A stretch of 64,000 nucleotides of DNA from Gammaproteobacteria bacterium (GTDB lineage Bacteria; Pseudomonadota; Gammaproteobacteria; SURF-13). The notes beneath the pieces are model-generated. The model worked only from the letters and a program-made list of their open reading frames with translations, was not told the origin of the DNA and did not search any database. Shown in pieces: positions 1-64,000 of the stretch. A program made the translations under genes and the position numbers. Position 1 is the first letter of the stretch. The number at the start of each line of letters is the position of its first letter. The stretch lies in NCBI GenBank assembly GCA_016195665.1, contig JACPZD010000028.1:1-64000 (forward strand). The letters run 5' to 3'.

Positions 1-252
1 CAGGACAACGCTCAGAGTCCGGTTGAACCGAGTCAGGCGATGAGCTTCAGCCTCTACGGCATCACCACCTTCGACGTTCAATACTGGAACGGCTCTGCCT
101 GGGCGGCTATTCCCGGGGGCACGGTCACCGGTAACAACAAAGTCTGGCGGCAATTCACCTTTGCAAGCATCAGCACCGGCAAAATCCGGGTGCTTGTCAA
201 CAACTCAGCGTCCAAGGACTGGAGCCGCATCGTGGAGGTGGAGGCGTATTAG
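1..252 (+). CDS. C-terminal fragment of a discoidin-like (F5/8 type C) protein
   Basis: The frame is open from the first base of the window, so the gene begins upstream and only the last 83 residues are visible. They read as the end of a beta-sandwich of the discoidin/F5-8C kind: a segment 'FDVQYWNGSAWAAIPGG', then 'WRQFTFASISTGKIRVLV' and the closing 'WSRIVEVEAY'. Such domains bind carbohydrate or surfaces in secreted proteins; that is family knowledge, and the substrate cannot be told here. The catalytic or anchoring part of the protein lies outside the window. An internal ATG at 40 is not a likely start because the domain continues upstream of it. Confidence 0.7.
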   Translation, partial: QDNAQSPVEPSQAMSFSLYGITTFDVQYWNGSAWAAIPGGTVTGNNKVWRQFTFASISTGKIRVLVNNSASKDWSRIVEVEAY

Positions 253-628
253 CCCCTGACTCTTGTAGTCGTGACGCAGCAGCCTTGTTGCTTGCGCCAA
301 GAATCCGAGTTGACCCCCCGTTTTCACGGACACCCAGATAAGGGGATAATGCCCCGAGGAGAAGTTCGATGCAGACGCTTATTCAGGCACTGGGGGCGGT
401 TGAAAGCCGAGCACTTCGTTGCTGCCTGACAAGAGAGCGCTTCGATTACACGGAGTGGCGTAAGGTAAGTCCAGGCTCTCAGATAGGGGTATTGAGACGT
501 TGAGCAAAGAGGCGTCCCGATATGCCAAATTGCTAGGCAACTGACCCCCCATGAATACTCTCGCAATGCCTGCAAAAGCGAAGACATTAGCACTTCTCTA
601 GACGAGACAAAACACCGCTACTGGATTT
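253..628. other. Gene-free stretch, possibly decayed mobile DNA
   Basis: No convincing coding frame is present; the longest minus-strand frame (324-593) has no recognisable protein features. Around 309-331 the sequence 'TTGACCCCCCGTTTTCACGG' resembles the ends of some IS3-family elements, and another 'TGACCCCCC' occurs near 542. This could be a relic of an insertion sequence, but no transposase reading frame remains, so it is only a suggestion. Confidence 0.3.
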
Positions 629-916
629 ATGAATGCAAAGAAACTGATATACAGAAGCCACGCCATCAAGCAAATGTTTGAACGTAACATTGGAGAGGCA
701 GACGTAAAAGCCGTTATTGACCTGGGTGAAGTGATCCAGGACTATCCTGATGACGTTCCCTACCCAAGCCGCTTGATACTTGGCTGGTGCAGAGGACGGC
801 CGATTCACGTGGTCGCCGCTTACGACAACCAGGAAAGAACAGACATCGTGATCACCGTCTATGAGCCCGATCACTCACTGTGGGAAGACGGATTCAAAAA
901 GAGGAAACCGACATGA
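629..916 (+). CDS. DUF4258 family protein, probable toxin
   Basis: A 95-residue protein with the layout of DUF4258: an early 'HAIKQMFERNI' helix, the core 'LILGWCRGRPIHVVAAY', and the end 'IVITVYEPDHSLWEDGF'. Members of this family commonly sit next to small YgiT-type zinc-finger proteins and are treated as toxin halves of type II modules (established association; activity of this one not shown). The stop codon overlaps the next start in an ATGA quartet (913-916), so the pair is translationally coupled. No clear Shine-Dalgarno sequence precedes the ATG. Confidence 0.8.
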   Translation: MNAKKLIYRSHAIKQMFERNIGEADVKAVIDLGEVIQDYPDDVPYPSRLILGWCRGRPIHVVAAYDNQERTDIVITVYEPDHSLWEDGFKKRKPT

Positions 917-1140
917 AATGCCTTATCTGCAATCTGGGAGAAACCCGCGAAGGATTTGCCACCGTTACACTTGAACGGGGGCAAGCCACTCTGGTATTCA
1001 AGCACGTGCCCGCCCAAGTCTGTACAAACTGCGGGGAAGAATACATCGATGATGCCGTCGTCAGGCACTTGTTTGAACACGCCGAGGAAGCGCTGGAAGC
1101 AGGTGTCGAATTGGACGTCAGACAATACAAAGCAGCCTGA
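913..1140 (+). CDS. YgiT-type zinc-finger protein, probable antitoxin
   Basis: The 75-residue product begins at the ATG overlapping the DUF4258 stop. It has two CxxC knuckles, C3-x2-C6 and C37-x2-C40, that would hold one zinc ion, as in the N-terminal domain of MqsA/YgiT proteins. It lacks the C-terminal helix-turn-helix of full MqsA, so it is the short family form. The longer in-frame start at 880 would add 11 residues lying inside the upstream gene and is unlikely. A copy of the last nine codons of this gene, followed by the same repeat DNA, recurs at 2097-2132, which shows that the cassette was once duplicated here. Confidence 0.82.
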   Translation: MKCLICNLGETREGFATVTLERGQATLVFKHVPAQVCTNCGEEYIDDAVVRHLFEHAEEALEAGVELDVRQYKAA

Positions 1141-1148
1141 GCCACCAA

Positions 1149-1232
1149 CTAACCGCTATGCACTATCCGCTACGCCCTTTAAACTAACCACTATGCGCTA
1201 TTAACTAATCGCTACCCGCTATCTGCTACCCA
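1149..1232. repeat. Array of twelve degenerate heptanucleotides (CTAnnCN)
   Basis: Twelve units of exactly seven bases follow one another without a gap: CTAACCG, CTATGCA, CTATCCG, CTACGCC, CTTTAAA, CTAACCA, CTATGCG, CTATTAA, CTAATCG, CTACCCG, CTATCTG, CTACCCA. The array ends directly at the AGGAG Shine-Dalgarno sequence (1233-1237) of the next gene. The units differ in bases 4-7 but nearly all begin CTA. Three related arrays occur at 1805, 2141 and 3248. The arrangement recalls short tandemly repeated repetitive sequences known from other bacteria, but no named family is assigned. Confidence 0.9.
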
Positions 1233-1244
1233 AGGAGATCCACC

Positions 1245-1430
1245 ATGACAGCAACATCAGTGAAAAATGAAGCCAAACGACTGGTTGAAAACCTTCCGGA
1301 TACCGCGAGTTGGGATGACCTGATGTATGAGGTCTACGTCAGGCAAAAGATCGAAGATGGAATCAAGGCCGCAGATGAAGACCGGGTGCTGACCCATGAG
1401 GAGGTGCGCAAGCGCTTCGGCACGCAATGA
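1245..1430 (+). CDS. Addiction-module antitoxin, RelB/ParD-like
   Basis: A 61-residue acidic protein containing 'TASWDDLMYEVYVRQKIEDGI' spread over residues 20-40 and ending 'EEVRKRF'. This is the typical form of small antitoxins partnered with ParE/RelE toxins. A strong AAGGAG ribosome site lies 7 bases before the ATG, immediately after the heptanucleotide array. The stop overlaps the start of the toxin gene (ATGA at 1427-1430). It would neutralise the toxin by wrapping its active face and repress the operon; that is family knowledge. Confidence 0.85.
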   Translation: MTATSVKNEAKRLVENLPDTASWDDLMYEVYVRQKIEDGIKAADEDRVLTHEEVRKRFGTQ

Positions 1431-1735
1431 AGCTCGTCTGGACCGAGCCTGCAGTAGAAGCCTTGCAGGCAGTCCACGATTATATTGCCCTGGACCACCC
1501 CTTCTACGCGGTCCGTTTTGTCGACCGCATGACGAGATCTGCTGAGCGACTGATCATCCATCCTGAAATCGGCAGGCAAGTGCCCGAAGCCGGGCTGGAA
1601 GATATTCGCGAGATCATCTTTCAGCGTTACCGGATTATCTACCGACTGCGCCCTCACCTGATCCAAATCCTGACAGTCGTACACGGCGCGCGAAACCTTG
1701 CCGGATCGGAACCAAAACCTTGGGAGGTTGGATGA
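1427..1735 (+). CDS. ParE/RelE superfamily toxin
   Basis: A 102-residue protein with the ParE/RelE fold pattern: an N-terminal beta strand 'LVWTEPAVEAL', two helices including 'DRMTRSAERLIIHPEIGRQV', and the C-terminal strands 'IIFQRYRIIYRL' and 'IQILTVVHGARN'. The arginines and the terminal 'VVHGARN' motif are typical of the family. It is coupled to its antitoxin by a four-base overlap. Whether it inhibits gyrase (ParE type) or cleaves mRNA (RelE type) cannot be decided by eye. Confidence 0.85.
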   Translation: MKLVWTEPAVEALQAVHDYIALDHPFYAVRFVDRMTRSAERLIIHPEIGRQVPEAGLEDIREIIFQRYRIIYRLRPHLIQILTVVHGARNLAGSEPKPWEVG

Positions 1736-1804
1736 AACTATTGAGGTGGCAATATAATGTTGAACGTCTATGGACTGCCACGGCGTCACTGCCGCCTCGC
1801 AGTA

Positions 1805-1866
1805 CTAACCCCTATTCGCTATGCCCTTAAACTACACGCTAATCACTACCCCCTATCCGCTATGAG
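1805..1866. repeat. Second heptanucleotide array, running into a start codon
   Basis: Nine units: CTAACCC, CTATTCG, CTATGCC, CTTAAA (six bases), CTACACG, CTAATCA, CTACCCC, CTATCCG, CTATGAG. The last unit contains the ATG (1862) of the broken ABC ATPase copy. The units CTACCCC and CTATCCG-CTATGAG are shared with the array in front of the intact ATPase gene at 3271, so this array was probably copied together with the gene. Confidence 0.88.
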
Positions 1867-2122
1867 CATCATTGAAGTCAACCACGTCACCAAGGAATTC
1901 AAGCTCGGGCAGTTGCACAGCCTGAAAACCACCGCCCTCAACCAGTGGCGGCGGCTCACCGGCCAGCCGGTAGAAGAGCGCGCTCCGTTCAAGGCGCTGG
2001 ACGACGTCAGTTTCAGCATCGAAGCAGGCGAAGTCGTCGGCATCATCGGCCACAACGGTTCCGGCAAAAGCACGATGCTTAAACTGCTCGCCAACACTCG
2101 AAACAGACGTCAGACAGTATAA
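1862..2122 (+). pseudogene. Truncated 5' copy of the wzt-like ABC ATPase gene
   Basis: Bases 1862 to about 2094 align without gaps to the start of the intact ABC ATPase gene at 3271. The first 60 or so bases are identical and later differences are scattered. The product would contain the N-terminal strand and Walker A region (GHNGSGKST, with Ser where the intact copy has Ala) and then break off after 'LLAN'. The sequence switches there to the tail of a YgiT-type antitoxin gene and stops at 2120-2122. No signature motif, Walker B or C-terminal domain is left, so it cannot be a working ATPase. An upstream in-frame extension to 1757 is not supported by the intact copy. Confidence 0.88.
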
Positions 2123-2132
2123 AGCAGCCTGA
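2097..2132 (+). pseudogene. Tail remnant of a YgiT-type antitoxin gene
   Basis: Bases 2097-2132 match the last codons of the antitoxin gene at 913-1140 (ending D-V-R-Q-Y-K-A-A-stop) with a few substitutions. The following bases 'GCCACCGA' plus the heptanucleotides match the DNA after that gene too. It is fused directly to the broken ABC ATPase fragment. The join is evidence that a second copy of the toxin-antitoxin cassette once lay here and was mostly deleted. Confidence 0.85.
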
Positions 2133-2140
2133 GCCACCGA

Positions 2141-2203
2141 CTAATCGCTATGCCCTATCCGCTACGCCCTTTAAACTATCCCCTACTCGCTAACGCCTAA
2201 TGA
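2141..2203. repeat. Third heptanucleotide array, containing the DUF1016 start codon
   Basis: Nine perfect seven-base units: CTAATCG, CTATGCC, CTATCCG, CTACGCC, CTTTAAA, CTATCCC, CTACTCG, CTAACGC, CTAATGA. The last holds the ATG at 2200. A further near-unit CTAACTA follows inside the coding region. The first five units correspond in order to the start of the array at 1149, in line with common origin from the same cassette. Confidence 0.88.
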
Positions 2204-3237
2204 CTAACTACCACTCGCCAATCTCATCGCCGCACGAAGAGGATGCTTTTGCTCCCATCCTCGATTTCGTTCGCCAAGCGCGCGGCCAGGCCTTGGCGGC
2301 CGTCAACCGCGAACTGGTAGCGCTTTACTGGCGGATTGGCGAATACCTCAGCCACAAGATTGCAGCGGACGGCTGGGGGCAAGGTACGATCAAGCGCTTG
2401 GCCGACTGGCTGGTGATCCATGAACCCGTTATCAGGGGATACTCCCCGCAAAATCTTTGGCGGATGCGCCAGTTCCACGAGACCTACCGAGAAGACGCAA
2501 TTCTCTCACCAGTGGTGAGAGAATTGTCCTGGACCCACAACCTGGTTATTTTGTCCAAGTGCAGATCGCAGGAGGAACGGGGCTTCTATCTTCGCCTCGC
2601 GGTACAGGAGCGGTGGACCAAACGCGAACTGGAGCGGCAACTTGATGGCGGCCTGTTCGAGCGCACCCTGATCGCCAAACCAAAACTCTCACCGGCGTTG
2701 AGAGAAATCCACCCCGGTGCCGAATCTGCCTTCAAGGACGGCTATCTTATAGACTTTCTTAGCCTGCCCCATGTCCACAGCGAACACGACCTGCAGAAAG
2801 GCCTGCTTGCCAACCTCAAACAGTTCCTGCTCGAACTGGGGCGAGAATTCTGCTTCGTGGATGAGGAATACCTTATCCAGGTAGGCGCCAAGGATTTTTT
2901 CATCGACCTTCTGCTCTACCATCGCGGCCTTCAAGCCCTCGTGGCTTTCGAACTCAGGATCGACGATTTCAAACCCGCCTACCTGGGGCAACTGGAGTTC
3001 TATCTCGAGGCCCTCGACCGCGACCACAAGAAACCCCACGAAGCGGCCAGCATTGGTGTGCTACTGTGCAAGAGTCGCGACCATGATGTAGTGGAATACG
3101 CCCTTTCGCGCAGCCTCTCACCAACACTTGTGGCAGAATATGTGACCAAACTGCCAGACAAGCATATGCTGCAAACGAAGCTGGATGAATTTTACGAACT
3201 GGCACAATACCAAGCCCGCCAGGAGCGCGAGCCATGA
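2200..3237 (+). CDS. DUF1016 / YhcG family PDDEXK nuclease-like protein
   Basis: The 345-residue product has the DUF1016 (YhcG) organisation. An N-terminal helical domain (about 20-160) includes 'YWRIGEYLS' and 'LSWTHNLVILSK'. A C-terminal PDDEXK nuclease-like domain (about 175-330) has 'FFIDLLLYHRGLQALVAFEL' and 'YLGQLEFYLEALD'. The usual catalytic pattern is D...E-x-K. Here D236 and E251 are present but the lysine is replaced by arginine (E-L-R253), and the usual 'KIGxF' reads 'RIDDF', so activity may be reduced. Such genes often travel with restriction and toxin-antitoxin islands. The start ATG lies inside a heptanucleotide array and has no clear Shine-Dalgarno sequence; GTG/TTG alternatives are no better. 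Confidence 0.85.
   Translation: MTNYHSPISSPHEEDAFAPILDFVRQARGQALAAVNRELVALYWRIGEYLSHKIAADGWGQGTIKRLADWLVIHEPVIRGYSPQNLWRMRQFHETYREDAILSPVVRELSWTHNLVILSKCRSQEERGFYLRLAVQERWTKRELERQLDGGLFERTLIAKPKLSPALREIHPGAESAFKDGYLIDFLSLPHVHSEHDLQKGLLANLKQFLLELGREFCFVDEEYLIQVGAKDFFIDLLLYHRGLQALVAFELRIDDFKPAYLGQLEFYLEALDRDHKKPHEAASIGVLLCKSRDHDVVEYALSRSLSPTLVAEYVTKLPDKHMLQTKLDEFYELAQYQARQEREP
2498..2526. repeat. Perfect 13-bp inverted repeat inside the DUF1016 gene
   Basis: CAATTCTCTCACC (2498-2510) and GGTGAGAGAATTG (2514-2526) are perfect reverse complements separated by AGT. The hairpin encodes residues 100-109 (A-I-L-S-P-V-V-R-E-L). A weaker related hairpin, CTCTCA...TGAGAG, lies near 2694-2710 in the same gene. 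Confidence 0.9.
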
Positions 3238-3247
3238 AATTCCGTCA

Positions 3248-3275
3248 CTACCCCCTAACCCCTATCCGCTATGAG
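3248..3275. repeat. Short heptanucleotide array before wzt
   Basis: Four units, CTACCCC, CTAACCC, CTATCCG and CTATGAG, of which the last contains the ATG at 3271. Three of the four units match the array before the truncated ATPase copy. Confidence 0.85.
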
Positions 3276-4536
3276 CATCATTGAAGTCAACCACGTCACC
3301 AAGGAATTCAAGCTCGGGCAGTTGCACAGCCTGAAAACCACCGCACTCAACCAGTGGCGGCGACTCACCGGCCAGCCGGTGGAAGAGCGCAAGCCATTCA
3401 AGGCCCTGGATGACGTCACTTTCTCCGTCGAGCAAGGCGAGGTGTTGGGCATCATCGGTCACAACGGCGCCGGCAAGAGCACGATGCTCAAGTTGCTCGC
3501 CAACATTTCAAAACCCTCCAGCGGCAGCATCACCGTCAAAGGCAAGATCGCCCCATTGATTGAGGTAGGAGCCGGCCTGGTTGGCGACCTCACCGGCCGC
3601 GAAAACATCTATCTCAACGGCGCCATCCTCGGCATGCCGAAGAAGGAAATCGACCGCAAGTTCGACGACATCGTCGCCTTCGCCGAACTGGAAGAATTCA
3701 TAGATACCCCGATCAAGCGTTACTCATCAGGCATGCAAGTGCGGTTGGGATTTTCCGTCGCCACCAGCGTGGAGTCGGATATTCTGATCGTAGACGAGGT
3801 GCTGGCTGTGGGTGATCTGGCGTTTCAGCGGAAGTGTTTCGACCGGATCGAAGATTTGATTAATAGGCAGGAGAAAACCGTATTATTGGTAAGTCACAAT
3901 ATCAGGCAAGTCGAACGCCTCTGTAGCAGAGTCATTATGTTGGATCATGGTCACACAGTGGCCGACGGTGATCCAACCGAAGTAAGTAATCTCTTCTTCG
4001 ATTACAGCAACCAGAAAATCAAGTCAGACGCTTCAAATACTAGTGGTGGAAAGTTCAGAACGTCAGATGAGCTAACCTTTAAGGGCATGGATTTTTACGA
4101 TGAGCACGGCCAATCTGCGGATCGGATTAATTTCCTCTCGCCCTTCCACATATGTATTCAATTTACAATTAACAAACCTCTTGAGCGTATTTGTTTCCTC
4201 ATCGGCGCACACACCACCGATTTCGTATATCTCACCGCCAATAATAATGTCGAGGACCCGCGTGATTTCGAGACGGGCGATCATGCTGTCGAATTGCATT
4301 TCGAGTCCATGACGCTGTTGCCAGGCATCTACTCAATGCGTGCATGGATAGGAACCCCGGAAGGCCGTGAATCGTTTTATGGGGAAAATCTTTTCTCCTT
4401 CCAGGTTTTTTCGCATGATCACTTCATCACCCGCCAACAGGAAATGGGGTTATTCCACTTAAATGCCACATGGAATTTTGGAGAAAATAGAATGCTGTCT
4501 TCCAAAATGGCTAGCCCGCAACCGATTGATGAATAA
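3271..4536 (+). CDS. wzt: Wzt-type ABC transporter ATP-binding protein
   Basis: A 421-residue ABC ATPase of the polysaccharide exporter class. Visible motifs are Walker A GHNGAGKST (63-71), signature YSSGM (151-155), Walker B ILIVDE (171-176) and the H-loop histidine (209). Residues from about 270 to 400 form a separate beta-rich domain ('FKGMDFYDEHGQSADRI...'), as in Wzt proteins whose C-terminal domain recognises the O-polysaccharide terminus. It would power export across the inner membrane together with a Wzm permease. No permease gene is found next to it or elsewhere in the window; upstream is toxin-antitoxin DNA and a broken copy of this same gene. The 3' third is clearly richer in A+T than the first part, which may mark a recombination point between a conserved ATPase half and a variable C-terminal half. 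Confidence 0.9.
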   Translation: MSIIEVNHVTKEFKLGQLHSLKTTALNQWRRLTGQPVEERKPFKALDDVTFSVEQGEVLGIIGHNGAGKSTMLKLLANISKPSSGSITVKGKIAPLIEVGAGLVGDLTGRENIYLNGAILGMPKKEIDRKFDDIVAFAELEEFIDTPIKRYSSGMQVRLGFSVATSVESDILIVDEVLAVGDLAFQRKCFDRIEDLINRQEKTVLLVSHNIRQVERLCSRVIMLDHGHTVADGDPTEVSNLFFDYSNQKIKSDASNTSGGKFRTSDELTFKGMDFYDEHGQSADRINFLSPFHICIQFTINKPLERICFLIGAHTTDFVYLTANNNVEDPRDFETGDHAVELHFESMTLLPGIYSMRAWIGTPEGRESFYGENLFSFQVFSHDHFITRQQEMGLFHLNATWNFGENRMLSSKMASPQPIDE

Positions 4537-4566
4537 CAAAGAAGTGATTATTTGGAATTTAATATA

Positions 4567-5217
4567 ATGGCAGATCCTTTCAAAATAGCATACAAATATT
4601 ACCGTTCTGCATTTAACAAATGGGAATTTCACAAACGAAAAAATGAAGCCCATAGAAAATTAAAACTATGGCAGCGTCCCTATAAATTGCACCTAGGTTG
4701 CGGGGAAATCAGATTCAATGGCTGGATCAACATAGATCTAAATAAGGATCTAACAGATACCGATATTATCTGGGACTTGGCCTGGGGAATTCCTGTGGAG
4801 GACTCTTCCTGTGGGTTGATTTTTACTGAACACATGTTGGAACACATAAGCGTCAACGCTGGGCTTTCGTTCCTGCGCGAGTGCCATCGCGCACTTCAAC
4901 CAGGAGGGGTAGTAAGAATCGCAATGCCATCCCTCGACGTACTCATTGAAAAGGCCTATCTAGGCAATTGGCGGGAACAGGATTGGTTAACTTGGCCAGC
5001 CTATCAGTTCATTAAAACGCGTGCCGAAATGATGAATATTTTTTTCAGGTGGTGGGGGCATCAATGGATATACGATCGAGAGGAGCTGCATAGGCGGTTG
5101 CGAGAAGCTGGTTTTACCGACATACGCGACGTTGAATGGGGCAAGAGCGAAGTGCCTGATATGCAAAATCGCGAAACCCGCCCCGACTCATTGCTGATAT
5201 GCGAGGCGCGAAAATGA
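4567..5217 (+). CDS. SAM-dependent class I methyltransferase
   Basis: The product has the Rossmann methyltransferase signature: motif I 'KLHLGCGEIRFNGWINIDL', the acidic 'DIIWDLAWGIP', 'FTEHMLEHI' and 'LQPGGVVRIAMPSLD' after it. It resembles predicted methyltransferases in O-antigen and capsule clusters that modify sugars. The ATG at 4567 is preceded by GGAA at a suitable distance; a TTG at 4552 would give five more residues. The gene is A+T-rich compared with its neighbours, as is the end of wzt. It probably arrived with that segment and acts on the exported glycan. Confidence 0.8.
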   Translation: MADPFKIAYKYYRSAFNKWEFHKRKNEAHRKLKLWQRPYKLHLGCGEIRFNGWINIDLNKDLTDTDIIWDLAWGIPVEDSSCGLIFTEHMLEHISVNAGLSFLRECHRALQPGGVVRIAMPSLDVLIEKAYLGNWREQDWLTWPAYQFIKTRAEMMNIFFRWWGHQWIYDREELHRRLREAGFTDIRDVEWGKSEVPDMQNRETRPDSLLICEARK

Positions 5218-5268
5218 TACCCCATGCTGACCGACAACTCATCAAACTAGGACAATCTAAGGTAATTA

Positions 5269-5514
5269 ATGCCCCCGAAAAATAAATTGGCAATTTGGGA
5301 AGGCGGTGGCCACGCCCTAATCGTGGCCGATACTATACGGCTTCGGGGGGGGTATGAAATTGTTGGCTTTCTCGATGATGTTAATCCGGCTCTCTATGGT
5401 GCGGAATTTTGCGAAGCTGAAATTCTTGCGGGCTCTCAAAAGTTAGCTGAGCTTAAACATAATGTGGTTGACGACAAGACTATCCACTTCCGCGAATGCA
5501 AAACCGCACTGTGA
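5269..5514 (+). pseudogene. Truncated N-terminal copy of the NeuD-like acetyltransferase
   Basis: The 81-residue frame parallels the start of the next gene: 'WEGGGHALIVADTI' against 'FGAGGHALVVADIL', then 'YEIVGFLDDVNPALYGAEF' against 'YRIIGFLDDVNHERHGAKF'. It stops before the left-handed beta-helix, so it keeps only the nucleotide-sugar-binding N-domain. It looks like a diverged partial duplication that ends on top of the start of the intact gene. An independent function as a stand-alone N-domain cannot be excluded, since the frame is intact and a weak AAGG lies upstream. Confidence 0.7.
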
Positions 5515-6164
5515 CCAGAAAACCTCCTATCGTCGTGTTCGGTGCTGGAGGCCATGCCCTAGTAGTGGCCGATATCCTTGGCCAAATGGATCAGTACCGT
5601 ATCATCGGATTTCTGGACGATGTGAATCACGAACGCCACGGTGCGAAATTCGCCGGAGCCTCAATCCTTGGCGGTTCCAACGAACTGGCGGCCTTGCGCG
5701 CCGACGGTGTGACTCACGCCATCGTGGCAATCGGTCATTGTGCAACGCGCACTCGAATAGCTGAAATGCTTGTCAACACAGGTTTTGAGCTGGTCAGCGC
5801 AATACACCCGCGAGCCTATATTGCCGGCAACGTGGAAATCGGCCCAGGCTGCGTAGTGGCAGCCCAGGCCGCGATTAATCCGGGTAGCAAGTTAGGCACC
5901 AACGTCATCGTCAACACCGGGGCCACAGTAGACCATGAATGCGAAATTGGCGCAGCTGCCCACATTGGCCCGGGTGTACATTTAGCCGGTAGAGTACAGG
6001 TGGGAGAACGCGCTTGGATAGGCATTGGTTGCTGCGTGAGCGATCGTGTCCGCATAGGCTCAGATGCCTTCATTGGAGCTGGGGCTGCCGTGGTGCGGGA
6101 TATTCCAGCAAGTATGCTGGCCTATGGAGTACCAGCCCGTGTTATCGGGAAAGTGAACGAATGA
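5496..6164 (+). CDS. NeuD/PglD-like sugar O- or N-acetyltransferase
   Basis: A 222-residue protein with the two-part structure of NeuD/PglD acyltransferases. The N-terminal Rossmann-like domain has 'VVFGAGGHALVVADIL' and 'IIGFLDDVN'. The C-terminal left-handed beta-helix is made of hexapeptide repeats ('IGPGCVVAAQAAINPGSKLGT', 'VEIG', 'HIGPGVHLAG', 'IGSDAFIGAGAAVVRDIP') and ends 'YGVPARVIGK'. The histidine in 'GATVDHECEIG' is the usual catalytic base. It would transfer an acetyl group from acetyl-CoA to an amino sugar or nonulosonate. A GTG at 5511 overlaps the stop of the upstream fragment and is an alternative start. It overlaps the aminotransferase gene by ATGA, suggesting the two act on the same nucleotide sugar. 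Confidence 0.88.
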   Translation: MQNRTVTRKPPIVVFGAGGHALVVADILGQMDQYRIIGFLDDVNHERHGAKFAGASILGGSNELAALRADGVTHAIVAIGHCATRTRIAEMLVNTGFELVSAIHPRAYIAGNVEIGPGCVVAAQAAINPGSKLGTNVIVNTGATVDHECEIGAAAHIGPGVHLAGRVQVGERAWIGIGCCVSDRVRIGSDAFIGAGAAVVRDIPASMLAYGVPARVIGKVNE

Positions 6165-7363
6165 ACAATACTAGACCCCTCGCCATTCTCGGTGCCGCCC
6201 CGACGTTCCCCGAACCCCTATATGTAGGGCGTCCCAACATCGGCGACCGAGAACGTTTGATGGCACGACTCAACGACATGCTCGACCGCCGCTGGCTTAC
6301 CAACAACGGACCCTACGTGCAGGAACTAGAACGTGAACTGGAAAAGATGCTGGGCGTGAAGCACTGCATCGCCATGTGCAACGCGACAGTAGCTCTGGAA
6401 ATTGTCATTCGTGCGTTGGAGTTGAAGGGCGAGGTGATCGCCCCTTCTTTTACCTTCATTGCCACCGCCCATGCCCTGCAATGGCAGGAAATCACCCCTG
6501 TGTTCTGCGACGTTGGCCCGGCGACCCATAATCTTGATCCACGACGTGTGGAAGAACTCATCACACCCCGTACTACGGGCATCATCGGTGTACACGTCTG
6601 GGGCCGTCCTTGTGACATTCCGGCACTCGCCGAGATCGCGCAGCGACGCCGACTCAAGCTGCTATTCGACGCCGCCCATGCCTTCGGCTGTACCACCGGT
6701 GGGCGCCACCTCGGCAATTTCGGCGACGCTGAAGTGTTCAGTTTTCATGCCACCAAGTTTTTCAACGCCTTCGAGGGTGGAGCGGTCACCACCAACGATG
6801 ACGCGCTGGCAGCGAAAATCCGCTTGATGAAGAATTTTGGATTCAGTGGTTACGACAATGTCATCTATATCGGCACCAACGGAAAGATGAGTGAAGCATC
6901 GGCTGCTATGGCTCTCACGTCCCTTGAGAGCATGGACAGTTTCATCGCCACCAACCAGGCCAACCACGAAACTTACACTGCATCCTTTGCGGACTTTCAT
7001 GGACTTAAGCTGATAGGGTATGATAACAGTGAACAAAACAACTACCAATACGTCGTGGTGGAGGTAGACGAGTCCCAGACCGGCCTTAACCGTGATGAAC
7101 TGATCAAAGTTCTGCATGCAGAAAATGTCATCGCCCGACGTTATTTCTATCCAGGTTGCCATCGCATGGAACCCTACCGCTCATTTTTCCCCCATGCCGG
7201 TCTGTTACTACCCCACACGGAAGCCTTAGCCGACCGGGTACTAGTACTTCCCACCGGTACCGCTGTAAATTCCAAGGATATCGGCACCATCGGCGATATT
7301 CTGTACTCCGCCGTCGCCAATGCGCCCGCAGTACGTACCTACGCCGAACAGAGCGGTAAATAA
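6161..7363 (+). CDS. DegT/DnrJ/EryC1/StrS family sugar aminotransferase
   Basis: A 400-residue PLP-dependent aminotransferase. Visible features are 'IAPSFTFIATAHAL' (about 93-106), the PLP-ring aspartate in 'LLFDAAHAFGC' (D170) and the Schiff-base lysine in 'FSFHATKFFNAFEGG' (K199). This class transfers an amino group from glutamate to a keto-sugar nucleotide such as a 4-keto-6-deoxy sugar. The start at 6161 overlaps the acetyltransferase stop by ATGA. The two genes form the pair expected for making an N-acetylated amino sugar, but the ketosugar-producing dehydratase is not in this window. Confidence 0.92.
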   Translation: MNNTRPLAILGAAPTFPEPLYVGRPNIGDRERLMARLNDMLDRRWLTNNGPYVQELERELEKMLGVKHCIAMCNATVALEIVIRALELKGEVIAPSFTFIATAHALQWQEITPVFCDVGPATHNLDPRRVEELITPRTTGIIGVHVWGRPCDIPALAEIAQRRRLKLLFDAAHAFGCTTGGRHLGNFGDAEVFSFHATKFFNAFEGGAVTTNDDALAAKIRLMKNFGFSGYDNVIYIGTNGKMSEASAAMALTSLESMDSFIATNQANHETYTASFADFHGLKLIGYDNSEQNNYQYVVVEVDESQTGLNRDELIKVLHAENVIARRYFYPGCHRMEPYRSFFPHAGLLLPHTEALADRVLVLPTGTAVNSKDIGTIGDILYSAVANAPAVRTYAEQSGK

Positions 7364-8400
7364 TGGCAGCCCCTGTCGTAAGCGTCTGCATTCCCACATT
7401 CAATGGCGCGGCATTTTTGGATGATTGCCTACGCAGCGTTCGCAGTCAAAGCTTCAGTGATTTCGAAATCGTTATCGTCGATGACAACTCAACAGATGAG
7501 ACTGTTGCAATTGCAGCACAGCACGCCGCTGACGACCCTCGTATTCAAATTTTTGAATACAAAACACATTCTGGGCTTGGCGGTGCCGGAAACTACAACC
7601 GCTGCATCCAACATTCACACGGAGAATGGATTAAGTATGTTTTTCAAGATGACCTGCTGGCGCTCAGGTGTCTTGAACGCATGTTGGAAGCCACAAGTGC
7701 AGAAAGTCGCTTCGTGGCTTGCTGGAAAGACTTCCTTTTCTCGCCGGAGACGCCCCACCAAGTACGGGACGAATACCTGGCCATGCCTGACCTCAAATCG
7801 GTGTTCGGTGAACATCATCGAGTCGACGCTACAACCTTTTGTCATGCGGTACTGGCACGCTGGCAGAAGAACTTCGTAGGTGAGCCAACTTCAATGCTGA
7901 TACATAGGGATTGTTTCGAGCGGTATGGCCAGTTCAATCCTGATATTGCGACATTCGCTGATATGGAATGCTGGATTCGTATTGGTAGCCATGAAGGTTT
8001 AACCATCGTACCGGAGGTACTTGCAACCTTCCGCATCCACAAAGCATCCATGAGCGGGATCATCCGCCATACACGCCTGTACCGGGCAGAACTAGAGAGA
8101 GTGTTACTGTGCAACAACCTTGCTTTTTCTAATCAATATGCCTCTCTCCGGGCGCATGCCGCAAGAGTCAACCCGCCAATTGACCCTATTCAAAAACTAG
8201 TGCAAATAGCCCAAGATGTGCGGTGGCTTGCCATCCATGCCCAGAACAGCCAAAACGATTTCACGCTCCTTACGGAGTGGGAGAACTTCTCCCGGCACTA
8301 TCCCCACATAACTCAGTTGCTGCCACGAACAAAAGAGGCAGATCCGAGCCTGCTTACTCGCATAAAAAAATATATTGCTAGACAGATTGGTCCCTCTTAG
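7363..8400 (+). CDS. GT2 family glycosyltransferase
   Basis: A 345-residue GT-A glycosyltransferase of family 2. The N-terminus 'VVSVCIPTFNGAAFLDDCL' is followed by 'EIVIVDDNSTDET' (nucleotide-binding DD) and 'GEWIKYVFQDDLL', where the DD pair is in the place of the metal-binding DxD. No membrane segment is seen. The start overlaps the aminotransferase stop by one base (TAATG), so they are in one operon. It is clearly related to the next gene, with the same length and 'GEWIK-VFQDDL' and 'VGEPTS' motifs, so the two are probably paralogues adding consecutive sugars. Confidence 0.9.
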   Translation: MAAPVVSVCIPTFNGAAFLDDCLRSVRSQSFSDFEIVIVDDNSTDETVAIAAQHAADDPRIQIFEYKTHSGLGGAGNYNRCIQHSHGEWIKYVFQDDLLALRCLERMLEATSAESRFVACWKDFLFSPETPHQVRDEYLAMPDLKSVFGEHHRVDATTFCHAVLARWQKNFVGEPTSMLIHRDCFERYGQFNPDIATFADMECWIRIGSHEGLTIVPEVLATFRIHKASMSGIIRHTRLYRAELERVLLCNNLAFSNQYASLRAHAARVNPPIDPIQKLVQIAQDVRWLAIHAQNSQNDFTLLTEWENFSRHYPHITQLLPRTKEADPSLLTRIKKYIARQIGPS

Positions 8401-8460
8401 GTATTTGTCATGGCTGCCATATCTCAGTCCAGTGCTGTAGCGTGTTCGTAAGGATCAATA

Positions 8461-9492
8461 ATGCCAATCGTCAGCATCTGCATACCCACATATAACGGCG
8501 CCCGATATCTGGAGTCCTGTTTGGACAGCGTGTTGAGCCAGACCTACAAAGATATTGAGATTCTTTTGGTCGATGATGGATCAACCGATGCCACTTTTGA
8601 AATCCTTGAGCGTTACGCGGCCAGCGATCAACGAATCCGATTGGCCCGAAACGAGCAGAATCGTGGGCTGGTAGATAACTGGAACCATTGCATTGAACTA
8701 GCCCACGGCGAGTGGATCAAGTTCGTCTTTCAGGACGACCTGATCGCGCCCGGCTGTTTAGAACGGCTGGTTGCCGCATCAGCGCAGGACGTTTTTTTTG
8801 TTGCATGCAAACGCAATTACTTATTCGATGAGGACACCACCAAAGATGTCCGACAGTTTTATTTTGATAATCAGCGTTTGATTGATAACATTTTTTCGGA
8901 GTCTGGCAGGATTTCCGCACAAGACTATTGTCAATTGGCGCTTGCTCGGATAGGGATGAATTTCGTAGGCGAGCCTACCAGCGTCATGTTGAGAAAAAGT
9001 GTTTTTGACCAATATGGATTATTTAATCCTCATTTAATCATGTCCTGCGACTTGGAGTATTGGACACGGGTTGCCATCCATACCGGCTTAGTCTATGTGG
9101 CGGAAAAACTGGCGACTTTTCGAGTGCATAAAGGGGCAACGAGCGAAACAAACCGGGCTCATCGTCAATATCGAATGGAAGTATTGGATGCGCTTATCAT
9201 TCTGCATGATATTGTATATGCGTCGAACTATGCACCGCTACGAGAGGCTGCCAACAGCCGGCAGCCTCCAATCAATCTATTACAAAAGCTCGCCGAGGAG
9301 GCGCGTGGTGCAAAATGGCTGGCAGTCGCCGCTGCAAACAGAGCGGATAATCCAGATAGTACCCTGATAGAAGAATGGAATCAGGTGGCGCAAGATTACC
9401 CGCGCCTTGCAAAGCTTTCGGGTGGCGCCTCCTCACACCGGGGTAGTAAACTACTGAGTGCCTGGCGGGATCGGCTGTCCAGATTTTTGTAA
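8461..9492 (+). CDS. GT2 family glycosyltransferase (paralogue of the preceding gene)
   Basis: A 343-residue GT2 protein: 'VSICIPTYNGARYLESCLDSV', 'DIEILLVDDGSTDATFEIL', 'GEWIKFVFQDDLIAPGCLERL', then 'FVGEPTSVMLRKSVFDQYGLF' and a 'YWTRVAIHTGLVYV' region typical of acceptor domains. It lacks transmembrane segments and should act at the cytoplasmic face on the lipid-linked glycan. It is separated from its paralogue by 60 bases with no clear terminator. The donor and linkage cannot be read from the sequence. Confidence 0.9.
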   Translation: MPIVSICIPTYNGARYLESCLDSVLSQTYKDIEILLVDDGSTDATFEILERYAASDQRIRLARNEQNRGLVDNWNHCIELAHGEWIKFVFQDDLIAPGCLERLVAASAQDVFFVACKRNYLFDEDTTKDVRQFYFDNQRLIDNIFSESGRISAQDYCQLALARIGMNFVGEPTSVMLRKSVFDQYGLFNPHLIMSCDLEYWTRVAIHTGLVYVAEKLATFRVHKGATSETNRAHRQYRMEVLDALIILHDIVYASNYAPLREAANSRQPPINLLQKLAEEARGAKWLAVAAANRADNPDSTLIEEWNQVAQDYPRLAKLSGGASSHRGSKLLSAWRDRLSRFL

Positions 9493-9635
9493 CGATACAA
9501 AAAACAATAACCGATTGCTCGCCATGCCCCCATTAAAATACATTTACTGGAAAGTCTCTGCCCTCATTACCGAGCAAGTAGATTTGCTTAAATTCTTATT
9601 TAAGACTTAGGCCGCTGTTATTTTCGAAAACTTTT

Positions 9636-10865
9636 ATGGCGGACATTAAGCTCATTTGCTTCTACCTTCCTCAGTTCCACCCTACTCCCGAAAATGACGC
9701 ATGGTGGGGGAAGGGCTTTACGGAATGGCGGAATGTTACGAAGGCTAAACCATTGTTCCCCGGCCATTACCAGCCGCATATTCCGGCCGACCTGGGTTTT
9801 TACGATTTGCGGCTACCCGAGGTGCGGGAGGCGCAGGCGGAGGTGGCGCGGGAATACGGCATCCACGGTTTTTGCTACTACCACTACTGGTTCAACGGCC
9901 GGTGCATTCTAGAGCGTCCTTTCAATGAGGTATTGGCCTCCGGCAAACCCGATTTTCCCTTCTGCCTGTGCTGGGCGAACGAGAACTGGACCAGGGTTTG
10001 GGATGGGGGCGAGAAGAATGTTCTGCTCGAGCAGAAGTACAACCATGAGGACGATCTTGCCCATATTGAGAGTCTGATGCCCGCTTTCCGCGACGAGCGC
10101 TATATACGGATCGATGGCAAGCCGCTATTTCTGGTCTATCGGACTGAGCTTATGCCTGATCCGGCGCGGACGGCCGAGATTTGGCGCGAGGCGGCAAAGC
10201 GGGCCGGCGTTGGGGATCTTTATCTTGCCAGAGTGGAGAGTTTCGACAATGCCACTGATCCGCGCGGTATCGGGTTTGACGCCGCGGTAGAGTTTGCCCC
10301 GGACGGCAACTACTATGGCGAGAAGAAGTTTCATGGCAAGTTTTATGAGTGGCTGGCAAGAAGAGGGTTGCTGAGTAAGGGGTACATCGAAAACAATGTG
10401 GGCAATTATCGGGGGCTCGCAGCCCTCCATCGTCAAAGGCCTGATCCAACCTTTACCCGATTTCACTGCGTCACACCGTCGTGGGACAACAGCCCACGTA
10501 GGAAGCAGGGCGCCTGGATTTACGATGGATCGACGCCGGAGATCTATGGAGATTGGCTAAAAACTGCGCTCCGAAGAACGCTAAAAAAACACAAAGGCGA
10601 TGAAAGGGTAGTCTTTATCAACGCCTGGAACGAGTGGGCGGAGGGCAATCACCTGGAGCCTGACCTTAAGTGGGGGCGCGCCTATCTGGAGGCGACCGAT
10701 ATAGCGAAAAAGGCGGCAATATCCGGCGAGGGTGAGAACAGTCACAGTCCCATTCCAAAAGGCATCGGGAGCCCTTCTACTCCGGTTGCTAAACGGCTGT
10801 ATTGGAAGACCGCTGCATTCGCCAGCAAGCAAGTGGAGCTGGCAAAAGCCCTATTTAAAAAATAG
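9636..10865 (+). CDS. WbsX / GH99-like domain protein
   Basis: A 409-residue protein of the WbsX group (glycoside hydrolase 99-like). The sequence opens 'IKLICFYLPQFHPTPENDAW' and contains 'GKGFTEWRNV', 'GIHGFCYYHYWFNGR', 'FCLCWANENWTRVWDG' and 'VFINAWNEWAEGNHLEPD', all hallmarks of the family. Such genes are common in O-antigen and capsule loci and are thought to be glycosyl-transfer or -hydrolysis enzymes; their exact reaction is not established. There is no signal peptide, so it is probably cytoplasmic. A close paralogue lies at 12542, with a secreted hydrolase gene between them. Confidence 0.88.
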   Translation: MADIKLICFYLPQFHPTPENDAWWGKGFTEWRNVTKAKPLFPGHYQPHIPADLGFYDLRLPEVREAQAEVAREYGIHGFCYYHYWFNGRCILERPFNEVLASGKPDFPFCLCWANENWTRVWDGGEKNVLLEQKYNHEDDLAHIESLMPAFRDERYIRIDGKPLFLVYRTELMPDPARTAEIWREAAKRAGVGDLYLARVESFDNATDPRGIGFDAAVEFAPDGNYYGEKKFHGKFYEWLARRGLLSKGYIENNVGNYRGLAALHRQRPDPTFTRFHCVTPSWDNSPRRKQGAWIYDGSTPEIYGDWLKTALRRTLKKHKGDERVVFINAWNEWAEGNHLEPDLKWGRAYLEATDIAKKAAISGEGENSHSPIPKGIGSPSTPVAKRLYWKTAAFASKQVELAKALFKK

Positions 10866-10897
10866 CGATATCGGCTGAGCCACAACAGGATTAATTG

Positions 10898-12535
10898 ATG
10901 CTTTCTTCAAGAGTACACGCCTTCGGCTGGCTTTTTGCCCTGCTCCTGCTGCCAAATTTAGCGTCGGCTGCGGAGACTGCGGAGACTGCGGCAAGGTTGT
11001 GGCGGGTCACGGAATTGGAATTTGCCTCCAGTCAGGATTCCGAGAGGCCCATGGATGTAGAGTTGACCGCCCAATTTACCGGCCCCGATGGCAGCCGCCT
11101 TGACGTGCCTGGGTACTGGGACGGCGAAAACGCGTGGAAGATTCGCTTCACGCCGACCAGGCCGGGCAAGTGGACTTATGTAACCCGTTGCAGTCGCATT
11201 GACGATTCAGGCTTGCATGATCAGCACGGTATGCTGCTTGCTTTACCGGCGGATGGCGACAACCCCCTGTTCAAACACGGCGGCTTTCTGAAGGTCAGCA
11301 AGAACAAGCATTATCTGACCTATTCGGACGGCACGCCGTTCTTTTGGCTCGGAGACACGTGGTGGTTTTGCCCATCCAAACTTTGCCCCATCGAGGGTTC
11401 ATCCAATCCGAAGAAGTACCCTTCGATGTTCAAGGCGCTGGTGGACACCCGGAAGAGCCAGGGGTTCACGGTGGCGCAGATGGCATTCTTGGGTCCGACA
11501 AATGCCCCCGTGCCGCATCTTAACCCGCGTCAATGGACGCCAGCGAACATAGATTTCTGGCGTGGCGCCGACGAATATATCAGCTATGCCAACGAAGCCG
11601 GGATTGTGCCGGTCATCGGGGTGGGCTTCCACCGTGATCTCGACAAACCAAGTCTGGAGGATTTAAAGCTGCTGTGGCGTTATATGGTGGCGCGTTACGG
11701 CGCCTTCGCCGTCACCTGGTTGATTATGGGCGAATACAGCATGGGCGCCGATGCTGCGCGGATCAAGAAGGTGATGGCGCTTGGCCAGTTTATCAAGGAC
11801 ATTGATCCTTATAAACGAGCGATGAGTATACATCCGGAAAACACGGGCGCCGAACATAGGGTGGCGTGGAATCAACCCTGGTATGATTTTATCATGAATC
11901 AATGCGGCCATCCGGAGGACAGGGTGCCGTCCATAGACATATACCTGTACCCGCACGCTTTCGGACTCAAGGGGACCAAGCCCGTGCTGGAGGCCGAATG
12001 CAATTACGAGGGTATCCGCGGCAAGACAGCGGATCGGGTGCGGCTGGTGGCCTATCGCGCTATTCAGTCCGGCTCCTTCGGCTATACCTATGGCGCTCAT
12101 GGGCTGTGGTACCCCACGCAATTCATAGTGGATAAAACATTCTGGATGTTTGGGGTATCCCCGCCTTGGTGGGAAGCTCTGAAGAAACCTGGCGCTGAGC
12201 AAATGGGCTATCTGCGGCAAGCCTATGAATCCGTGAACTGGTGGGAGTTGGAGGCGCGGCCCCAGGCAGTGACCACCGCCCTGCCCCTTCCCGAGGGGCA
12301 GCGCATCCTCACCAAAGCGAGCGGAGACAAGGTTTTTCTGATTTATTTTCCGAAGGGGCTCGATCCGATGACGGAGACGTTGTTGCAAGGAACCGATAGG
12401 CGCGGCGCCTATTCCGCCGAGTGGTTCAATCCGCGCAACGGTGATCGGCAAACAGCAGACCCAGGAAATGTCGATGGAAGACTCCCGCCACGCCCGGATG
12501 ACGAGGACTGGATGCTGATTTTGCGCAAGCAGTGA
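10898..12535 (+). CDS. Secreted DUF5060/DUF4038-type glycoside hydrolase
   Basis: The ATG at 10898 follows an AGGA site; a TTG one codon upstream would be an alternative. Residues 1-25 are a signal peptide (hydrophobic 'WLFALLLLPNLASAAE'). An N-terminal beta-sandwich follows, resembling DUF5060 ('VELTAQFTGPDG...GYWDGENAWKIRFTPTRPGKWTY'). A TIM-barrel region of the DUF4038/apiosidase-like type comes next ('GTPFFWLGDTWWF', 'VAQMAF', 'YGAFAVTWLIMGEYS', 'YGAHGLWY'), and a short C-terminal beta domain ends 'DEDWMLILRKQ'. It would cleave or trim a polysaccharide in the periplasm or outside. Its place between two WbsX genes suggests a role in processing or releasing this cell's own polymer. Confidence 0.82.
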   Translation: MLSSRVHAFGWLFALLLLPNLASAAETAETAARLWRVTELEFASSQDSERPMDVELTAQFTGPDGSRLDVPGYWDGENAWKIRFTPTRPGKWTYVTRCSRIDDSGLHDQHGMLLALPADGDNPLFKHGGFLKVSKNKHYLTYSDGTPFFWLGDTWWFCPSKLCPIEGSSNPKKYPSMFKALVDTRKSQGFTVAQMAFLGPTNAPVPHLNPRQWTPANIDFWRGADEYISYANEAGIVPVIGVGFHRDLDKPSLEDLKLLWRYMVARYGAFAVTWLIMGEYSMGADAARIKKVMALGQFIKDIDPYKRAMSIHPENTGAEHRVAWNQPWYDFIMNQCGHPEDRVPSIDIYLYPHAFGLKGTKPVLEAECNYEGIRGKTADRVRLVAYRAIQSGSFGYTYGAHGLWYPTQFIVDKTFWMFGVSPPWWEALKKPGAEQMGYLRQAYESVNWWELEARPQAVTTALPLPEGQRILTKASGDKVFLIYFPKGLDPMTETLLQGTDRRGAYSAEWFNPRNGDRQTADPGNVDGRLPPRPDDEDWMLILRKQ

Positions 12536-12541
12536 CGGTTC

Positions 12542-13771
12542 ATGACTCCGGACATACGACTAATCGCATTTTATCTGCCCCAATTCCACCCCATTCCCGA
12601 AAATGACGAGTGGTGGGGCAAGGGTTTCACGGAATGGAGAAATGTCGCCAAGGCGCGACCACTCTTCCCCGGACATTACCAGCCCCATCTACCGGCTGAT
12701 CTGGGATTTTATGACTTGAGACTACCGGAAGCACGGGAGGCTCAGGCCGCATTAGCGCATGAATACGGCATCCACGGGTTTTGTTACTACCACTACTGGT
12801 TCAACGGCCGGCGTGTCCTGGAGCGGCCGTTCAACGAGGTGCTGGCCTCAGGCAAGCCGGATTTTCCCTTTTGCCTTTGCTGGGCCAACGAGAACTGGAC
12901 CAGGATTTGGGATGGCGGAGAGAAGAATGTTCTGCTCGAACAGAAATATAGTCATGAGGACGATCTCGCCCATATCGAAAGTCTGATTCCCGCCTTTCGC
13001 GACGAGCGCTACATCAGGATAAATGGCAAACCTTTATTCCTGGTGTATCGCAGCGGACTGCTGCCAAATCCGGCTCGCACCGCGGAAATTTGGCGCGAGG
13101 CGGCGAAGCGCGCCGGCATAGGCGGCCTTTATCTCATCAGGGTGGAAAGTTTCGGCAACGAAGCTGATCCGCATGCCATCGGTTTCGATGCATCGGTGGA
13201 GTTTGCCCCGTTTGGCGGAGTAATGGGCAAGTTAAAATTTAGCGGGACTTTTCATCGCCTGCTGGCAAAGCTCGGCGTGCTCTCCAAGGGGTTTATCGAA
13301 AACAGCGTGATTGACTACGACACCATTGTGGAAGGTATGCTGAAAAGACCAGAACCCGATTACAAGCGGTTTCACGGCGTAACGCCTGCTTGGGACAACA
13401 GTGCGCGCAGGAAGCAAAACGCCTTTATTCTCGATGGCGCAACGCCTCTAAAATACCAAGCGTGGCTGCGAACGGTGGTGGAGAGAACGCTGCGTAAACC
13501 GGCGGGCGACGAGCGCATTGTTTTTATTAATGCCTGGAACGAATGGGCGGAAGGCAATCACTTGGAGCCTGATCTGGAATGGGGGCGCGCCTATTTGGAG
13601 GCGACACGCAATGCAGTGCTCGGCGCGACCCAGCAAAGCGGGGCTGCTGCACCCGCAAATCGTGCACCCGAATTACAGGCCACGCCGGCTAGGCGGACTT
13701 ATTGGAAGGCGCGTGCTTTCCTGAAAGAGCAGGCGAACTTATTACGCCTACTGGGTTTTAGAAAGAAGTAA
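12542..13771 (+). CDS. WbsX / GH99-like domain protein, second copy
   Basis: The same length (409 residues) as the gene at 9636 and nearly the same through the first 200 residues: 'IRLIAFYLPQFHPIPENDEW', 'YYHYWFNGRRVLERPFNEV', 'FCLCWANENWTRIWDG', 'VFINAWNEWAEGNHLEPD'. The middle (about 215-290) and the C-terminal tail differ most, which is where acceptor choice could have diverged. The start codon is 6 bases after the stop of the hydrolase gene, so it is co-transcribed with it. It most likely arose by duplication around the hydrolase gene. Confidence 0.88.
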   Translation: MTPDIRLIAFYLPQFHPIPENDEWWGKGFTEWRNVAKARPLFPGHYQPHLPADLGFYDLRLPEAREAQAALAHEYGIHGFCYYHYWFNGRRVLERPFNEVLASGKPDFPFCLCWANENWTRIWDGGEKNVLLEQKYSHEDDLAHIESLIPAFRDERYIRINGKPLFLVYRSGLLPNPARTAEIWREAAKRAGIGGLYLIRVESFGNEADPHAIGFDASVEFAPFGGVMGKLKFSGTFHRLLAKLGVLSKGFIENSVIDYDTIVEGMLKRPEPDYKRFHGVTPAWDNSARRKQNAFILDGATPLKYQAWLRTVVERTLRKPAGDERIVFINAWNEWAEGNHLEPDLEWGRAYLEATRNAVLGATQQSGAAAPANRAPELQATPARRTYWKARAFLKEQANLLRLLGFRKK

Positions 13772-13784
13772 AATGCTTAGAGCA

Positions 13785-13853
13785 TCTAACAAAATGAACG
13801 ATAGTTTATTTCTGATACCCCGCTAGCGAACACCGGCCTGTCATTTTGTTAGA
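13785..13853. repeat. Inverted repeat between convergent genes
   Basis: TCTAACAAAATGA (13785-13797) and its perfect reverse complement TCATTTTGTTAGA (13841-13853) bracket 43 bases. It lies between the convergent ends of the WbsX gene and the minus-strand gene that ends at 13863. It may stop transcription from both sides or be the footprint of a small element; the long loop argues against a simple intrinsic terminator. Confidence 0.7.
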
Positions 13854-13862
13854 CACGCTTAT

Positions 13863-14762
13863 TTAACTGCCTAAAAAACGCCGCTGCAATCTCCGCCAAC
13901 GCGGCTTAAGTTCTTCTTCCATCATCTCAACCGCAACGCTGCGCAAGCGTTTCTTCAAGCTAAGCGGATAGGTGCGAAAGTACGGATGAAATATGCGTCC
14001 GCCGGTGCGTGACAGTAAATGGCTAAACACCATGCGCAGGGGCACTTCGTGCACGTCGGCGTTCAAGATTTTGGCGCGCAGCGGCAGCGATCGCGTGCTA
14101 GGGTCGTCCGCCCACCATGGGTTGTAGGGATGCGCGGTGCAAAACGGGATGCCGAAAATTTGTGCATAGATAGGCAGCTTGTATTCCAAAAAACCGAGTT
14201 CGGAATCGGGTATCTGCGCGTAATGATCAAGAAACCGTTTCGATAGGCATGCCACGATAAATTCGCAGCATAGCGGTTCATCGCGGTAGGAATGGGCCGC
14301 CCTGATGTATTCCATGAACTTAAAATATTCCTGCCGCTCGGCGGAGCCCTCGCGCAGCCACCACCACCAACTTTCCACTTCCTTTACCGGGCGCAATCCG
14401 GAAAGCAGCACCTCGTCTTGTTTCAGGGAGGGAAAAAGCTTTTCCACGCCGCCGATAATCAACTTGTCCCACTGAGCAATAACCACCGTATCCCAGGATA
14501 AATCCTTGCCCCTGTCGCGATGCCATTGCGCGATCATCAAGTCGCCGTTGCGCCATTTCCATTGTACGTCTTTGTCTTGGTTGTACGCATAGAAGTCGTC
14601 CAGGTATTGCCCCAGCGCGCCGCGGAATTCCTCTGCCTGATTAATATCACCGCCATAGAGTCCGAATATCGGCGTGTGTGGATTATACTTACGCAAGACC
14701 TGCACACGATTCAGGCATAATGGGGCGTCTTTGTAGAACCAGAAGAGAATCGCTAACTTCAT
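13863..14762 (-). CDS. Uncharacterised protein of the polysaccharide locus, glycosyltransferase-like
   Basis: A 299-residue soluble protein I do not recognise. It begins 'MKLAILFWFYKDAPLCLNRV', followed by 'IFGLYGGD' and 'WDTVVIAQWDKLII'. That order (strand, sugar-nucleotide loop, acidic loop) is like a GT-A glycosyltransferase but without a clear DxD. It is rich in Trp and Tyr ('VESWWWWLREG', 'YNPWWADDPSTRS') and ends in a basic tail. It is the only minus-strand gene in the plus-strand block and is transcribed divergently from the deacetylase gene. The intact frame and ATG start suggest a real gene. Confidence 0.6.
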   Translation of the reverse strand: MKLAILFWFYKDAPLCLNRVQVLRKYNPHTPIFGLYGGDINQAEEFRGALGQYLDDFYAYNQDKDVQWKWRNGDLMIAQWHRDRGKDLSWDTVVIAQWDKLIIGGVEKLFPSLKQDEVLLSGLRPVKEVESWWWWLREGSAERQEYFKFMEYIRAAHSYRDEPLCCEFIVACLSKRFLDHYAQIPDSELGFLEYKLPIYAQIFGIPFCTAHPYNPWWADDPSTRSLPLRAKILNADVHEVPLRMVFSHLLSRTGGRIFHPYFRTYPLSLKKRLRSVAVEMMEEELKPRWRRLQRRFLGS

Positions 14763-14950
14763 GCAGGAGTCGCCTTATTAGACGGGGCGGCAACGCTATT
14801 TAGCATTGCCTTTTGGGACGCGATTAAGTACGATGATTTTTAATATTATACAATTACTTACGTAAACCTATCAATGAGCGGCAACCTGATCATACGCAGA
14901 TTTCACACTACCGTAAAATCAAAATGAAAAAAATTCAGCAGGGATGACAA

Positions 14951-15751
14951 GTGTCCATAGACTTCATTTCACGCCGATTGCTGCGCAACGCCGGCACGCA
15001 TGGGCCGCTCGCGCTGATGTACCATTCGGTCGTTCCCGGCAACGGTGTACCTGATTGGAGATGGGCCGTTTCCTGCCGCTGGTTTGTCGCCCAGCTTGAT
15101 TTGCTGCGTGACGAAGGTTGGACAACGGTCTGTGTGCGTGACCTGGTCCATCCGGCCGGTTTGCCGAATCGCACGGTCGTATTGACTTTCGATGACGGCT
15201 ACGCGGACAACTACCCTGCCTTTGAAGCGCTCGCACAGCGCGGCATGCGCGCGACCTGGTTTATCGTGAGCCGCGACGTTGGCGGCATGTCAGGTTGGGA
15301 CGACCCCGGTGTGGCGCCTCAACGCATGCTAAGCGGCGAGCAGCTACGGGCGATGGCGGCAGCCGGCATGGAAATCGGTGCGCACAGTCGCAGTCACGCC
15401 CGGCTAACCGAGCTGGACGACACCGGCCTCGCGGATGAAGTAGGGCGTTCGAAAACAGAGCTGGCCGGAATAGTGGGCGAGTCCGTGCAAAGTTTTGCCT
15501 ATCCTTATGGTAAATACGATGACCGCGCGGTGGATGCGGTGCGCCGCGCCGGGTACACCGGCGCGTGCATCACCCGCCCCGGCTGGGCGCTGCGCGATAA
15601 CGATCCGTTGCGCATTCGCCGCGTCAGTATTTTCGCTCAAGACGATCTCGCCGCACTCGCGCGTAAATTGGCGTTTGCCGACAATGATGTGAGCTGGCGG
15701 CACATGCTGCGTTATGCATCAGGCCGGCTTGTTACTCGGCTACGGCCCTGA
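14951..15751 (+). CDS. Polysaccharide deacetylase (NodB-like)
   Basis: A 266-residue protein with a carbohydrate esterase family 4 core. 'ALMYHSVVPG' near the N-terminus is followed by motif 1 'LTFDDGYADNYPAF', motif 2 'EIGAHSRSHARL' (the metal-binding histidines) and 'FAYPYGKYDDRAVDAVRRAGY'. It would remove acetyl groups from an amino-sugar polymer. The GTG start has a GGAT-like ribosome site; no signal peptide is seen, so it may act on the cytoplasmic face or be membrane-associated. A following GT2 gene starts 22 bases after the stop. Confidence 0.88.
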   Translation: MSIDFISRRLLRNAGTHGPLALMYHSVVPGNGVPDWRWAVSCRWFVAQLDLLRDEGWTTVCVRDLVHPAGLPNRTVVLTFDDGYADNYPAFEALAQRGMRATWFIVSRDVGGMSGWDDPGVAPQRMLSGEQLRAMAAAGMEIGAHSRSHARLTELDDTGLADEVGRSKTELAGIVGESVQSFAYPYGKYDDRAVDAVRRAGYTGACITRPGWALRDNDPLRIRRVSIFAQDDLAALARKLAFADNDVSWRHMLRYASGRLVTRLRP

Positions 15752-15773
15752 GGGCGCAGCGCAGCGCTTTATA

Positions 15774-16727
15774 ATGAGTCCTCACACCGCTTCCATTATC
15801 ATCCCGTGTTTTAACGGCGAGCGCTTCCTGGCCGAGGCGATTGATGCAGCGCTCGCGCAAACATATCCCCGGTGCGAAGTCATCGTCGTTGACGATGGCT
15901 CCAGCGACGGCTCGGCGGCCATCATGCAAAAGTACGCAGGGCGTATCCGTGTCGTGCAGCAAGCCAACGCGGGTCTGCCCGCAGCGCGCAATGCTGGCAT
16001 CCGGGTCAGCACCGGCGGTTATCTCGCCTTCCTCGATGCGGATGATTACTGGCGGCAGGATTTCATCGAGAAGATGGTGCAGGCGCTGGAAACGAGCGGC
16101 GCGGCTATTGCTTATTGCGGCTGGCAGAATGTGGGCCTACCGGACGGACGAGGCAAACCTTTTATACCGCCCGATTATGAGCATGAACAGGGTAAGCTCG
16201 AGCGGTTGGTCGGCGGTGTGCGCTGGCCGGTGCATGCGGCGCTGGTGCGCCGTCATGCCGTCGAAGCCGTTGGGGGATTCGACCCGAAATGGACAAGCTG
16301 TGAGGACTTCGCATTTTGGATACGCGCGGCCACCCGCCACGCCCTGGTTAGGGTCCCCGAAGTGCTGGCGTTTTATCGTCACCACGGCCGCCAGATGACG
16401 AAGAACCGGGCGCTCATTGCCCACAACCATTGGAGGGTGCAGAGGGAATTTCTGCGCGAGCATCCCGAGGTCGAGAAACGGTTGGGCAGGCGGCGCATTC
16501 GGGAGCTGACTCATGGCGAAATGCTGCGCAAGGGTTATGAATCTTATTGGCAGGGGGATCTGGAAACGGCGCGCGCCATCTTCCGCACCGTAATGAAAAC
16601 CGGCTACGGGGCGCCCGGCGATTGGAGATACATGCTGCCCGCGCTCCTTCCCCTGCCTTTGCACCAGGCGTTGATCCGTCTGATGGATCGGAACAAAAAA
16701 GAAAAGCCCCTTTCAGAAAATGACTGA
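15774..16727 (+). CDS. GT2 family glycosyltransferase
   Basis: A 317-residue GT2 protein starting at the ATG of 'MSPHTASIIIPCFNGERFL'; an in-frame upstream extension overlaps the deacetylase gene and lacks family features. Motifs: 'CEVIVVDDGSSDGS', 'AGLPAARNAGI' and 'YLAFLDADDYW' (D-x-D-D metal site), then 'FDPKWTSCEDFAFWIRAA', a typical acceptor ED motif. The C-terminal region is basic. It is coupled to the next glycosyltransferase gene with two bases between stop and start. Confidence 0.9.
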   Translation: MSPHTASIIIPCFNGERFLAEAIDAALAQTYPRCEVIVVDDGSSDGSAAIMQKYAGRIRVVQQANAGLPAARNAGIRVSTGGYLAFLDADDYWRQDFIEKMVQALETSGAAIAYCGWQNVGLPDGRGKPFIPPDYEHEQGKLERLVGGVRWPVHAALVRRHAVEAVGGFDPKWTSCEDFAFWIRAATRHALVRVPEVLAFYRHHGRQMTKNRALIAHNHWRVQREFLREHPEVEKRLGRRRIRELTHGEMLRKGYESYWQGDLETARAIFRTVMKTGYGAPGDWRYMLPALLPLPLHQALIRLMDRNKKEKPLSEND

Positions 16728-16729
16728 CC

Positions 16730-17653
16730 ATGCTGACCTTCGCCTTCTGCACCTACAACCGCGCCGACCGTCTGGAAAACCTGGTGGCCGCCATGCGCGC
16801 CCAGGTTTGCCGGGTCCCATTTGAGATCCTGGCCGTCAACAACAACAGCAAGGACAACACCCTCGCCATTCTGGGGAAACTGGCCGCACAGCCCGGCGCC
16901 CCATTGCGCTTCGTCACCGAGAGCGCCCAAGGTATCGTCCCGGCCCGCAACCGGGCCATCGAGGAGGCGCTGAAGAGCGACATTCTGGTGTTTATTGACG
17001 ACGATGAATTGCCACAGGCCGGTTTGCTGAACGCGGCTTCTGACGCCATTGTCAACGAGGGCGCCCAATGCGCCGGCGGACGTGTAGAAGTCGACTTCAC
17101 CGCGCACAGTCGCCCCGCTTGGCTGGATGACGAGATTGCCGGTTTCCTCGGCGAACTCGATTACGGATCTGAACCGTTCTGGATCAAGGATGGCGATACG
17201 CCGGTCTGGAGCGGCAATATTGCCTACGACATGCGCCTGTTCCGCGACGACCCAACGCTGAGGTTCGACCACCGCTACAACCGGGAAGGTGCGGACGTGG
17301 GCGGCGGCGAGGACGCCATCATGTTCCGCACGTTGCAGTCGCGAGGCACGAAGATTCGCTATCGCCCGGATATGGTCGTACGGCATTACGTCGAATCCCG
17401 GCGGCTGAAACGCAGCTACTTCCTCACGCTGCACTACCGGTCGGGATTGCGCCATGGCCGCCACGAATTAGAGACCTATTCTCGCACCATGCTGGGCGTG
17501 CCGCCTTTCCTCGTCGCGCAGTGCCTGCGCCAGGGAGTACGGGCAACGGGCATGCTGCTAACGAGCCGTCCCGGTGCTTTGCGACAAGCTATGAATGCCG
17601 CCAATTCTCTGGGTCGTCTGGTGGGTTACGCTCAGCGTCCCAAGGCATACTAA
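16730..17653 (+). CDS. GT2 family glycosyltransferase
   Basis: A 307-residue GT2 protein: 'LTFAFCTYNRADRLENLV', 'EILAVNNNSKDNT', 'GIVPARNRAIEEAL', 'DILVFIDDDELP' (DDD metal motif) and later 'GGGEDAIMFRTLQ'. The same 'GGGED' and 'HYV--RRLKRSYFL' patterns recur in the GT2 half of the fusion at 17942. The two are related and probably act in succession. The stop codon is the first part of a long perfect hairpin, so transcription probably ends here. Confidence 0.9.
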   Translation: MLTFAFCTYNRADRLENLVAAMRAQVCRVPFEILAVNNNSKDNTLAILGKLAAQPGAPLRFVTESAQGIVPARNRAIEEALKSDILVFIDDDELPQAGLLNAASDAIVNEGAQCAGGRVEVDFTAHSRPAWLDDEIAGFLGELDYGSEPFWIKDGDTPVWSGNIAYDMRLFRDDPTLRFDHRYNREGADVGGGEDAIMFRTLQSRGTKIRYRPDMVVRHYVESRRLKRSYFLTLHYRSGLRHGRHELETYSRTMLGVPPFLVAQCLRQGVRATGMLLTSRPGALRQAMNAANSLGRLVGYAQRPKAY

Positions 17654-17695
17654 AAATAACATAAATAAAGCCGTGGCTTTATTTATGTTATTTTT
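17652..17695 (+). terminator. Perfect 21-bp hairpin at the end of a glycosyltransferase gene
   Basis: Bases 17652-17672 and 17675-17695 are perfect reverse complements with a two-base centre; the arm runs from AAAAATAACATAAA to ATAAAGCC. The stem is A+T-rich and ends in TATTTTT, so it could work as an intrinsic terminator in both directions. It begins within the stop codon of the gene. Confidence 0.72.
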
Positions 17696-17704
17696 AGCAA
17701 CTTC

Positions 17705-17843
17705 TTAAGGAAGCTCTGATTTATGCATGTTGAACCGCCAAGACGCCAAGAACGCCAAGACTTTTCTTTACAAATTCAAGCCTTTTTTCTTGGTGACCTT
17801 GGCGCCTTGGCGGTTGGCGATATATTTTTCAGAGTTTCCTTAA
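17705..17843. mobile_element. MITE-like element, copy 1
   Basis: A 139-bp element with terminal inverted repeats TTAAGGAAGCTCTGA (17705-17719) and TCAGAGTTTCCTTAA (17829-17843). Inside is a second pair of arms, AACCGCCAAGACGCCAAG and CTTGGCGCCTTGGCGGTT, so the whole element can fold into a long hairpin. Copies with near-identical sequence occur at 59488 and 61834. It has no coding frame of its own that looks real. Its mobilising transposase is not in the window, and no clear target duplication is seen. Confidence 0.85.
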
Positions 17844-17941
17844 TTTTTAACTCACCCCCACCCTGTCCCGCCCCCTGGAAAGGGGCGGGAACGTATCATG
17901 TCGTGTGGCTTACTTAATGAAGTTCATTGTAACTCGGACCC

Positions 17942-20900
17942 ATGATTCCGGAAAAACCCATGGACACCGCCCTCACCGTCCTGATCTGCACCCATAACCG
18001 CGCCGATTTGCTGGAGCATGTGCTGGCATCGCTGAACGCAGCGAAGCGGCCGAACATGCCGGTGCAGATTCTGGTGGCAGCGAATGCCTGCACCGACGAC
18101 ACGGTGGCGCACATGCATGCATATCAAGCGCAGCAGGCTGACAAGGGCTGGCTGCCGCTACGTATCATTGAAGTCCCCACACCCGGCAAGTCGTACGCGC
18201 TGAATCGCGCCATCCCGGAAATCGACACTGAACTTACCGCCTTTGTCGATGACGACCATAGGGTTGATGAAAACTACCTGGTCGCCATCGAACAGGCTGC
18301 GCTGACCTGGCCCGGCGCCGGATTGTATTGCGGCCGTATCCTGCCCGACTGGGATGGCGCAGAACCCGCCTGGGTGCATGACGAGGGGCCGTATCGCATT
18401 TACCCCCTGCCCGTGCCGCGCTACGACCAGGAGGATCAACCCAAAACCATCACGGCGGAAGAAGGCCCCATCCCCGGCGGCGGCAATCTGGTGTTGCGCC
18501 GCCGCGTTTTCGAACTGGCCGGATCGTTCTCCACTGAGCTGGGCCCCCACGGCCATGATCTGGGCGGCGGCGAGGACAGCGAATACGTGCTGCGCGCCCT
18601 GACACGCGGCGAATGTTGCCAGTACACACCGGACATGGTGCAGCATCACTATGTCGATGCCGCACGACTGAAGCTTTCGTATCTGCTCAGGAAAAGCTAT
18701 CAGCGCACCCGCTCCACCTCACGCATCCGCGGCAACGGCCGAGTGCCGCTGTATATGTGGCGCAAGCTTGCAGAGTATGGTTTTCACAGTATCTTCAGCC
18801 TGTCATGGGCAAAAAGCCGCTTCTACTGGGTTCGCACAGCCGCGGCATTAGGAGAAGTACAGGGTCGTCGCGAATCCGGCAATCGGCGCAAGAGGCTCGA
18901 CCTCCCGCCGGACCGCGGCATGCTGGGGGTGGGGGCGCTAGCGCTACTGACTGCGGCTTGCGGCTTAGTAGCATGGTTCGCGAGCGGCGAGGATCGTTGG
19001 GCCGGATTACTACCCGCGCTTGGAGTCGCTGCAGTTGGAACAGTCTCCCTGCTGGCGAAATCGCTGTCGGACTTCTCGCAGACCGGGCCACGCATCCGTA
19101 AAGAAATTCTCACGCACTATCGGCGTTATACTCTGTTTGCCCTCGCCCGCCTAAGTGCATGGGCGTTTGCGCTGACGCTGTTTGCAGGGGGCGGCGGCGT
19201 GCTCATTTATTACGCGCTGAATGTGAGCTTAGGGGGAAGCTGGTCGGCATGGCTGGCCGCACTGGCCACGGTCATGGGAATACTCGGCGCCAGTGCGCTG
19301 CAACTTATCCGCAAGCTCCGCTTTAACCCGGGACTGCTGGTCGCTTCCACGCACTACCGCATGAGCCGGTTCTACCGGCTGTGGCAGTGGGTCACGCCTG
19401 CCCGCATCGGCGGGTTGCAGGGTGCGCTCATCTTCGTTGCCGGACTGCTGGTCGCCGCCGCCTCGTGGCGGCTGGTGAAGCAGAACCAGACGGCGGAACT
19501 CATGGCGCTAGGGTCAGCGGTGCTATTCTACGCCGGGGTCATCGTGTGGGCCGCATGGTCGCCGCAAGCGCGTGCGCCGCGCCACGCCAGGATCCGACAG
19601 GAAAATACGCCGCCCAATATCCTGCTCATCGGCTCGGACACGCTACGCGCCGATCGTCTGGGTGCGCACGGCTATCGCCGCGCGCTCACGCCCAATATCG
19701 ATACACTCGCCGCGCAGGGTGCGCTGTTTTCAAATTGTTATGTTCCTTGCGCCCGCACGTCACCCAGCCTGATTTCTCTGTTAACCGGCACCTGGCCGCA
19801 CACTCATGATATCCGCGACAATTTTGTCGCCGATACCGAAACCCGTCTCAAGGTCGCCACCCTGCCGCAACTGTTGAAGCCGCTGGGCTATCGCACCGCG
19901 GCGCTATCCGACTGGTGTGGTGCGGACATGGGCAAGTTCTCATTCGGCTTCGACTACACCGACCTGCCGGAAGACCAGTGGAATCTGAAATACCTGATCC
20001 GGCAAGGCCCGAAGGATCTGCGCCTGTTTGTTTCGCTGTTTACCCATAACCGGCTTGGGCGGCTGCTGTTGCCCGAACTGTACTATCTGGGCGGAGTGCC
20101 GCTCACCACCCAGATGGGATGCCGCGCGCGCCGGCTGATCTCGCGCCTGGCTGCCAACCCGCAGCCGTTTTTCCTGAACGTGTTCTACTCCACCACGCAT
20201 CCGCCTTTTGCCTCCGAATGGCCGTGGTATACGCGCTTTGCCGATCCCGCCTATGCCGGAGAATCAAAATTTGCCATGGCCAAGCTCTCCGATCCCTTCG
20301 ACATCATCCGCCGCCAGGGCGCACCCCTGGAAGAATTCGACCTCGACCAGATCATCGACCTGTATGACGGCTGTGTGGCGCAATTCGACGATGAGGTCGG
20401 TCGCATGCTGAAACATATTGAAGCTTGCGGGCTCGCGGACAACACCATCGTCGTCGTCTATTCCGACCACGGCATGGAGTTTTTCGAGCATGATACCTGG
20501 GGGCAAGGCAATTCCGCCGTCGGCGACTTCAGCCCGCGCATCCCGCTGGTGATCCGCGATCCCCGCAAGCCGGCTTGCGGCACAATCAAAAGCGTGGTAC
20601 GCAGTATTGACTTGGCTCCCACGCTGCTGGAATTGGCCGGTTCAACACCGGCAGCCCACATGGAGGGAATCTCCCTCGTTGCCTGCCTGACCCATCATGA
20701 ACACTGCCCGCAACTCGACGCTTACAACGAAACCGGGGTCTGGGTCACCGACATCCCAGGTCAGCCAGAGAAGCATCTGCGATATCCTGACCTGTTGGAA
20801 CTGCTGGAGGTGCCGGACATAGCCGGCGGCGCCCTTGCAATCAAACCGGAATATGCAGCACACATCATAGCAGCCAAGGATCGCATGATCCGCAGCGGGC

Positions 20901-21079
20901 GCTGGAAGCTCACCTACCAGCCGCTCACTAACAGCCACATCCTGCAACTGTTCGACGTTGAGACTGACCCTATATGCCGGCATAATGTGATTGAGCAGTA
21001 TCCGGAAATAGGCGCTGCGTTGTGGCACAAGCTGTCTGAATGGATCAACCACGGGTCTGACGCACAACCCAAGCGCTGA
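17942..21079 (+). CDS. GT2 glycosyltransferase fused to a membrane region and a sulfatase-like domain
   Basis: A 1045-residue protein in three parts. Residues 1 to about 310 are a GT2 domain ('LTVLICTHNRADLLEHV', 'FVDDDHRVDENY', 'LGGGEDSEYVLRAL'). Residues about 325-535 are a membrane region with several hydrophobic segments ('GALALLTAACGLVAWFA', 'AALATVMGILGASAL', 'ALIFVAGLLVAAASW'). Residues from about 550 are a sulfatase/alkaline-phosphatase-fold domain: 'NILLIGSDTLRADRLG' (D566), 'CARTSPSLISLLTG' and 'VVVYSDHGMEFFEHDTWG' (D842, H843). The nucleophile position of the C/S-x-P-S-R sulfatase motif is Thr606 (T-S-P-S-L), and the arginine is Leu. Formylglycine formation is therefore not expected; phospho-transfer or phosphohydrolysis is more likely than sulfate removal. 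The domain order would put glycan synthesis on one side of the membrane and substituent transfer on the other. It follows a repeat element and may start a new transcript. Confidence 0.85.
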   Translation: MIPEKPMDTALTVLICTHNRADLLEHVLASLNAAKRPNMPVQILVAANACTDDTVAHMHAYQAQQADKGWLPLRIIEVPTPGKSYALNRAIPEIDTELTAFVDDDHRVDENYLVAIEQAALTWPGAGLYCGRILPDWDGAEPAWVHDEGPYRIYPLPVPRYDQEDQPKTITAEEGPIPGGGNLVLRRRVFELAGSFSTELGPHGHDLGGGEDSEYVLRALTRGECCQYTPDMVQHHYVDAARLKLSYLLRKSYQRTRSTSRIRGNGRVPLYMWRKLAEYGFHSIFSLSWAKSRFYWVRTAAALGEVQGRRESGNRRKRLDLPPDRGMLGVGALALLTAACGLVAWFASGEDRWAGLLPALGVAAVGTVSLLAKSLSDFSQTGPRIRKEILTHYRRYTLFALARLSAWAFALTLFAGGGGVLIYYALNVSLGGSWSAWLAALATVMGILGASALQLIRKLRFNPGLLVASTHYRMSRFYRLWQWVTPARIGGLQGALIFVAGLLVAAASWRLVKQNQTAELMALGSAVLFYAGVIVWAAWSPQARAPRHARIRQENTPPNILLIGSDTLRADRLGAHGYRRALTPNIDTLAAQGALFSNCYVPCARTSPSLISLLTGTWPHTHDIRDNFVADTETRLKVATLPQLLKPLGYRTAALSDWCGADMGKFSFGFDYTDLPEDQWNLKYLIRQGPKDLRLFVSLFTHNRLGRLLLPELYYLGGVPLTTQMGCRARRLISRLAANPQPFFLNVFYSTTHPPFASEWPWYTRFADPAYAGESKFAMAKLSDPFDIIRRQGAPLEEFDLDQIIDLYDGCVAQFDDEVGRMLKHIEACGLADNTIVVVYSDHGMEFFEHDTWGQGNSAVGDFSPRIPLVIRDPRKPACGTIKSVVRSIDLAPTLLELAGSTPAAHMEGISLVACLTHHEHCPQLDAYNETGVWVTDIPGQPEKHLRYPDLLELLEVPDIAGGALAIKPEYAAHIIAAKDRMIRSGRWKLTYQPLTNSHILQLFDVETDPICRHNVIEQYPEIGAALWHKLSEWINHGSDAQPKR

Positions 21080-21103
21080 CTTTTCCGGCAAGGGAGAAAC
21101 CAG

Positions 21104-21814
21104 ATGCCGTTCAAATCCGCTATTAAGCAAACTCTGCGTGCCTTAGGCTACAAAATCGAGAAAATCGATCCGCTGGAGGAAAGCATTCCCGCCGAGTACA
21201 ACCACTCACCTTTTCTGCCCCGGATCTATCGCGGCGCGCTGGACCGGTACCTTTACTTCAAGGATATGGTGGAACAGGTTCGAAATGTGGAGAGAGACAT
21301 CGTCGAATGCGGCGTCTCGATCGGGCATGGGGCGTTGCTTTTTACCTTGTTCAGCGGCTATATCGGAAGGCCTCGGGCCTACTACGGTTTTGACTCCTTC
21401 GAAGGATTCCCTGACCCGGTCGAAAAAGATGAAACTACCCCAATCAAGGGCAAGGGGTTCTGGGCCAACCCGCTCGATACTGTGCTCAAAGTGTTGCAGG
21501 ACGGGCGCCTGAGCGATGAGGTCATCCGCGAACGGATACATCTTGTAAAGGGATGGTTTGACAAGACTCTGCCCGGCTACGAGGGGCGTATCGCCTTGCT
21601 GCACCTTGACTGCGATCTATACGAATTCTACAAACTCGCTCTGGAAACCCTCTACCACAAAGTTCAGCCTGGCGGTGTGATCATGTTTGACGAATACGGC
21701 GACGCGCGCTGGCCGGGCGCCACCAAGGCTATTGATGAATTCTTCCGTGGCAGGCCCGAGACGGTTCAACCGCATTCAAAATGCACCTGGAAATACCACG
21801 TTATCAAACAGTGA
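21104..21814 (+). CDS. TylF/macrocin O-methyltransferase-like protein
   Basis: A 236-residue protein of the TylF methyltransferase family: 'DIVECGVSIGHGALLF' (SAM loop), 'YYGFDSFEGFPDP', 'ALLHLDCDLYEFYKLALETL' and 'PGGVIMFDEYG', the last two holding the metal-binding acidic residues. Family members methylate sugar hydroxyls with SAM and a divalent metal. An AGGGAG site precedes the ATG, 24 bases after the fusion gene. Within this locus it most likely O-methylates a sugar of the exported polymer. Confidence 0.88.
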   Translation: MPFKSAIKQTLRALGYKIEKIDPLEESIPAEYNHSPFLPRIYRGALDRYLYFKDMVEQVRNVERDIVECGVSIGHGALLFTLFSGYIGRPRAYYGFDSFEGFPDPVEKDETTPIKGKGFWANPLDTVLKVLQDGRLSDEVIRERIHLVKGWFDKTLPGYEGRIALLHLDCDLYEFYKLALETLYHKVQPGGVIMFDEYGDARWPGATKAIDEFFRGRPETVQPHSKCTWKYHVIKQ

Positions 21815-21890
21815 ACGCCACGGATGGTCAATAGTGGCCGCAGCGCGCCCCCGTTCTTGACAGTGGCGCACAGCACTCGCCTCAACTCTT

Positions 21891-21942
21891 GCCCTCATGC
21901 GGGACGGCGCATCGAATCGGTAATTCGGCCACGCATGAGGGC
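21891..21942. repeat. Inverted repeat between the methyltransferase and GT4 genes
   Basis: GCCCTCATGCG (21891-21901) and CGCATGAGGGC (21932-21942) are perfect reverse complements 30 bases apart, in the 158-base gap ahead of the GT4 gene. No T-run follows, so its role as a terminator is doubtful; it could be a regulatory or attenuation structure. Confidence 0.55.
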
Positions 21943-21972
21943 GCCTGTCGCGCAATCTAAGGTCTTAAGAAA

Positions 21973-23073
21973 ATGAGCACTAAACCCGTTGTCTGTTTCT
22001 TCACCCTGAGCGCCGGTGACTGGGGGGGCGCCAGCCGAGTACTGTTCACCAACCTGCGTCTGATGGATCGTGACAGGCTGACGCCCTTGCTGCTTTTGCC
22101 ACACACTGGGCCCGTAGTGGAAGAATTGAAGCAACGGGATTTACACCACCTTATTTGGGGACCTCTCACCGAGCCGGGCAACCTCATGATCTATCTGCGT
22201 GGTTTCATCCGGGCTTGGCGTTTCTTCCGGCGTGAACGAGTGGAGGTGATCCACGTCAACGGCTCCAACTTCTGGCGGCCGGCCGAGTTGCTCGCAGCCT
22301 GGGTACTGCGCATCCCCATCGTCGCCCACTACCACGTCATCAACGACGAGCCGGGGCCATTCATGAAGTTGTGCCGGGCGGCAATCAGCGTCTCGCGCTA
22401 CACCGCCGAGCAATCGTTGCCGGTGACATTGCACAAACCGGTGATCTACAACTCGATCGGTCTGGATCGTTTCGATGCTGGACGCAGCCTGCGCGCAGAA
22501 CTGGGTCTGTCCGACAGTAACATCGTGGTGGCCTTTCTGGGTCAGATCCGTGACATCAAGGGAGTGCAGGATTTCATTGCCATGGCCCGCCGGATCCCGA
22601 ACCCCGACGCCCGTTTCCTGATAGCCGGCGAATGCCGCGACCCGAAGAGATTTTCCGGCTCCTTTTCAGAGCAGGACCTTAAGGATATGGCGGGCGGTGA
22701 TGCTCGTATCCGCTACATCGGCTACGTGAAGGAAGTGGAAAACGTCTACCACACCGCAGACATTGTGGTGGCGCCATCACGTTGGCAGGAACCCCTCGGA
22801 CTCATCAACCTTGAAGCTGGAGCCTGCAGCAAACCGGTGGTGGCAACCCGGGTCGGCGGCATCCCCGAGGTCATTCATGACGGAGAGAACGGCTATCTGG
22901 TTGAGCCGGGTGATGCGGAAAGTCTGGTCGGGCGGGTGCGGAAACTCATCAATGATCCTGATGAGCGCCGTCGTATGGGAGAGACCGGGCGGCGGCAGGT
23001 GGAAATGGATTTCACAATCCGGCCGGTTAGGGAGTTCGAAGATTTATTGTTAAGCTATACTAGACGTAATTGA
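21973..23073 (+). CDS. GT4 family glycosyltransferase
   Basis: A 366-residue GT-B enzyme. The N-domain begins 'VVCFFTLSAGDWGGASRVLF' with the glycine-rich loop. The C-domain has 'VVAFLGQIRDIKGVQDFI', 'YIGYVKEVENVYHTADIVVAPS', and the GT4 signature 'EPLGLINLEAGACSKPVVATRVGGIPEV' (E-x7-E). It is soluble and probably retaining. It follows a short inverted repeat and precedes a sulfotransferase gene by 48 bases. Confidence 0.92.
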   Translation: MSTKPVVCFFTLSAGDWGGASRVLFTNLRLMDRDRLTPLLLLPHTGPVVEELKQRDLHHLIWGPLTEPGNLMIYLRGFIRAWRFFRRERVEVIHVNGSNFWRPAELLAAWVLRIPIVAHYHVINDEPGPFMKLCRAAISVSRYTAEQSLPVTLHKPVIYNSIGLDRFDAGRSLRAELGLSDSNIVVAFLGQIRDIKGVQDFIAMARRIPNPDARFLIAGECRDPKRFSGSFSEQDLKDMAGGDARIRYIGYVKEVENVYHTADIVVAPSRWQEPLGLINLEAGACSKPVVATRVGGIPEVIHDGENGYLVEPGDAESLVGRVRKLINDPDERRRMGETGRRQVEMDFTIRPVREFEDLLLSYTRRN

Positions 23074-23121
23074 GTAGCGGGGCTCTATACATGGCGATTT
23101 CATCAGATGGTGGCTAACTGA

Positions 23122-24015
23122 ATGGGCGCCAGAAAACCAGACTTCATCATCATCGGCGCAGCCAAGGCCGGCACCACCTCCCTATACCGTCATTTAACCT
23201 GGCATCCCTCCATCTTTATGAGTGATCCCAAGGAACCCACCTATTTCGCATTTGACGAGCGCTATGGCAGAGGTGAGGATTGGTATCTGTCCCTGTTTTC
23301 CGGCGCAGGCGAGGCACAACTCTGTGGCGAGGCGTCGACCAACTACACCAACTGGCCGCTCTACCCTCATACGGTGAAACGCATGCATGCGTTGCTGCCC
23401 GACGTAAAACTCATCTATGTCATGCGCCATCCGGTAGATCGCGCCTATTCCCACTATATCCAGTTGATCAACAACATCCGCAACGATGATCCGGATTACA
23501 CCTTCACCGATACCTTCGAACAGCATATCGCGAAGGATGACAGCGTCATCCAGAGCAGCCATTACATGCTGCAAATCAATCGCTTTTTGGAGTATTACCC
23601 CCGCGAACGATTCCTGTTCCTTTTTTTCGAAGATTTCATTCAAGATCCCGGATTGACCCTGGAGCGAGTCATCAGCTTTCTGGGCATCGACAAGAAGGTT
23701 GATTTGCTGGCACGGGGCGCAGTGAGCGAAAATCTGAATAAGGAAAAGGAAGCCTGGCTGATTCGCTCCAGGCTGACTGGTCCCCTGCGTACATTACCGG
23801 GAGCGCAATGGATAGCCGACCATCTTCCCCAGGGGGTGCGTGACAGTATCTACACGATGTTGCGCAAGCTTCCTGCGCATCGGCGCATCGAGGCGGAATT
23901 CATCCCCCCCAGGATGCAGACGGAAACCAGAGTTCGGCTACTGGATTATTTTCTTGGGCCGAATCGGGAGTTGGGCGAATTTCTCGGTAAAGACCTGTCG
24001 CGCTGGAATGAATGA
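23122..24015 (+). CDS. Sulfotransferase (PAPS-dependent)
   Basis: A 297-residue sulfotransferase: the 5'-phosphosulfate loop 'FIIIGAAKAGTTSLYRHL' near residue 10, and the 3'-phosphate motif 'VKLIYVMRHPVDRAYSHY' near residue 100. These are the two PAPS-binding motifs of the family, which transfers sulfate to hydroxyl or amino groups of glycans. Length and motifs are complete. With the second sulfotransferase gene at 28430 it suggests that the polymer is sulfated. The gene ends the plus-strand block; the next genes read toward it. Confidence 0.9.
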   Translation: MGARKPDFIIIGAAKAGTTSLYRHLTWHPSIFMSDPKEPTYFAFDERYGRGEDWYLSLFSGAGEAQLCGEASTNYTNWPLYPHTVKRMHALLPDVKLIYVMRHPVDRAYSHYIQLINNIRNDDPDYTFTDTFEQHIAKDDSVIQSSHYMLQINRFLEYYPRERFLFLFFEDFIQDPGLTLERVISFLGIDKKVDLLARGAVSENLNKEKEAWLIRSRLTGPLRTLPGAQWIADHLPQGVRDSIYTMLRKLPAHRRIEAEFIPPRMQTETRVRLLDYFLGPNRELGEFLGKDLSRWNE

Positions 24016-24083
24016 AACCGGCCAGGCTATTGCATCGGGGCGTCGGCTGGCGGTGAATCCGATTTGGTCTTGTCTAAACTCTC

Positions 24084-24941
24084 CTAATCCGGGCAGAAAC
24101 GGCAGTAGGGGTTGGTCGGGGTGCCGATGACGGGCGGTTTGCTATCGCCGGCGCTGCTCGCTTCACCACCACTCTGTTTGTCTTTAGATGTGGCGGTGTC
24201 ATCTGGCCCAGCTTCCTGTTCAGGCCCCGATTCGGTCGCAGCATCGTGGGGAGTCTGACTTACTCCGGACCGGGTATCTTGCCGCCCGTCCGCAGCATCC
24301 GGCGCTGCCGGGTTGCCTGGTGATGCAATACTTTCAGCAGCCGGGAGCGGTTCCTTGCCGCCCAACTCCAGATATTTCTTCTGCAACCCTTTGCTTTTCG
24401 GAGCGTGACTGAGACCGTTGGTGACGACCTCCAGAGCCTTGGCCTTATTGCCTCCCTTGATGTAAATCGCTGCCAGGTTCAAATAGGCCTGCACCTGTTT
24501 GGGATCGTGTTCGATGGCTTTGACAAAATCGACGGCGGCGGCGCCATCTTGCTTCATCAATTTATGTGCGATACCGCGATTGAGATAGATTTCTCCCGCC
24601 AATGGAAAATCGTCGGGCATATCCTTAGCCACGTAATCGATCTCCGGTACGGCACGGCTCAGATAGTAACCCCTTTTCGGGTCGTTCCACAGGCGCTGAT
24701 ACCGGTTGATGTAATTAAGGCCGCTACAGTAGTGATGGATGCCCCGGAATTTCGGACCCAGCCGATTCAACCACATCTGGAATTCAGGCAGATGACCATT
24801 ATCGGTGGCCCTGACCCTGCAGTATTCCGGCAGCCGCGCCATTTCCGCTTGAGTCGGTGCAAAGGGCAGCAACTCCGCCCCTGTAGCCTGTAATGTGAAT
24901 AAAAGCAACAGGGTCCCGAATCCTCGCATTCTTCGCACCAT
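24084..24941 (-). CDS. Secreted tetratricopeptide-repeat protein
   Basis: The ATG at 24941 has a strong GGAG site and lies two bases after the stop of the GT4 gene; the 21-residue upstream extension is inside that gene. The protein of 285 residues begins with a signal peptide ('GTLLLLFTLQATGA'). It has TPR-like helices in the middle ('YLNRGIAHKLMKQDGAAAVDFVKAIEHDPKQVQAYLNLAAIYIKGG'), a low-complexity Pro/Ala/Asp/Ser linker, and the end 'NPYCRFCPD' with a CxxC. It may be a periplasmic scaffold for polysaccharide or surface assembly. The function is inferred only from repeat and location. Confidence 0.75.
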   Translation of the reverse strand: MVRRMRGFGTLLLLFTLQATGAELLPFAPTQAEMARLPEYCRVRATDNGHLPEFQMWLNRLGPKFRGIHHYCSGLNYINRYQRLWNDPKRGYYLSRAVPEIDYVAKDMPDDFPLAGEIYLNRGIAHKLMKQDGAAAVDFVKAIEHDPKQVQAYLNLAAIYIKGGNKAKALEVVTNGLSHAPKSKGLQKKYLELGGKEPLPAAESIASPGNPAAPDAADGRQDTRSGVSQTPHDAATESGPEQEAGPDDTATSKDKQSGGEASSAGDSKPPVIGTPTNPYCRFCPD

Positions 24942-24943
24942 GC

Positions 24944-26098
24944 TCACTCCTTTCCAGCCGCTGGCACACCCAGTCCACTGGTCTTGGCCGCGACCTGTTC
25001 CCAAGCAAATGCTCCCAGCGCCCTATGATAGCCGTTTTTACCCATACTGTATCCCACTCCGCCCAGCAGGCGCACAAAGGCATCCACGATGGCCCCCAAG
25101 CATTCACCGTTCACTCTCAATCCGGTTTCCCCATCCACCACCGCAGCACCCGTCCCGCCTGCGTTTCCAGCCAATACGGGCCTGCTACAAGCGGCCGCCT
25201 CAATAAACACCATGCCAAAACCTTCCGTGTCGCCATTGATCTCGCGGTTGGGCATGGCGAACACGTCGCAGGCATTGTACCAACGAGGCAGATCCTCGGG
25301 GCTGACATGGCCCAGAAGGTGGACTTGATTGGCCACTCCCAATTCTCGAGCAAGACTGATCAGATAATCCCGGTCTTCACCCATGCCGATCAGCGCATAT
25401 CGAACATTGATCCCCTGACGCAGCAGTTCCGGCAGGCTGCGGACGACCATATCGAAACCCTTGCGCCGAGACAGACGTCCCACTGACAAAATGAGTTTTT
25501 CACCCGGCCGGAGACCGATGCCGGCCTTAAGATCATCGCAAGGGAGACCCGGGCGGAAGCGCTCCACATCCACACCCGGATAGATCAGGGTGATGCATTC
25601 GGGCCGGACATCCATTTTCACCAGTTCGTCGCGGGTGAACTCGCTGTTGGCGATTACCCGGTCGGCGTGACGCAAGGCGAAGCGCATCGCCCTGTACTTG
25701 CCCCCCCGGCCCCAGGTGGTGAGCTCCTCGCCGTGGGCATAGATCACCACCGGCAGCCGTATGAGCCGCGCCACCGCCCAGGCCACCAGGCCTTCCGGCA
25801 GGGCGCGGCCGGCATGCACCACGTCGAAATCGTGGCGCAGCGCGAGCCGCAGCCCGGTGACGAAGAGCTTGGCGTACATGGCTATTGACTCGGGTTTGAG
25901 CCACCAGCGGCGACGGAGTTTCACCCGATGCACGCTGTTGGGGTGGAGCGCGTCAACTTCCGCCGCACCCGGCACGTCGGCGGTGACGATGTGGATATCC
26001 TTGCCGCCCAGACGCCGGTAGACCTCGGCGAACCATACCGCGGTACCGCCCTTGGTGGGCAGAAACAGTTCGGTGAAAACCAGATAACGCAGCGCCAT
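24944..26098 (-). CDS. GT4 family glycosyltransferase
   Basis: A 384-residue GT-B protein: 'YLVFTELFLPTKGGTAVWFAE' at the N-terminus, 'DRVIANSEFTRDEL', 'LILSVGRLSRRKGFDMVV', 'VHLLGHVSPEDLPRWYNACDVFAMPN' and the E-x7-E region 'EGFGMVFIEAAACSRPVLAG'. It sits in a run of minus-strand genes, nine bases from the following glycosyltransferase gene. Likely a retaining transferase that adds a sugar to the growing repeat unit. Confidence 0.9.
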   Translation of the reverse strand: MALRYLVFTELFLPTKGGTAVWFAEVYRRLGGKDIHIVTADVPGAAEVDALHPNSVHRVKLRRRWWLKPESIAMYAKLFVTGLRLALRHDFDVVHAGRALPEGLVAWAVARLIRLPVVIYAHGEELTTWGRGGKYRAMRFALRHADRVIANSEFTRDELVKMDVRPECITLIYPGVDVERFRPGLPCDDLKAGIGLRPGEKLILSVGRLSRRKGFDMVVRSLPELLRQGINVRYALIGMGEDRDYLISLARELGVANQVHLLGHVSPEDLPRWYNACDVFAMPNREINGDTEGFGMVFIEAAACSRPVLAGNAGGTGAAVVDGETGLRVNGECLGAIVDAFVRLLGGVGYSMGKNGYHRALGAFAWEQVAAKTSGLGVPAAGKE

Positions 26099-26106
26099 CC
26101 GTAAGC

Positions 26107-27051
26107 CTATTTTTTGTCGTCCAGGCCGCGCGCCACCGACAGCAACTCACGCAGTGTGGATAGTCCCGGTTGAGCGAGGAACGATGGCAGGACCGCTCCG
26201 ACAGCCTCGGTCCGCCGCCCCTGGCGCAGCAGCGCCACCGCCAGGTTGTAGCGGGCGCTGCGCAGGCCGGCGCGGAAACCTCGTTGCACGGCAGGCAACG
26301 CCGCGGCAAGCTGAGGTTTCAGCGCCGTAAGCGCCTCCACCGTGAGCCGCTGGGCGCGCAGCGGGTCGCGCCGGGTGGCGCTGCCGGGGTAGATGTAATA
26401 AACCGCCATGGGCCGGAGTACGACACCGATGCGACGGCTGGCGGCTGTGAGCCGAATCAGGAAATTGACGTCCTCGCACACCGCGCGCCCCGGCGGATAG
26501 CCGCCCAGTTCCAGGAAAGTCCGGCGCGGCACGCTCAGGGTATGGGTGTCGCCGAAATGGTCGGCGACGAAGGCTTCAATCTCCGCCGCTTGATCCATCA
26601 CCACCCGCTCCGCCCCCGCCGCTCGCGCCAGCAACATCCGCCCCGCCGCCGTGTGGGCGAGCGAGGTCTTGATCAGCCGTCCGTCCGGCTCGCGGTATTC
26701 CTGCTCGCCGGTGAGAAAATCCAGTGTTGGATCTTCGGCGATCCACTGGGCATGCCACTCGATGCGGCCGGGATAGTATATGTCGTCGGCGTCCAGGAAC
26801 GCCAACCAGTCGCCCGTGGCCAGCCGGGCGCCGGCATTGCGTGCCGCCGACACACCGGCGTTGGGCTGGTGCAGGTAGCGCAGTCGCTCCCCGTAGTGCG
26901 CCACCACTTGCGCGGTGGCGTCGGTGGAGCCGTCGTTCACCACGATCAATTCATGGACCGGATGGCTTTGGGCCAACACTGAGTCAATGGCGCGGGCCAA
27001 GGTGGCCGCCCCATTGTAGACCGCGATGATGACCGAGAAGCGCGGTGTCAT
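26107..27051 (-). CDS. GT2 family glycosyltransferase
   Basis: A 314-residue GT2 enzyme: 'RFSVIIAVYNGAATLARAI', 'HELIVVNDGSTDATAQVV', 'AGVSAARNAGARLATGDWLA', 'FLDADDIYYPGRIEW' (metal site), 'AVCEDVNFLIRL' (acceptor ED). The C-terminal 60 residues are basic and helical. It is nine bases upstream of the GT4 gene and clearly co-transcribed. A hairpin-rich stretch precedes it. Confidence 0.9.
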   Translation of the reverse strand: MTPRFSVIIAVYNGAATLARAIDSVLAQSHPVHELIVVNDGSTDATAQVVAHYGERLRYLHQPNAGVSAARNAGARLATGDWLAFLDADDIYYPGRIEWHAQWIAEDPTLDFLTGEQEYREPDGRLIKTSLAHTAAGRMLLARAAGAERVVMDQAAEIEAFVADHFGDTHTLSVPRRTFLELGGYPPGRAVCEDVNFLIRLTAASRRIGVVLRPMAVYYIYPGSATRRDPLRAQRLTVEALTALKPQLAAALPAVQRGFRAGLRSARYNLAVALLRQGRRTEAVGAVLPSFLAQPGLSTLRELLSVARGLDDKK

Positions 27052-27070
27052 GCCCCCTACCTATAAATCT

Positions 27071-27118
27071 GCGGCCGAAGGCCGCTCTGACTCTCCTTCT
27101 CCCGCTTGCGGGAGAAGG
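27071..27118. terminator. Pair of GC-rich hairpins between two minus-strand genes
   Basis: GCGGCC-GAA-GGCCGC (27071-27085) is followed by CCTTCTCCCGC-TT-GCGGGAGAAGG (27095-27118). The second is the kind of 'CTCCCGC..GCGGGAG' palindrome scattered in many bacterial genomes. No T-run follows, so it may reduce rather than stop read-through, or simply be an interspersed repeat. Confidence 0.55.
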
Positions 27119-27154
27119 TGGCCCGAAGGGCCGGATGAGGGAGAGACCGCTGGC

Positions 27155-28420
27155 TCATGGACACAATTCGCGCCCATGGAGTCGGGCGGTCGCTCCCACG
27201 AGCCGGCCGGCCAGCCGCAGGGGCAGCGCCAGGCCGGTGACGCGCGCCAATTTCCAGAATCGCGGCAGGATGCGGAGGCGCGCCAACCAGGCCCGCAGCC
27301 GTGCCTTGAATCCCGCTTCGATGAGATCCGGTGCGCGTCGCGTCATGGCCTCGGCCAATTCCACCGGGGCCAGGAAACGGATAGAGGGGTACGCCGCCAG
27401 TGCCGAATCCAGCGCCCTTCCCAATTCGGCCAGTGCCTCGGCGGCGCCGGCGCGCACGAAGTTGAAGCGATGCGTCTCCACCAGGGTCGGCCGGCCCAAC
27501 TCCGTGTTGTGCGCCAGCGCCGCCGTCACCCGCTCCGCCTTGTGGTCCAGGGCCGGTTCGAAATAGGCATCGCGCACCAGGTATAGCATGCCGGCGGAAC
27601 CTCGTTCGCCGTTGCGAAGATCACGGCCGGCCCGGTCAGGCCGGCCGTCCGCGCCGCGCCCCTCATAACGCCGGCCCGGTGTCACCACCACCCGCACCCC
27701 GTGGGCCGCCCAGGCCCGTTCGACTGTTTCGCCCCAGACAAAAGCGGGCGGCACCGCCACCACCGGCGGAATGCCGAAAATATCCTTGAACAACGCCGTT
27801 TCTTCCGCCACCGCCCGGGCAATGTCCACATCCCGCAGCGGCACGGACGGCAACCGGCTGGCATCGGTCCAGCGGCTCTGTAGATGGGAAGGCAGCGTTT
27901 CGGTTTCGGGCAGAGTGCCGGTGGCCAGCCACTGCGCTACGGCGGGATCGGTATGCGCTGCGTTCATCAACACGGCTGGGCTATAATGTTCCAAGCCGTG
28001 CAACTGCACCGCGAACACCCCGTCGGCGATTCCCTGCGCCATCGCCCGCCGTATCGGTTCGAAACGCGCATCGGTCAGAGGCAGACGGTGATACCGCTCC
28101 ATCCGGGCGGCGCGGATGGCCGCCGTATCCGGCAGCGCCAGGATCACCCCCAAGGTCATCAATGCCGGCCGTCCCCGGCTGTCTCGATGTCGCAGCAATA
28201 CCTGCCGCAGACGCTCCAATGCCTGGGCGTGAAGGGCCGGCCCCGGCCCCCAGTCGTCGCTCTCAATCACCAGAACAGGGAATTTCAGCACCGGTTCGCG
28301 CCACGCCGCCGTGATCACTTTTCGGAACGACCAAACAAGCAACAGGACACACAGAGTCCAGGCAAGAAGCGGATAAAGGATCCAGGGCAGCACGTCAGGA
28401 ATCGGAATATGCAGCGGCAA
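27155..28420 (-). CDS. Membrane-anchored polysaccharide deacetylase-like protein
   Basis: A 421-residue protein with one N-terminal membrane segment ('ILYPLLAWTLCVLLLVW', about residues 14-30). The body then reads like a deacetylase-fold domain: 'FPVLVIESDDWGPGP' (metal-binding DD), 'VFAVQLHGLEHYSPAVL' (H-x-L-x-H) and 'IPPVVAVPPAFVWG'. The basic C-terminal part may be a second membrane contact. The only usable start is TTG at 28420 or GTG at 28393; both keep the membrane segment. The assignment is moderate, because the spacing of the motifs differs from standard NodB proteins. Confidence 0.65.
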   Translation of the reverse strand: MPLHIPIPDVLPWILYPLLAWTLCVLLLVWSFRKVITAAWREPVLKFPVLVIESDDWGPGPALHAQALERLRQVLLRHRDSRGRPALMTLGVILALPDTAAIRAARMERYHRLPLTDARFEPIRRAMAQGIADGVFAVQLHGLEHYSPAVLMNAAHTDPAVAQWLATGTLPETETLPSHLQSRWTDASRLPSVPLRDVDIARAVAEETALFKDIFGIPPVVAVPPAFVWGETVERAWAAHGVRVVVTPGRRYEGRGADGRPDRAGRDLRNGERGSAGMLYLVRDAYFEPALDHKAERVTAALAHNTELGRPTLVETHRFNFVRAGAAEALAELGRALDSALAAYPSIRFLAPVELAEAMTRRAPDLIEAGFKARLRAWLARLRILPRFWKLARVTGLALPLRLAGRLVGATARLHGRELCP

Positions 28421-28429
28421 GAAACTGTT

Positions 28430-29419
28430 TCAAAGAGGGTATCCCATCCGATGGGCGACAGCCAGCACCGACGGAAGCGCGCGTTCTATCTTGTCCAGGT
28501 TGCGTCCGTCCTTCCACTTGTTCAGGCGGATAGCGGAAAAGGCGTTGTATGGAGTATCCAGCACATTTGCACAATGCTGTTGCAACGCCGGGGTGAAGCG
28601 CAGGCCGGTGGCCTCGAACAGGGGACGGAAGCCCGCCACCGGATCGCGTACCAGATCCTCGTAACACACCTCGCTCCACTGGGAAGACGGAATAATGCGC
28701 TTGGCGTCCAGGATAGCCTGATTGATGGCGCGGTACTGGAACGCGCAGACCTCTTCTACCGGTGCGCGCAGGTAATCGCGCCAGCCCTCAGCCAGAAAAA
28801 AGCACCATCGGGTGTAACGGCCGCCGTCGACTTCCACCCGCTCGGGCAGATGGTCGGACCAGGTGGCGAATTCCTCCGGCTTACCCCAGCCCTCGATCAG
28901 GGAATTCAGGTTATCGCCGGGGCTGCGCTTGATGAAGACGAAATGGGCATCCGGGAATAGGGCGTGCAGGTATGGCACACACAGGCCGTTCTGATTGTTC
29001 TTGTCGACGAAGCGGCGTTTGCCGGTCCAAGCATAGAAATAGCGCGACACGCAGTTGCGGTCATGGTCGCTGGCCTGGGCCGCATCCAGGGCGTGGGTAT
29101 CCCAACGCTTTTCCGACAGCGGATGCAAGTCCATCCAGAAATCGTGAGTTTCCCGTTGCAGGGAGCCGATTTCTCGCGACTCGGAGAAGGTCTTATAGAC
29201 CACCGTGGTTCCGGCGCGGCTGCACCCCACGATAAAAACCGGCTTTTGCATGGATGGTTGAAATATGTCCCAGCGCAGGCCACGGACACCTTGTTGAAAC
29301 CGCTTTTGGCAGTAATGCAGGGTTTTTCCAATTTTTGTCCAGAGCTCACTCACAACAACCTCGTTATTTCCAGCCGGGCTATTAATATCCGGGTCAAACA
29401 TATCATTATAAGGTACCAT
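28430..29419 (-). CDS. Sulfotransferase family protein
   Basis: A 329-residue protein. The PAPS 5'-phosphosulfate loop is 'VFIVGCSRAGTTVVYKTF' (about residues 61-78), and 'HFVFIKRSPGDNLNSLI' is in the place of the 3'-phosphate motif. A region with 'YEDLVRDPVAGFRPLFEATGL' is typical of the C-terminal half. It is divergent from the sulfotransferase at 23122, so the two may sulfate different sites. The first Met at 29419 and the Met at residue 7 are both possible starts. The gene is divergent from the AsnB-like gene at 29481. Confidence 0.82.
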   Translation of the reverse strand: MVPYNDMFDPDINSPAGNNEVVVSELWTKIGKTLHYCQKRFQQGVRGLRWDIFQPSMQKPVFIVGCSRAGTTVVYKTFSESREIGSLQRETHDFWMDLHPLSEKRWDTHALDAAQASDHDRNCVSRYFYAWTGKRRFVDKNNQNGLCVPYLHALFPDAHFVFIKRSPGDNLNSLIEGWGKPEEFATWSDHLPERVEVDGGRYTRWCFFLAEGWRDYLRAPVEEVCAFQYRAINQAILDAKRIIPSSQWSEVCYEDLVRDPVAGFRPLFEATGLRFTPALQQHCANVLDTPYNAFSAIRLNKWKDGRNLDKIERALPSVLAVAHRMGYPL

Positions 29420-29480
29420 TTTGCTAAATTTGGCCTGACTACACTATAAAACCATTGAAAATTGCTGATTTGAACCGGCC

Positions 29481-31334
29481 ATGAGCGGAATATGCGGATG
29501 GATGGATGCCTCGACCGGGCAGGACGAGGCGCGTAGCGTTCTGGAACGGATGGTTTCCGCAACCGGGGCTGCCACTGATCCAGGAGGGCAAGAGGCGGTC
29601 TTGCCAGGCTGTGCGCTTGCGGTTTACCGGGGCCGCGTACCGGTGGGCCTGCATCGGAATGGCGCGGTGCTTGCAGCCGTGCAGGGCCATGTCCAATGGA
29701 CATCGAACGACCTGGCCACGCTGGCGGCAAGTCAGGGGATGGGGGCGGCGGCGGCTGCCGCCTATGCGCGCCACGGCGTGGAGTGCCTTCAGGAAATGCG
29801 CGGGCCGTTTGCCCTGGCGATTGCGGACGCGCGGACCCAGACCACCCTGCTGGCCGTGGATCGCATGGGCATCCGCACCTTGTGTTACGCCACATCGGGC
29901 GAACGGCTAGTGTTCGGTAACACGGCGGATTGCGTGATTGCCCATCCGGCGGTTCAGTCCAAGCTGAGCGAGCAGGCCATTTTTAATTATCTTTACTGCC
30001 ACATGGTGCCCAGCCCGGGCGCCATCTATGAGGGGGTGGAAAAGCTGCTGCCCGGCGAGCGCCTCGTCTGGCGCCGGGGGGGGGTGGAAAAGAAATTTTA
30101 CTGGCGGCTCGAATATCACGACCATGCCGCTGCTTCAGTGTCCGCGCTGGAACAGCGTTTCCACGGCGTGCTGCGCGAAAGCATCGGCCGGGCGGCGGAC
30201 GGGTTGGATGGCGGGCGGGTCGGCGCGTTTCTGAGCGGGGGCACGGACAGCTCCACGGTGGCCGGCATCTTGACCGAAGTGTGCGGCCGGCCGGTGGACA
30301 CCTATTCGATCGGCTTCGCAGCGGAAGGATTTGACGAGATGGGCTACGCGCGCATCGCCGCCCGCCATTTCGGAACCCGCGCGCATGAATATTACGTGAC
30401 GCCGCAGGACGTGGTTGATGCGGTGCCGCTGATCGCAAGCAGCTACGACGAACCCTTCGGCAACGACTCTGCCGTGCCAACCTATTACTGCGCAAAGCTG
30501 GCTAAAGAAGACGGTGTGAACATCATGCTCGCGGGTGACGGCGGTGACGAAATCTTCGGCGGCAACGCGCGTTATGTCCAGCAAAAGGTGTTCGAATACT
30601 ACGGCCTGATTCCCAAGCCGTTACGCAGCGGGCTGATAGAGCCGGCGCTTTCCGCCATACCGGGCGGCGCAGCGGTTCTTCCGGTGCGCAAGCTACGCAG
30701 CTATATCAAGCAGGCGAATATTCCATTGCCGGACCGGCTGGAATCGTACAATTTCCTGCATCGCATGCCGCTGTCCGAGATTTTCGAGCCGGATTTTTTA
30801 GTTCGCCTGGACCCGGAGCATCCGTTGCAAATCATCCGGGAGGCCTATAATAGAACGGCCTCCGCTTCCATCATCAACCGCATGCTGCACCTGGACCTCA
30901 AGCAGACTCTTGCCGACAACGACTTGCGCAAGGTTTCGCGCATGTGCGAGAGGGCGGGCGTCGAAGTACGATACCCGCTCATCGACGAGGCGCTGGTGCA
31001 GTTCGCCGCGGAATTACCGCCATCCCTCAAGGTGAAGGGATTGAAGCTGCGCTATTTCTTCAAGCACGCGCTGCGCGATTTCTTGCCACGGGAAATCATT
31101 GCCAAATCGAAACACGGTTTCGGCCTGCCGTTCGGTCTATGGGTCAACACCCATGCGCCGCTTGCGGATATGGCGCAAGCCAGCCTGGAGGCCTTCCAGC
31201 GCCGCGGTTACATGAAGCGCAGCTATATCGACCGGCTGCTTGCGGAACACCGCAGCACTCACGCGACCTACTTCGGGAAAATGATCTGGGCAATCATGAT
31301 GCTGGAGCAATGGCTGGCAGCGAGAGGGTTATAA
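29481..31334 (+). CDS. AsnB-like amidotransferase with altered glutaminase site
   Basis: A 617-residue protein of the asparagine synthase family. The N-terminal Ntn-hydrolase domain (1-200) starts 'MSGICGWMD': the nucleophile expected at Cys2 is Ser, and the usual 'NGEIYN' substrate loop is replaced by 'QGHVQWTS'. The synthetase domain is intact, with the PPi loop 'FLSGGTDSSTVAG' (252-257 = SGGTDS) and 'LAGDGGDEIFGGNARY'. It could therefore use free ammonia or another amine, or form a different bond with AMP activation. It is alone on the plus strand between two minus-strand blocks and 25 bases from the end of the MBL gene. The complete AsnB-type gene of the locus lies at 40027. Confidence 0.85.
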   Translation: MSGICGWMDASTGQDEARSVLERMVSATGAATDPGGQEAVLPGCALAVYRGRVPVGLHRNGAVLAAVQGHVQWTSNDLATLAASQGMGAAAAAAYARHGVECLQEMRGPFALAIADARTQTTLLAVDRMGIRTLCYATSGERLVFGNTADCVIAHPAVQSKLSEQAIFNYLYCHMVPSPGAIYEGVEKLLPGERLVWRRGGVEKKFYWRLEYHDHAAASVSALEQRFHGVLRESIGRAADGLDGGRVGAFLSGGTDSSTVAGILTEVCGRPVDTYSIGFAAEGFDEMGYARIAARHFGTRAHEYYVTPQDVVDAVPLIASSYDEPFGNDSAVPTYYCAKLAKEDGVNIMLAGDGGDEIFGGNARYVQQKVFEYYGLIPKPLRSGLIEPALSAIPGGAAVLPVRKLRSYIKQANIPLPDRLESYNFLHRMPLSEIFEPDFLVRLDPEHPLQIIREAYNRTASASIINRMLHLDLKQTLADNDLRKVSRMCERAGVEVRYPLIDEALVQFAAELPPSLKVKGLKLRYFFKHALRDFLPREIIAKSKHGFGLPFGLWVNTHAPLADMAQASLEAFQRRGYMKRSYIDRLLAEHRSTHATYFGKMIWAIMMLEQWLAARGL

Positions 31335-31358
31335 TATTCATGGAGTGGTGCCAGATGC

Positions 31359-32732
31359 TCATCGTAGCGACTTCTTGTAGACCCAATAGGCCTTCTTCGC
31401 CACCCGGTGTGCGAGGCTGCCCTCGGCAACATACGAACGGTAAATGGCCTCGGCCTTTTTCTCAAACTGAAACTTGAGAAAGTCCAGCACCGCCCGTTTG
31501 CGGTAAGCCTTGAAGTAGTCGGCAAGCTCTTGGTCCGATTTGGCTCTGCCATTATCCGCGTACTTGGCCACATAGGGTGTGAAATCCGGATACAGACGTC
31601 CCGGACTCCAATTTCCATGCAGGGTGGTCTTCATGAAATTGCCGATCAGCAGGTCGTCGAAGATTTCATACTTGATCGCCGTCATGAGCGAATGCCGGGG
31701 CGCTTCGAACGTTACGCCGCGGACCTCCCGCTTTGGATTCAGGCGGATGATATTATCCTGCCCACCGACGCGCAAATTGATGAAATCCAGAAAACGGGAG
31801 AGGTGCTGGATGGAGCCGAAATACCGGCCGGCCATCTCCACCTCCGGCCTCTCCAGGGTCTCGCTCCAATCATCCCCGAAGTCGGCCGGACTGAACAGGG
31901 TGTGCGGCAGTTCCGCCGGCTTGATTTCCTCGCATAGATCGCGTTCGCAATCGTAACGGATAAACGCCGGCAGCAATTCGCAGCGTTCGGACTTAAAGCC
32001 TGTCGCATAGTCCGCAAGCGAGGTGTGGTATTGATTGGCCCAGGCGGAATCCTCGCGTTGATAACCATGCATCGAACTGAACGGAATGAAATACCTTGCC
32101 CCGACCGTTTCGGTACGGTGGGCGTTGCGCGCACCGAGACTGGGCACATTCTCGCGCACGGGGATGCGGTTACCATCCTCATCAAAATAGTTGATCATGT
32201 CGGCATCGCCGAACCTGCTTGACAGCGCCAGCAGGAACGAGATGTCATATTTCTTGATGATATTCCGCACAAAGCTTTCCCAGCCATGGTCGCTGGCGTC
32301 GTTGCGGTTAAACACCAGGCGCCCGTTGATATCGACAAGGAGCACGGCGTCCTGGTTGAAATCCGAGATGCACAGGGCGCGGACATGGGGAGACAGTTGA
32401 TACCACTCGCGATCCCGTAGGGTGTGGACATCGTAGCCCTGTTCTTTGAGGCCCTGATAAATCCGCTCCCCGACGTGATCTGGCAGCAGAATCTTGCGGT
32501 CTCGCAGCAACTCCATGGATGCGGAGCTCAGATGATCCGGGTGGCCGTGAGACAACCAGATATGATCCGCGGCCTTGATGGCGCTCATCTGCTGTTCTGG
32601 AATCTCGTGGGAAAAGCCCCAGCTACCGAAGTAAGCGCTGCCGGCAATCCAGGGATCGGTCGCCAACACGGGACGGCCCTGGTCGTAACAGATCAAAATG
32701 GCGTTGCCGATGGTGTCGAAGCCGATATTCAT
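31359..32732 (-). CDS. Metallo-beta-lactamase-fold hydrolase
   Basis: A 457-residue protein with the metal motif H62-x-H64-x-D66-H67 ('LSHGHPDHLS') and an opening 'NAILICYDQGRPVLATDPWI', typical of MBL-fold enzymes of the UlaG/CMP-sialate hydroxylase-like type. A Rieske domain is not seen. The start at 32732 overlaps the stop of the ligase gene (ATGA) and has a GGAAGG ribosome site; the longer open frame upstream lies over that gene. The C-terminal part, from about residue 280, is not recognised. It belongs to the O-ligase transcript and might act on a sugar of the polymer. Confidence 0.8.
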   Translation of the reverse strand: MNIGFDTIGNAILICYDQGRPVLATDPWIAGSAYFGSWGFSHEIPEQQMSAIKAADHIWLSHGHPDHLSSASMELLRDRKILLPDHVGERIYQGLKEQGYDVHTLRDREWYQLSPHVRALCISDFNQDAVLLVDINGRLVFNRNDASDHGWESFVRNIIKKYDISFLLALSSRFGDADMINYFDEDGNRIPVRENVPSLGARNAHRTETVGARYFIPFSSMHGYQREDSAWANQYHTSLADYATGFKSERCELLPAFIRYDCERDLCEEIKPAELPHTLFSPADFGDDWSETLERPEVEMAGRYFGSIQHLSRFLDFINLRVGGQDNIIRLNPKREVRGVTFEAPRHSLMTAIKYEIFDDLLIGNFMKTTLHGNWSPGRLYPDFTPYVAKYADNGRAKSDQELADYFKAYRKRAVLDFLKFQFEKKAEAIYRSYVAEGSLAHRVAKKAYWVYKKSLR

Positions 32733-34069
32733 ATCCCTTCCTTTACTCCTACCCCGGCCTGCTGCCCTCGCCGGCCCGGAGTGGCACGGGTTGCCCCGAC
32801 TCCTTGCGGCGCCGGCGCCTTTTGCCCCGCCTGCTCGCCGAGCAGGATGACCTTGCTCAAAACCATGATGCAGATCAGATGGTAATACAGATCGAAGTAG
32901 GCCAGGCCCAGAAAGGCGCCCCCTGCGGCGTAACCCACCATGCTGACTTGCGTCATGGCGGCGAGGTCCGCCGCCCATTTCTTGTCCGGATCCCGCTTTG
33001 CATTCTTAATGACCCATGAGCCGGTGCGCCAGGTGGCAAAGCCCAACAGCAGGAAAAAAGCGAGACCGACAAATCCATGTTCTCCCAACACCTCAAAATA
33101 GATACTGTGCGCATCATGGAGGTTTTCCGGGTCAGGGGCGTATATTTTGAATATCTCATACCTGAAGGTTGCGAACCCCCCGCCCACTAACGGCCGGTCC
33201 TTGGCCAGGTTGAAGGCCATCGCCCAGGCGTTGAGGCGCCCTTGAGCGGAAGCGTCCTGCTGGTAGGTTGTGATGGTAGACATGCGATCATGCCACTTCT
33301 GCGGCATGACCAGCAGGATCAACACCACCGATACGGCGATGACAAGGCTGGTCAAGAACTTGTTACGGCTTTTCAGCCACAGGAAAAGGCCCATCGCGCC
33401 GGCCCCCACCAGCCCGCCGCGGGACTGGCTGCCGATCACCGCGAGGGCGCTCAGGATCATGGCCGCAGTGAGACCGTGCCGGATCCAGGTTTTTTTCGTA
33501 TTCAGCTGAAGATAGCGCATAAGGGGGATGACCATGATCATCGCCAGAGCGATTTCGTTATTGCCGCCGATGAAGGTCCCGAGCGGCCCCCTGACCTCGT
33601 ACACGCCGCCGTGCAAAACGGTGAAGATGCCGCCTTTAATCCCATAGAAACCCAGGGAGAGCGCGATGATCCACACCAGGGTGTGCAGCTTCTCCCGGGT
33701 GTTTATAAGGATCAGCGTGAGAAAAATCATGAGCTGGATCTTGGCGACCTTTTCCATCTGCGGCCAAGCGAGTTCGGGGTAAAAAGCGAAAAAGGTGGTG
33801 ACGAGCATCCACAGGATAAACAATAACAGCAGGATGCTCTCTCTGGTCCAAGGGATGCGCTTGGATTCCCGCGAAAACAGCAAACCCGCCAGAGTCGTCA
33901 AGCCGACAATAAAAGCGAAGGGGAAGGTATAGGCAAAGCCCCAGGACAGGCGATGCGGATTCATGTAGCCGAGCCACGACCAAACGTAAATCCCGATATA
34001 GGGCTTGCTCAGTATGAGCGGCAGACTGATCAGCACCACCGCGGTGACGAATATATCTCTTAATGGCAT
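32729..34069 (-). CDS. O-antigen-ligase-like protein of the exosortase A system
   Basis: A 446-residue polytopic protein with about ten hydrophobic segments, of the group called putative O-glycosylation ligase in exosortase A loci (TIGR03097 by family knowledge). Recognisable stretches are 'YIGIYVWSWLGYMNPHRLSW' at the N-terminus, 'GGNNEIALAMIMVIPL' and 'DAHSIYFEVLGEHGFVGLAF' in the Wzy_C-like loop. It would join a lipid-linked glycan to an acceptor, possibly a PEP-CTERM protein, on the periplasmic face. It overlaps the formyltransferase gene by ten bases and the MBL gene by four. Confidence 0.88.
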   Translation of the reverse strand: MPLRDIFVTAVVLISLPLILSKPYIGIYVWSWLGYMNPHRLSWGFAYTFPFAFIVGLTTLAGLLFSRESKRIPWTRESILLLLFILWMLVTTFFAFYPELAWPQMEKVAKIQLMIFLTLILINTREKLHTLVWIIALSLGFYGIKGGIFTVLHGGVYEVRGPLGTFIGGNNEIALAMIMVIPLMRYLQLNTKKTWIRHGLTAAMILSALAVIGSQSRGGLVGAGAMGLFLWLKSRNKFLTSLVIAVSVVLILLVMPQKWHDRMSTITTYQQDASAQGRLNAWAMAFNLAKDRPLVGGGFATFRYEIFKIYAPDPENLHDAHSIYFEVLGEHGFVGLAFFLLLGFATWRTGSWVIKNAKRDPDKKWAADLAAMTQVSMVGYAAGGAFLGLAYFDLYYHLICIMVLSKVILLGEQAGQKAPAPQGVGATRATPGRRGQQAGVGVKEGI

Positions 34070-34896
34070 GTCTCATCCGTAACTGTAGATGCTTCGATGA
34101 ACCAGTGGACCCGTTTTGGCAGATGAACATCCTGCAACAGTCCCTGTTGCATGCGCCGCGCAAGCGTGCGCTCAGCCCGCCAACTGCGATCCCTGACCTG
34201 ATAGAGCCGTCCCTTGCCCGGCTGCACCCGACCGAGGCGCTCGCCCCGTTCAAGCCGGGCCAGCATTTCACCGAATGCTTCGGCGCTGTCGTGAACCGCG
34301 CGCCAGAAAAGGGACAACTCATCGCCGCCGCCCTTTACCTCCGGGCAGACATGAGCGATCAGCGCTCCCGTGTCTATGCCGGCGTCTATCCGGTGCAGGG
34401 TGCAGCCCACCTTTTCCGGTTCGCCGTTATGGAGCGCCCAGAAGGTGCAGTCGGCGCCCCGGTATTCCGGCGATAGACCGCCATGGAGATTGAATAACCC
34501 GGTTCTTCCCATTTCAAGCAAGGCGCCGCGAATCAAGGAGGCGCCAAACACCGCAATCACATCCGGCTGCAGGTTCTGTGCCAGCCTCACTACATCGGGG
34601 TGATTGATATGCGGCACCTCCACCAGCAAGTCCGGCCGGGCAAGGAATGGAGCCCGGCTGCCGAAGAAGAATTTGGCTTCGCCGCCTCCGGTATAGCGCC
34701 CGCGATCCCTCAACCAGCGCCAGCCTTTGCGCCAGAGATTGACCGGATTGAGCAGGCGCCGTAATTTTTTACCGTTCCACTGACTCCCGGTTTCCTGCAC
34801 GATTGCAACCGGGCGGGCGCTTTCGCAGAGCATGTTGGCGACATAGAGATGCCGCGGGGAGCGGCCGCACAGTATCAGTACCGATAAGTCAGACAT
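34060..34896 (-). CDS. Formyltransferase-fold protein (sugar N-formyl transfer likely)
   Basis: A 278-residue protein. Residues 90-190 contain the formyltransferase signature 'DVIAVFGASLIRGALLEMGRTGLFNLHGGLSPEYRGADCTF', split here into its parts: 'FNLHGGLSPEYRG' is the catalytic loop with Asn and His, and 'TLHRIDAGIDTGALI' follows with the catalytic Asp. Such enzymes use formyl-tetrahydrofolate on tRNA or on amino sugars such as UDP-sugar amines. Its place in the polysaccharide locus favours an amino-sugar target. It overlaps both flanking genes by a few bases, so it is in their operon. Confidence 0.85.
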   Translation of the reverse strand: MSDLSVLILCGRSPRHLYVANMLCESARPVAIVQETGSQWNGKKLRRLLNPVNLWRKGWRWLRDRGRYTGGGEAKFFFGSRAPFLARPDLLVEVPHINHPDVVRLAQNLQPDVIAVFGASLIRGALLEMGRTGLFNLHGGLSPEYRGADCTFWALHNGEPEKVGCTLHRIDAGIDTGALIAHVCPEVKGGGDELSLFWRAVHDSAEAFGEMLARLERGERLGRVQPGKGRLYQVRDRSWRAERTLARRMQQGLLQDVHLPKRVHWFIEASTVTDETCH

Positions 34897-36118
34897 GTGA
34901 CATCACCTCCGGCGCGGCGTGGCCGATCTTGGCGACCGGCGGCACGGTCATGTCGGCCATATCCATCATCAGGGCATCGGCAAAAAATTTCGCCGCCCAA
35001 TTGGGGAATTCAAACATGGAGTACCGTCCCCAGATTGGCGCGGAACCGGCCACCGCACCGCGAAATGTAGGATCCGAATCGGTCAGTCTGTGGTTGCGCT
35101 TGAGATAACTCAATCCGCTGCGAGCATGCGCGCGCAAGTCCTCCGCCCCGCACTCGCGGGCGAGTCTCAGCCAGTTCAATCCCATTTGAGCCACACCTGT
35201 CAGACAGCAGTAGCTTGCACCGGCCTGCCAATTCTCGTCATAGGCGCCGGCCAGCCAGCCGTCTTGCCGCTGTGTCTTTGCCACGGCGCGAGCCGCTTTC
35301 TCCGCCGCCGCAAGATAGCGTTCTTCGCCAAGCACTACCCCGCTTTCCAGGAAACCGCGGATGGCATAAGCGATAGTATGAGTGTAAGGCGGCCGCCCCG
35401 GGGTGAAGGCGTTGTTGGCGAACCAGCCGGTGGCCGTTTGTTGCGCCAACGCCCAATCGAGATTATGTATTGCGGCGGCTTTGAGTTTTGCCTCACCTGC
35501 GATCAGGGCGGTGGCGAGCAACGCCCAGGTGCCACGGGTATTGTAGGTGTGGGGTACGCCATTATGCTCGAAGCGCCGCCAGCAGCCGTCTCCATCCTGC
35601 TGCCGGGCCAGCCAATGACCGGCCTTGACGGCGGCGTCGAGACATTCCTGCCGCCCCAATTGCGTGTATCCGGCGATCATGCCATGCATGATTTGGCCGG
35701 TATTGAAAATCACCGGATGACTATCCGGCTCGCCGAAATGTCCGGGAAAGGCGCCGTCTTCCTGCTGAAGCGACAACTCCCAATCAATGATCCAGTGAGC
35801 GCGCCCGATCAAGTCAGGCCGATCCAATATTTTGGCGGCTGCCAGAAAAGTTTCGATGATATAGCCGCTGGTTTCCGGATAACTGGGCAGCCAGCCGTCC
35901 TCAAAACTCCAGCCGGCGGATACGCCGCCTGCATCCGCCTTGTCTGCCCGCACATCCTGCGCGCGGCACAGCCAGTCGATAGCGGCCCGGAGATGGTCGA
36001 GGTGATCTCGTTCCGGCTGATTACCCGGCGCCATCAAGTCCTGCACGATCAGGCGGAGGTGACGCGGACGCCATGGCTTGTAGCGGAAGGGTAATGCGGC
36101 AATTTTTGCGATATCCAT
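34889..36118 (-). CDS. Alpha/alpha-toroid protein, possibly sugar-acting
   Basis: A 409-residue soluble protein built from repeated helical pairs with 'DGWLPSYPETSGYIIETFLAA', 'QQEDGAFPGHFG', 'GHWLARQQDGDGCW', 'ALAQQTATGWFANNAF' and 'AVAKTQRQDGWLAGAYDE'. This is the Q-x-x-DG-x-W pattern of alpha/alpha-toroid folds seen in prenyltransferase-like and glycoside-hydrolase-like proteins. Catalytic residues cannot be assigned. It lies in the operon between the CapK-like gene and the formyltransferase gene, overlapping the latter by eight bases. I infer a lyase, hydrolase or epimerase role on the polymer, with low certainty. Confidence 0.65.
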   Translation of the reverse strand: MDIAKIAALPFRYKPWRPRHLRLIVQDLMAPGNQPERDHLDHLRAAIDWLCRAQDVRADKADAGGVSAGWSFEDGWLPSYPETSGYIIETFLAAAKILDRPDLIGRAHWIIDWELSLQQEDGAFPGHFGEPDSHPVIFNTGQIMHGMIAGYTQLGRQECLDAAVKAGHWLARQQDGDGCWRRFEHNGVPHTYNTRGTWALLATALIAGEAKLKAAAIHNLDWALAQQTATGWFANNAFTPGRPPYTHTIAYAIRGFLESGVVLGEERYLAAAEKAARAVAKTQRQDGWLAGAYDENWQAGASYCCLTGVAQMGLNWLRLARECGAEDLRAHARSGLSYLKRNHRLTDSDPTFRGAVAGSAPIWGRYSMFEFPNWAAKFFADALMMDMADMTVPPVAKIGHAAPEVMSHV

Positions 36119-36138
36119 AGGCGAGATTCTTGTCCGAC

Positions 36139-37563
36139 CTAATTGTACCCGTTGCCCGTGGCGTGCGCCGCCCGCGCGGACTCCAGGCCGGCCTGCAAGG
36201 GGACATGGCTCACCACATAACGATATTTTCCGGACGCCTCCACGGGGATGCGTTCCATGAGCCGTATGGTCACGCGCACAGAGTCTCCCATTCGCGCCCT
36301 GATCCCGCTTTCAATTTGGCCCTGCCGATCCGGGCCGAAGCCCCGGCCCGGCACCACCAGAACTTCCATGTCCTCAGGCGTATGCTGGATCAGTTTGAAT
36401 TCCGCCACGCCTTCCACCGCGCGCAGCACATAGATGAGGGCAAGCGCATGCATGATGGCGCCGTCCGCGCGCACGACGAAATCCGTGTTGCGCCCGGCTA
36501 CTTCGGCGATCACATGCAGCCCGCGTCCGCCGGTGCAGGGACCGTCCGCCATCCGCACCCTATCGCCGGTGCGGTAGCGGATGAAAGGCTGGGCCTCCGA
36601 GCACAAGCCGGTGATGACGGCTTCGCCCATCTCACCCGGGCGGGCCGGACTTCCGGTTGCATCCAGCACCTCCAAAAGGATGCTTTCGCTCATGAGCAAT
36701 AGTTGACCCCCGGGGGCTTCGTGGGCGGTGAAACCGATGTCGCGGCTGCCGAACTCATTGGCGGCGGGCACGTCGAATACTTCCCGGATAAGTTCACGTT
36801 GATAGGGATAGAGCGGTTCGCCGGTGGTGCATACCACCTTCAAGCCGGGCAGCTTGAGTCGCACGCCGCGATCGCGGGCGCGCGCCGCCAGCAGGGCGAT
36901 GCTGCTCGCGTAACCGTAGATGCACTTGGGCTGGTAGGCTTGTATGGCACGTATATAAGCGTCCATGTTGGCGGGAGACATCTCGAAGGCATTCAGCACC
37001 AACTGGTTCAGCAACCGATCGCGCAGGGTTTTGATCCGGTCGGTTTTGTCAAGCTCCACCGGCGCGCCCCACAGATACACTTCCCGGTCGCCCACGTCCA
37101 CGCCCCACCAGCGCCGCGCACGGATGCGGCCCGCGGCGTCGGAGGCCTGGCGGCTCCGGCCGTAGTAAAAAATCAGCGGTTGTCCACTGGAGCCGCCGGT
37201 GTTGTATTTGAACGCGCCGCCGGGTACGCCGGCCCAGCGCATCGCCTCGCCATGTTCTTGGGCGTCCTGTTTGGTCATGGTAGGCAAGCGGCGCAAATCG
37301 GCCAGGGTCAACGGCGCGGAATCGGGCGCCACATCCAATCCGGCGGCGCGGATCCGTTCCGCGTGCCAGGGGCTGTGCGCCAACGCGGTCTGTAGCAATA
37401 TTTTCAGCTTTTTAAGCTGCAGTTGTTCGATGGCTACGCGGGACCACCATTGGGTTTGCTCCAGTTCGGCGAGGTAGCGAAACGTGGGCCGTTTGAGCAG
37501 CCTCTCGTGCAGGGGGTAAATAACGCGGCGGGTGAGCAAGGAACTAACCATGGTTGTTTGCAT
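36139..37563 (-). CDS. CapK/PaaK-like adenylate-forming protein
   Basis: A 474-residue protein of the phenylacetate-CoA-ligase-like CapK family: 'RRLPTMTKQDAQEH', the ATP loop 'FKYNTGGSSGQPLIFYYG', 'PKCIYGYASSIALLA', 'EFGSRDIGFTAHEAPGG' and 'PFIRYRTGDRVRM'. CapK-like proteins activate small acids with ATP in capsule loci. The start at 37563 overlaps the stop of the GT4 gene (TGATG); a large upstream frame extension over that gene is not real. An alternative start at 37551 changes only four residues. It may supply an acyl or amide substituent for the polysaccharide. Confidence 0.85.
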   Translation of the reverse strand: MQTTMVSSLLTRRVIYPLHERLLKRPTFRYLAELEQTQWWSRVAIEQLQLKKLKILLQTALAHSPWHAERIRAAGLDVAPDSAPLTLADLRRLPTMTKQDAQEHGEAMRWAGVPGGAFKYNTGGSSGQPLIFYYGRSRQASDAAGRIRARRWWGVDVGDREVYLWGAPVELDKTDRIKTLRDRLLNQLVLNAFEMSPANMDAYIRAIQAYQPKCIYGYASSIALLAARARDRGVRLKLPGLKVVCTTGEPLYPYQRELIREVFDVPAANEFGSRDIGFTAHEAPGGQLLLMSESILLEVLDATGSPARPGEMGEAVITGLCSEAQPFIRYRTGDRVRMADGPCTGGRGLHVIAEVAGRNTDFVVRADGAIMHALALIYVLRAVEGVAEFKLIQHTPEDMEVLVVPGRGFGPDRQGQIESGIRARMGDSVRVTIRLMERIPVEASGKYRYVVSHVPLQAGLESARAAHATGNGYN

Positions 37564-38813
37564 CACGCAACCCGGCCCCTGGCGCCGGTTGCTTGTTTCT
37601 TGTCCTTTGGTGGGTTTCCGGTAAGCGCGGAAAATTCCTCCACCAGCACGTTGACCCGACTGTCCCAGGAATTGGCCCGGGCATAGTCCACGATGGCGCT
37701 GCGATCCCAACTCTTGCGCAAGGCATCGGCAAGGGCGCGCTCCAGCGCCGGGCCATCGCCAAATTCGACTATCGTGCCTAAATCGGAAGTTGTCACCACT
37801 TCGCGGTTGCCGCCTACATCGGTGGTGACCACGGGCAAGCCGCAGGCCATGGCTTCGAGAAACACGTTGGCCCAACCCTCGTTGCGCGTGGCGAGCACGA
37901 AGACATCCGCTGCGGACAGGGGGAACTTCAACTCGTCGGGAGATAATGCCCCAAGAAAGATGACGTGGTCCGCGAGACCCAATTGTGCGGCCTGCGCCCG
38001 CAGCTTTTCGCCCCAGTTCCCTTCCGGGCCGGCGCCTCCTATGATCAGGTAAATCAGATTGGGGAATTTTTTCACCAGTACCGGCAGCCCCTCGATGACC
38101 CGGTGGAACCCTTTGCGTTCCGTCAGCGCACCCACCGAAACCATTATCGGGACATCCGGTGCTAGGTTCAGCCTGCGCCTTGCCTCACCCCGTTCAATCG
38201 GACTGAACTTGACGGTATCCACCCCGTTGCCCACCACGCGAATTTTGCCGGCATCGGCGCCCAAACCCGCCACGTGACGCTTGAGCGATTCGGACACCGA
38301 GAACACCCGCGCCGCTCCGGAAAGCGCGGCGACGATACCCCTGCGCCGGCCCGGATCCCTCGCCAGGGGCACTTCGGTGCCGCGCAGGGTGATCGTTACC
38401 GGCGCCTTGAGCCATTTACCGAGCAGCGTGGCGGCATAACCGTCGGGGTAGGCAAAATGCGCGTCAATCACGTCAAATGCAAAACGCCGTTTCAGGCGCA
38501 GCAGGGTCGGCAAGCTTCCCAAGGCCATGAACAGGCCGTCCAGGGATTTGAACAGCCCCGGCACGGAAAAAAAGCGCGGGTGGAGGACTTCGATGCCGTC
38601 CTGAATTTCATGCCGGGGCGCGTCGGGACGAAAATGAGGACGCCATCCGCGGATCAATCTTTGCAGCGGAAACCATGGCACGGGCGCCACCACGGTAAGG
38701 GGCAATATCTTACCCACGCGGAACATGCGCTCGCGGATGAAGAGCCCGGCGCTAGGTTGCCCGGGATGGGGGAACAGAGTGGTGAATACCACCAAGCGCG
38801 GTGATTCAGCCAT
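37563..38813 (-). CDS. GT4 family glycosyltransferase
   Basis: A 416-residue GT-B enzyme: 'VVFTTLFPHPGQPSAGLFI', 'FDVIDAHFAYPDGYAATLLG', 'IMVSVGALTERKGFHRVIEG', 'HVIFLGALSPDELKFPLSAADVFVLATRNEGWANVFLEAMACGLP' in pieces, and 'VGGNREVV'. It belongs to the exosortase A-associated set by neighbourhood. It overlaps the CapK-like gene by one base and the next glycosyltransferase gene by eight, so the operon is tightly packed. Confidence 0.9.
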   Translation of the reverse strand: MAESPRLVVFTTLFPHPGQPSAGLFIRERMFRVGKILPLTVVAPVPWFPLQRLIRGWRPHFRPDAPRHEIQDGIEVLHPRFFSVPGLFKSLDGLFMALGSLPTLLRLKRRFAFDVIDAHFAYPDGYAATLLGKWLKAPVTITLRGTEVPLARDPGRRRGIVAALSGAARVFSVSESLKRHVAGLGADAGKIRVVGNGVDTVKFSPIERGEARRRLNLAPDVPIMVSVGALTERKGFHRVIEGLPVLVKKFPNLIYLIIGGAGPEGNWGEKLRAQAAQLGLADHVIFLGALSPDELKFPLSAADVFVLATRNEGWANVFLEAMACGLPVVTTDVGGNREVVTTSDLGTIVEFGDGPALERALADALRKSWDRSAIVDYARANSWDSRVNVLVEEFSALTGNPPKDKKQATGARGRVA

Positions 38814-40023
38814 AGCGCGCCTGTGCCGTAAGGTGTTCGTAGATGCCTTGGTAACGGGCGACGGAGACCTTCCAGTTGCGTTCGGTCTCTACAAATCGGC
38901 GCGCGGCGGATTTGAGAGCGGGCCAGCGTTCGGGGTGTTCGATCAGGTCGAGCACCTTCGCCGCAAGAGCATCGGGATCATCGGCCTTGAACAGGACGCC
39001 GGTTTCTCCGTCACGAATGAGTTCGCAGTGACCGCCCACGCCGGAGGCGGCGATCAAGCGTCCTTGCGCCATCGCCTCCAGGGGTTTGAGGGGAGTCACA
39101 AGATCGGTAAGACGCATGGAGAGGCGCGGATAAACCAGCACATCTATCAGATCATAGTAGCGCTGCACATTATTATGCGGCACACGCCCGGTAAAGATTA
39201 CTTTATCTTGCACGCCCAATTCCGTGGCAAGCTGTTTTAGCGCCTCTTCTTGCGGCCCGCCGCCTACCAACAGAACACGGGCGCGTGGAAAATCTCTGAG
39301 CATCAACGGCAAGGCCCTCAGTAATACCGCAAGCCCTTCATAGGCGTAGAAGGAACCGATGAATCCAAAAACCAGACAATCTTCCAAACCGAGCGTGCGC
39401 TTGAGGGCAAGGTCAACGGTCGTATCTCTGGAAAATTTTATGATGTCCACGGCGTTGGGAATGACGGTCACCTTATGTTCCGGTATGCCACGCGCGACGA
39501 TATCGCTGCGGAGGCCCTCACAGATGGTGGTCACGGCGTCCACCCGTTTGAGCACATAGGTCTCCATGGCGCGGGTCAGCCGGTAGCGCAGCCCCCCTTC
39601 CCTGCTGGTGCCATGATCCACAGCGGCGTCTTCCCAGAAGGCCCTGACTTCATATACCACGGGGATATTCAAACGGCGCGCCACCCTGAGCGCCGGGATG
39701 GCGTTCAACACCGGCGAATGGGCGTGCAGCACATGTGGCTTGATGCGGTGCACCACTTCTTCCAGCCGCTGCGTGGTCCCGCCCATCAGTGCAATTTCCT
39801 TCAAGCCGGGCAGCCCGGTGAATATCCCGTTGGCCGGGGAGGTACGGTAAAAGTGCCAGCCGTCCACCTCTTCTTCCATCACGTTACAGCCTTCTTGCTT
39901 GGGACCGGTGAGGTGAAACGTCTCCCATCCCAGCGCCCGCTGCTGCTCGAGAATCGAAAGCGTGCGGAAGGTGTAACCACTGTGCAGCGGAATCGAGTGA
40001 TCGAGGATGTGCAAGATGCGCAT
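38806..40023 (-). CDS. Exosortase A-associated GT4 glycosyltransferase (TIGR04063-like)
   Basis: A 405-residue GT4 protein starting 'MRILHILDHSIPLHSGYTFR', which is the characteristic opening of the exosortase A-associated glycosyltransferase family (Daro_2409 type). The C-domain has 'FGFIGSFYAYEGLAVLLRAL', 'VIFTGRVPHNNVQRYYDLIDVLVYPR' in pieces and 'TPLKPLEAMAQGRLIAASGVGG'. It starts three bases after the stop of the AsnB-type gene. In known loci the two are neighbours, which supports the assignment. Confidence 0.92.
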   Translation of the reverse strand: MRILHILDHSIPLHSGYTFRTLSILEQQRALGWETFHLTGPKQEGCNVMEEEVDGWHFYRTSPANGIFTGLPGLKEIALMGGTTQRLEEVVHRIKPHVLHAHSPVLNAIPALRVARRLNIPVVYEVRAFWEDAAVDHGTSREGGLRYRLTRAMETYVLKRVDAVTTICEGLRSDIVARGIPEHKVTVIPNAVDIIKFSRDTTVDLALKRTLGLEDCLVFGFIGSFYAYEGLAVLLRALPLMLRDFPRARVLLVGGGPQEEALKQLATELGVQDKVIFTGRVPHNNVQRYYDLIDVLVYPRLSMRLTDLVTPLKPLEAMAQGRLIAASGVGGHCELIRDGETGVLFKADDPDALAAKVLDLIEHPERWPALKSAARRFVETERNWKVSVARYQGIYEHLTAQARYG

Positions 40024-40026
40024 GGC

Positions 40027-41952
40027 TCAGACGGCGGCCTTCAGTGCGGGAGCGGCCTGCGCGCCCATGACGTTGCGCAGGAATGATTCGAACATCAGCA
40101 ACGACCAGAGCGGCGCACCGTAATCACGCAACCCCGACTGGTGCTGCTCAACCATCTGGTGCAGAAAGTTCGGATTAAACAGCCCCGTGTCCGCCAGCGT
40201 CGCGCCGAGTACACTGTCGCGCACCTTTTGCCTCAAAGGACCACGAAACCAGCTTGCCAAAGGTACGGAAAAGCCCATTTTCGTCCGGTACAGAATCTCG
40301 TTTGGCAAATAAGGCTCCAGCGATTTTTTGAGCAGATATTTTCCCTCCCCGCCGCGCAGCTTGAGTGCAGGAGATAAGCTAGCCAGCCATTCCATCAACG
40401 GGTGGTCCAGCAAGGGCTCGCGCACCTCGAGGGCGTGCGCCATGCTGGCTCGGTCCACCTTGGTCAGGATATCGCCGACCAGGTAGGTCTTCATATCAAG
40501 ATATTGCACGAAAGACAGCGGCTCATCCGTGGGCGCGCGCGCGGCGTGGCTGCGCAAGACTTCAAGGGCGGTGTAATTTTGCAGGTCGGCGCGAAACTTA
40601 TCGCTGAATAATTTGCTCCGCATGTCATCGCTCATGACGGAAACACTGTGAAAATAGCCCGCCGCCGAATCGCGCGCCAACGCCTCAAGGGTTGACTTGG
40701 CGCGGAACAGCTTCGGCGCCCAGTCCGCCTTCGGATACAGCCTGCCCATCGCGCCGAATAGCGGCCGGCGCAAGGCCAACGGCAGCAAACTCCGCAGCCG
40801 TTCTTCATAAAGGTGATAGCGGTAGCGCCGGTAACCGGCAAAATTTTCGTCGCCGCCGTCGCCCGACAGCGCCACCGTCACCGTTTTGCGCGCCAGTTCG
40901 CAGACGCGGTAAGTCGGGATGGCGGAACTGTCTGCATAGGGTTCGTCGTACAGCATGGCCAGCCGATCCACCAGATCGAAGTCGTCTTTATCCACCTGTT
41001 CGACACGATGGCGGGTGCGGTAACGATCCGCCACCTGTTGCGCATAAGCAGATTCATTGAACGCCGGGTCGCCAAAGGAGATGGAACAGGTATTGACCGG
41101 TTCCGTCGAGAGGCCCGCCATCATCGCCACCACCGCGCTCGAGTCCACACCCCCGGAAAGAAAGGCGCCCAACGGGACTTCCGAGATCAAACGGATTTTA
41201 ACGGCTTCGCGCAATCTGACTATCAGCTCTTCGCGCGCGTCTTGTTCCGGGATAGCCGGGCCGGACTTGAAAGATATATCCCAATATTGTTTGGGCTGCG
41301 CCCAGGGTTGTCCTCGTTGCAGGGTGAGTGTATGGCCCGGTGAAAGTTTCAGTGCGTGTTTGAATATCGTGCGCGGCTCAGGAACATAGCCGTATGCGAA
41401 ATAGTCCTCAATGGCAAAGGGATCCAGCTCGCGCTGCAAGCCGGGATGAACCAGCAGGGATTTGAGTTCCGACCCAAACAGGAAGGTACCGTCGGGAAGC
41501 GCCGCATAGTACAGCGGCTTCACGCCCAGGCGGTCGCGCGCGAGAAAAAGGATGTGCCGGTTACGATCCCATAGACCGAAGGCGAACATCCCGCGAAAGC
41601 GCTGCACACAGGCCTCGCCCCACTGTTCCCAGGCATGGACGATGACTTCGGTATCGCAGTGGGTGCGAAAGGTGTGACCGAGTTTCTTCAATTCCTCCAT
41701 CAAGTCCGGGAAGTTATAGATCTCCCCGTTGAATACCACCACCACGCTGCCGTCTTCATTGAACAGGGGTTGCTGTCCGCTGGAGAGATCAATGATCGAG
41801 AGCCGCCGGTGCCCTAGTCCCAGGCCAGGCTCGAAATGCACACCGCCTTCGTCTGGCCCACGATGAAACTGAGACTGATTCATCCGCTCCAGCAGCGGGC
41901 GATCCATCTCGCGCTGCGCATGTGTATCAAATAGACCAACTATGCCGCACAT
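40027..41952 (-). CDS. Exosortase A system amidotransferase (AsnB-type, TIGR03108-like)
   Basis: A 641-residue glutamine-hydrolysing asparagine-synthase-like protein. The nucleophile Cys2 ('MCGIVGLFD'), 'FNGEIYNFPDLMEEL' and 'RFRGMFAFGLWD' are all in place. The synthetase domain has 'FLSGGVDSSAVVAMMAG' and 'VALSGDGGDENFAGYRRY'. It is the standard amidotransferase of the XrtA locus and probably forms an amide on a uronic acid or an amino-sugar bond of the exopolysaccharide. It is separated from the upstream part of the locus by a HigBA-type toxin-antitoxin pair. Confidence 0.93.
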   Translation of the reverse strand: MCGIVGLFDTHAQREMDRPLLERMNQSQFHRGPDEGGVHFEPGLGLGHRRLSIIDLSSGQQPLFNEDGSVVVVFNGEIYNFPDLMEELKKLGHTFRTHCDTEVIVHAWEQWGEACVQRFRGMFAFGLWDRNRHILFLARDRLGVKPLYYAALPDGTFLFGSELKSLLVHPGLQRELDPFAIEDYFAYGYVPEPRTIFKHALKLSPGHTLTLQRGQPWAQPKQYWDISFKSGPAIPEQDAREELIVRLREAVKIRLISEVPLGAFLSGGVDSSAVVAMMAGLSTEPVNTCSISFGDPAFNESAYAQQVADRYRTRHRVEQVDKDDFDLVDRLAMLYDEPYADSSAIPTYRVCELARKTVTVALSGDGGDENFAGYRRYRYHLYEERLRSLLPLALRRPLFGAMGRLYPKADWAPKLFRAKSTLEALARDSAAGYFHSVSVMSDDMRSKLFSDKFRADLQNYTALEVLRSHAARAPTDEPLSFVQYLDMKTYLVGDILTKVDRASMAHALEVREPLLDHPLMEWLASLSPALKLRGGEGKYLLKKSLEPYLPNEILYRTKMGFSVPLASWFRGPLRQKVRDSVLGATLADTGLFNPNFLHQMVEQHQSGLRDYGAPLWSLLMFESFLRNVMGAQAAPALKAAV

Positions 41953-42049
41953 CGTGCTTCCCTTCTGTTCAACTGCGTTGGACTAGGCACGAAACCCAAC
42001 ATGGAGCTTCATATGTCACTAGTTGCCGCCAGGGCACTGACCTTTAATG

Positions 42050-42340
42050 CTAAGCGGCTTTTTTGACAGTTAGCTTGACGCGCATTCCAGCCTTGGCGAG
42101 TATATTAACCAAAGCGTCTAAACTGAACTTGTCGATCTTTCCCTTGAGCAGCAGATTAAGGCGGGGCTGGGTAATACCCAGCGTGTGCGCCGCTTTCTCC
42201 TGGGTCACCCCTTTGGCCAGATCGCGCACCTTCGCCATCAGCTCCGAGCGCAGCAAAAGGTTTTGCGCTTCTTCATCTGGAAAACCAAGGTCACGGAAGA
42301 CGTTTCCGCTACCCTCTGTGATTTTCAATTTTTTTTTCAT
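42050..42340 (-). CDS. XRE-family antitoxin, HigA-like
   Basis: A 96-residue protein with a helix-turn-helix in the middle: 'VTQEKAAHTLGITQPRLNLLLKGKIDKFSLDAL' spans residues about 45-77. The basic start 'MKKKLKITEGSGNVFRDLGF' is common in antitoxins of this branch. Its start overlaps the toxin stop (42337-42340). It would repress the pair's promoter and neutralise the toxin. It is downstream of the toxin gene, the toxin-first order typical of higBA. Confidence 0.87.
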   Translation of the reverse strand: MKKKLKITEGSGNVFRDLGFPDEEAQNLLLRSELMAKVRDLAKGVTQEKAAHTLGITQPRLNLLLKGKIDKFSLDALVNILAKAGMRVKLTVKKAA

Positions 42341-42666
42341 GACGATTTCCTCTGATTCACCAATTCACGGTAGCGCTGGGTTGCCAAGTCAATATCGCGC
42401 TTCGCCGTTTGTTGCGTCTTCTTGGCAAAGGCGTGGAGTATATAGACTGCTTCAGCAAACTTTGCCACGTAAATGACCCTGTACTGATTTTCGGCACGAA
42501 TGCGAACTTCTTTCACGCCAAGCCCGATGCTGGGCATAGACTTCCAGTCTGACGGCTCCCTGCCTTTTTGTATCTCGTTGAGTTCGAAGCCTGTCTCGCG
42601 CCGGGCCTCGTCTGAGAATTCACGGACAGCTTGTAGGCTATCGCCAATCCACCTTAACGGCTTCAT
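42337..42666 (-). CDS. HigB/Gp49-like toxin
   Basis: A 109-residue protein of the phage Gp49-like / RelE superfamily: 'MKPLRWIGDSLQAVREFSDEARRETGFEL', then 'SMPSIGLGVKEVRIRAENQYRVIYVAKFAEAVYILHAFAKKTQQT' seen in pieces. The 'VHEIRI..YRV.Y.....V..LHAF.KK..' pattern is the standard core. It most likely cuts mRNA at the ribosome. The pair lies inside the exosortase locus, between the amidotransferase gene and a glycosyltransferase gene, and probably inserted there; it has its own 78-base upstream gap. Confidence 0.87.
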   Translation of the reverse strand: MKPLRWIGDSLQAVREFSDEARRETGFELNEIQKGREPSDWKSMPSIGLGVKEVRIRAENQYRVIYVAKFAEAVYILHAFAKKTQQTAKRDIDLATQRYRELVNQRKSS

Positions 42667-42744
42667 CCGTTATTATTCCAGTTCTGATATAAAATGCAAG
42701 AGGGCTACTTCGCTTTCATGGGTTTGACCAGGTCCGCACTACTC

Positions 42745-43944
42745 TTAAGCCCAGCCGCCCCTATCATCGTCGCTCCTTCTGAAACCGCCAACCCGTCCAT
42801 GATCTCCGCCCTGCAGCAGCCGGTCATAGACATTCATATAATTCTGCGCCATGGCCTCGATACTAAAAAGGCGCGCGGCCCACTCGCGCGCGGCAAGACC
42901 CTGCCTTCTGCGTTCTTCAGGATTCCCCAAATAGTAGCTCAACGCCTCCGCCATCGCGTGAGGATCACCCGGCGGGACCAGTTGTCCGGTACGCCCTGCC
43001 TCGACCAGCTCGGGGTTCCCCCCCACTCGCGTGGCCACCACGGGCAGGCCGCTCGCCATGGCCTCGAGGATGGTGTTGGAGATGCCTTCTCCGAGCGAAG
43101 GCGATACAAACACATCCAAGGCCCGCATGATCTCCGGCACGTCCGCCCGCTCACCAGGCAGCCACGCCAGGTCTGCGGCGTTTGCGGCCTGCAATTGCCC
43201 TAGACAAGACGCGCGGCTGGGGCCGTCACCCGCGATGACCAGGCGCAGCCGCCCTCTTGCCGCCGGCTCCCTCTCCAAAATCTGAAGAAATGCGCGCACC
43301 AGCGTCGGGTAATCCTTCACCTCGACCATCCGGCCCACGCTGCCGATCACGATTTCCCCGTCGCGCAGAAATCCGGGCGGGCCGATGGGGCTGCGTTCAC
43401 CCTCGCGCGGATGAAAGCGCGCGCTGTCCACCCCATTGTAGATCTGGGCAATACGCTCCGGCGGCACACCCACGGTCTGCACCAGCCAGCCCTGGAGGTC
43501 CCGGCTCAGGGCGATGTAGCGGTGCACCAGCGGGCGCGCCAGCTTGCGCAGCAGGTTGTACTTGCGGCTGCGGCCATGCAGATCGAATACGTCCCGCCCG
43601 TGTTCGCCGTGAATTCTGGCGCTCACACCCGCCAGGCCCGCCACGAACTGACCTTCCAGGGCGGACAGGTTGCGCGTGTGCACGATGTCCGGCCGCAATT
43701 GCCGCAACAACCGCCACAGCCGCCAGTAAAGCCCCAGGTCGTGCCCCGGCTGCTTGTCCAGGGCGTAAAACCGCACATCTTCGCGTTCAATGCGCTTGCG
43801 AAAATCGGTATACCCATCCAGACACACGACCGCGTGCCGGTAGCGGTCTGCGGGCATGCGGTTGATCAGGTTCACCAAGCCATTTTCCAGACCGCCCACG
43901 TCGAAGTGGTGGATCACATGCGTGATAAGCGGCGCTTGTCTCAT
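42745..43944 (-). CDS. Exosortase A-associated GT4 glycosyltransferase (TIGR03088-like)
   Basis: Begins at the ATG of 'MRQAPLITHVIHHFDVGG' with a GAGG ribosome site; a TTG 11 codons earlier is less likely. The protein of 399 residues has 'DIVHTRNLSALEGQFVAGL', 'RIHGEHGRDVFDLHG', 'EIVIGSVGRMVEVKDYPTLV' and 'ALDVFVSPSLGEGISNTILEAMASG', the profile of the sugar transferase that follows xrtA in typical loci. It is 48 bases downstream of xrtA and in the same direction. The C-terminal tail is rich in Gly, Arg and Asp. Confidence 0.92.
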   Translation of the reverse strand: MRQAPLITHVIHHFDVGGLENGLVNLINRMPADRYRHAVVCLDGYTDFRKRIEREDVRFYALDKQPGHDLGLYWRLWRLLRQLRPDIVHTRNLSALEGQFVAGLAGVSARIHGEHGRDVFDLHGRSRKYNLLRKLARPLVHRYIALSRDLQGWLVQTVGVPPERIAQIYNGVDSARFHPREGERSPIGPPGFLRDGEIVIGSVGRMVEVKDYPTLVRAFLQILEREPAARGRLRLVIAGDGPSRASCLGQLQAANAADLAWLPGERADVPEIMRALDVFVSPSLGEGISNTILEAMASGLPVVATRVGGNPELVEAGRTGQLVPPGDPHAMAEALSYYLGNPEERRRQGLAAREWAARLFSIEAMAQNYMNVYDRLLQGGDHGRVGGFRRSDDDRGGWA

Positions 43945-43992
43945 ACCTCGTCCATGCCTGCCGGTGAGTAACGCCAACCCCGGGCGCCGGGC

Positions 43993-45567
43993 CTACTGAT
44001 GCGATACATCCTTGAGGCTCGCTTCCATGCCCGGCAGCATATCGTTGAGAAAGGCTTGCAACACGGACGCCGCCTCTTCCGGTTGTTCATCATAGGGCGC
44101 GGCGATAATAATCGCGGCGCCCTCGCCCCGTCCGCCGAACAGCCTGGTCTTGGCGAGCAGCAGTTTGGCCAGATAAGGGTTAACGGTATCCTGCTCCTGA
44201 ATCCGGTTCCAGTTCCACACCAGCAGGCGCTGCGCAGGGGAGCGCAACTTGGTCTGCACCACGCGCTCCTGCCGACCGGCCAGCACAATAGTTCGATAGC
44301 CTTCGCCAACCTTGCTCCACACCGGGTGTTTCTGGTGCACCATGACGTTGGTCGAGGTCACCAGCTCCGCGCCCTGCCGCTGGGTCCGATAATAGCCCAG
44401 ATAGACGCTCACGGTCTGATCGCCTTTACGGTAAGTCTGCATGATGGAGGCATCCGGGTGGGCGTACTCCGGCCGCCAGCCCGAAAGCGGGGTGCTCTGT
44501 GCCTGCCAGCCTCCCGCCGGGGCGGGAACAGGCATGTCCAATCCTGCGGTAGAGATTGGCTTGTCCTCCAGATGGGCTGCGTAACCCGGCCACAGCGCGG
44601 AAATCGCCATGGCGAAGACCGCCGCAATCACCATGCCCCGCAACGGGACAGGCTTGTCAAATTCCCGCGGGGGAACAGATCTTTCGAGGGTGCCGATCTC
44701 CTTGTCGTCTTCGCGCCAGAACGAGCCCATCCAGAACAACAGCAGTATGACCAGACCGAAAAACACCCAGCCGTAAAGGTAATGATCCACACCCAGCGCC
44801 AGTTTCATGTCGCTCAGGTGGGCGATCATTACGATCATGTAGGCGCGCAGTCCGTTGGCGAATATCGGCACGACGATCGACAGGAGCACAAACAGTAAAC
44901 GCTTCCACAAGGTACGGTAGGTGAGGTAGGCATAGAGACAACCCAGCGTCAACGAGGCGATAAGATAACGCAGGCCGCTACAGCCCTCGACCACCGACCA
45001 CTGTCCGCTGGGTATGGTGAAAAACAAACCTTCGCGATATACCGGTATACCGGTCAGTTGCAATGCGGCAACTGTAAAGTCGGCGGTGAACGCCATCAAG
45101 GGAGGGAGAAATATTTCCCCGAACGGAACCGCGAACAGTAAAAACAGTAACGGGAAGGCAAGCTCCCAGACTATCTTGCCGCCGAGGAGGGTCCAGACCA
45201 GCAGCGGGATCATCAACACCAGGCTGTATTGCTGCACCACCTTCACGTCGGCCAACCCGGCCAGCAGCCAAACAAATCCGGTCACCCCTAACAACAACAA
45301 CGGCCAGTAGCTCGGCTCCGGCCTGAGCGCCAACACCGATCGCCGACGAGTCCAGATGAGATAGGCGCTGATGGGGAAAATCAAGAAACCGTGCGCGAAA
45401 GTCTCCGAACGCATCCAGATGGCCACGGCGGAGAACACGGTCTCCTTATACCACACGAACAGCCAGAGCATTACGAAGGTCGTCACGACCGCCGCAAGCA
45501 GCCAAGCCCTGCGCTGTGCGGCCGGGTCCAGCGGCGCCGATGTAACCAGCCCTGATTCAATCTTCAT
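43993..45567 (-). CDS. xrtA: Exosortase A fused to an EpsI domain
   Basis: The start at 45567 ('MKIESGLVTS') has a GGA ribosome motif; an ATG at 45591 would add eight residues and has none. Numbering from the longer form, the 8-TM exosortase core includes 'VEGCSGLRYLIASL' with the catalytic Cys204, 'ANGLRAYMIV' with Arg249 and 'DHYLYGWVFFGL' with His270. About residue 300 onward is the EpsI-like periplasmic domain ('PLSGWRPEYAHPDASIMQTY', 'YLGYYRTQRQGAELVTSTN'). XrtA recognises the PEP-CTERM signal of exported proteins, cleaves it and hands them to the surface polysaccharide system. The fusion with EpsI is normal in this family. A 276-bp duplication abuts the start and contains its first codons. 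Confidence 0.96.
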   Translation of the reverse strand: MKIESGLVTSAPLDPAAQRRAWLLAAVVTTFVMLWLFVWYKETVFSAVAIWMRSETFAHGFLIFPISAYLIWTRRRSVLALRPEPSYWPLLLLGVTGFVWLLAGLADVKVVQQYSLVLMIPLLVWTLLGGKIVWELAFPLLFLLFAVPFGEIFLPPLMAFTADFTVAALQLTGIPVYREGLFFTIPSGQWSVVEGCSGLRYLIASLTLGCLYAYLTYRTLWKRLLFVLLSIVVPIFANGLRAYMIVMIAHLSDMKLALGVDHYLYGWVFFGLVILLLFWMGSFWREDDKEIGTLERSVPPREFDKPVPLRGMVIAAVFAMAISALWPGYAAHLEDKPISTAGLDMPVPAPAGGWQAQSTPLSGWRPEYAHPDASIMQTYRKGDQTVSVYLGYYRTQRQGAELVTSTNVMVHQKHPVWSKVGEGYRTIVLAGRQERVVQTKLRSPAQRLLVWNWNRIQEQDTVNPYLAKLLLAKTRLFGGRGEGAAIIIAAPYDEQPEEAASVLQAFLNDMLPGMEASLKDVSHQ

Positions 45568-45608
45568 GGTGTTATTCCAATTTTCATTCAAAACAACAAA
45601 AAAAACGA

Positions 45609-45717
45609 TTCACCGCAGAGGACGCGGAGAAAAAACAAACCCTTTCGATGTTATCCCTCTACATCCTTGATGGTTTGTGTATGTTCCTTTGTGCTTCTCT
45701 GCGTCCTCTGCGGTGAA
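45609..45717. repeat. Intergenic palindrome with CCGCAGAGGACG arms, copy A
   Basis: The left arm (45609-45631, core CACCGCAGAGGACGCGGAG) and the right arm (45695-45717, core CTCTGCGTCCTCTGCGGTG) are near-perfect reverse complements. A second nested pair ACAAACC / GGTTTGT lies inside. This is a dispersed-repeat type of structure; a related one is at 63464. Confidence 0.82.
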
Positions 45718-45884
45718 AAAAAGCTTGACCCTGGAATCAGGCCTTAACCAAGCTTTCAATCTCGCCGATATTGGTATCCCAAGAATAACCGGCGAGCACT
45801 CGCTCACGCCCGGCCCGGCCCATGGCGGTTCCGCTGTCTTCATGGTGTTATTCCAATTTTCATTCAAAACAACAAAAAAAACGA

Positions 45885-45993
45885 TTCACCGCAGAGGACG
45901 CGGAGAAAAAACAAACCTTTTCGATGTTATCCCTCTACATCCTTGATGGTTTGTGTATGTTCCTTTGTGCTTCTCTGCGTCCTCTGCGGTGAA
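45885..45993. repeat. Intergenic palindrome, copy B
   Basis: The same palindrome as at 45609, carried in the second unit of the tandem duplication 276 bases later. It lies 19 bases after the glycosyltransferase stop and could also act as a transcription-attenuating hairpin between that gene and xrtA. Confidence 0.82.
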
Positions 45994-46011
45994 AAAAGCT
46001 TGAACCTGGAA

Positions 46012-47205
46012 TCAGGCTTTAACCAAGTTTTCAATCTCGCCGATATTGGTATCCCAAGAATAACCGGCGAGCACTCGCTCACGCCCGGCCCGGCCCATGG
46101 CGGTTCCGCTGTCGTCTTCAAGCAATGTGGCGATTTTGGATATAAACTCACCCTCTCCCGCCGCGACCAGCAATTCCTCGCCCACACTCGCGGAAATACC
46201 CTCGGCTGCCTCGACCGAGGCGATCACCGGCTTGGCCATCGCCATCGCCTCCAGCACCTTGTTTTGTATGCCCCGAGCGATACGCAGCGGCGCGACGGCG
46301 ATCTCTGCATGGGCAAGATAAGGGCGGATATCGGCTACCGCGCCGGTGACAACGACGCCAGGCAGTTCCGCCAACTTCTTCACGGCAGGGACCGGCCGCG
46401 CACCCACAATGTAAAACCGGCTGTCCGGCCGCCTCGCACGCACCACCGGAAATACCTTGCGCGCAAACCATACTGCGGCATCCACGTTGGGCCAATAGTC
46501 CATCGCGCCGGTAAAGACTAACACACGTTCAGCGGCGCCATAAGGATTTGCATAGTCTCTCCGCGGCGAGAAATACTCCGCGTCCACCCCGTTGTGAATG
46601 GCATAGGTCTTGGCTGCGCTCTCCGGCGCAAGTTGTCTGAACAATTCAGCTTCGGCGTCCGACACAAATACCGAGGCGTCGAAGGCTTGCGCCACCTCGC
46701 GCTCATAACGCAACAACTGCTCGGCCTCGCGCTTGTATATCAAACTGAGCGGCCAGGGTTTAGTCAGCGCGTACTGCTTCCACTTGTCCGAGTCCACGTC
46801 AACAAAATCTACAATACGGCGGGCTTCCCCGGCGCGCATCGCATACTGCGCCATGACCGAGGAAAACACCACGATATTTCTGACAGGCAACCGGCTCAAT
46901 AGGTCACTCACCCAGCGCTGTAGTCGCTCGTCCCGATAATAAAAAAGACTCAACGGCGCGCGCCGGATCAGCCCCGTGAGGCTGCTGATTCTCGCGGTGA
47001 CGGGATTGAGGCCGGCGAAATGAGATTCGCCGCAAAGTTTGCGCACCGTCTCGACGTGCCGCCAGTCATCGGCATCGTCCACAAAGGTGGCGAGATGGAC
47101 ACGGTAGCGGGCGGACAAATATTTCAGGAAATGGTAAGACCGCACCTTGTCCCCTTTGTTGGGAGGATAAGGGATGCGATGGGTAAGGTAGAGCACGTCC
47201 TGCAT
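46012..47205 (-). CDS. Exosortase A-associated sugar transferase (TIGR03087-like)
   Basis: A 397-residue GT-B protein: 'MQDVLYLTHRIPYPPNKGDK' is the typical opening of the sugar transferase in XrtA loci. Further: 'IVDFVDVDSDKWKQYA', 'YAIHNGVDAEYFSP', 'VLVFTGAMDYWPNVDAAVWF' and 'PLRIARGIQNKVLEAMAMAKPVIAS'. The gene order WecB - deacetylase - FemAB - this gene - xrtA matches the standard locus. Its last 33 or so codons are also present as a detached copy in the duplication downstream. Confidence 0.93.
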   Translation of the reverse strand: MQDVLYLTHRIPYPPNKGDKVRSYHFLKYLSARYRVHLATFVDDADDWRHVETVRKLCGESHFAGLNPVTARISSLTGLIRRAPLSLFYYRDERLQRWVSDLLSRLPVRNIVVFSSVMAQYAMRAGEARRIVDFVDVDSDKWKQYALTKPWPLSLIYKREAEQLLRYEREVAQAFDASVFVSDAEAELFRQLAPESAAKTYAIHNGVDAEYFSPRRDYANPYGAAERVLVFTGAMDYWPNVDAAVWFARKVFPVVRARRPDSRFYIVGARPVPAVKKLAELPGVVVTGAVADIRPYLAHAEIAVAPLRIARGIQNKVLEAMAMAKPVIASVEAAEGISASVGEELLVAAGEGEFISKIATLLEDDSGTAMGRAGRERVLAGYSWDTNIGEIENLVKA

Positions 47206-47209
47206 CGCC

Positions 47210-48289
47210 CTAACCCAGATTTTTTACAACGTAGGGGCCGATCAGATTGGCCAGCGGCAACGGTAATCGCTGCCATAATTTGATGAATAATTGATATTTC
47301 GGGTTGAGGGGGTTGTGATCCGGCACTGCCTTGGCGCGGTAGAGTTTGTACTCATAATGCAGCGGCTGCGGCTCGAAACCCCAGTTTATCTTGAAATCGT
47401 ATGAGCCCGTACCGCGTTTGCTGCGGCCGTAATCGAATGTTTTGCAGCCCCGCGCAGCGGCGCGGCGCATGACCTCCCAATACATGAAATCGTTGCCGGC
47501 GACGTCGCGCGCCTGGTCGGTGCCGCCGCCGTAGTACGGCAGCGCCTCGTCGCGAAAATAAAAGTTGAGCACGCTGCTGATCACGCGTCCGTCCAGGGTC
47601 ACCGTCAAGATCTCACAGCCGGTTCCGAATACTTCCTTAAGGATAGCGAAATAATTTTTGGCGAATACCGGCGTACCGAGCCGGTGCACGCTCTGTGAAT
47701 AGGCGCTAAAAAAGCGGTCTACATCCTCATCAATCCCGCTCGCGAGGCCAGCCTTTATTCCCTTGCGCACCATCGCACGCTGCTTGCGCGGAATGGCGAG
47801 CATGTTCTTTTCCTCATCGGAATCTATCGGCTTTCTGAAGGTGACATACAAATCCTTGCATACCCAATCAGGGTGTTGCGGCGCGAGATTGCGGTATTCC
47901 AGATGGTCTACCTTCAAGCGCGCGGCCAGCGCCTGTCCCGCCTGGTCGAGCGACTGCCGGGCGGCCTGCGTCTCGGCCACAATCCCGCCATAGACGCAGA
48001 ACGGCAGACTCACCAGGCTGTGACCGAACAACCGGCTCTTCACCTCGGCCAGCGGCAGTATGCCTACAATACGGCCGCCCGACTCGGCGTAGAGAAAATG
48101 AGTGCGATGCCCAAAGGCGCGTTCAATAACCGTCTTCCAACCGGCGCGATGAAAGAACGTGGCGCCGGGGGCAGCCTCGACAAACGCCTCCCAGCGGGCG
48201 ACACCGGCGGGTTGCAGGTCCTTGATTACCACTTGCGTAGCGGGCGAATGACGCGCGACCCCGCGCTCATCCTGGGCCAAGGCAGTCAT
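47210..48289 (-). CDS. FemAB-like aminoacyl/GNAT protein of the XrtA system
   Basis: Starts at the ATG at 48289, with GGAGG six bases upstream; a TTG further out lacks a site. The 359-residue protein has the double-GNAT layout of FemAB-type proteins (TIGR03019-like): 'VIKDLQPAGVARWEAFVEAAPGATFFHRAGWKTVIE', then 'IPRKQRAMVRKGIKAGL', 'RDEALPYYGGGTDQARDVAGNDFMYWEVMRRA', and the end 'FDYGRSKRGTGSYDFKINWGFEPQPL', all in pieces. It likely transfers an amino acid or acyl group to the glycan, by analogy. It lies four bases upstream of the GT gene. Confidence 0.92.
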   Translation of the reverse strand: MTALAQDERGVARHSPATQVVIKDLQPAGVARWEAFVEAAPGATFFHRAGWKTVIERAFGHRTHFLYAESGGRIVGILPLAEVKSRLFGHSLVSLPFCVYGGIVAETQAARQSLDQAGQALAARLKVDHLEYRNLAPQHPDWVCKDLYVTFRKPIDSDEEKNMLAIPRKQRAMVRKGIKAGLASGIDEDVDRFFSAYSQSVHRLGTPVFAKNYFAILKEVFGTGCEILTVTLDGRVISSVLNFYFRDEALPYYGGGTDQARDVAGNDFMYWEVMRRAAARGCKTFDYGRSKRGTGSYDFKINWGFEPQPLHYEYKLYRAKAVPDHNPLNPKYQLFIKLWQRLPLPLANLIGPYVVKNLG

Positions 48290-48325
48290 GACCGCCTCCC
48301 GAACGGGCAATATCTTGCATAGGCC

Positions 48326-49183
48326 TCATGGCGCCAGAAATATCCTGTCCATCCTGTCCCACAGGAAGTCCTTGAGCAGCGATCTCAGCCGCGGCTCCAT
48401 GCGCCTTAGATTCAAATAGTGACGAAAGCGGGTCTTGTGACTGATGCCCGGCAGGCGCGGCTGGTCGGGATCTATCTCCCAGGGGTGAAAATAGAAGATG
48501 CAGGCCTGGCCGTCGGACCGATTGACCTGCCGCATGCACCAGCGCGAAAGATAATAAGGCAGCAAACGGAAGTACCCGCCTCCGCCGATAGGCAGCTTGC
48601 GGTTGAACAGCCTGATCGTCGTGACCGGCACCTCCAGCAACCCTTGACCTTCGCTGGGATGAAATGCGAAACGCGGCGCATTCGGCATACCGTAGTGATC
48701 ATGCCGGATAGGATAAATGCTGGAGCTGTAGCGGTATCCCGCCTCCTGCAGGCATTGCAACGCCCACAGATTGTTTTCGCCTATAGAAAAACTGGGCGCG
48801 CGATAGCCTTTGACCTCTACGCCACCGATATCCTCCAAGAGATGCTTGGTGCGGGTAATATCCTCCAGGAACTCACCGCGGTTCTGTTCCGTCGCACGGT
48901 AATGGTCGTAACCATGACTGGCCAGTTCATGGCCCTGGGCGATTATCCTGCGTATCAAATCGGGATAGCGTTGCGCCAGCCAGCCGAGCGTGAAGAACGT
49001 GGCGTGCACCCCGTGGTCGTCCAGCATGGCGAGTATCGCGTCCACATTGCGCTCCACCCGGCAGGGCTGGTTGTGCCATGTTGCGCGGGAAATATACGGG
49101 GCGAAGGCCGAAACCTGGAAGTAATCCTCGACGTCTATCGTCATCGCGTTTCGTACCGGCGTCGGGGTTACGGTGTTCGTCAT
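48326..49183 (-). CDS. Polysaccharide deacetylase of the XrtA system (TIGR03006-like)
   Basis: A 285-residue CE4-type protein: 'AMTIDVEDYFQVSAF' (metal-binding D), 'GVHATFFTLGWLAQRYPDLIRRI', 'GHELASHGYDHY' (histidines), 'FSIGENNLWALQCLQEAGYRYSSSIYPIRHDHYG' in pieces and 'YFHPWEID'. These match the deacetylase of exosortase A loci. It probably deacetylates an N-acetyl sugar of the exopolysaccharide. It lies between wecB and the FemAB-like gene, all on the minus strand. Confidence 0.93.
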   Translation of the reverse strand: MTNTVTPTPVRNAMTIDVEDYFQVSAFAPYISRATWHNQPCRVERNVDAILAMLDDHGVHATFFTLGWLAQRYPDLIRRIIAQGHELASHGYDHYRATEQNRGEFLEDITRTKHLLEDIGGVEVKGYRAPSFSIGENNLWALQCLQEAGYRYSSSIYPIRHDHYGMPNAPRFAFHPSEGQGLLEVPVTTIRLFNRKLPIGGGGYFRLLPYYLSRWCMRQVNRSDGQACIFYFHPWEIDPDQPRLPGISHKTRFRHYLNLRRMEPRLRSLLKDFLWDRMDRIFLAP

Positions 49184-49206
49184 GAGCGGTTACCATCTCG
49201 GGAAGA

Positions 49207-50385
49207 TCAATTTGAATTAGCCACGCTCAGCTTGCCGGCATCATTACTCAGCCACTCGTGCATCACCTCGGCGATACGCAGCGACGCCCGGCCGTCCCAC
49301 AACTCCGGAATTCTGCCCGCCTTGCCGCCCTGCCGCACGATATCGTCGAATACCGCCAGGATGCGTTTTGGGTCCTGCCCCACAACGGTGTTGGTGCCCT
49401 CATCCACTGTTATCGGCCGCTCCGTATTATTTCTTAAGGTGATGCAGGGCACGCCCAAGGCAGTGGTCTCTTCCTGGATCCCCCCGGAATCGGTGAGCAC
49501 CAAGCGGGCGTCTTTCATCAGTCCCAGCATTTCCAGATAGCCGATGGGCGGCAGACAGGCCACGGAGGGGACATCCAGAATGGGTGTTAACGAGAATTGC
49601 TCTATCATGGTCCGGGTACGCGGATGCATGGGGAAGATCACAGGCGCCTGCAGGCTGATCTCGCGGACGGCCAACAGCAGATTTTTCAAGATCGAGGCAT
49701 CGTCCACATTGGAGGGGCGATGCAGCGTCAGCACCGCATACTCCGCGCGGCCGTTCAGAAAATCTCCCTTTCCGGCAAGCTGTAGAATTTGCAAGGGCGG
49801 AACGGCTTGTTTCAGATTGTGGTGCAACGTATCTATCATCACATTGCCGACGAAGTGGATGCGTGACGCTTCAACGCCCTCGCGCAACAGATTGTCGCGC
49901 GCGCCTCGTTCGGTGATGAACAAGAGATCGGAGATCTGATCGGTCAGCACCCGATTGATCTCCTCGGGCATGGCGCGATCGTAGCTGCGCAGACCCGCCT
50001 CGACGTGCACCACCGGCACGCCCTTTTTAGCCGCAACCAGCGCGCAGGCCAGGGTGGAATTTACGTCGCCGACTACCAAGACCGCTGCGGGCCTCTCCTG
50101 ATCCAGCACCGGCTCAAAGCGGCGCATAATCTCAGCGGTCTGCACCGCATGGCTGGCCGATCCCACCTCTAGATTCGTATCGGGCCGCGGGATATCCAGC
50201 GCCTCGAAATACTGATGGTTCATCGCAGCATCATAGTGCTGGCCGGTGTGCACCAGATGCAGATCGAAGGACTGGCTTTTTTTCATTGCGGCCATAACGG
50301 GCGCAATTTTCATAAAGTTGGGGCGTGCGCCCACCACACATAAAATCTTGGAGACAGGACCGCCGCGAGAAATCGAATGACCCAT
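49207..50385 (-). CDS. wecB: UDP-N-acetylglucosamine 2-epimerase
   Basis: The 392-residue product starts at the ATG at 50385, overlapping the ATPase stop by one base (TGATG), with GAGGG before it. It has the WecB features 'ILCVVGARPNFMKIAPVMAA', 'LVHTGQHYDAAMNHQYFEAL', 'VVGDVNSTLACALVAAKKGV', 'HVEAGLRSYDRAMPEEINR', 'LTDSGGIQEETTALGVPCITLRNNTERP' in pieces. It makes UDP-ManNAc from UDP-GlcNAc, a precursor for ManNAc-derived sugars such as ManNAcA. Its presence in the XrtA operon fits synthesis of an amino-sugar-containing polymer. Confidence 0.95.
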   Translation of the reverse strand: MGHSISRGGPVSKILCVVGARPNFMKIAPVMAAMKKSQSFDLHLVHTGQHYDAAMNHQYFEALDIPRPDTNLEVGSASHAVQTAEIMRRFEPVLDQERPAAVLVVGDVNSTLACALVAAKKGVPVVHVEAGLRSYDRAMPEEINRVLTDQISDLLFITERGARDNLLREGVEASRIHFVGNVMIDTLHHNLKQAVPPLQILQLAGKGDFLNGRAEYAVLTLHRPSNVDDASILKNLLLAVREISLQAPVIFPMHPRTRTMIEQFSLTPILDVPSVACLPPIGYLEMLGLMKDARLVLTDSGGIQEETTALGVPCITLRNNTERPITVDEGTNTVVGQDPKRILAVFDDIVRQGGKAGRIPELWDGRASLRIAEVMHEWLSNDAGKLSVANSN

Positions 50386-51401
50386 CACTGGCCCTCTTTG
50401 CGGAGCCGCTCCACACTGGGTAGAGCCAGAATTTCCCGCAACAGCTTCAGCACCTTGATGACGGATTTCTCCATTTGGGAAATCCTGTCTTCGAGTCTGG
50501 CCAAATTCGACTGTATCTCCAGCTCCTTTTCCTCACGAAGAACGCTTGCCTCGATATCCGAATCATAGCTTCGAGGTTCGCCAGTGCCGCCTACTTCGCC
50601 AACGAGATCCACGATGACTTCTTTAACCGCTGCCTGGTCAAGGGCGTGCATATCCTCCAGATAACCCAGCAGCATCAGCCGGTCGCACAGGGTATTAATC
50701 TTGCGGGGGATGCCGCCGGTATAGTTATAAATCGCACTGAACGCATCCGCACTGAAGGAGGGATCACCCTTCCATCCCGCAGTCTGTAACCGATGTTCGA
50801 TATAGGCCCTGGTTTCCGGCTCATCCATCGGCCCAAGGTGGTAAGAGGCGATGACCCGCTGCCGCAGTTGCTGCATGTCTTCGCCCTGCAGGGTATTGCG
50901 AAACTCCGGCTGACCGAGCAGAAAACTTTGCAGCAGAGATTTTTCGCCGCATTGAAAGTTGGACAGCATGCGCAATTCTTCCACGGCGCGGGGGGTCAGG
51001 TTTTGCGCCTCGTCAACCACCAGCAACGCCCGCTTCCCCTGATTGTGCAGCGACAGCAAAAACGCCTCCAGCTTTTTCAGCAGGATCGCCTTGCTGGCAT
51101 CTTCGTGCGGAAGGCCGAATGCGGCCACCACCATGCGCAGCGTGTCATCCGCATCGAGTTGAGTGCTGACCAGATTGGCCGCCACCACATGTTCCGTATC
51201 CAGTTTGCGAAACAGATTGCGCACCAGGGTGGTTTTCCCGGCGCCGATCTCACCGGTGATGACGATGAATCCCTCGCCCTGATGCAAACCGTATTCCAGG
51301 TACGACATCACGCGCATGTGTCCGCGGCTGCCGTAGAAGAATCGAGGGTCGGGATTTAGCTGGAAGGGTTTGGCATGGAGGTTATAGAATGCCTCATACA
51401 T
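50385..51401 (-). CDS. XrtA system AAA+ ATPase (TIGR03015-like)
   Basis: A 338-residue ATPase of the ExeA-like kind: 'MYEAFYNLHAKPFQLNPDPRF' at the start, Walker A 'GEIGAGKTTLV' (50-60), Walker B 'ALLVVDEAQNLTPRAVEELR', 'QLRQRVIASYHLGPM' and 'FTGGIPRKINTLCDRLML' (here YTGGIPRKIN). A C-terminal coiled coil follows ('LEIQSNLARLEDRISQMEKSVIKVLKLLREILAL'). It is one of the invariant proteins of the XrtA locus and may energise assembly or export. Its stop overlaps the wecB start. Confidence 0.94.
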   Translation of the reverse strand: MYEAFYNLHAKPFQLNPDPRFFYGSRGHMRVMSYLEYGLHQGEGFIVITGEIGAGKTTLVRNLFRKLDTEHVVAANLVSTQLDADDTLRMVVAAFGLPHEDASKAILLKKLEAFLLSLHNQGKRALLVVDEAQNLTPRAVEELRMLSNFQCGEKSLLQSFLLGQPEFRNTLQGEDMQQLRQRVIASYHLGPMDEPETRAYIEHRLQTAGWKGDPSFSADAFSAIYNYTGGIPRKINTLCDRLMLLGYLEDMHALDQAAVKEVIVDLVGEVGGTGEPRSYDSDIEASVLREEKELEIQSNLARLEDRISQMEKSVIKVLKLLREILALPSVERLRKEGQ

Positions 51402-51416
51402 AAAAGCGTGTCTGCC

Positions 51417-53015
51417 TTAGAACCTCATATCCAGTGATACCGTAAGGGCATTCTCTTTATAGTCATTACCGGCCTCACTAGAGTCACGCTCCGTGTGGCG
51501 CAGATCCGCAGAACCGTTCATTTTTTTCGCCAGACGCGTGCGTACACCCAGCCTGACCGTCGCCAGGTCGTCCTGCCGCCCCGTATTCTTGAACTCGTTG
51601 CGAGAGTATGAGACGCCGAGGTTTGAGCTGGTGCGTGGCGTCAGGCGTGAATTCCAAAAGGCGCTGGCGCCGAACTGTTTGATATTGCCGCTCAGTAAAA
51701 AATCATCGCTGCCCGGAGCGCCGTTTGGAACTCCGGCCGTCTGTGAGGTGCGGTCTACATTGAAAAGGCTGAAGACCATGGTGTTCCTCACGCCGTTCAG
51801 ACTCACCGCGGCCTGCAGGCGTTTTTGCAAAAACGCCCGATTGGTGAGAAAGTTAAGCGACCCCGCCACGGTGCGCGGCAATCCGTTCTGAACGATAAAA
51901 TCTTCGATAAACTGCGCACGAATTAGCGGATCCGGAATGGCCGAGCTGAATTGGCTGTCCAACAGGCTGGCGATATCAACAGCCGTCGGGATAAAGAACT
52001 GCGAAAGTGTAGTCGTAATGTCTTCGGTGTAACTGACGGACCAGACCGTGCGGCGGCTCCGCTGGCTATAATCGAGAAGATAGGTATCCCCAAAATAGCG
52101 CCTGCCGAAACGGGCTTCAAGCTTGGTCCGTATGGTCGGCGTCCAGGCAAAACCGGCGTCCCAGAAGGATCCCTCTGGTTTGGGTCCGAGGGTCAAGAAG
52201 GTGTTATTCTCATAACCATAAGAACCCACCAGACTCAGCTTACGGCTCAACAAATAGCGCAACTCACCCGAGAATCTCTCTCTCTGATAGTCCTGAAATT
52301 TTGTGTTGTTTACATATTCCTTGCTATAAAGCAGCCGCCAGCCCAATTTATAGAAGGCCCTGGCGCTATTTAACTCGGCATTGACGCGGTCGGACTGGCT
52401 GTCCGATATGCCGGCTGCGCTGGTGCTGGCTGCATTATGCGTGTACCGCACCAGATAATTTGCAAAGTTTCCCAACCTGCTGCGGATATAGGGGCTGATC
52501 CGGTAAGTCCTTACATCCGCGCGATTACCCGTAACATTGACATTATCGGAACTCTGTACACCCAGCAACGAGATGTTTTGCTGGGAAATGGATGCGCTCG
52601 CGTCAGTATAAAAGAAGTCTTTCACCCACTCGGCGTTCGCGTTTGCGCTTAACTGGTGGTTGGTATTGTTGCGGCGGCTGTCGCGCAGATAGGTCAGAGT
52701 TTGCAGGGTGTAGGCCGCATTGACCTTTAACCGGTTACCCGTTTTGCTCACTGAAACACCGGGATTGATCTGAGTGACAAGCTCGCTCTGCTCTTGACCC
52801 TTGGGCGCCAGCGCCACATTGTCGGTATAGGTTTCCCGCAGATTGAGGCGTGGAGTGACGCGCCAATCCGCAGCATCCGCATCAGGCGCCATCAACCATA
52901 ACGAACACAACGCCGTGTAGCAAAAGGAAAAGGATAGGGCCAGCCGGCCGGGCCTCGCAGTGGGTTTGTGAACTGAAACTGCTCGCATCCCGCGGCGGTC
53001 GTGATTATTTGCCAT
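51417..53015 (-). CDS. XrtA system outer-membrane beta-barrel protein (TIGR03016-like)
   Basis: About 532 residues with an N-terminal signal sequence ('RLALSFSFCYTALCSLWLM...DADA-AD'), then 'WRVTPRLNLRETYTDNVALAPKGQEQSELVTQINPGVSV' in pieces. A long series of amphipathic strands follows, ending in Phe ('ENALTVSLDMRF'), the usual C-terminus of outer-membrane barrels. It is the barrel protein constantly found in XrtA loci, thought to export or anchor the polymer. The ATG at 53015 overlaps the kinase gene by 11 bases; a downstream ATG at 52988 also leaves a good signal peptide and may be the true start. Confidence 0.88.
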   Translation of the reverse strand: MANNHDRRGMRAVSVHKPTARPGRLALSFSFCYTALCSLWLMAPDADAADWRVTPRLNLRETYTDNVALAPKGQEQSELVTQINPGVSVSKTGNRLKVNAAYTLQTLTYLRDSRRNNTNHQLSANANAEWVKDFFYTDASASISQQNISLLGVQSSDNVNVTGNRADVRTYRISPYIRSRLGNFANYLVRYTHNAASTSAAGISDSQSDRVNAELNSARAFYKLGWRLLYSKEYVNNTKFQDYQRERFSGELRYLLSRKLSLVGSYGYENNTFLTLGPKPEGSFWDAGFAWTPTIRTKLEARFGRRYFGDTYLLDYSQRSRRTVWSVSYTEDITTTLSQFFIPTAVDIASLLDSQFSSAIPDPLIRAQFIEDFIVQNGLPRTVAGSLNFLTNRAFLQKRLQAAVSLNGVRNTMVFSLFNVDRTSQTAGVPNGAPGSDDFLLSGNIKQFGASAFWNSRLTPRTSSNLGVSYSRNEFKNTGRQDDLATVRLGVRTRLAKKMNGSADLRHTERDSSEAGNDYKENALTVSLDMRF

Positions 53016-53961
53016 AGCCGCCATACTGCCCGTAGCCGTAATAGTCTGCACCCGTGAGCGCATTGCCCTTATTGAGCAACAGACTGACGACATCGCAGGA
53101 TTCGATCTGACGCAGCGCCTCCTTAAGCGCCTCGTGGGTCGTCCTTTGCGCCTCGACGATCATCACGATCTGCCCCATGTGAGTGGCCAGAACCCGTGCC
53201 TCAGTGGTCGACAGCAACGGTGGAGAGTCAAAGATAATGATACGGTCCTGGTAACGCTGCGCCATATCCCGCAGCAAACGGTTCATGGCCTCACTGGCCA
53301 ACAACTCCGTGGCGTAGCGATGCCCCCGTCCGGCGGGCAGGATGGAGAGCTTCTCGACGTTAGTCCTGATCAGCACATCGGAGAGTTGAACGTGCTCGTC
53401 GAGCAGTACATCCATGATCCCTTTATCCGCTTTAAAGCCGAAAAACTTTGGAATGGAGGGCTTGGCGACGTCGGCATCCACCAAGAGCACCCTGTGATCC
53501 ATCTCCATGGCGATGCTCATCGCAAGGTTGATCGAGCAAAAACTTTTCCCTTCTCCGGGAAAAGAGCTGGTCACCATAATCAGGTTGCCATTTTTGACCG
53601 GCGCGGCGCCCTGGTTAAAGGCGTTCATAATCAAGGGACGCTTAATCAGCCTGAACTGCTCGGCGATCTGCGATCTCTCACCGTCTGGCGTAATCATCCC
53701 CGCCTGCCGTAACTTGGCGAGATTGATATTCTCATGACGAGAGGCCTGTTCCGGCAGGCGAGGGGTAGGCCCGCGTTGCGGCTCGGCCGGCGGCTGGCCG
53801 GACATAGGGGATTTCACCCCATCACCCAGCTTCTCCCTGTTGATCGCGGCCTCGATTATTTTTTCGTCACGATCCCGCGCGATCTTTTCGCCGTCAGAAG
53901 CCGGCTGAATCGGCTTTACAGTTTCTCCAAGTTTGCCCGCCGCCTTTTCAATAATGCTCAT
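53005..53961 (-). CDS. XrtA-associated tyrosine autokinase (TIGR03018-like)
   Basis: A 318-residue bacterial tyrosine kinase (BY-kinase) of the Wzc/CapB type without its own membrane segments. The N-terminal 70 residues are linker-like. Then come Walker A' 'VTSSFPGEGKSFCSINLA' (132-140 = SSFPGEGKS), the second Walker motif 'RVLLVDADVAKPSIPKFF', and 'DRIIIFDSPPLLSTTEARVLA'. The tail 'YYGYGQYGGYGK' has several tyrosines that would be autophosphorylated. It works with the chain-length protein encoded next to it to control polymer length and export. Confidence 0.95.
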   Translation of the reverse strand: MSIIEKAAGKLGETVKPIQPASDGEKIARDRDEKIIEAAINREKLGDGVKSPMSGQPPAEPQRGPTPRLPEQASRHENINLAKLRQAGMITPDGERSQIAEQFRLIKRPLIMNAFNQGAAPVKNGNLIMVTSSFPGEGKSFCSINLAMSIAMEMDHRVLLVDADVAKPSIPKFFGFKADKGIMDVLLDEHVQLSDVLIRTNVEKLSILPAGRGHRYATELLASEAMNRLLRDMAQRYQDRIIIFDSPPLLSTTEARVLATHMGQIVMIVEAQRTTHEALKEALRQIESCDVVSLLLNKGNALTGADYYGYGQYGGYGK

Positions 53962-53982
53962 AGAAGTCCCCCTGCCACGCCG

Positions 53983-55530
53983 CTAGGCAAGCTTGGCGGT
54001 CAAAAACAACATTGCCATAATCGCCGCGTAGGCGCCCAACAAGCTCAAAAAGGACAAAATAAAAGCGATGAGCCGGTTCTTGTATTTCCTGCTTTGCTGG
54101 CGGGTCCAGGTCATGGAAACCATCCCCAGCAGGGGCAGGCCGGTGACCTCACGCAAGGTGCGGGGATCGTTAAAGGTAGGTCGTACTTGACTGACAAAAA
54201 ATGCCAGAGCGAGACCGCCTATCAAGCCTCCCAGGAGAACCAGCGACATTAACTGCGGGCGGTTGGGCCCGCTGGGAGTAATTGGCACGCGAGGCGGATC
54301 AACGATTCTGAAATCAACCGCGCCCTTGGTAGCATCGAGTTCTCCTGAAATCTGCGCCGATTCTCGCCGCGCCAGCAGCTTTTCGTAATTCTCCTTATGC
54401 ACCGAGTAGTCGCGGTTGAGCTGAGTGAGATCAGCCTCGACTTGAGGCACCCTGTCCGCTGCAGCCTTAAGCTGTTCGTAACGGTTTTCGTACTCTTTTA
54501 CCCTGGCCTGCATCGAAGCCACGTTTGCCTCAGCCTCGGACAAAGCGATGGACAGTTGTTGGTATAAAGGATTTGTAGTCTGGCCTTGACTGTGCGTCCC
54601 GGAAGAGGGGGGATTCAGTTTGGCCTCTTCCTTCTTCTGCGTCTCCAGTTGCTCAATGATGCGTTTGGTGGTGACAACATCAGGATGCTGCTCCGTATAC
54701 CGGAGACGCAGGGCATCTAAATTTTTGGTCAGTTCTTGAATTCGCGCGTCAAGCTCCGGATTTGCCGGTGCTGGAGGCGGCTCATCAACGATTGCGGTGG
54801 ACTCTACATCGGCCAGTTGATTTTTAATAGCATCACGCGCGCTTTCGGCCTCGCGCAAGTCGAGCTTGGCCTGATTCACATCACCGCTGGCCCCAGCCAT
54901 CCTGCCAAAATAATCTTTCCCCTCCCCCGGCATCATACCCATATTCTGCCGTTTGAAGTCCCTCAAGGCGTTTTCCGCCACGATCAGCTTTTGCTCGTAG
55001 GCCTTGATCTGCTCATCAATGAAACGCCGGGCGGAATCCGCATCCTTTCTTTTATCCCCCAGGCTGTCTTCGACAAAGATCGTCAATAACGCCTGTACGA
55101 CCCGCTTGGCGACTTCCGGCTTTCGATGACCGTAGTTGATTACATAGAGGTTATCCCTGCCGGCGCTCTGAATCCCGATCTGTCTGGCCAGCCCATCAAT
55201 GAGCGACTCCTTGTCCGACGCCGTCTTCGCGGTGATGTCGAGATCCGCCATGCTGACCAACTTCTCCAGATTGGGACGGCTCAACAAGGTCCGGCTCATC
55301 ATGGCCACCTGTTGGTCCACGTTGAGCTGTACCACCATACCCGACAACAGCGGCTTGAGTATGGTTTGCGTGTCCACATAGACGCGCGCCGATGCGTCGT
55401 AGCGGTCGGGCAGGGTATAGACCACCGCCCAGCCGGCGACTGACACTACCCAGGCCACAATGATTACATACCAGCGATGCTGCCATATCCCCTTCAGGTA
55501 AGATAGCAGTTGGGCCATCAGATCATGCAT
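53983..55530 (-). CDS. Polysaccharide chain-length determinant protein (TIGR03007-like)
   Basis: The ATG at 55530 (MHDLMAQLLSYLK) has an AAGGAG site; a longer frame to 55689 overlaps the export gene and adds no membrane segment. The 515-residue product has an N-terminal membrane segment ('WYVIIVAWVVSVAGWAVVYTL'), a long periplasmic coiled-coil region ('LDLREAESARDAIKNQLADVES', 'EAEANVASMQARVKEYENRYEQL') and a C-terminal membrane hairpin ('LMSLVLLGGLIGGLALAFFV', 'LIAFILSFLSLLGAYAAIMAMLFL'). This is the Wzz/PCP layout. The following gene is its tyrosine kinase. Confidence 0.95.
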   Translation of the reverse strand: MHDLMAQLLSYLKGIWQHRWYVIIVAWVVSVAGWAVVYTLPDRYDASARVYVDTQTILKPLLSGMVVQLNVDQQVAMMSRTLLSRPNLEKLVSMADLDITAKTASDKESLIDGLARQIGIQSAGRDNLYVINYGHRKPEVAKRVVQALLTIFVEDSLGDKRKDADSARRFIDEQIKAYEQKLIVAENALRDFKRQNMGMMPGEGKDYFGRMAGASGDVNQAKLDLREAESARDAIKNQLADVESTAIVDEPPPAPANPELDARIQELTKNLDALRLRYTEQHPDVVTTKRIIEQLETQKKEEAKLNPPSSGTHSQGQTTNPLYQQLSIALSEAEANVASMQARVKEYENRYEQLKAAADRVPQVEADLTQLNRDYSVHKENYEKLLARRESAQISGELDATKGAVDFRIVDPPRVPITPSGPNRPQLMSLVLLGGLIGGLALAFFVSQVRPTFNDPRTLREVTGLPLLGMVSMTWTRQQSRKYKNRLIAFILSFLSLLGAYAAIMAMLFLTAKLA

Positions 55531-55636
55531 CTGCAAACTCTCCTTGGCATTCTGAACCTTATAAGCGTGAAATCGGGGGCCTACTCGGCCAACGGCAATC
55601 TCAGCGCTGGGCAGCGGGAGCGTTGCCCAGCCAGGC

Positions 55637-56263
55637 TTAAAAAAAACTCTCCGGTATAATGAGCACATCGCCCGGACGGACTTCAACATTGGCCGAGATA
55701 TCCCCGCCGTTGATAAGATCGTCCAAACGAATGCCGAACTGCTCCCTCCCGCCGGACGTACGCAGGATGGTCGCGTTGTTGCCCGCCGCGAACTCGGTCA
55801 AGCCGCCCACGGCGATCATCACATCCAGCAGCGTCATATTCTCCCGATAGGGCAGCGACTGCGGCTTGGTGGTCTGGCCGACGACGCGGATCTGCTCGCT
55901 GTACGGGCCCACGAAATTGGTCACGATGACCGTGACGACCGGGTCCTGAATATATTTTGACAGGGCCTTTTCGATCTCACGCGCCAACTGCGTGGAGGTC
56001 CTCCCGGTGGCCGGCAGGTCTTCCACAAGCGGCGTCGTGATCTTGCCGTCGGGGCGGACGGGAACAGACATGGATACTTCAGGATTGCGCCAGACGATGA
56101 TATTCACGTTATCGCCCGGACCAATCAAATAATCATGCGCAGGGACGCTGGCGGTAGAAGAGGGGCCGGGCGGGTAAGGGGTCCCGCAACCCCCTAATAA
56201 GGAAAGCGTAATCATGAAGCCCAAGGCTTGGAGCCGGCGTATAGAAAAAATTTGTATTTTCAC
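55637..56263 (-). CDS. Polysaccharide export lipoprotein of the XrtA system (TIGR03027-like)
   Basis: A 208-residue Wza-like protein. GTG start with an AGGGG site. The signal sequence ends in a lipobox 'LLGGC' (Cys26). The rest has the export-domain sequence 'HDYLIGPGDNVNIIVWRNPEVSMSVPVRPDGKITTPLVEDLPATG' in pieces and the repeated SLBB-like part 'IRVVGQTTKPQSLPYRENMTLLDVMIAVGGL', ending 'VEVRPGDVLIIPESFF'. It is short compared with full Wza, as in other XrtA loci. It is the first gene of the minus-strand XrtA operon and has a sigma-54-like promoter match about 40 bases upstream. Confidence 0.93.
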   Translation of the reverse strand: MKIQIFSIRRLQALGFMITLSLLGGCGTPYPPGPSSTASVPAHDYLIGPGDNVNIIVWRNPEVSMSVPVRPDGKITTPLVEDLPATGRTSTQLAREIEKALSKYIQDPVVTVIVTNFVGPYSEQIRVVGQTTKPQSLPYRENMTLLDVMIAVGGLTEFAAGNNATILRTSGGREQFGIRLDDLINGGDISANVEVRPGDVLIIPESFF

Positions 56264-56300
56264 TTGTCTTCACCCCTCTCTAGAAATGCCAATTATGACT

Positions 56301-56316
56301 AGCAAATATCAAGCCA
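56301..56316 (-). promoter_or_regulatory. Sigma-54-type promoter for the export gene and XrtA operon
   Basis: On the minus strand the sequence reads TGGCTTGATATTTGCT: GG and GC dinucleotides exactly ten bases apart, the invariant spacing of the -24/-12 element. It lies 38 bases before the GTG start of the export gene. RpoN together with the PrsK/PrsR regulators is known to drive PEP-CTERM genes in related bacteria; neither rpoN nor prsR is in this window. Confidence 0.72.
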
Positions 56317-56523
56317 TCCCTTGAGGCAGATATTGTGCTATGGTACTGTTTGCCCGCTATTCCTAGCTTATCGAATAGATGGACTTTAACTTTGACTTTC
56401 CCGAACTGTCCCTCTTTAAAGGGCAGTAAAAGCCACTTCACCATCCCAAAGAACTTAGATTCTATATCCGAATCTCTCTGGAAGTAAATGAATTTTCTAT
56501 TTAATTGTATGAGATTGAAAATT

Positions 56524-56539
56524 TGGCACAAATCCTGCA
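56524..56539 (+). promoter_or_regulatory. Sigma-54-type promoter for the acyltransferase gene
   Basis: TGGCACAAATCCTGCA on the plus strand, with GG (56525-56526) and GC (56537-56538) ten bases apart and a perfect TGGCAC -24 half. It is 49 bases before the acyltransferase ATG. The two divergent genes of the 324-base gap thus each have such a match on their own strand. The rest of the gap (56264-56587) is A+T-rich and holds no believable gene. Confidence 0.8.
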
Positions 56540-56587
56540 TTCGTATACCAGACACCGCTTTCTGGCCAAGGGATAGCAAAATAAACT

Positions 56588-57448
56588 ATGCTTAAACACT
56601 TGACCAGCTTATCTAACGACTCGCCGGGCGAGCTGAAGTTTAGTGACGGTGTGCAGAACATGCATCTAGTAACTTGGCCGTTATGGAAACGGGAGGGCCG
56701 CGGCATGAAACCCACCACTATCGTTGAAGTACCTTTTGAATCTCCGTATGAGATTAATGCGTTACCACTTGATGAGTGGGATCCCACACATACTAGCGAC
56801 CCTACTGTAAAAGGAGGCTCGTTCAGAATCCGGCTTGCCGATACGCATGGTCAGCGTAGCTCCGCCAACATGCTCATCGACAAAATGTATTCTTGGAGAG
56901 GCTATACTCCCTCACCCCCTATCCGGGAGATTCCAAACAGAATTACACTGGTGGCCCACAAGAATGATCACATTATAGGCACGATTACCTTGGGGTTTGA
57001 TTCTTCCATTGGCCTTTTGGTTGACGAGCTTTACAAGCAAGAGATCGACCCTATCCGCAAACAAAGCCGTAAACTTTGCGAATTCACTAAACTCGCGGTA
57101 GACGGTGGTGTCAGATCGAAACGGGTCCTGGCCTCGCTGTTCCATATAGCCTACATCTACGCACACAATCTTCATAACAGTACCGACTTATTTATTGAGG
57201 TCAACCCGCGCCACGCCAAATTTTACGAAAAAATGCTGGGGTTTAAGCAATATGGCCCTGAAAAGCACAATCAGCGAGTAAACGCACCCGCCGTATTGTT
57301 ATGGCTTGATCTTGATTATGCCCATCAACAAATACAAAAATTTGGCGGGAGATTGAGCCTCACCAGATCTGAAAAATCACTTTACCCCTACTTTTTCTCC
57401 CCGGCGGAGGAAGAAGGCATCAGCCACCGGTTAGCACTTTCAAGCTGA
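56588..57448 (+). CDS. FeeM-like N-acyl amino acid synthase / exosortase-associated acyltransferase
   Basis: A 286-residue GNAT-like acyltransferase: 'RIRLADTHGQRSSANMLIDKMYSWRGY', 'NRITLVAHKNDHIIGTITLGFDSS', 'LCEFTKLAVDGGVRSKRVLASLFHIAYIYAHNLHNSTDLFIEVNPRHAKFYEKMLGFK' seen in pieces. This order of motifs is that of the autoinducer-synthase-like acyltransferases FeeM (long-chain N-acyl amino acids) and the exosortase-associated acyltransferases. It should use an acyl-ACP or acyl-CoA donor. The first ATG is at 56588, but a Met at 56705 has a stronger GGAGGG site and would remove 39 residues that are not part of the domain. A sigma-54-type promoter lies upstream and the ThiF-nitroreductase gene follows by 48 bases. 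Confidence 0.82.
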   Translation: MLKHLTSLSNDSPGELKFSDGVQNMHLVTWPLWKREGRGMKPTTIVEVPFESPYEINALPLDEWDPTHTSDPTVKGGSFRIRLADTHGQRSSANMLIDKMYSWRGYTPSPPIREIPNRITLVAHKNDHIIGTITLGFDSSIGLLVDELYKQEIDPIRKQSRKLCEFTKLAVDGGVRSKRVLASLFHIAYIYAHNLHNSTDLFIEVNPRHAKFYEKMLGFKQYGPEKHNQRVNAPAVLLWLDLDYAHQQIQKFGGRLSLTRSEKSLYPYFFSPAEEEGISHRLALSS

Positions 57449-57496
57449 CCGATAATTCATCGCTGTTATTCACGGCCGCCCACCGCTAGACTCGGC

Positions 57497-59476
57497 ATGT
57501 TTTCCTACAATCAGGCGTTTTCGCGCAACCTCGGGTGGGTCACTCCCCAGGAACAAGCGGTTCTTCGTTCCAAACGCATCGCCATTGCGGGCCTGGGCGG
57601 AGTCGGTGGTAGTCATCTATTGACCTTGACCCGTTTGGGGATAGGCTCCTTTCATATTGCTGATTTCGACACCTTTGATCTGGTCAACTTCAACCGTCAG
57701 GCAGGGGCGACGCTTTCCAGCCTCGGGCGTCCCAAGGTCGAAGTGTTGGCCGACATGGCCAAGGGCATCAATCCTGAGATAAACATCAAACCCTTTCCCT
57801 CAGGCATTGATGAATACAACCTGTCGGAATTTTTTACAGAGGTAGACCTGTACGTAGACGGCCTGGACTTTTTTGCCCTTCCGGCGCGCCGGGCTGCCTT
57901 TACCGCCTGCGCCAAACTAGGCATTCCTGCCATCACCGCCGCCCCTCTGGGCATGGGCGTCGCCTACTTGGTTTTCATGCCCGGCGGCATGACCTTCGAG
58001 GACTATTTTTGCCTGCAAGGACTGGAAACCGAGCATCAGTATGTAAATTTCCTGGTTGGCTTGAGCCCCAAGGGCTTTCATCGGCCTTACCTTGTTGATC
58101 TCACTCGCGTCAGCCTCTCTGGACGGGATGCACCCTCAACGGTCATGGCCTGCCAGTTATGCGCAGGTGTCGCCGGCGTGGAAGCGCTCAAGATTCTGCT
58201 AGGACGCGGCAAGGTATGGGCAGCTCCTCACTACCATCATTTCGACGCCTACCAGGGAAAATGGGTGCGCGGCTGGCTTCCTGGCGGCAACCGTAACCCG
58301 ATGCAAATTCTCAAGAGGCATATCGGCTATCGAATGTATGCGCGGCTATCCAGAAATTCACCGCCGGGAGCAAGCACCCCACTCCCATCAGAAATAGAAA
58401 ACATCCTCGAACTGGCCCGCTGGGCGCCGAGTGGCGATAACGCCCAACCGTGGAGATTCGACATCGTAACCGATGACAAACTCACTATCCATGTAACCAT
58501 ACCGGACACCAATGTCTACGAGTACAACAATGGCCAGCCTTCTTTACTTTCCTTAGGATTTTTGCTCGAAAGCATACGAATCGCGGCTACCCGTTTTGGG
58601 CGATCCTTGACTTGGGCGTATCAGCAAACCGGAAGGCATGAGCACGCCATCAATGCTGAACTTCCCGTACACCCCGAGGTAACTGAAGACCCCTTGCTTT
58701 CTTTTCTCGCCATACGCTCGGTGAACCGCAGACGCTACAAGATGATCCCTCTTACCCCAGAGCAAAAACAGGTGTTGACAGCAGCATTGGGCAATGAACT
58801 CGAGATACGCTGGCATGAAACCCTTGGTGAGCGCTGGCGTATGGCGCGCATCAATATGCTTGCCACCAACGTCCGCTTGCGCATTCGAGAGGCATTTGAG
58901 GTGCACCGGCGAATTCTCGATTGGGAACGGGAATTCAGCATGGAAGGCGTGCCTGTTAAGGCGATTGGGCTTGATCCGCTCACATTAAGGACCATGAAAT
59001 GGGTAATGCAGGATTGGCCCAGGATGCATTTCATGAATCGCTTCCTCGGCGGCACCGTCACTCCCCGTGTCGAGCTGGACCTGCTGCCGGGTCTGTTTTG
59101 CTCCGCGCATTTTAGTATAACGCGCAAGAACACCCCCGCCGCCGGAGACGAGACACCTTCTTTAGTAAGGGCCGGCCAAGCGCTTCAACGTTTCTGGTTG
59201 ACGGCAACCCGTATAGGACTGGTGATGCAGCCTGGCTTGGCGCCGCTCTGTTTCGCCCATTATGGCAAACATAAGATCGCCTTCACAACCGATAACGCAA
59301 TCCATCGCAAGGCGGAACATTTGGCCGCCAAGTTAAGCCAGGCGTGCGGGATTCAGGACAGCGATAACCTGCTTTTCATGGGACGGATAGGGCCCGTCTC
59401 AGCCAGGGTTGAATCCCGTTCGATAAGGCGTCCGCTTTCAAGCCTTTTGAATACCCCGGAGGCGAACCCAAAGTAA
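57497..59476 (+). CDS. ThiF/E1-like adenylyltransferase fused to a nitroreductase-like domain
   Basis: A 659-residue two-domain protein. Residues 1 to about 270 are an E1/ThiF-type Rossmann domain: 'RIAIAGLGGVGGSHLLTL' (GxGGxG at 32-38), 'FHIADFDTFDLVNFNRQAGA' (D56 and the N/R pair), 'KVEVLADMAKGINPEI' and 'TVMACQLCAGVAGVEAL'. From about 300 there is a nitroreductase-like FMN fold: 'IENILELARWAPSGDNAQPWRF', 'LSLGFLLESIRIAATRFG', 'FLAIRSVNRRRYK', 'RAGQALQRFWLTATRIGLVMQPGLAPL'. It could adenylate a carboxylate and reduce or oxidise the product with flavin. It lies 48 bases after the FeeM-like gene and is surely co-transcribed. The chemistry of this pair is not established. Confidence 0.85.
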   Translation: MFSYNQAFSRNLGWVTPQEQAVLRSKRIAIAGLGGVGGSHLLTLTRLGIGSFHIADFDTFDLVNFNRQAGATLSSLGRPKVEVLADMAKGINPEINIKPFPSGIDEYNLSEFFTEVDLYVDGLDFFALPARRAAFTACAKLGIPAITAAPLGMGVAYLVFMPGGMTFEDYFCLQGLETEHQYVNFLVGLSPKGFHRPYLVDLTRVSLSGRDAPSTVMACQLCAGVAGVEALKILLGRGKVWAAPHYHHFDAYQGKWVRGWLPGGNRNPMQILKRHIGYRMYARLSRNSPPGASTPLPSEIENILELARWAPSGDNAQPWRFDIVTDDKLTIHVTIPDTNVYEYNNGQPSLLSLGFLLESIRIAATRFGRSLTWAYQQTGRHEHAINAELPVHPEVTEDPLLSFLAIRSVNRRRYKMIPLTPEQKQVLTAALGNELEIRWHETLGERWRMARINMLATNVRLRIREAFEVHRRILDWEREFSMEGVPVKAIGLDPLTLRTMKWVMQDWPRMHFMNRFLGGTVTPRVELDLLPGLFCSAHFSITRKNTPAAGDETPSLVRAGQALQRFWLTATRIGLVMQPGLAPLCFAHYGKHKIAFTTDNAIHRKAEHLAAKLSQACGIQDSDNLLFMGRIGPVSARVESRSIRRPLSSLLNTPEANPK

Positions 59477-59487
59477 TCGCGTACTCC

Positions 59488-59625
59488 TAAGGAAGCTCTG
59501 ATTTATGCATGTTGAACCGCCAAGACGCCAAGAACGCCAAGACTTTTATTTACAAATTCAAGCCTTTTTTCTTGGTGACCTTGGCGCCTTGGCGGTTGGC
59601 GATATATTTTTCAGAGTTTCCCTAA
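59488..59625. mobile_element. MITE-like element, copy 2
   Basis: TAAGGAAGCTCTGA (59488-59501) to TCAGAGTTTCC...TAA (59611-59625), almost identical to the copy at 17705, including the CCGCCAAG inner arms. It sits 11 bases after the ThiF-nitroreductase stop and provides the stop codon (TAG) of the convergent methyltransferase gene, so its insertion probably reset that C-terminus. Confidence 0.85.
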
Positions 59626-60497
59626 CGAAACGGATCGTTCCTTAACCCGCCCAACCGGAAGAAAAAGCGCAAATCGTCCAGATCACGGCGGTAACGTGAC
59701 GGGAGCTTTTGACGCATCTCTCTTAACCGCTGCTGCAACGCATCCGGTAACGGCTTGTCATCGCTTTTGATCAGCACAAGAAAAGGCATCTTGAAGGTAC
59801 TGTAAACCGTCGCATGAGGGGGAAGACATCCCCTTGCAGCAACCTGAAAGTCTTCGAATAAAAACGCGGCGCGCAACGAACGTTCGTAATCCAGCGAAAA
59901 AAGATGCGGTTGATGCCGGGCGTTCATGTAGGCGAAAAATAGCACAGACTTAAGTGACTTCAGGCGCCCAAAATCGACCAGATAGAGCGCGCCGCCAGGG
60001 CGTAAAATACGCTCGATTTCCCGGAAACAGTCCCTCAGAAGAGTATGGGTCGGAAGATGATGAAGGGCCATGGTGCTTATGACGCCATCGGCAGCGTGGT
60101 CCGTCATACCCTCCAGACGGGTGATATCGCCCTGGGAAAACTTCACATTAGAGAGACCTAAATTTCGGACATGAGTTTCCGCGCTCTCCAGCATGGCGGG
60201 GGAGAGATCAATCCCTAGGAAGGAAATATGAGGATTAAGTCCGGCGACTTGCGCCAATTGCGTGGCAGGACCGCAACCAAGATCAATCACCTTCTGGCAA
60301 CCCTGGATCACCTGAGAGATCCGTGCGGAATGAAACAGGTAGGCGGCCGCCATTACTCCGTCGGCCCGGCCCGCCTCGCTATAAGCGGCCACCTGCCCGG
60401 GATCGTCCATGACTAAATCAGGCTCAGGCTCGCGGGGTAATGTCCGCTCGCTGAACACCTCCCGGAGAAGGGTTGGAATCAGGGATAATTGCGGCAT
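59622..60497 (-). CDS. SAM-dependent class I methyltransferase
   Basis: A 291-residue protein with motif I 'KVIDLGCGPATQLAQVAGL', 'FLGIDLSPAMLESAETHV', 'SQGDITRLEGM', 'DGVISTMALHHLPTHTLL' and 'ILRPGGALYLVDFGRL'. The N-terminal 50 residues ('LPREPEPDLVMDDPGQVAAYSEAG') and the C-terminal helical part are common in small-molecule methyltransferases. The start at 60497 is an ATG without a clear ribosome site; the TTG at 60515 is less likely. It is convergent with the acyltransferase/ThiF pair and may use their product. The last codons and the stop come from the MITE-like element. Confidence 0.85.
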   Translation of the reverse strand: MPQLSLIPTLLREVFSERTLPREPEPDLVMDDPGQVAAYSEAGRADGVMAAAYLFHSARISQVIQGCQKVIDLGCGPATQLAQVAGLNPHISFLGIDLSPAMLESAETHVRNLGLSNVKFSQGDITRLEGMTDHAADGVISTMALHHLPTHTLLRDCFREIERILRPGGALYLVDFGRLKSLKSVLFFAYMNARHQPHLFSLDYERSLRAAFLFEDFQVAARGCLPPHATVYSTFKMPFLVLIKSDDKPLPDALQQRLREMRQKLPSRYRRDLDDLRFFFRLGGLRNDPFR

Positions 60498-60516
60498 CGA
60501 AACATCATAAAACAAA

Positions 60517-60548
60517 AGGCCTCCCCTTTGCCAGCAAAGGGGAGGCCT
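60517..60548 (-). terminator. Intrinsic terminator of the PEP-CTERM gene
   Basis: AGGCCTCCCCTTTG (60517-60530), loop CCAG, then CAAAGGGGAGGCCT (60535-60548): a perfect 14-bp stem. On the minus strand it is followed by TTTTGTTTT. It lies 45 bases after the stop of the minus-strand PEP-CTERM gene, so it terminates that transcript before the methyltransferase gene. Confidence 0.92.
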
Positions 60549-60593
60549 GTGTCAGACTGGATTAAATCAATCTGTCAGACTGTAAATTCCGCG

Positions 60594-61424
60594 TTAAGCC
60601 CTACGGCGGCGGCTTGCGAAAAAACCAAACGCCGAGAGGCCAATACCCAGCAAGGCTATACTGCTGGGCTCCGGCACTGTTTGAAGGCGCAGATCAGCGG
60701 ATCCGGAAAGCGGTTGATTGGCGGGCAAGAAGGCATTGCTGAAGCTGCTGCCCACCTGCGCATCGCCTTTACCATCGGCATCGGGGTCTCCAAGCGTATC
60801 CTTAACTAAGAAGGGCGCAGCAGCACCACCGACAATATCCAATAGTCCGGTTCCGCTACCGGCTATAAGCGCGCCGATACCATCAAGGCCCACACCGGTT
60901 GCGTGCAAAGAGATGCCCGTAACATGATTCGGAAAAGCACCCCCATTTGTATCATAGATGTTGTTGCCTGTCAGATCCAGCCAGAGAAGACCATTGCCGG
61001 TGCTGGCCTCGACAAAGTCAGCCGCTATGGCCGCCGGAGTCCCCGGGCCGACGGGGGTAAGCGCAGTATAACCCGCAAGCGAGGGGTGATCTGTATAAAA
61101 CTTAACAGTACCACCCGTAAAGTCAGTGTGCGTGGGAGAAAGGAAACTAACAGCATAATTGTCAAAAACATAGGTTAGACGGGTATCATTGTCACCCGCA
61201 CTCCAGGTTAAACCGTTCGTATCGAAAATTTGGGTCACCTCGCCATAACCGCTTAATATATCCCCTAGCGCAGTGACTACACCTTCATAAACACTGGCAA
61301 CCTTGAAGAGAGGACTCCCGCCGCTGCCGATATTAACGCCATCTACAATAATGGCTGCAGTTGCCTGGCCGGAAAACGAAAACGCCGTTGCCAGCCCCAT
61401 CGCTAAAAGTAGCTTCTTGTTCAT
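60594..61424 (-). CDS. PEP-CTERM domain protein
   Basis: A 276-residue secreted protein. The signal peptide 'KKLLLAMGLATAFSFSGQATAA' starts it. The middle is Gly/Thr/Asp-rich with Ca-binding-like 'DPDADGKGDAQVG' and no enzyme motif. The end is the exosortase sorting signal: 'VPEPSSIALLGIGLSAFGFF' (PEP motif and hydrophobic stretch), then 'ASRRRRA'. XrtA would cut near the PEP motif. It has an AAGGAG ribosome site and a sigma-54-type promoter upstream, and the terminator at 60517. It is a likely client of the XrtA gene product in this window. Confidence 0.95.
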   Translation of the reverse strand: MNKKLLLAMGLATAFSFSGQATAAIIVDGVNIGSGGSPLFKVASVYEGVVTALGDILSGYGEVTQIFDTNGLTWSAGDNDTRLTYVFDNYAVSFLSPTHTDFTGGTVKFYTDHPSLAGYTALTPVGPGTPAAIAADFVEASTGNGLLWLDLTGNNIYDTNGGAFPNHVTGISLHATGVGLDGIGALIAGSGTGLLDIVGGAAAPFLVKDTLGDPDADGKGDAQVGSSFSNAFLPANQPLSGSADLRLQTVPEPSSIALLGIGLSAFGFFASRRRRA

Positions 61425-61495
61425 AGCATTGCTCCTTAGTAAAACAGTTGAGTGTTGTCGGTACGGGTCAAATTACGAATCTCAACAGGTTCATT

Positions 61496-61511
61496 TGCAA
61501 ACTCGATGCCA
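61496..61511 (-). promoter_or_regulatory. Sigma-54-type promoter of the PEP-CTERM gene
   Basis: On the minus strand TGGCATCGAGTTTGCA: GG and GC ten bases apart, with the -12 half TTGCA exactly as in the consensus. It is 72 bases upstream of the start codon. Together with 56301 and 56524 it makes three such sites on the proper strand at genes of one system. Confidence 0.82.
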
Positions 61512-61833
61512 TGTCTAAAAAAAAAATATAACTACTTGTTTTAATTAGTAATATTTTTCATCTCGTCTTGAGAATTAGACCTTCTCATCCTTCGACTGTA
61601 AAATTTTTCGACAGAAACATTCGGCATCCACTGGCTAGAAATGTGAGTTAAGCGAAAAATTACAGGGATTCCTGGCGAACTGCTCTAAAACCCTCATCTA
61701 GAGCACTCTAAATAAGTATTTGTTTTTATAGAGATAATTTAAAAACCACTGCCAGTATAACCACCACTGGTACAACCGGCCATCAGCAATGTACCCGGCT
61801 TTGGAAATGTAAAATTCTCTGACAATTTTATAG

Positions 61834-61971
61834 TTAGGGAAGCTCTGATTTATGCATGCTGAACCGCCAAGACGCCAAGAACGCCAAGACTTTTCTTTAC
61901 AAATTCAAGCCTTTCTTCTTGGTGACCTTGGCGCCTTGGCGGTTGGCGATATATTTTTCAGAGTTTCCTTA
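61834..61971. mobile_element. MITE-like element, copy 3
   Basis: TTAGGGAAGCTCTGA (from 61834) to TCAGAGTTTCCTTA (to 61971), again with CCGCCAAGACGCCAAG inner arms. It lies in the 570-base gene-free gap between the PEP-CTERM gene and the desaturase gene, 25 bases from the latter's stop. The rest of the gap (61512-61833) is A+T-rich and contains nothing else recognisable. Confidence 0.85.
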
Positions 61972-61996
61972 GAGGATAATCCCATTTTCAAGGTGC

Positions 61997-63001
61997 TCAG
62001 AGAGCCGCCTTGTCTACCATCCCATAGCTTGATCTGCTCATCAAATATCTCAGATAACCGGCGTAACCATTAAAGACATTTCTTTCTGTAACAAGCCCTT
62101 CCTGACAAAAAATTTCATGCACCTCCGGTAACTTTGAAAACGGGATCCCGGGATAATAGTGGTGATACACATGCAGCGTAAAGTTTAAATTAGGGATCAA
62201 TAGAGATTCCCACCAGCGAAGCTTGATAAGCGGGGTGGATTCCGCAACCGTCGGATGAACCAAGTTATATTTATGTTCACATATCGCTCCCCAGCGCACA
62301 AGAACTTGCAGAACGGTCATCAACGGCAGTATCCAGTAAAGAAGAAACAGACTCCATGTATTTGTCCATACGAGAAACATTATAAGAATCAGATAGTATC
62401 CCAATCGAGGCCATCTTTGCGCGGACGCCTTTCCTTTAACGGGGGATGGCATATCCATTTGTTTGGATTTTATGGTTTTCCACGTGCTGAGCCCAATAAA
62501 ATCCTTTAATACCGTCTTCAGTAAAGCTCGTCCTGGCTGCGGAAAAGTCCATTCTTCCCCCTGCTTACGAAGATAATCAGGGTCTTTGTCCGTAAAATAT
62601 TCACGGTGATGGGTGAGGTGGACATTGCGATACCCTTCCAGAGTGATCAATAACGGGTAGGCGGTCATGAAATTGGCTATATAATCACCGAGCTTCGATC
62701 TAAATGCTGACCTGTGACACTGCTCATGCAACAGTAAACCAAGAATGTTTTGGCGTGTACCGATCAAGAAAATCGCCAGGACAGTAACCCAAATGTTCTG
62801 GAAATAGTCCGCAATGAAGATTACCCCAATGATCGTTACCCACGCCATTGCAAGTTGAAACAGGAAACGGCCCGGATCAGGCCGCGCGAAAGCTTTTATT
62901 TTATCTCCCGCTTCTTTTGAGAGACTCGTTGCGTCGCCCATAACCGCCGGTGACAGGGGTTCACCCATTTCAAAAATGTCTACACCACTCTTCGCTGTCA
63001 T
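61997..63001 (-). CDS. Membrane fatty-acid desaturase-like protein
   Basis: The ATG at 63001 has a strong GGAGGAG site eight bases upstream; starts at 63016 (ATG) and 63031 (GTG) are weaker. The 334-residue product has the three histidine clusters of membrane di-iron desaturases: 'LLHEQCHRSAF', 'VHLTHHREYF' and 'LHVYHHYYPGIPF', set among hydrophobic pairs ('FLFQLAMAWVTIIGVIFIADYF', 'YYLILIMFLVWTN', 'LFLLYWILPLMTVLQVLV' in pieces). It introduces a double bond or hydroxyl into a lipid or carotenoid-type substrate. Nearness to the acyltransferase gene suggests, without proof, an acyl-chain modification. Confidence 0.87.
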   Translation of the reverse strand: MTAKSGVDIFEMGEPLSPAVMGDATSLSKEAGDKIKAFARPDPGRFLFQLAMAWVTIIGVIFIADYFQNIWVTVLAIFLIGTRQNILGLLLHEQCHRSAFRSKLGDYIANFMTAYPLLITLEGYRNVHLTHHREYFTDKDPDYLRKQGEEWTFPQPGRALLKTVLKDFIGLSTWKTIKSKQMDMPSPVKGKASAQRWPRLGYYLILIMFLVWTNTWSLFLLYWILPLMTVLQVLVRWGAICEHKYNLVHPTVAESTPLIKLRWWESLLIPNLNFTLHVYHHYYPGIPFSKLPEVHEIFCQEGLVTERNVFNGYAGYLRYLMSRSSYGMVDKAAL

Positions 63002-63062
63002 CGTGTTCTCCTCCATTTCCCAGCCGCTCACAGCTGATTACTGAGCGTCAAGGAAATAATAT

Positions 63063-63093
63063 GGAAACCTCTGACGTGTCAAAGCTTCCTTAA
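63063..63093. repeat. Footprint of a deleted MITE-like element
   Basis: GGAAACCTCTGA-CGTG-TCAAAGCTTCCTTAA: the two ends of the 139-bp element back to back with the middle gone. On the minus strand the left half reads TTAAGGAAGCTTTGA, 14 of 15 bases as in copy 1. It lies upstream of the desaturase gene. Confidence 0.6.
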
Positions 63094-63442
63094 CTATATC
63101 GTCCTCATTACTTATCTACTTTAACCCAAATAGTGTCATTTTTTGGCGCCTGCTGACTCGGAGGAAGATCGCTATTCGTGTGTTTGCGAATCGGGGGGTC
63201 AGGGCTGTGCCTGTTCGACAAAGGGATGCCGAAACAATTCCCGCTGGAACCTCTCTCGGTGTTCATAGGAGGAAAGACAAGGGAAAGAATTGACGACCAC
63301 AACACGCAGGAAATAGTGGGCGACGCTAAGCCGTTGAACAGGTGTAGTAAAGCGCCCTAAACTGGGCAGGGCAGATTTTCACTTCGTGGCCTGAGACCTC
63401 TCTCCGGGATGGACTTATTCTGGGCTTCCTCAGCGGAGACTA
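63094..63442. other. Gene-free stretch upstream of the desaturase gene
   Basis: Only short frames without protein character are found (63178-63360 plus, 63108-63305 minus). No RNA gene, repeat or clear promoter was recognised. Confidence 0.5.
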
Positions 63443-63577
63443 AGAACTTATCCATAAATAATTTACCGCAGAGGGCGCAGAGGAATCAAGAAGGATTTGT
63501 TTCTCCTCCGCGTCCTCCGCGGTGAAGCTTTTTCACCGCAAGGGACGCAGGGGAACTATTTATGGATATGCTCTAAG
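63443..63577. repeat. Second inverted-repeat element with CCGCAGAGG arms
   Basis: Terminal arms TATCCATAAATA (63449-63460) and TATTTATGGATA (63557-63568) are perfect reverse complements. Between them are ACCGCAGAGGGCGCAGAGG and CCTCCGCGTCCTCCGCGGT, related to the palindrome upstream of xrtA, and a third TTCACCGCAAGGGACGCAGGGG. The right end overlaps the stop region of the partial PEP-CTERM gene, which probably gained its last codons from the element. Confidence 0.72.
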
Positions 63578-64000
63578 CCGGCGTAAGCCCAGCAAGCCCG
63601 CCATGCCAATACCTAACAACCAATAGGTCGCTGGTTCGGGAACGGCCAGGAAACTACGGCTTGACCACTCTTCAAAGCCCGCGCTCGCGCCGTAATTGCC
63701 GGCTGGAAGGGCGCCGGGCGAGACCTGGGCGCCGGGCAGCGGACCCAAGGAAGGTGGAGGTGAGTTATTTTTTTTACTGCTGTTACCAACTATGTTACCT
63801 ACACCGCCAAAAGAAGAATAAAGGTAAACATACTGTTGGTTATTCGCCCCGGTGAATACCGAGTCAGGGACGAGTACGGTAAGGTCTATCCCTTTGCCGC
63901 TGCCACTGAAGTTGGAATAGTCAAGCCCAATGGTATTGTTGGTGGTGCTGGTATCCAGGTCGTAGACCTTGGTGGCGGTATGGGTCCCGTTGGCGTAGCT
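63560..64000 (-). CDS. C-terminal part of a second PEP-CTERM protein
   Basis: The minus-strand frame is open from the window's right edge to the stop at 63560, about 146 residues; the gene starts outside. It contains 'TKVYDLDTSTTNNTIGLDYS' and 'GIDLTVLVPDSVFTG', a Pro/Ser-rich stretch, and the sorting signal 'LAVPEPATYWLLGIGMAGLL' followed by 'GLRRLRAYP'. It is a further likely exosortase substrate, and its presence next to the first PEP-CTERM gene is in line with a local family of surface proteins. A TTG at 63748 is an internal codon, not a start. Confidence 0.88.
   Translation of the reverse strand, partial: SYANGTHTATKVYDLDTSTTNNTIGLDYSNFSGSGKGIDLTVLVPDSVFTGANNQQYVYLYSSFGGVGNIVGNSSKKNNSPPPSLGPLPGAQVSPGALPAGNYGASAGFEEWSSRSFLAVPEPATYWLLGIGMAGLLGLRRLRAYP

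Follow-up and report, generated by a model that had tools for sequence, protein, structure and literature searches.

The gene at 17942-21079 of the window (the whole 64,000-nucleotide stretch analysed here) encodes a GT2 glycosyltransferase domain and an alkaline-phosphatase-superfamily domain in one protein. The label 'sulfatase', under which such genes are listed, conceals what is, judged from sequence, a bifunctional protein of exopolysaccharide assembly, a glycosyltransferase joined to a predicted Thr-type alkaline-phosphatase-superfamily enzyme. The gene belongs to XrtA/PEP-CTERM exopolysaccharide loci. New here is the repeated swapping of three GT2 classes onto the same membrane-catalytic module, at a junction just before the first membrane helix (TM1).

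Organization of the fusion protein

The gene is one ATG-started frame with no internal stops; M7 (17960) is an alternative start, and the alignments of most relatives begin at residue 7-11. Pfam places Glycos_transf_2 at residues 12-165 (2.5e-12) and Sulfatase at 558-900 (1.1e-44), with Phosphodiest as an additional match of the C-terminal domain. Its parts are as follows.

17942..21079 (+), whole fusion gene (1045 aa), running from the GT2 domain through six membrane helices to the alkaline-phosphatase-superfamily (sulfatase-like) domain
17966..18877 (+), GT2 glycosyltransferase domain, residues 9-312 (Pfam PF00535 above cut-off; stand-alone homologues in loci L012, L014, L018, L103)
18248..18256 (+), D103-D104-D105, DxD-type nucleotide-sugar/metal motif of GT2 (invariant in alignment A1)
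18572..18577 (+), E211-D212, the GT2-type ED motif and probable catalytic base (invariant in alignment A1)
18914..18982 (+), TM1, residues 325-347, extra helix of fused forms, mostly absent in stand-alone forms (AlphaFold2, hydropathy)
18992..19555 (+), membrane helices A-E, residues 351-538 (AlphaFold2 models)
19328..19390 (+), a pair of short helices, 463-469 and 474-483, probably interfacial, within the strongly positive loop C-D
19607..21055 (+), alkaline-phosphatase-superfamily (sulfatase-like) domain, residues 556-1038 (Pfam PF00884, Foldseek)
19637..19639 (+), D566, metal-ligand position, aligned with a Glu of EptA (invariant in 91/91; hhalign)
19757..19759 (+), T606, predicted nucleophile (invariant in 91/91; aligned with the Thr region of EptA)
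20198..20200 (+), H753, active-site His position in T-T-H-P-P-F (invariant in 91/91)
20465..20470 (+), D842-H843, metal ligands (invariant in 91/91)

Both GT2 motifs, DDD and ED, are kept in all aligned fused sequences. The closest NCBIfam model to the N-terminal half is the GT2 exopolysaccharide transferase HpsE; its score of 96.9 bits lies far under the curated cut-off of 300, and the alkaline-phosphatase domain falls outside that model. The genome carrying the window (2.38 Mb, 41 contigs) has a single copy of the fusion. The sole other match there, the GT2 gene next to it, shares 35% identity with the N-terminal half.

Scanning 84,980 species genomes for homologues yielded 80 loci, found in Thiobacillus, Candidatus Nitrotoga, Aromatoleum, Thauera, Sulfuriferula and others; the fused relatives are mostly from Betaproteobacteria. 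After de-duplication, 74 proteins with a GT2-bearing N-terminal extension stood against 12 stand-alone ones. Where the module stands alone, a GT2 gene often lies directly upstream: in L012 the two overlap by 4 bp, and in L018 and L103 they almost touch. The initial annotation had placed GT2 and the sulfatase-like domain on one polypeptide, and the 74 fused relatives from separate assemblies bear this out. Since the same fusion recurs in dozens of independent assemblies, an erroneous joining of two genes during assembly is ruled out.

The module is rare: in a phylum-wide sample searched with the module profile, the window's own genome was the only match, and plasmid and phage collections returned distant sulfatases only. 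The fusion is missing from all five other genomes sampled in the window's order (G001-G005), and the fusions of Thiobacillus and Nitrotoga are approximately 73-78% identical to that of the window. Given this distribution, horizontal transfer of the locus is possible.

Exchange of the glycosyltransferase half

The N-terminal halves fall into three GT classes: F1a (n=57, including the window), F1b (n=12) and F2 (n=5). Members of F1b are 55-86% identical to one another and approximately 41% identical to F1a; those of F2 share 67-89% identity and could not be aligned with F1a under the threshold applied. A tree built from the C-terminal module scatters these classes, with 12 changes among fused forms. 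The exact number is uncertain, as this is a fast LG+G4 tree whose branches are long beyond the Thiobacillus group. Starred branches force at least 7 changes for F1b and at least 4 for F2. AU tests on a Thiobacillus-centred subset rejected a single clade both for F2 (p 0.00014) and for F1b (p 4e-39). The exchange can be seen directly in L071 and L072, whose modules are 89% identical while their GT2 classes are unrelated. Identity climbs at residues ~310-330, just before TM1, which marks the swap junction. Recurrent GT2 exchange onto one and the same membrane-catalytic module is thus well supported by sequence comparison.

Downstream of the fusion lies a GT4 gene (21973-23073, +) with homologues beside 5/5 F2 fusions, beside some F1a and beside no F1b fusions. 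This suggests that the class of the GT half and the adjacent transferase vary together.

An XrtA/PEP-CTERM exopolysaccharide locus

The region at 2-31 kb of the window contains ABC export genes, sugar-modifying enzymes and several glycosyltransferases. Three blocks surround the fusion.

14951..17653 (+), conserved neighbours on the upstream side: a polysaccharide deacetylase gene and two for GT2 enzymes
24084..31334 (.), block conserved on the downstream side: TPR protein, GT4, GT2, deacetylase-like, unknown, asparagine-synthase-like
40027..55689 (-), XrtA/PEP-CTERM exopolysaccharide core (NCBIfam matches above curated cut-offs)

Most loci share the deacetylase and GT2 genes upstream as well as the downstream block; the latter accompanies the fusion in ~40-63 of 80, many loci ending short of it. 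The core encodes the XrtA amidotransferase, exosortase XrtA (43993-45591, above cut-off), GT4, a FemAB-like protein, deacetylase, an outer-membrane protein and a chain-length determinant. In a class-wide sample of 369 genomes, XrtA scored above cut-off in 19/20 module carriers versus 53/349 others (Fisher p 6.6e-14, genome kinship ignored).

Several neighbours deserve mention in their own right. At 2200-7363 (+), a Wzt-like ABC transporter ATPase, a NeuD-type acetyltransferase and a DesI-like aminotransferase place ABC-type glycan export beside the XrtA locus; identity to the counterparts in a Sulfurimicrobium MAG (L055) is 89-90% for the acetyltransferase and the aminotransferase. There are two asparagine-synthase-like amidotransferases, at 29481-31334 and 40027-41952, of which the second alone reaches the cut-off for XrtA amidotransferase. 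A sulfotransferase-family gene (PF00685; 23122-24015, +) sits two genes downstream of the fusion. Only 3/80 loci have a homologue, and we rejected a general sulfation theme on that ground.

The family has very likely been met before under another name. In two studies (PMC4784049, PMC3684757), a gene listed as 'sulfatase [wbbL]' appears in the psc1-type exopolysaccharide cluster of Thauera MZ1T (tmz1t_3253) and of Rubrivivax gelatinosus (RGS1_10427). The order given there (deacetylase, GT2, hypothetical, GT2, sulfatase) is that of the locus L100 of Thauera aminoaromatica S2, in which the gene is a fusion. The wbbL tag suggests the GT2 half, and tmz1t_3253 and RGS1_10427 very likely belong to the same family as the window fusion. 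The same sources report that the cluster of this layout drives flocculation and biofilm formation in both bacteria (PMC4784049, PMC3684757), and that Thauera flocculation requires the deacetylase tmz1t_3249, which lies four genes away from tmz1t_3253 (PMC4784049). In the portions available, tmz1t_3253 and RGS1_10427 are listed, with no function, nucleophile, topology or fusion given and no insertion recovered (PMC4784049, PMC3684757). The MZ1T polysaccharide may bear ester-linked non-sugar groups; the paper notes only 'possible nonsugar substitutes' and no phosphate substituent.

Membrane topology

In the full-length AlphaFold2 model (pLDDT 85), six helices separate the two domains (325-347, 351-376, 394-430, 436-461, 486-513 and 517-538), in agreement with the several membrane segments first proposed. 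The module modelled alone (346-1045, pLDDT 91) shows five long membrane helices, TM1 being the sixth of the full-length model. The hydropathy peak of TM1 is present in nearly all fused forms and missing from the stand-alone ones except L013; in this comparison, L074 and L099 are truncated contigs.

GT2 enzymes must be cytoplasmic, where they reach nucleotide sugars. With an even number of helices between the two domains, the alkaline-phosphatase domain would then be cytoplasmic as well. Loop charges point the same way: fused forms have 14.5 Lys+Arg per protein in the catalytic-side loops versus 0.7 on the other side, in the same direction in 74/74, these loops being longer (~81 versus 11 residues) and also denser in Lys+Arg (~0.18 versus 0.07). 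Counted identically, the controls EptA and YejM/LapC have 6 on the catalytic side against 10 and 12, respectively, on the other. A small hand-made Viterbi predictor, calibrated on E. coli proteins (EptA and LapC right, OpgB wrong), gave six helices with both termini inside for the window protein. It placed the C-terminal domain inside in 71/74 fused forms, and split the stand-alone ones (7/12 C-in). The presence of TM1 in fused but mostly not in stand-alone forms is also what this orientation would require if the stand-alone N-terminus lies outside. From the AlphaFold model, charge counts and this predictor, both domains are predicted to face the cytoplasm.

The initial annotation had the glycan made inside and decorated outside by the same polypeptide. 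Such an arrangement, with a periplasmic alkaline-phosphatase domain acting after flipping like EptA, LtaS and OpgB, has precedent: the best-known five-helix Thr-type relatives have their catalytic domain outside (PMC7576196). The stand-alone forms found here are five-helix proteins too. For the fusion, however, the six helices and a charge bias inverted relative to EptA and LapC contradict decoration outside, and we consider it unlikely, though a serious contender.

Catalytic residues of the C-terminal domain

D566, C603, T606, D842 and H843 lie where the initial annotation had put them, and the motif reads C603-A-R-T606-S-P-S-L610. T606, R605, D566, H753, D842 and H843 are invariant in 91/91 aligned relatives. 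C603 is Cys in 82/91 and Leu/Ile in the other 9; the position of L610 is hydrophobic (L/M/I) in 91/91, and Q855 occupies the Lys position after the D-H pair. In formylglycine sulfatases one expects a nucleophilic Cys, the motif Arg and a Lys after the D-H pair. Here the sulfatase fold is present (PF00884 1.1e-44; Foldseek E ~1e-19, probability 1.00), but the Cys/Ser position of C/S-x-P-x-R is taken by T606 and the Arg of C-x-P-x-R by L610. We therefore discard a formylglycine sulfatase using C603, which is unconserved and three residues upstream of the motif position; the conservation of T606 upholds the Thr nucleophile first suggested.

The domain matches sulfatases and phosphonate monoester hydrolases (PF00884) best, in sequence as in fold; the window protein differs from these in being membrane-bound and fused to GT2. 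It resembles EptA and LtaS in having membrane helices followed by an alkaline-phosphatase-superfamily domain with a Thr nucleophile and D/E, D and H ligands (PMC7576196), here D566, T606, D842 and H843. In contrast to the window protein, EptA and LtaS have no glycosyltransferase domain and have five helices with the catalytic domain outside, and the sequence relation is weak. Against E. coli EptA, hhalign matched D566 to the Glu ligand, T606 to the Thr region and D842-H843 to the D-H pair with modest scores (E 2e-4, probability 47); the match to YejM/LapC was E 4.8e-7 (probability 92.5), and that to OpgB weaker. EptA and LtaS are absent among the best 50 Foldseek matches, and curated family models were missed by far: LtaS 21 versus 970 bits, YejM 20 versus 825 and CptA 15 versus 900. 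By these tests the domain is outside the EptA/LtaS families. The early analogy with phosphotransferases thus holds for the nucleophile, C603 finding no support, but not for the fold, which is closest to sulfatases and phosphonate monoester hydrolases. Going by its conserved residues, the domain probably works like a Thr-type phospho-enzyme.

Members of Phosphodiest use a Thr nucleophile as well, and the domain could be a hydrolase, either a phosphodiesterase or a phosphatase, trimming a substituent or recycling a lipid or nucleotide left over from the glycosyltransferase reaction. The Pfam match to Phosphodiest and the closest solved folds, which are hydrolases and include phosphonate monoester hydrolases, speak for this; its anchoring in the membrane and the D/T/D/H set are instead reminiscent of membrane-bound transferases, and the constant presence of a hydrolase beside a synthase would need a reason, so we hold it to be rather unlikely. 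The domain might instead be catalytically inactive, or a regulatory module that senses lipids, as has been proposed for YejM/LapC, a protein of this fold whose NCBIfam and RefSeq names refer to the regulation of lipopolysaccharide synthesis. This is very improbable with every catalytic position invariant in 91/91 relatives, unlike YejM, where Arg451 replaces the His (PMC7576196).

A model for glycan decoration

We tentatively propose, at somewhat less than even confidence, a bifunctional inner-membrane enzyme of an XrtA/PEP-CTERM-type cluster that adds a sugar to a lipid-linked glycan and phospho-modifies it at the cytoplasmic face. The N-terminal GT2 domain would add a nucleotide-sugar-derived sugar to a lipid-linked repeat unit on that face, and the six-helix part would hold the C-terminal domain on the same side. 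T606, with the metal site of D566, D842 and H843, would then move a phospho-substituent onto the same glycan before export; candidate donor groups include phosphoethanolamine or phosphoglycerol from a membrane lipid. Phosphotransfer to lipid-linked units, the donor and the order of action are what we infer here. A bolder version is possible but doubtful: a cytoplasm-facing Thr-type phosphotransferase, inverted relative to EptA and LtaS and acting before flipping, would serve as the constant module for swapped glycosyltransferase cassettes, with serotype-like variation of the polysaccharide.

Known membrane-bound Thr-type phosphotransferases act outside, on glycans or lipids that are already across the membrane. 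A cytoplasm-facing version joined to a glycosyltransferase would, if true, make decoration possible during assembly. With one half kept constant and the transferase half repeatedly exchanged, these genes, so far listed simply as 'sulfatase', offer a natural experiment on slime diversification in environmental, floc-forming bacteria.
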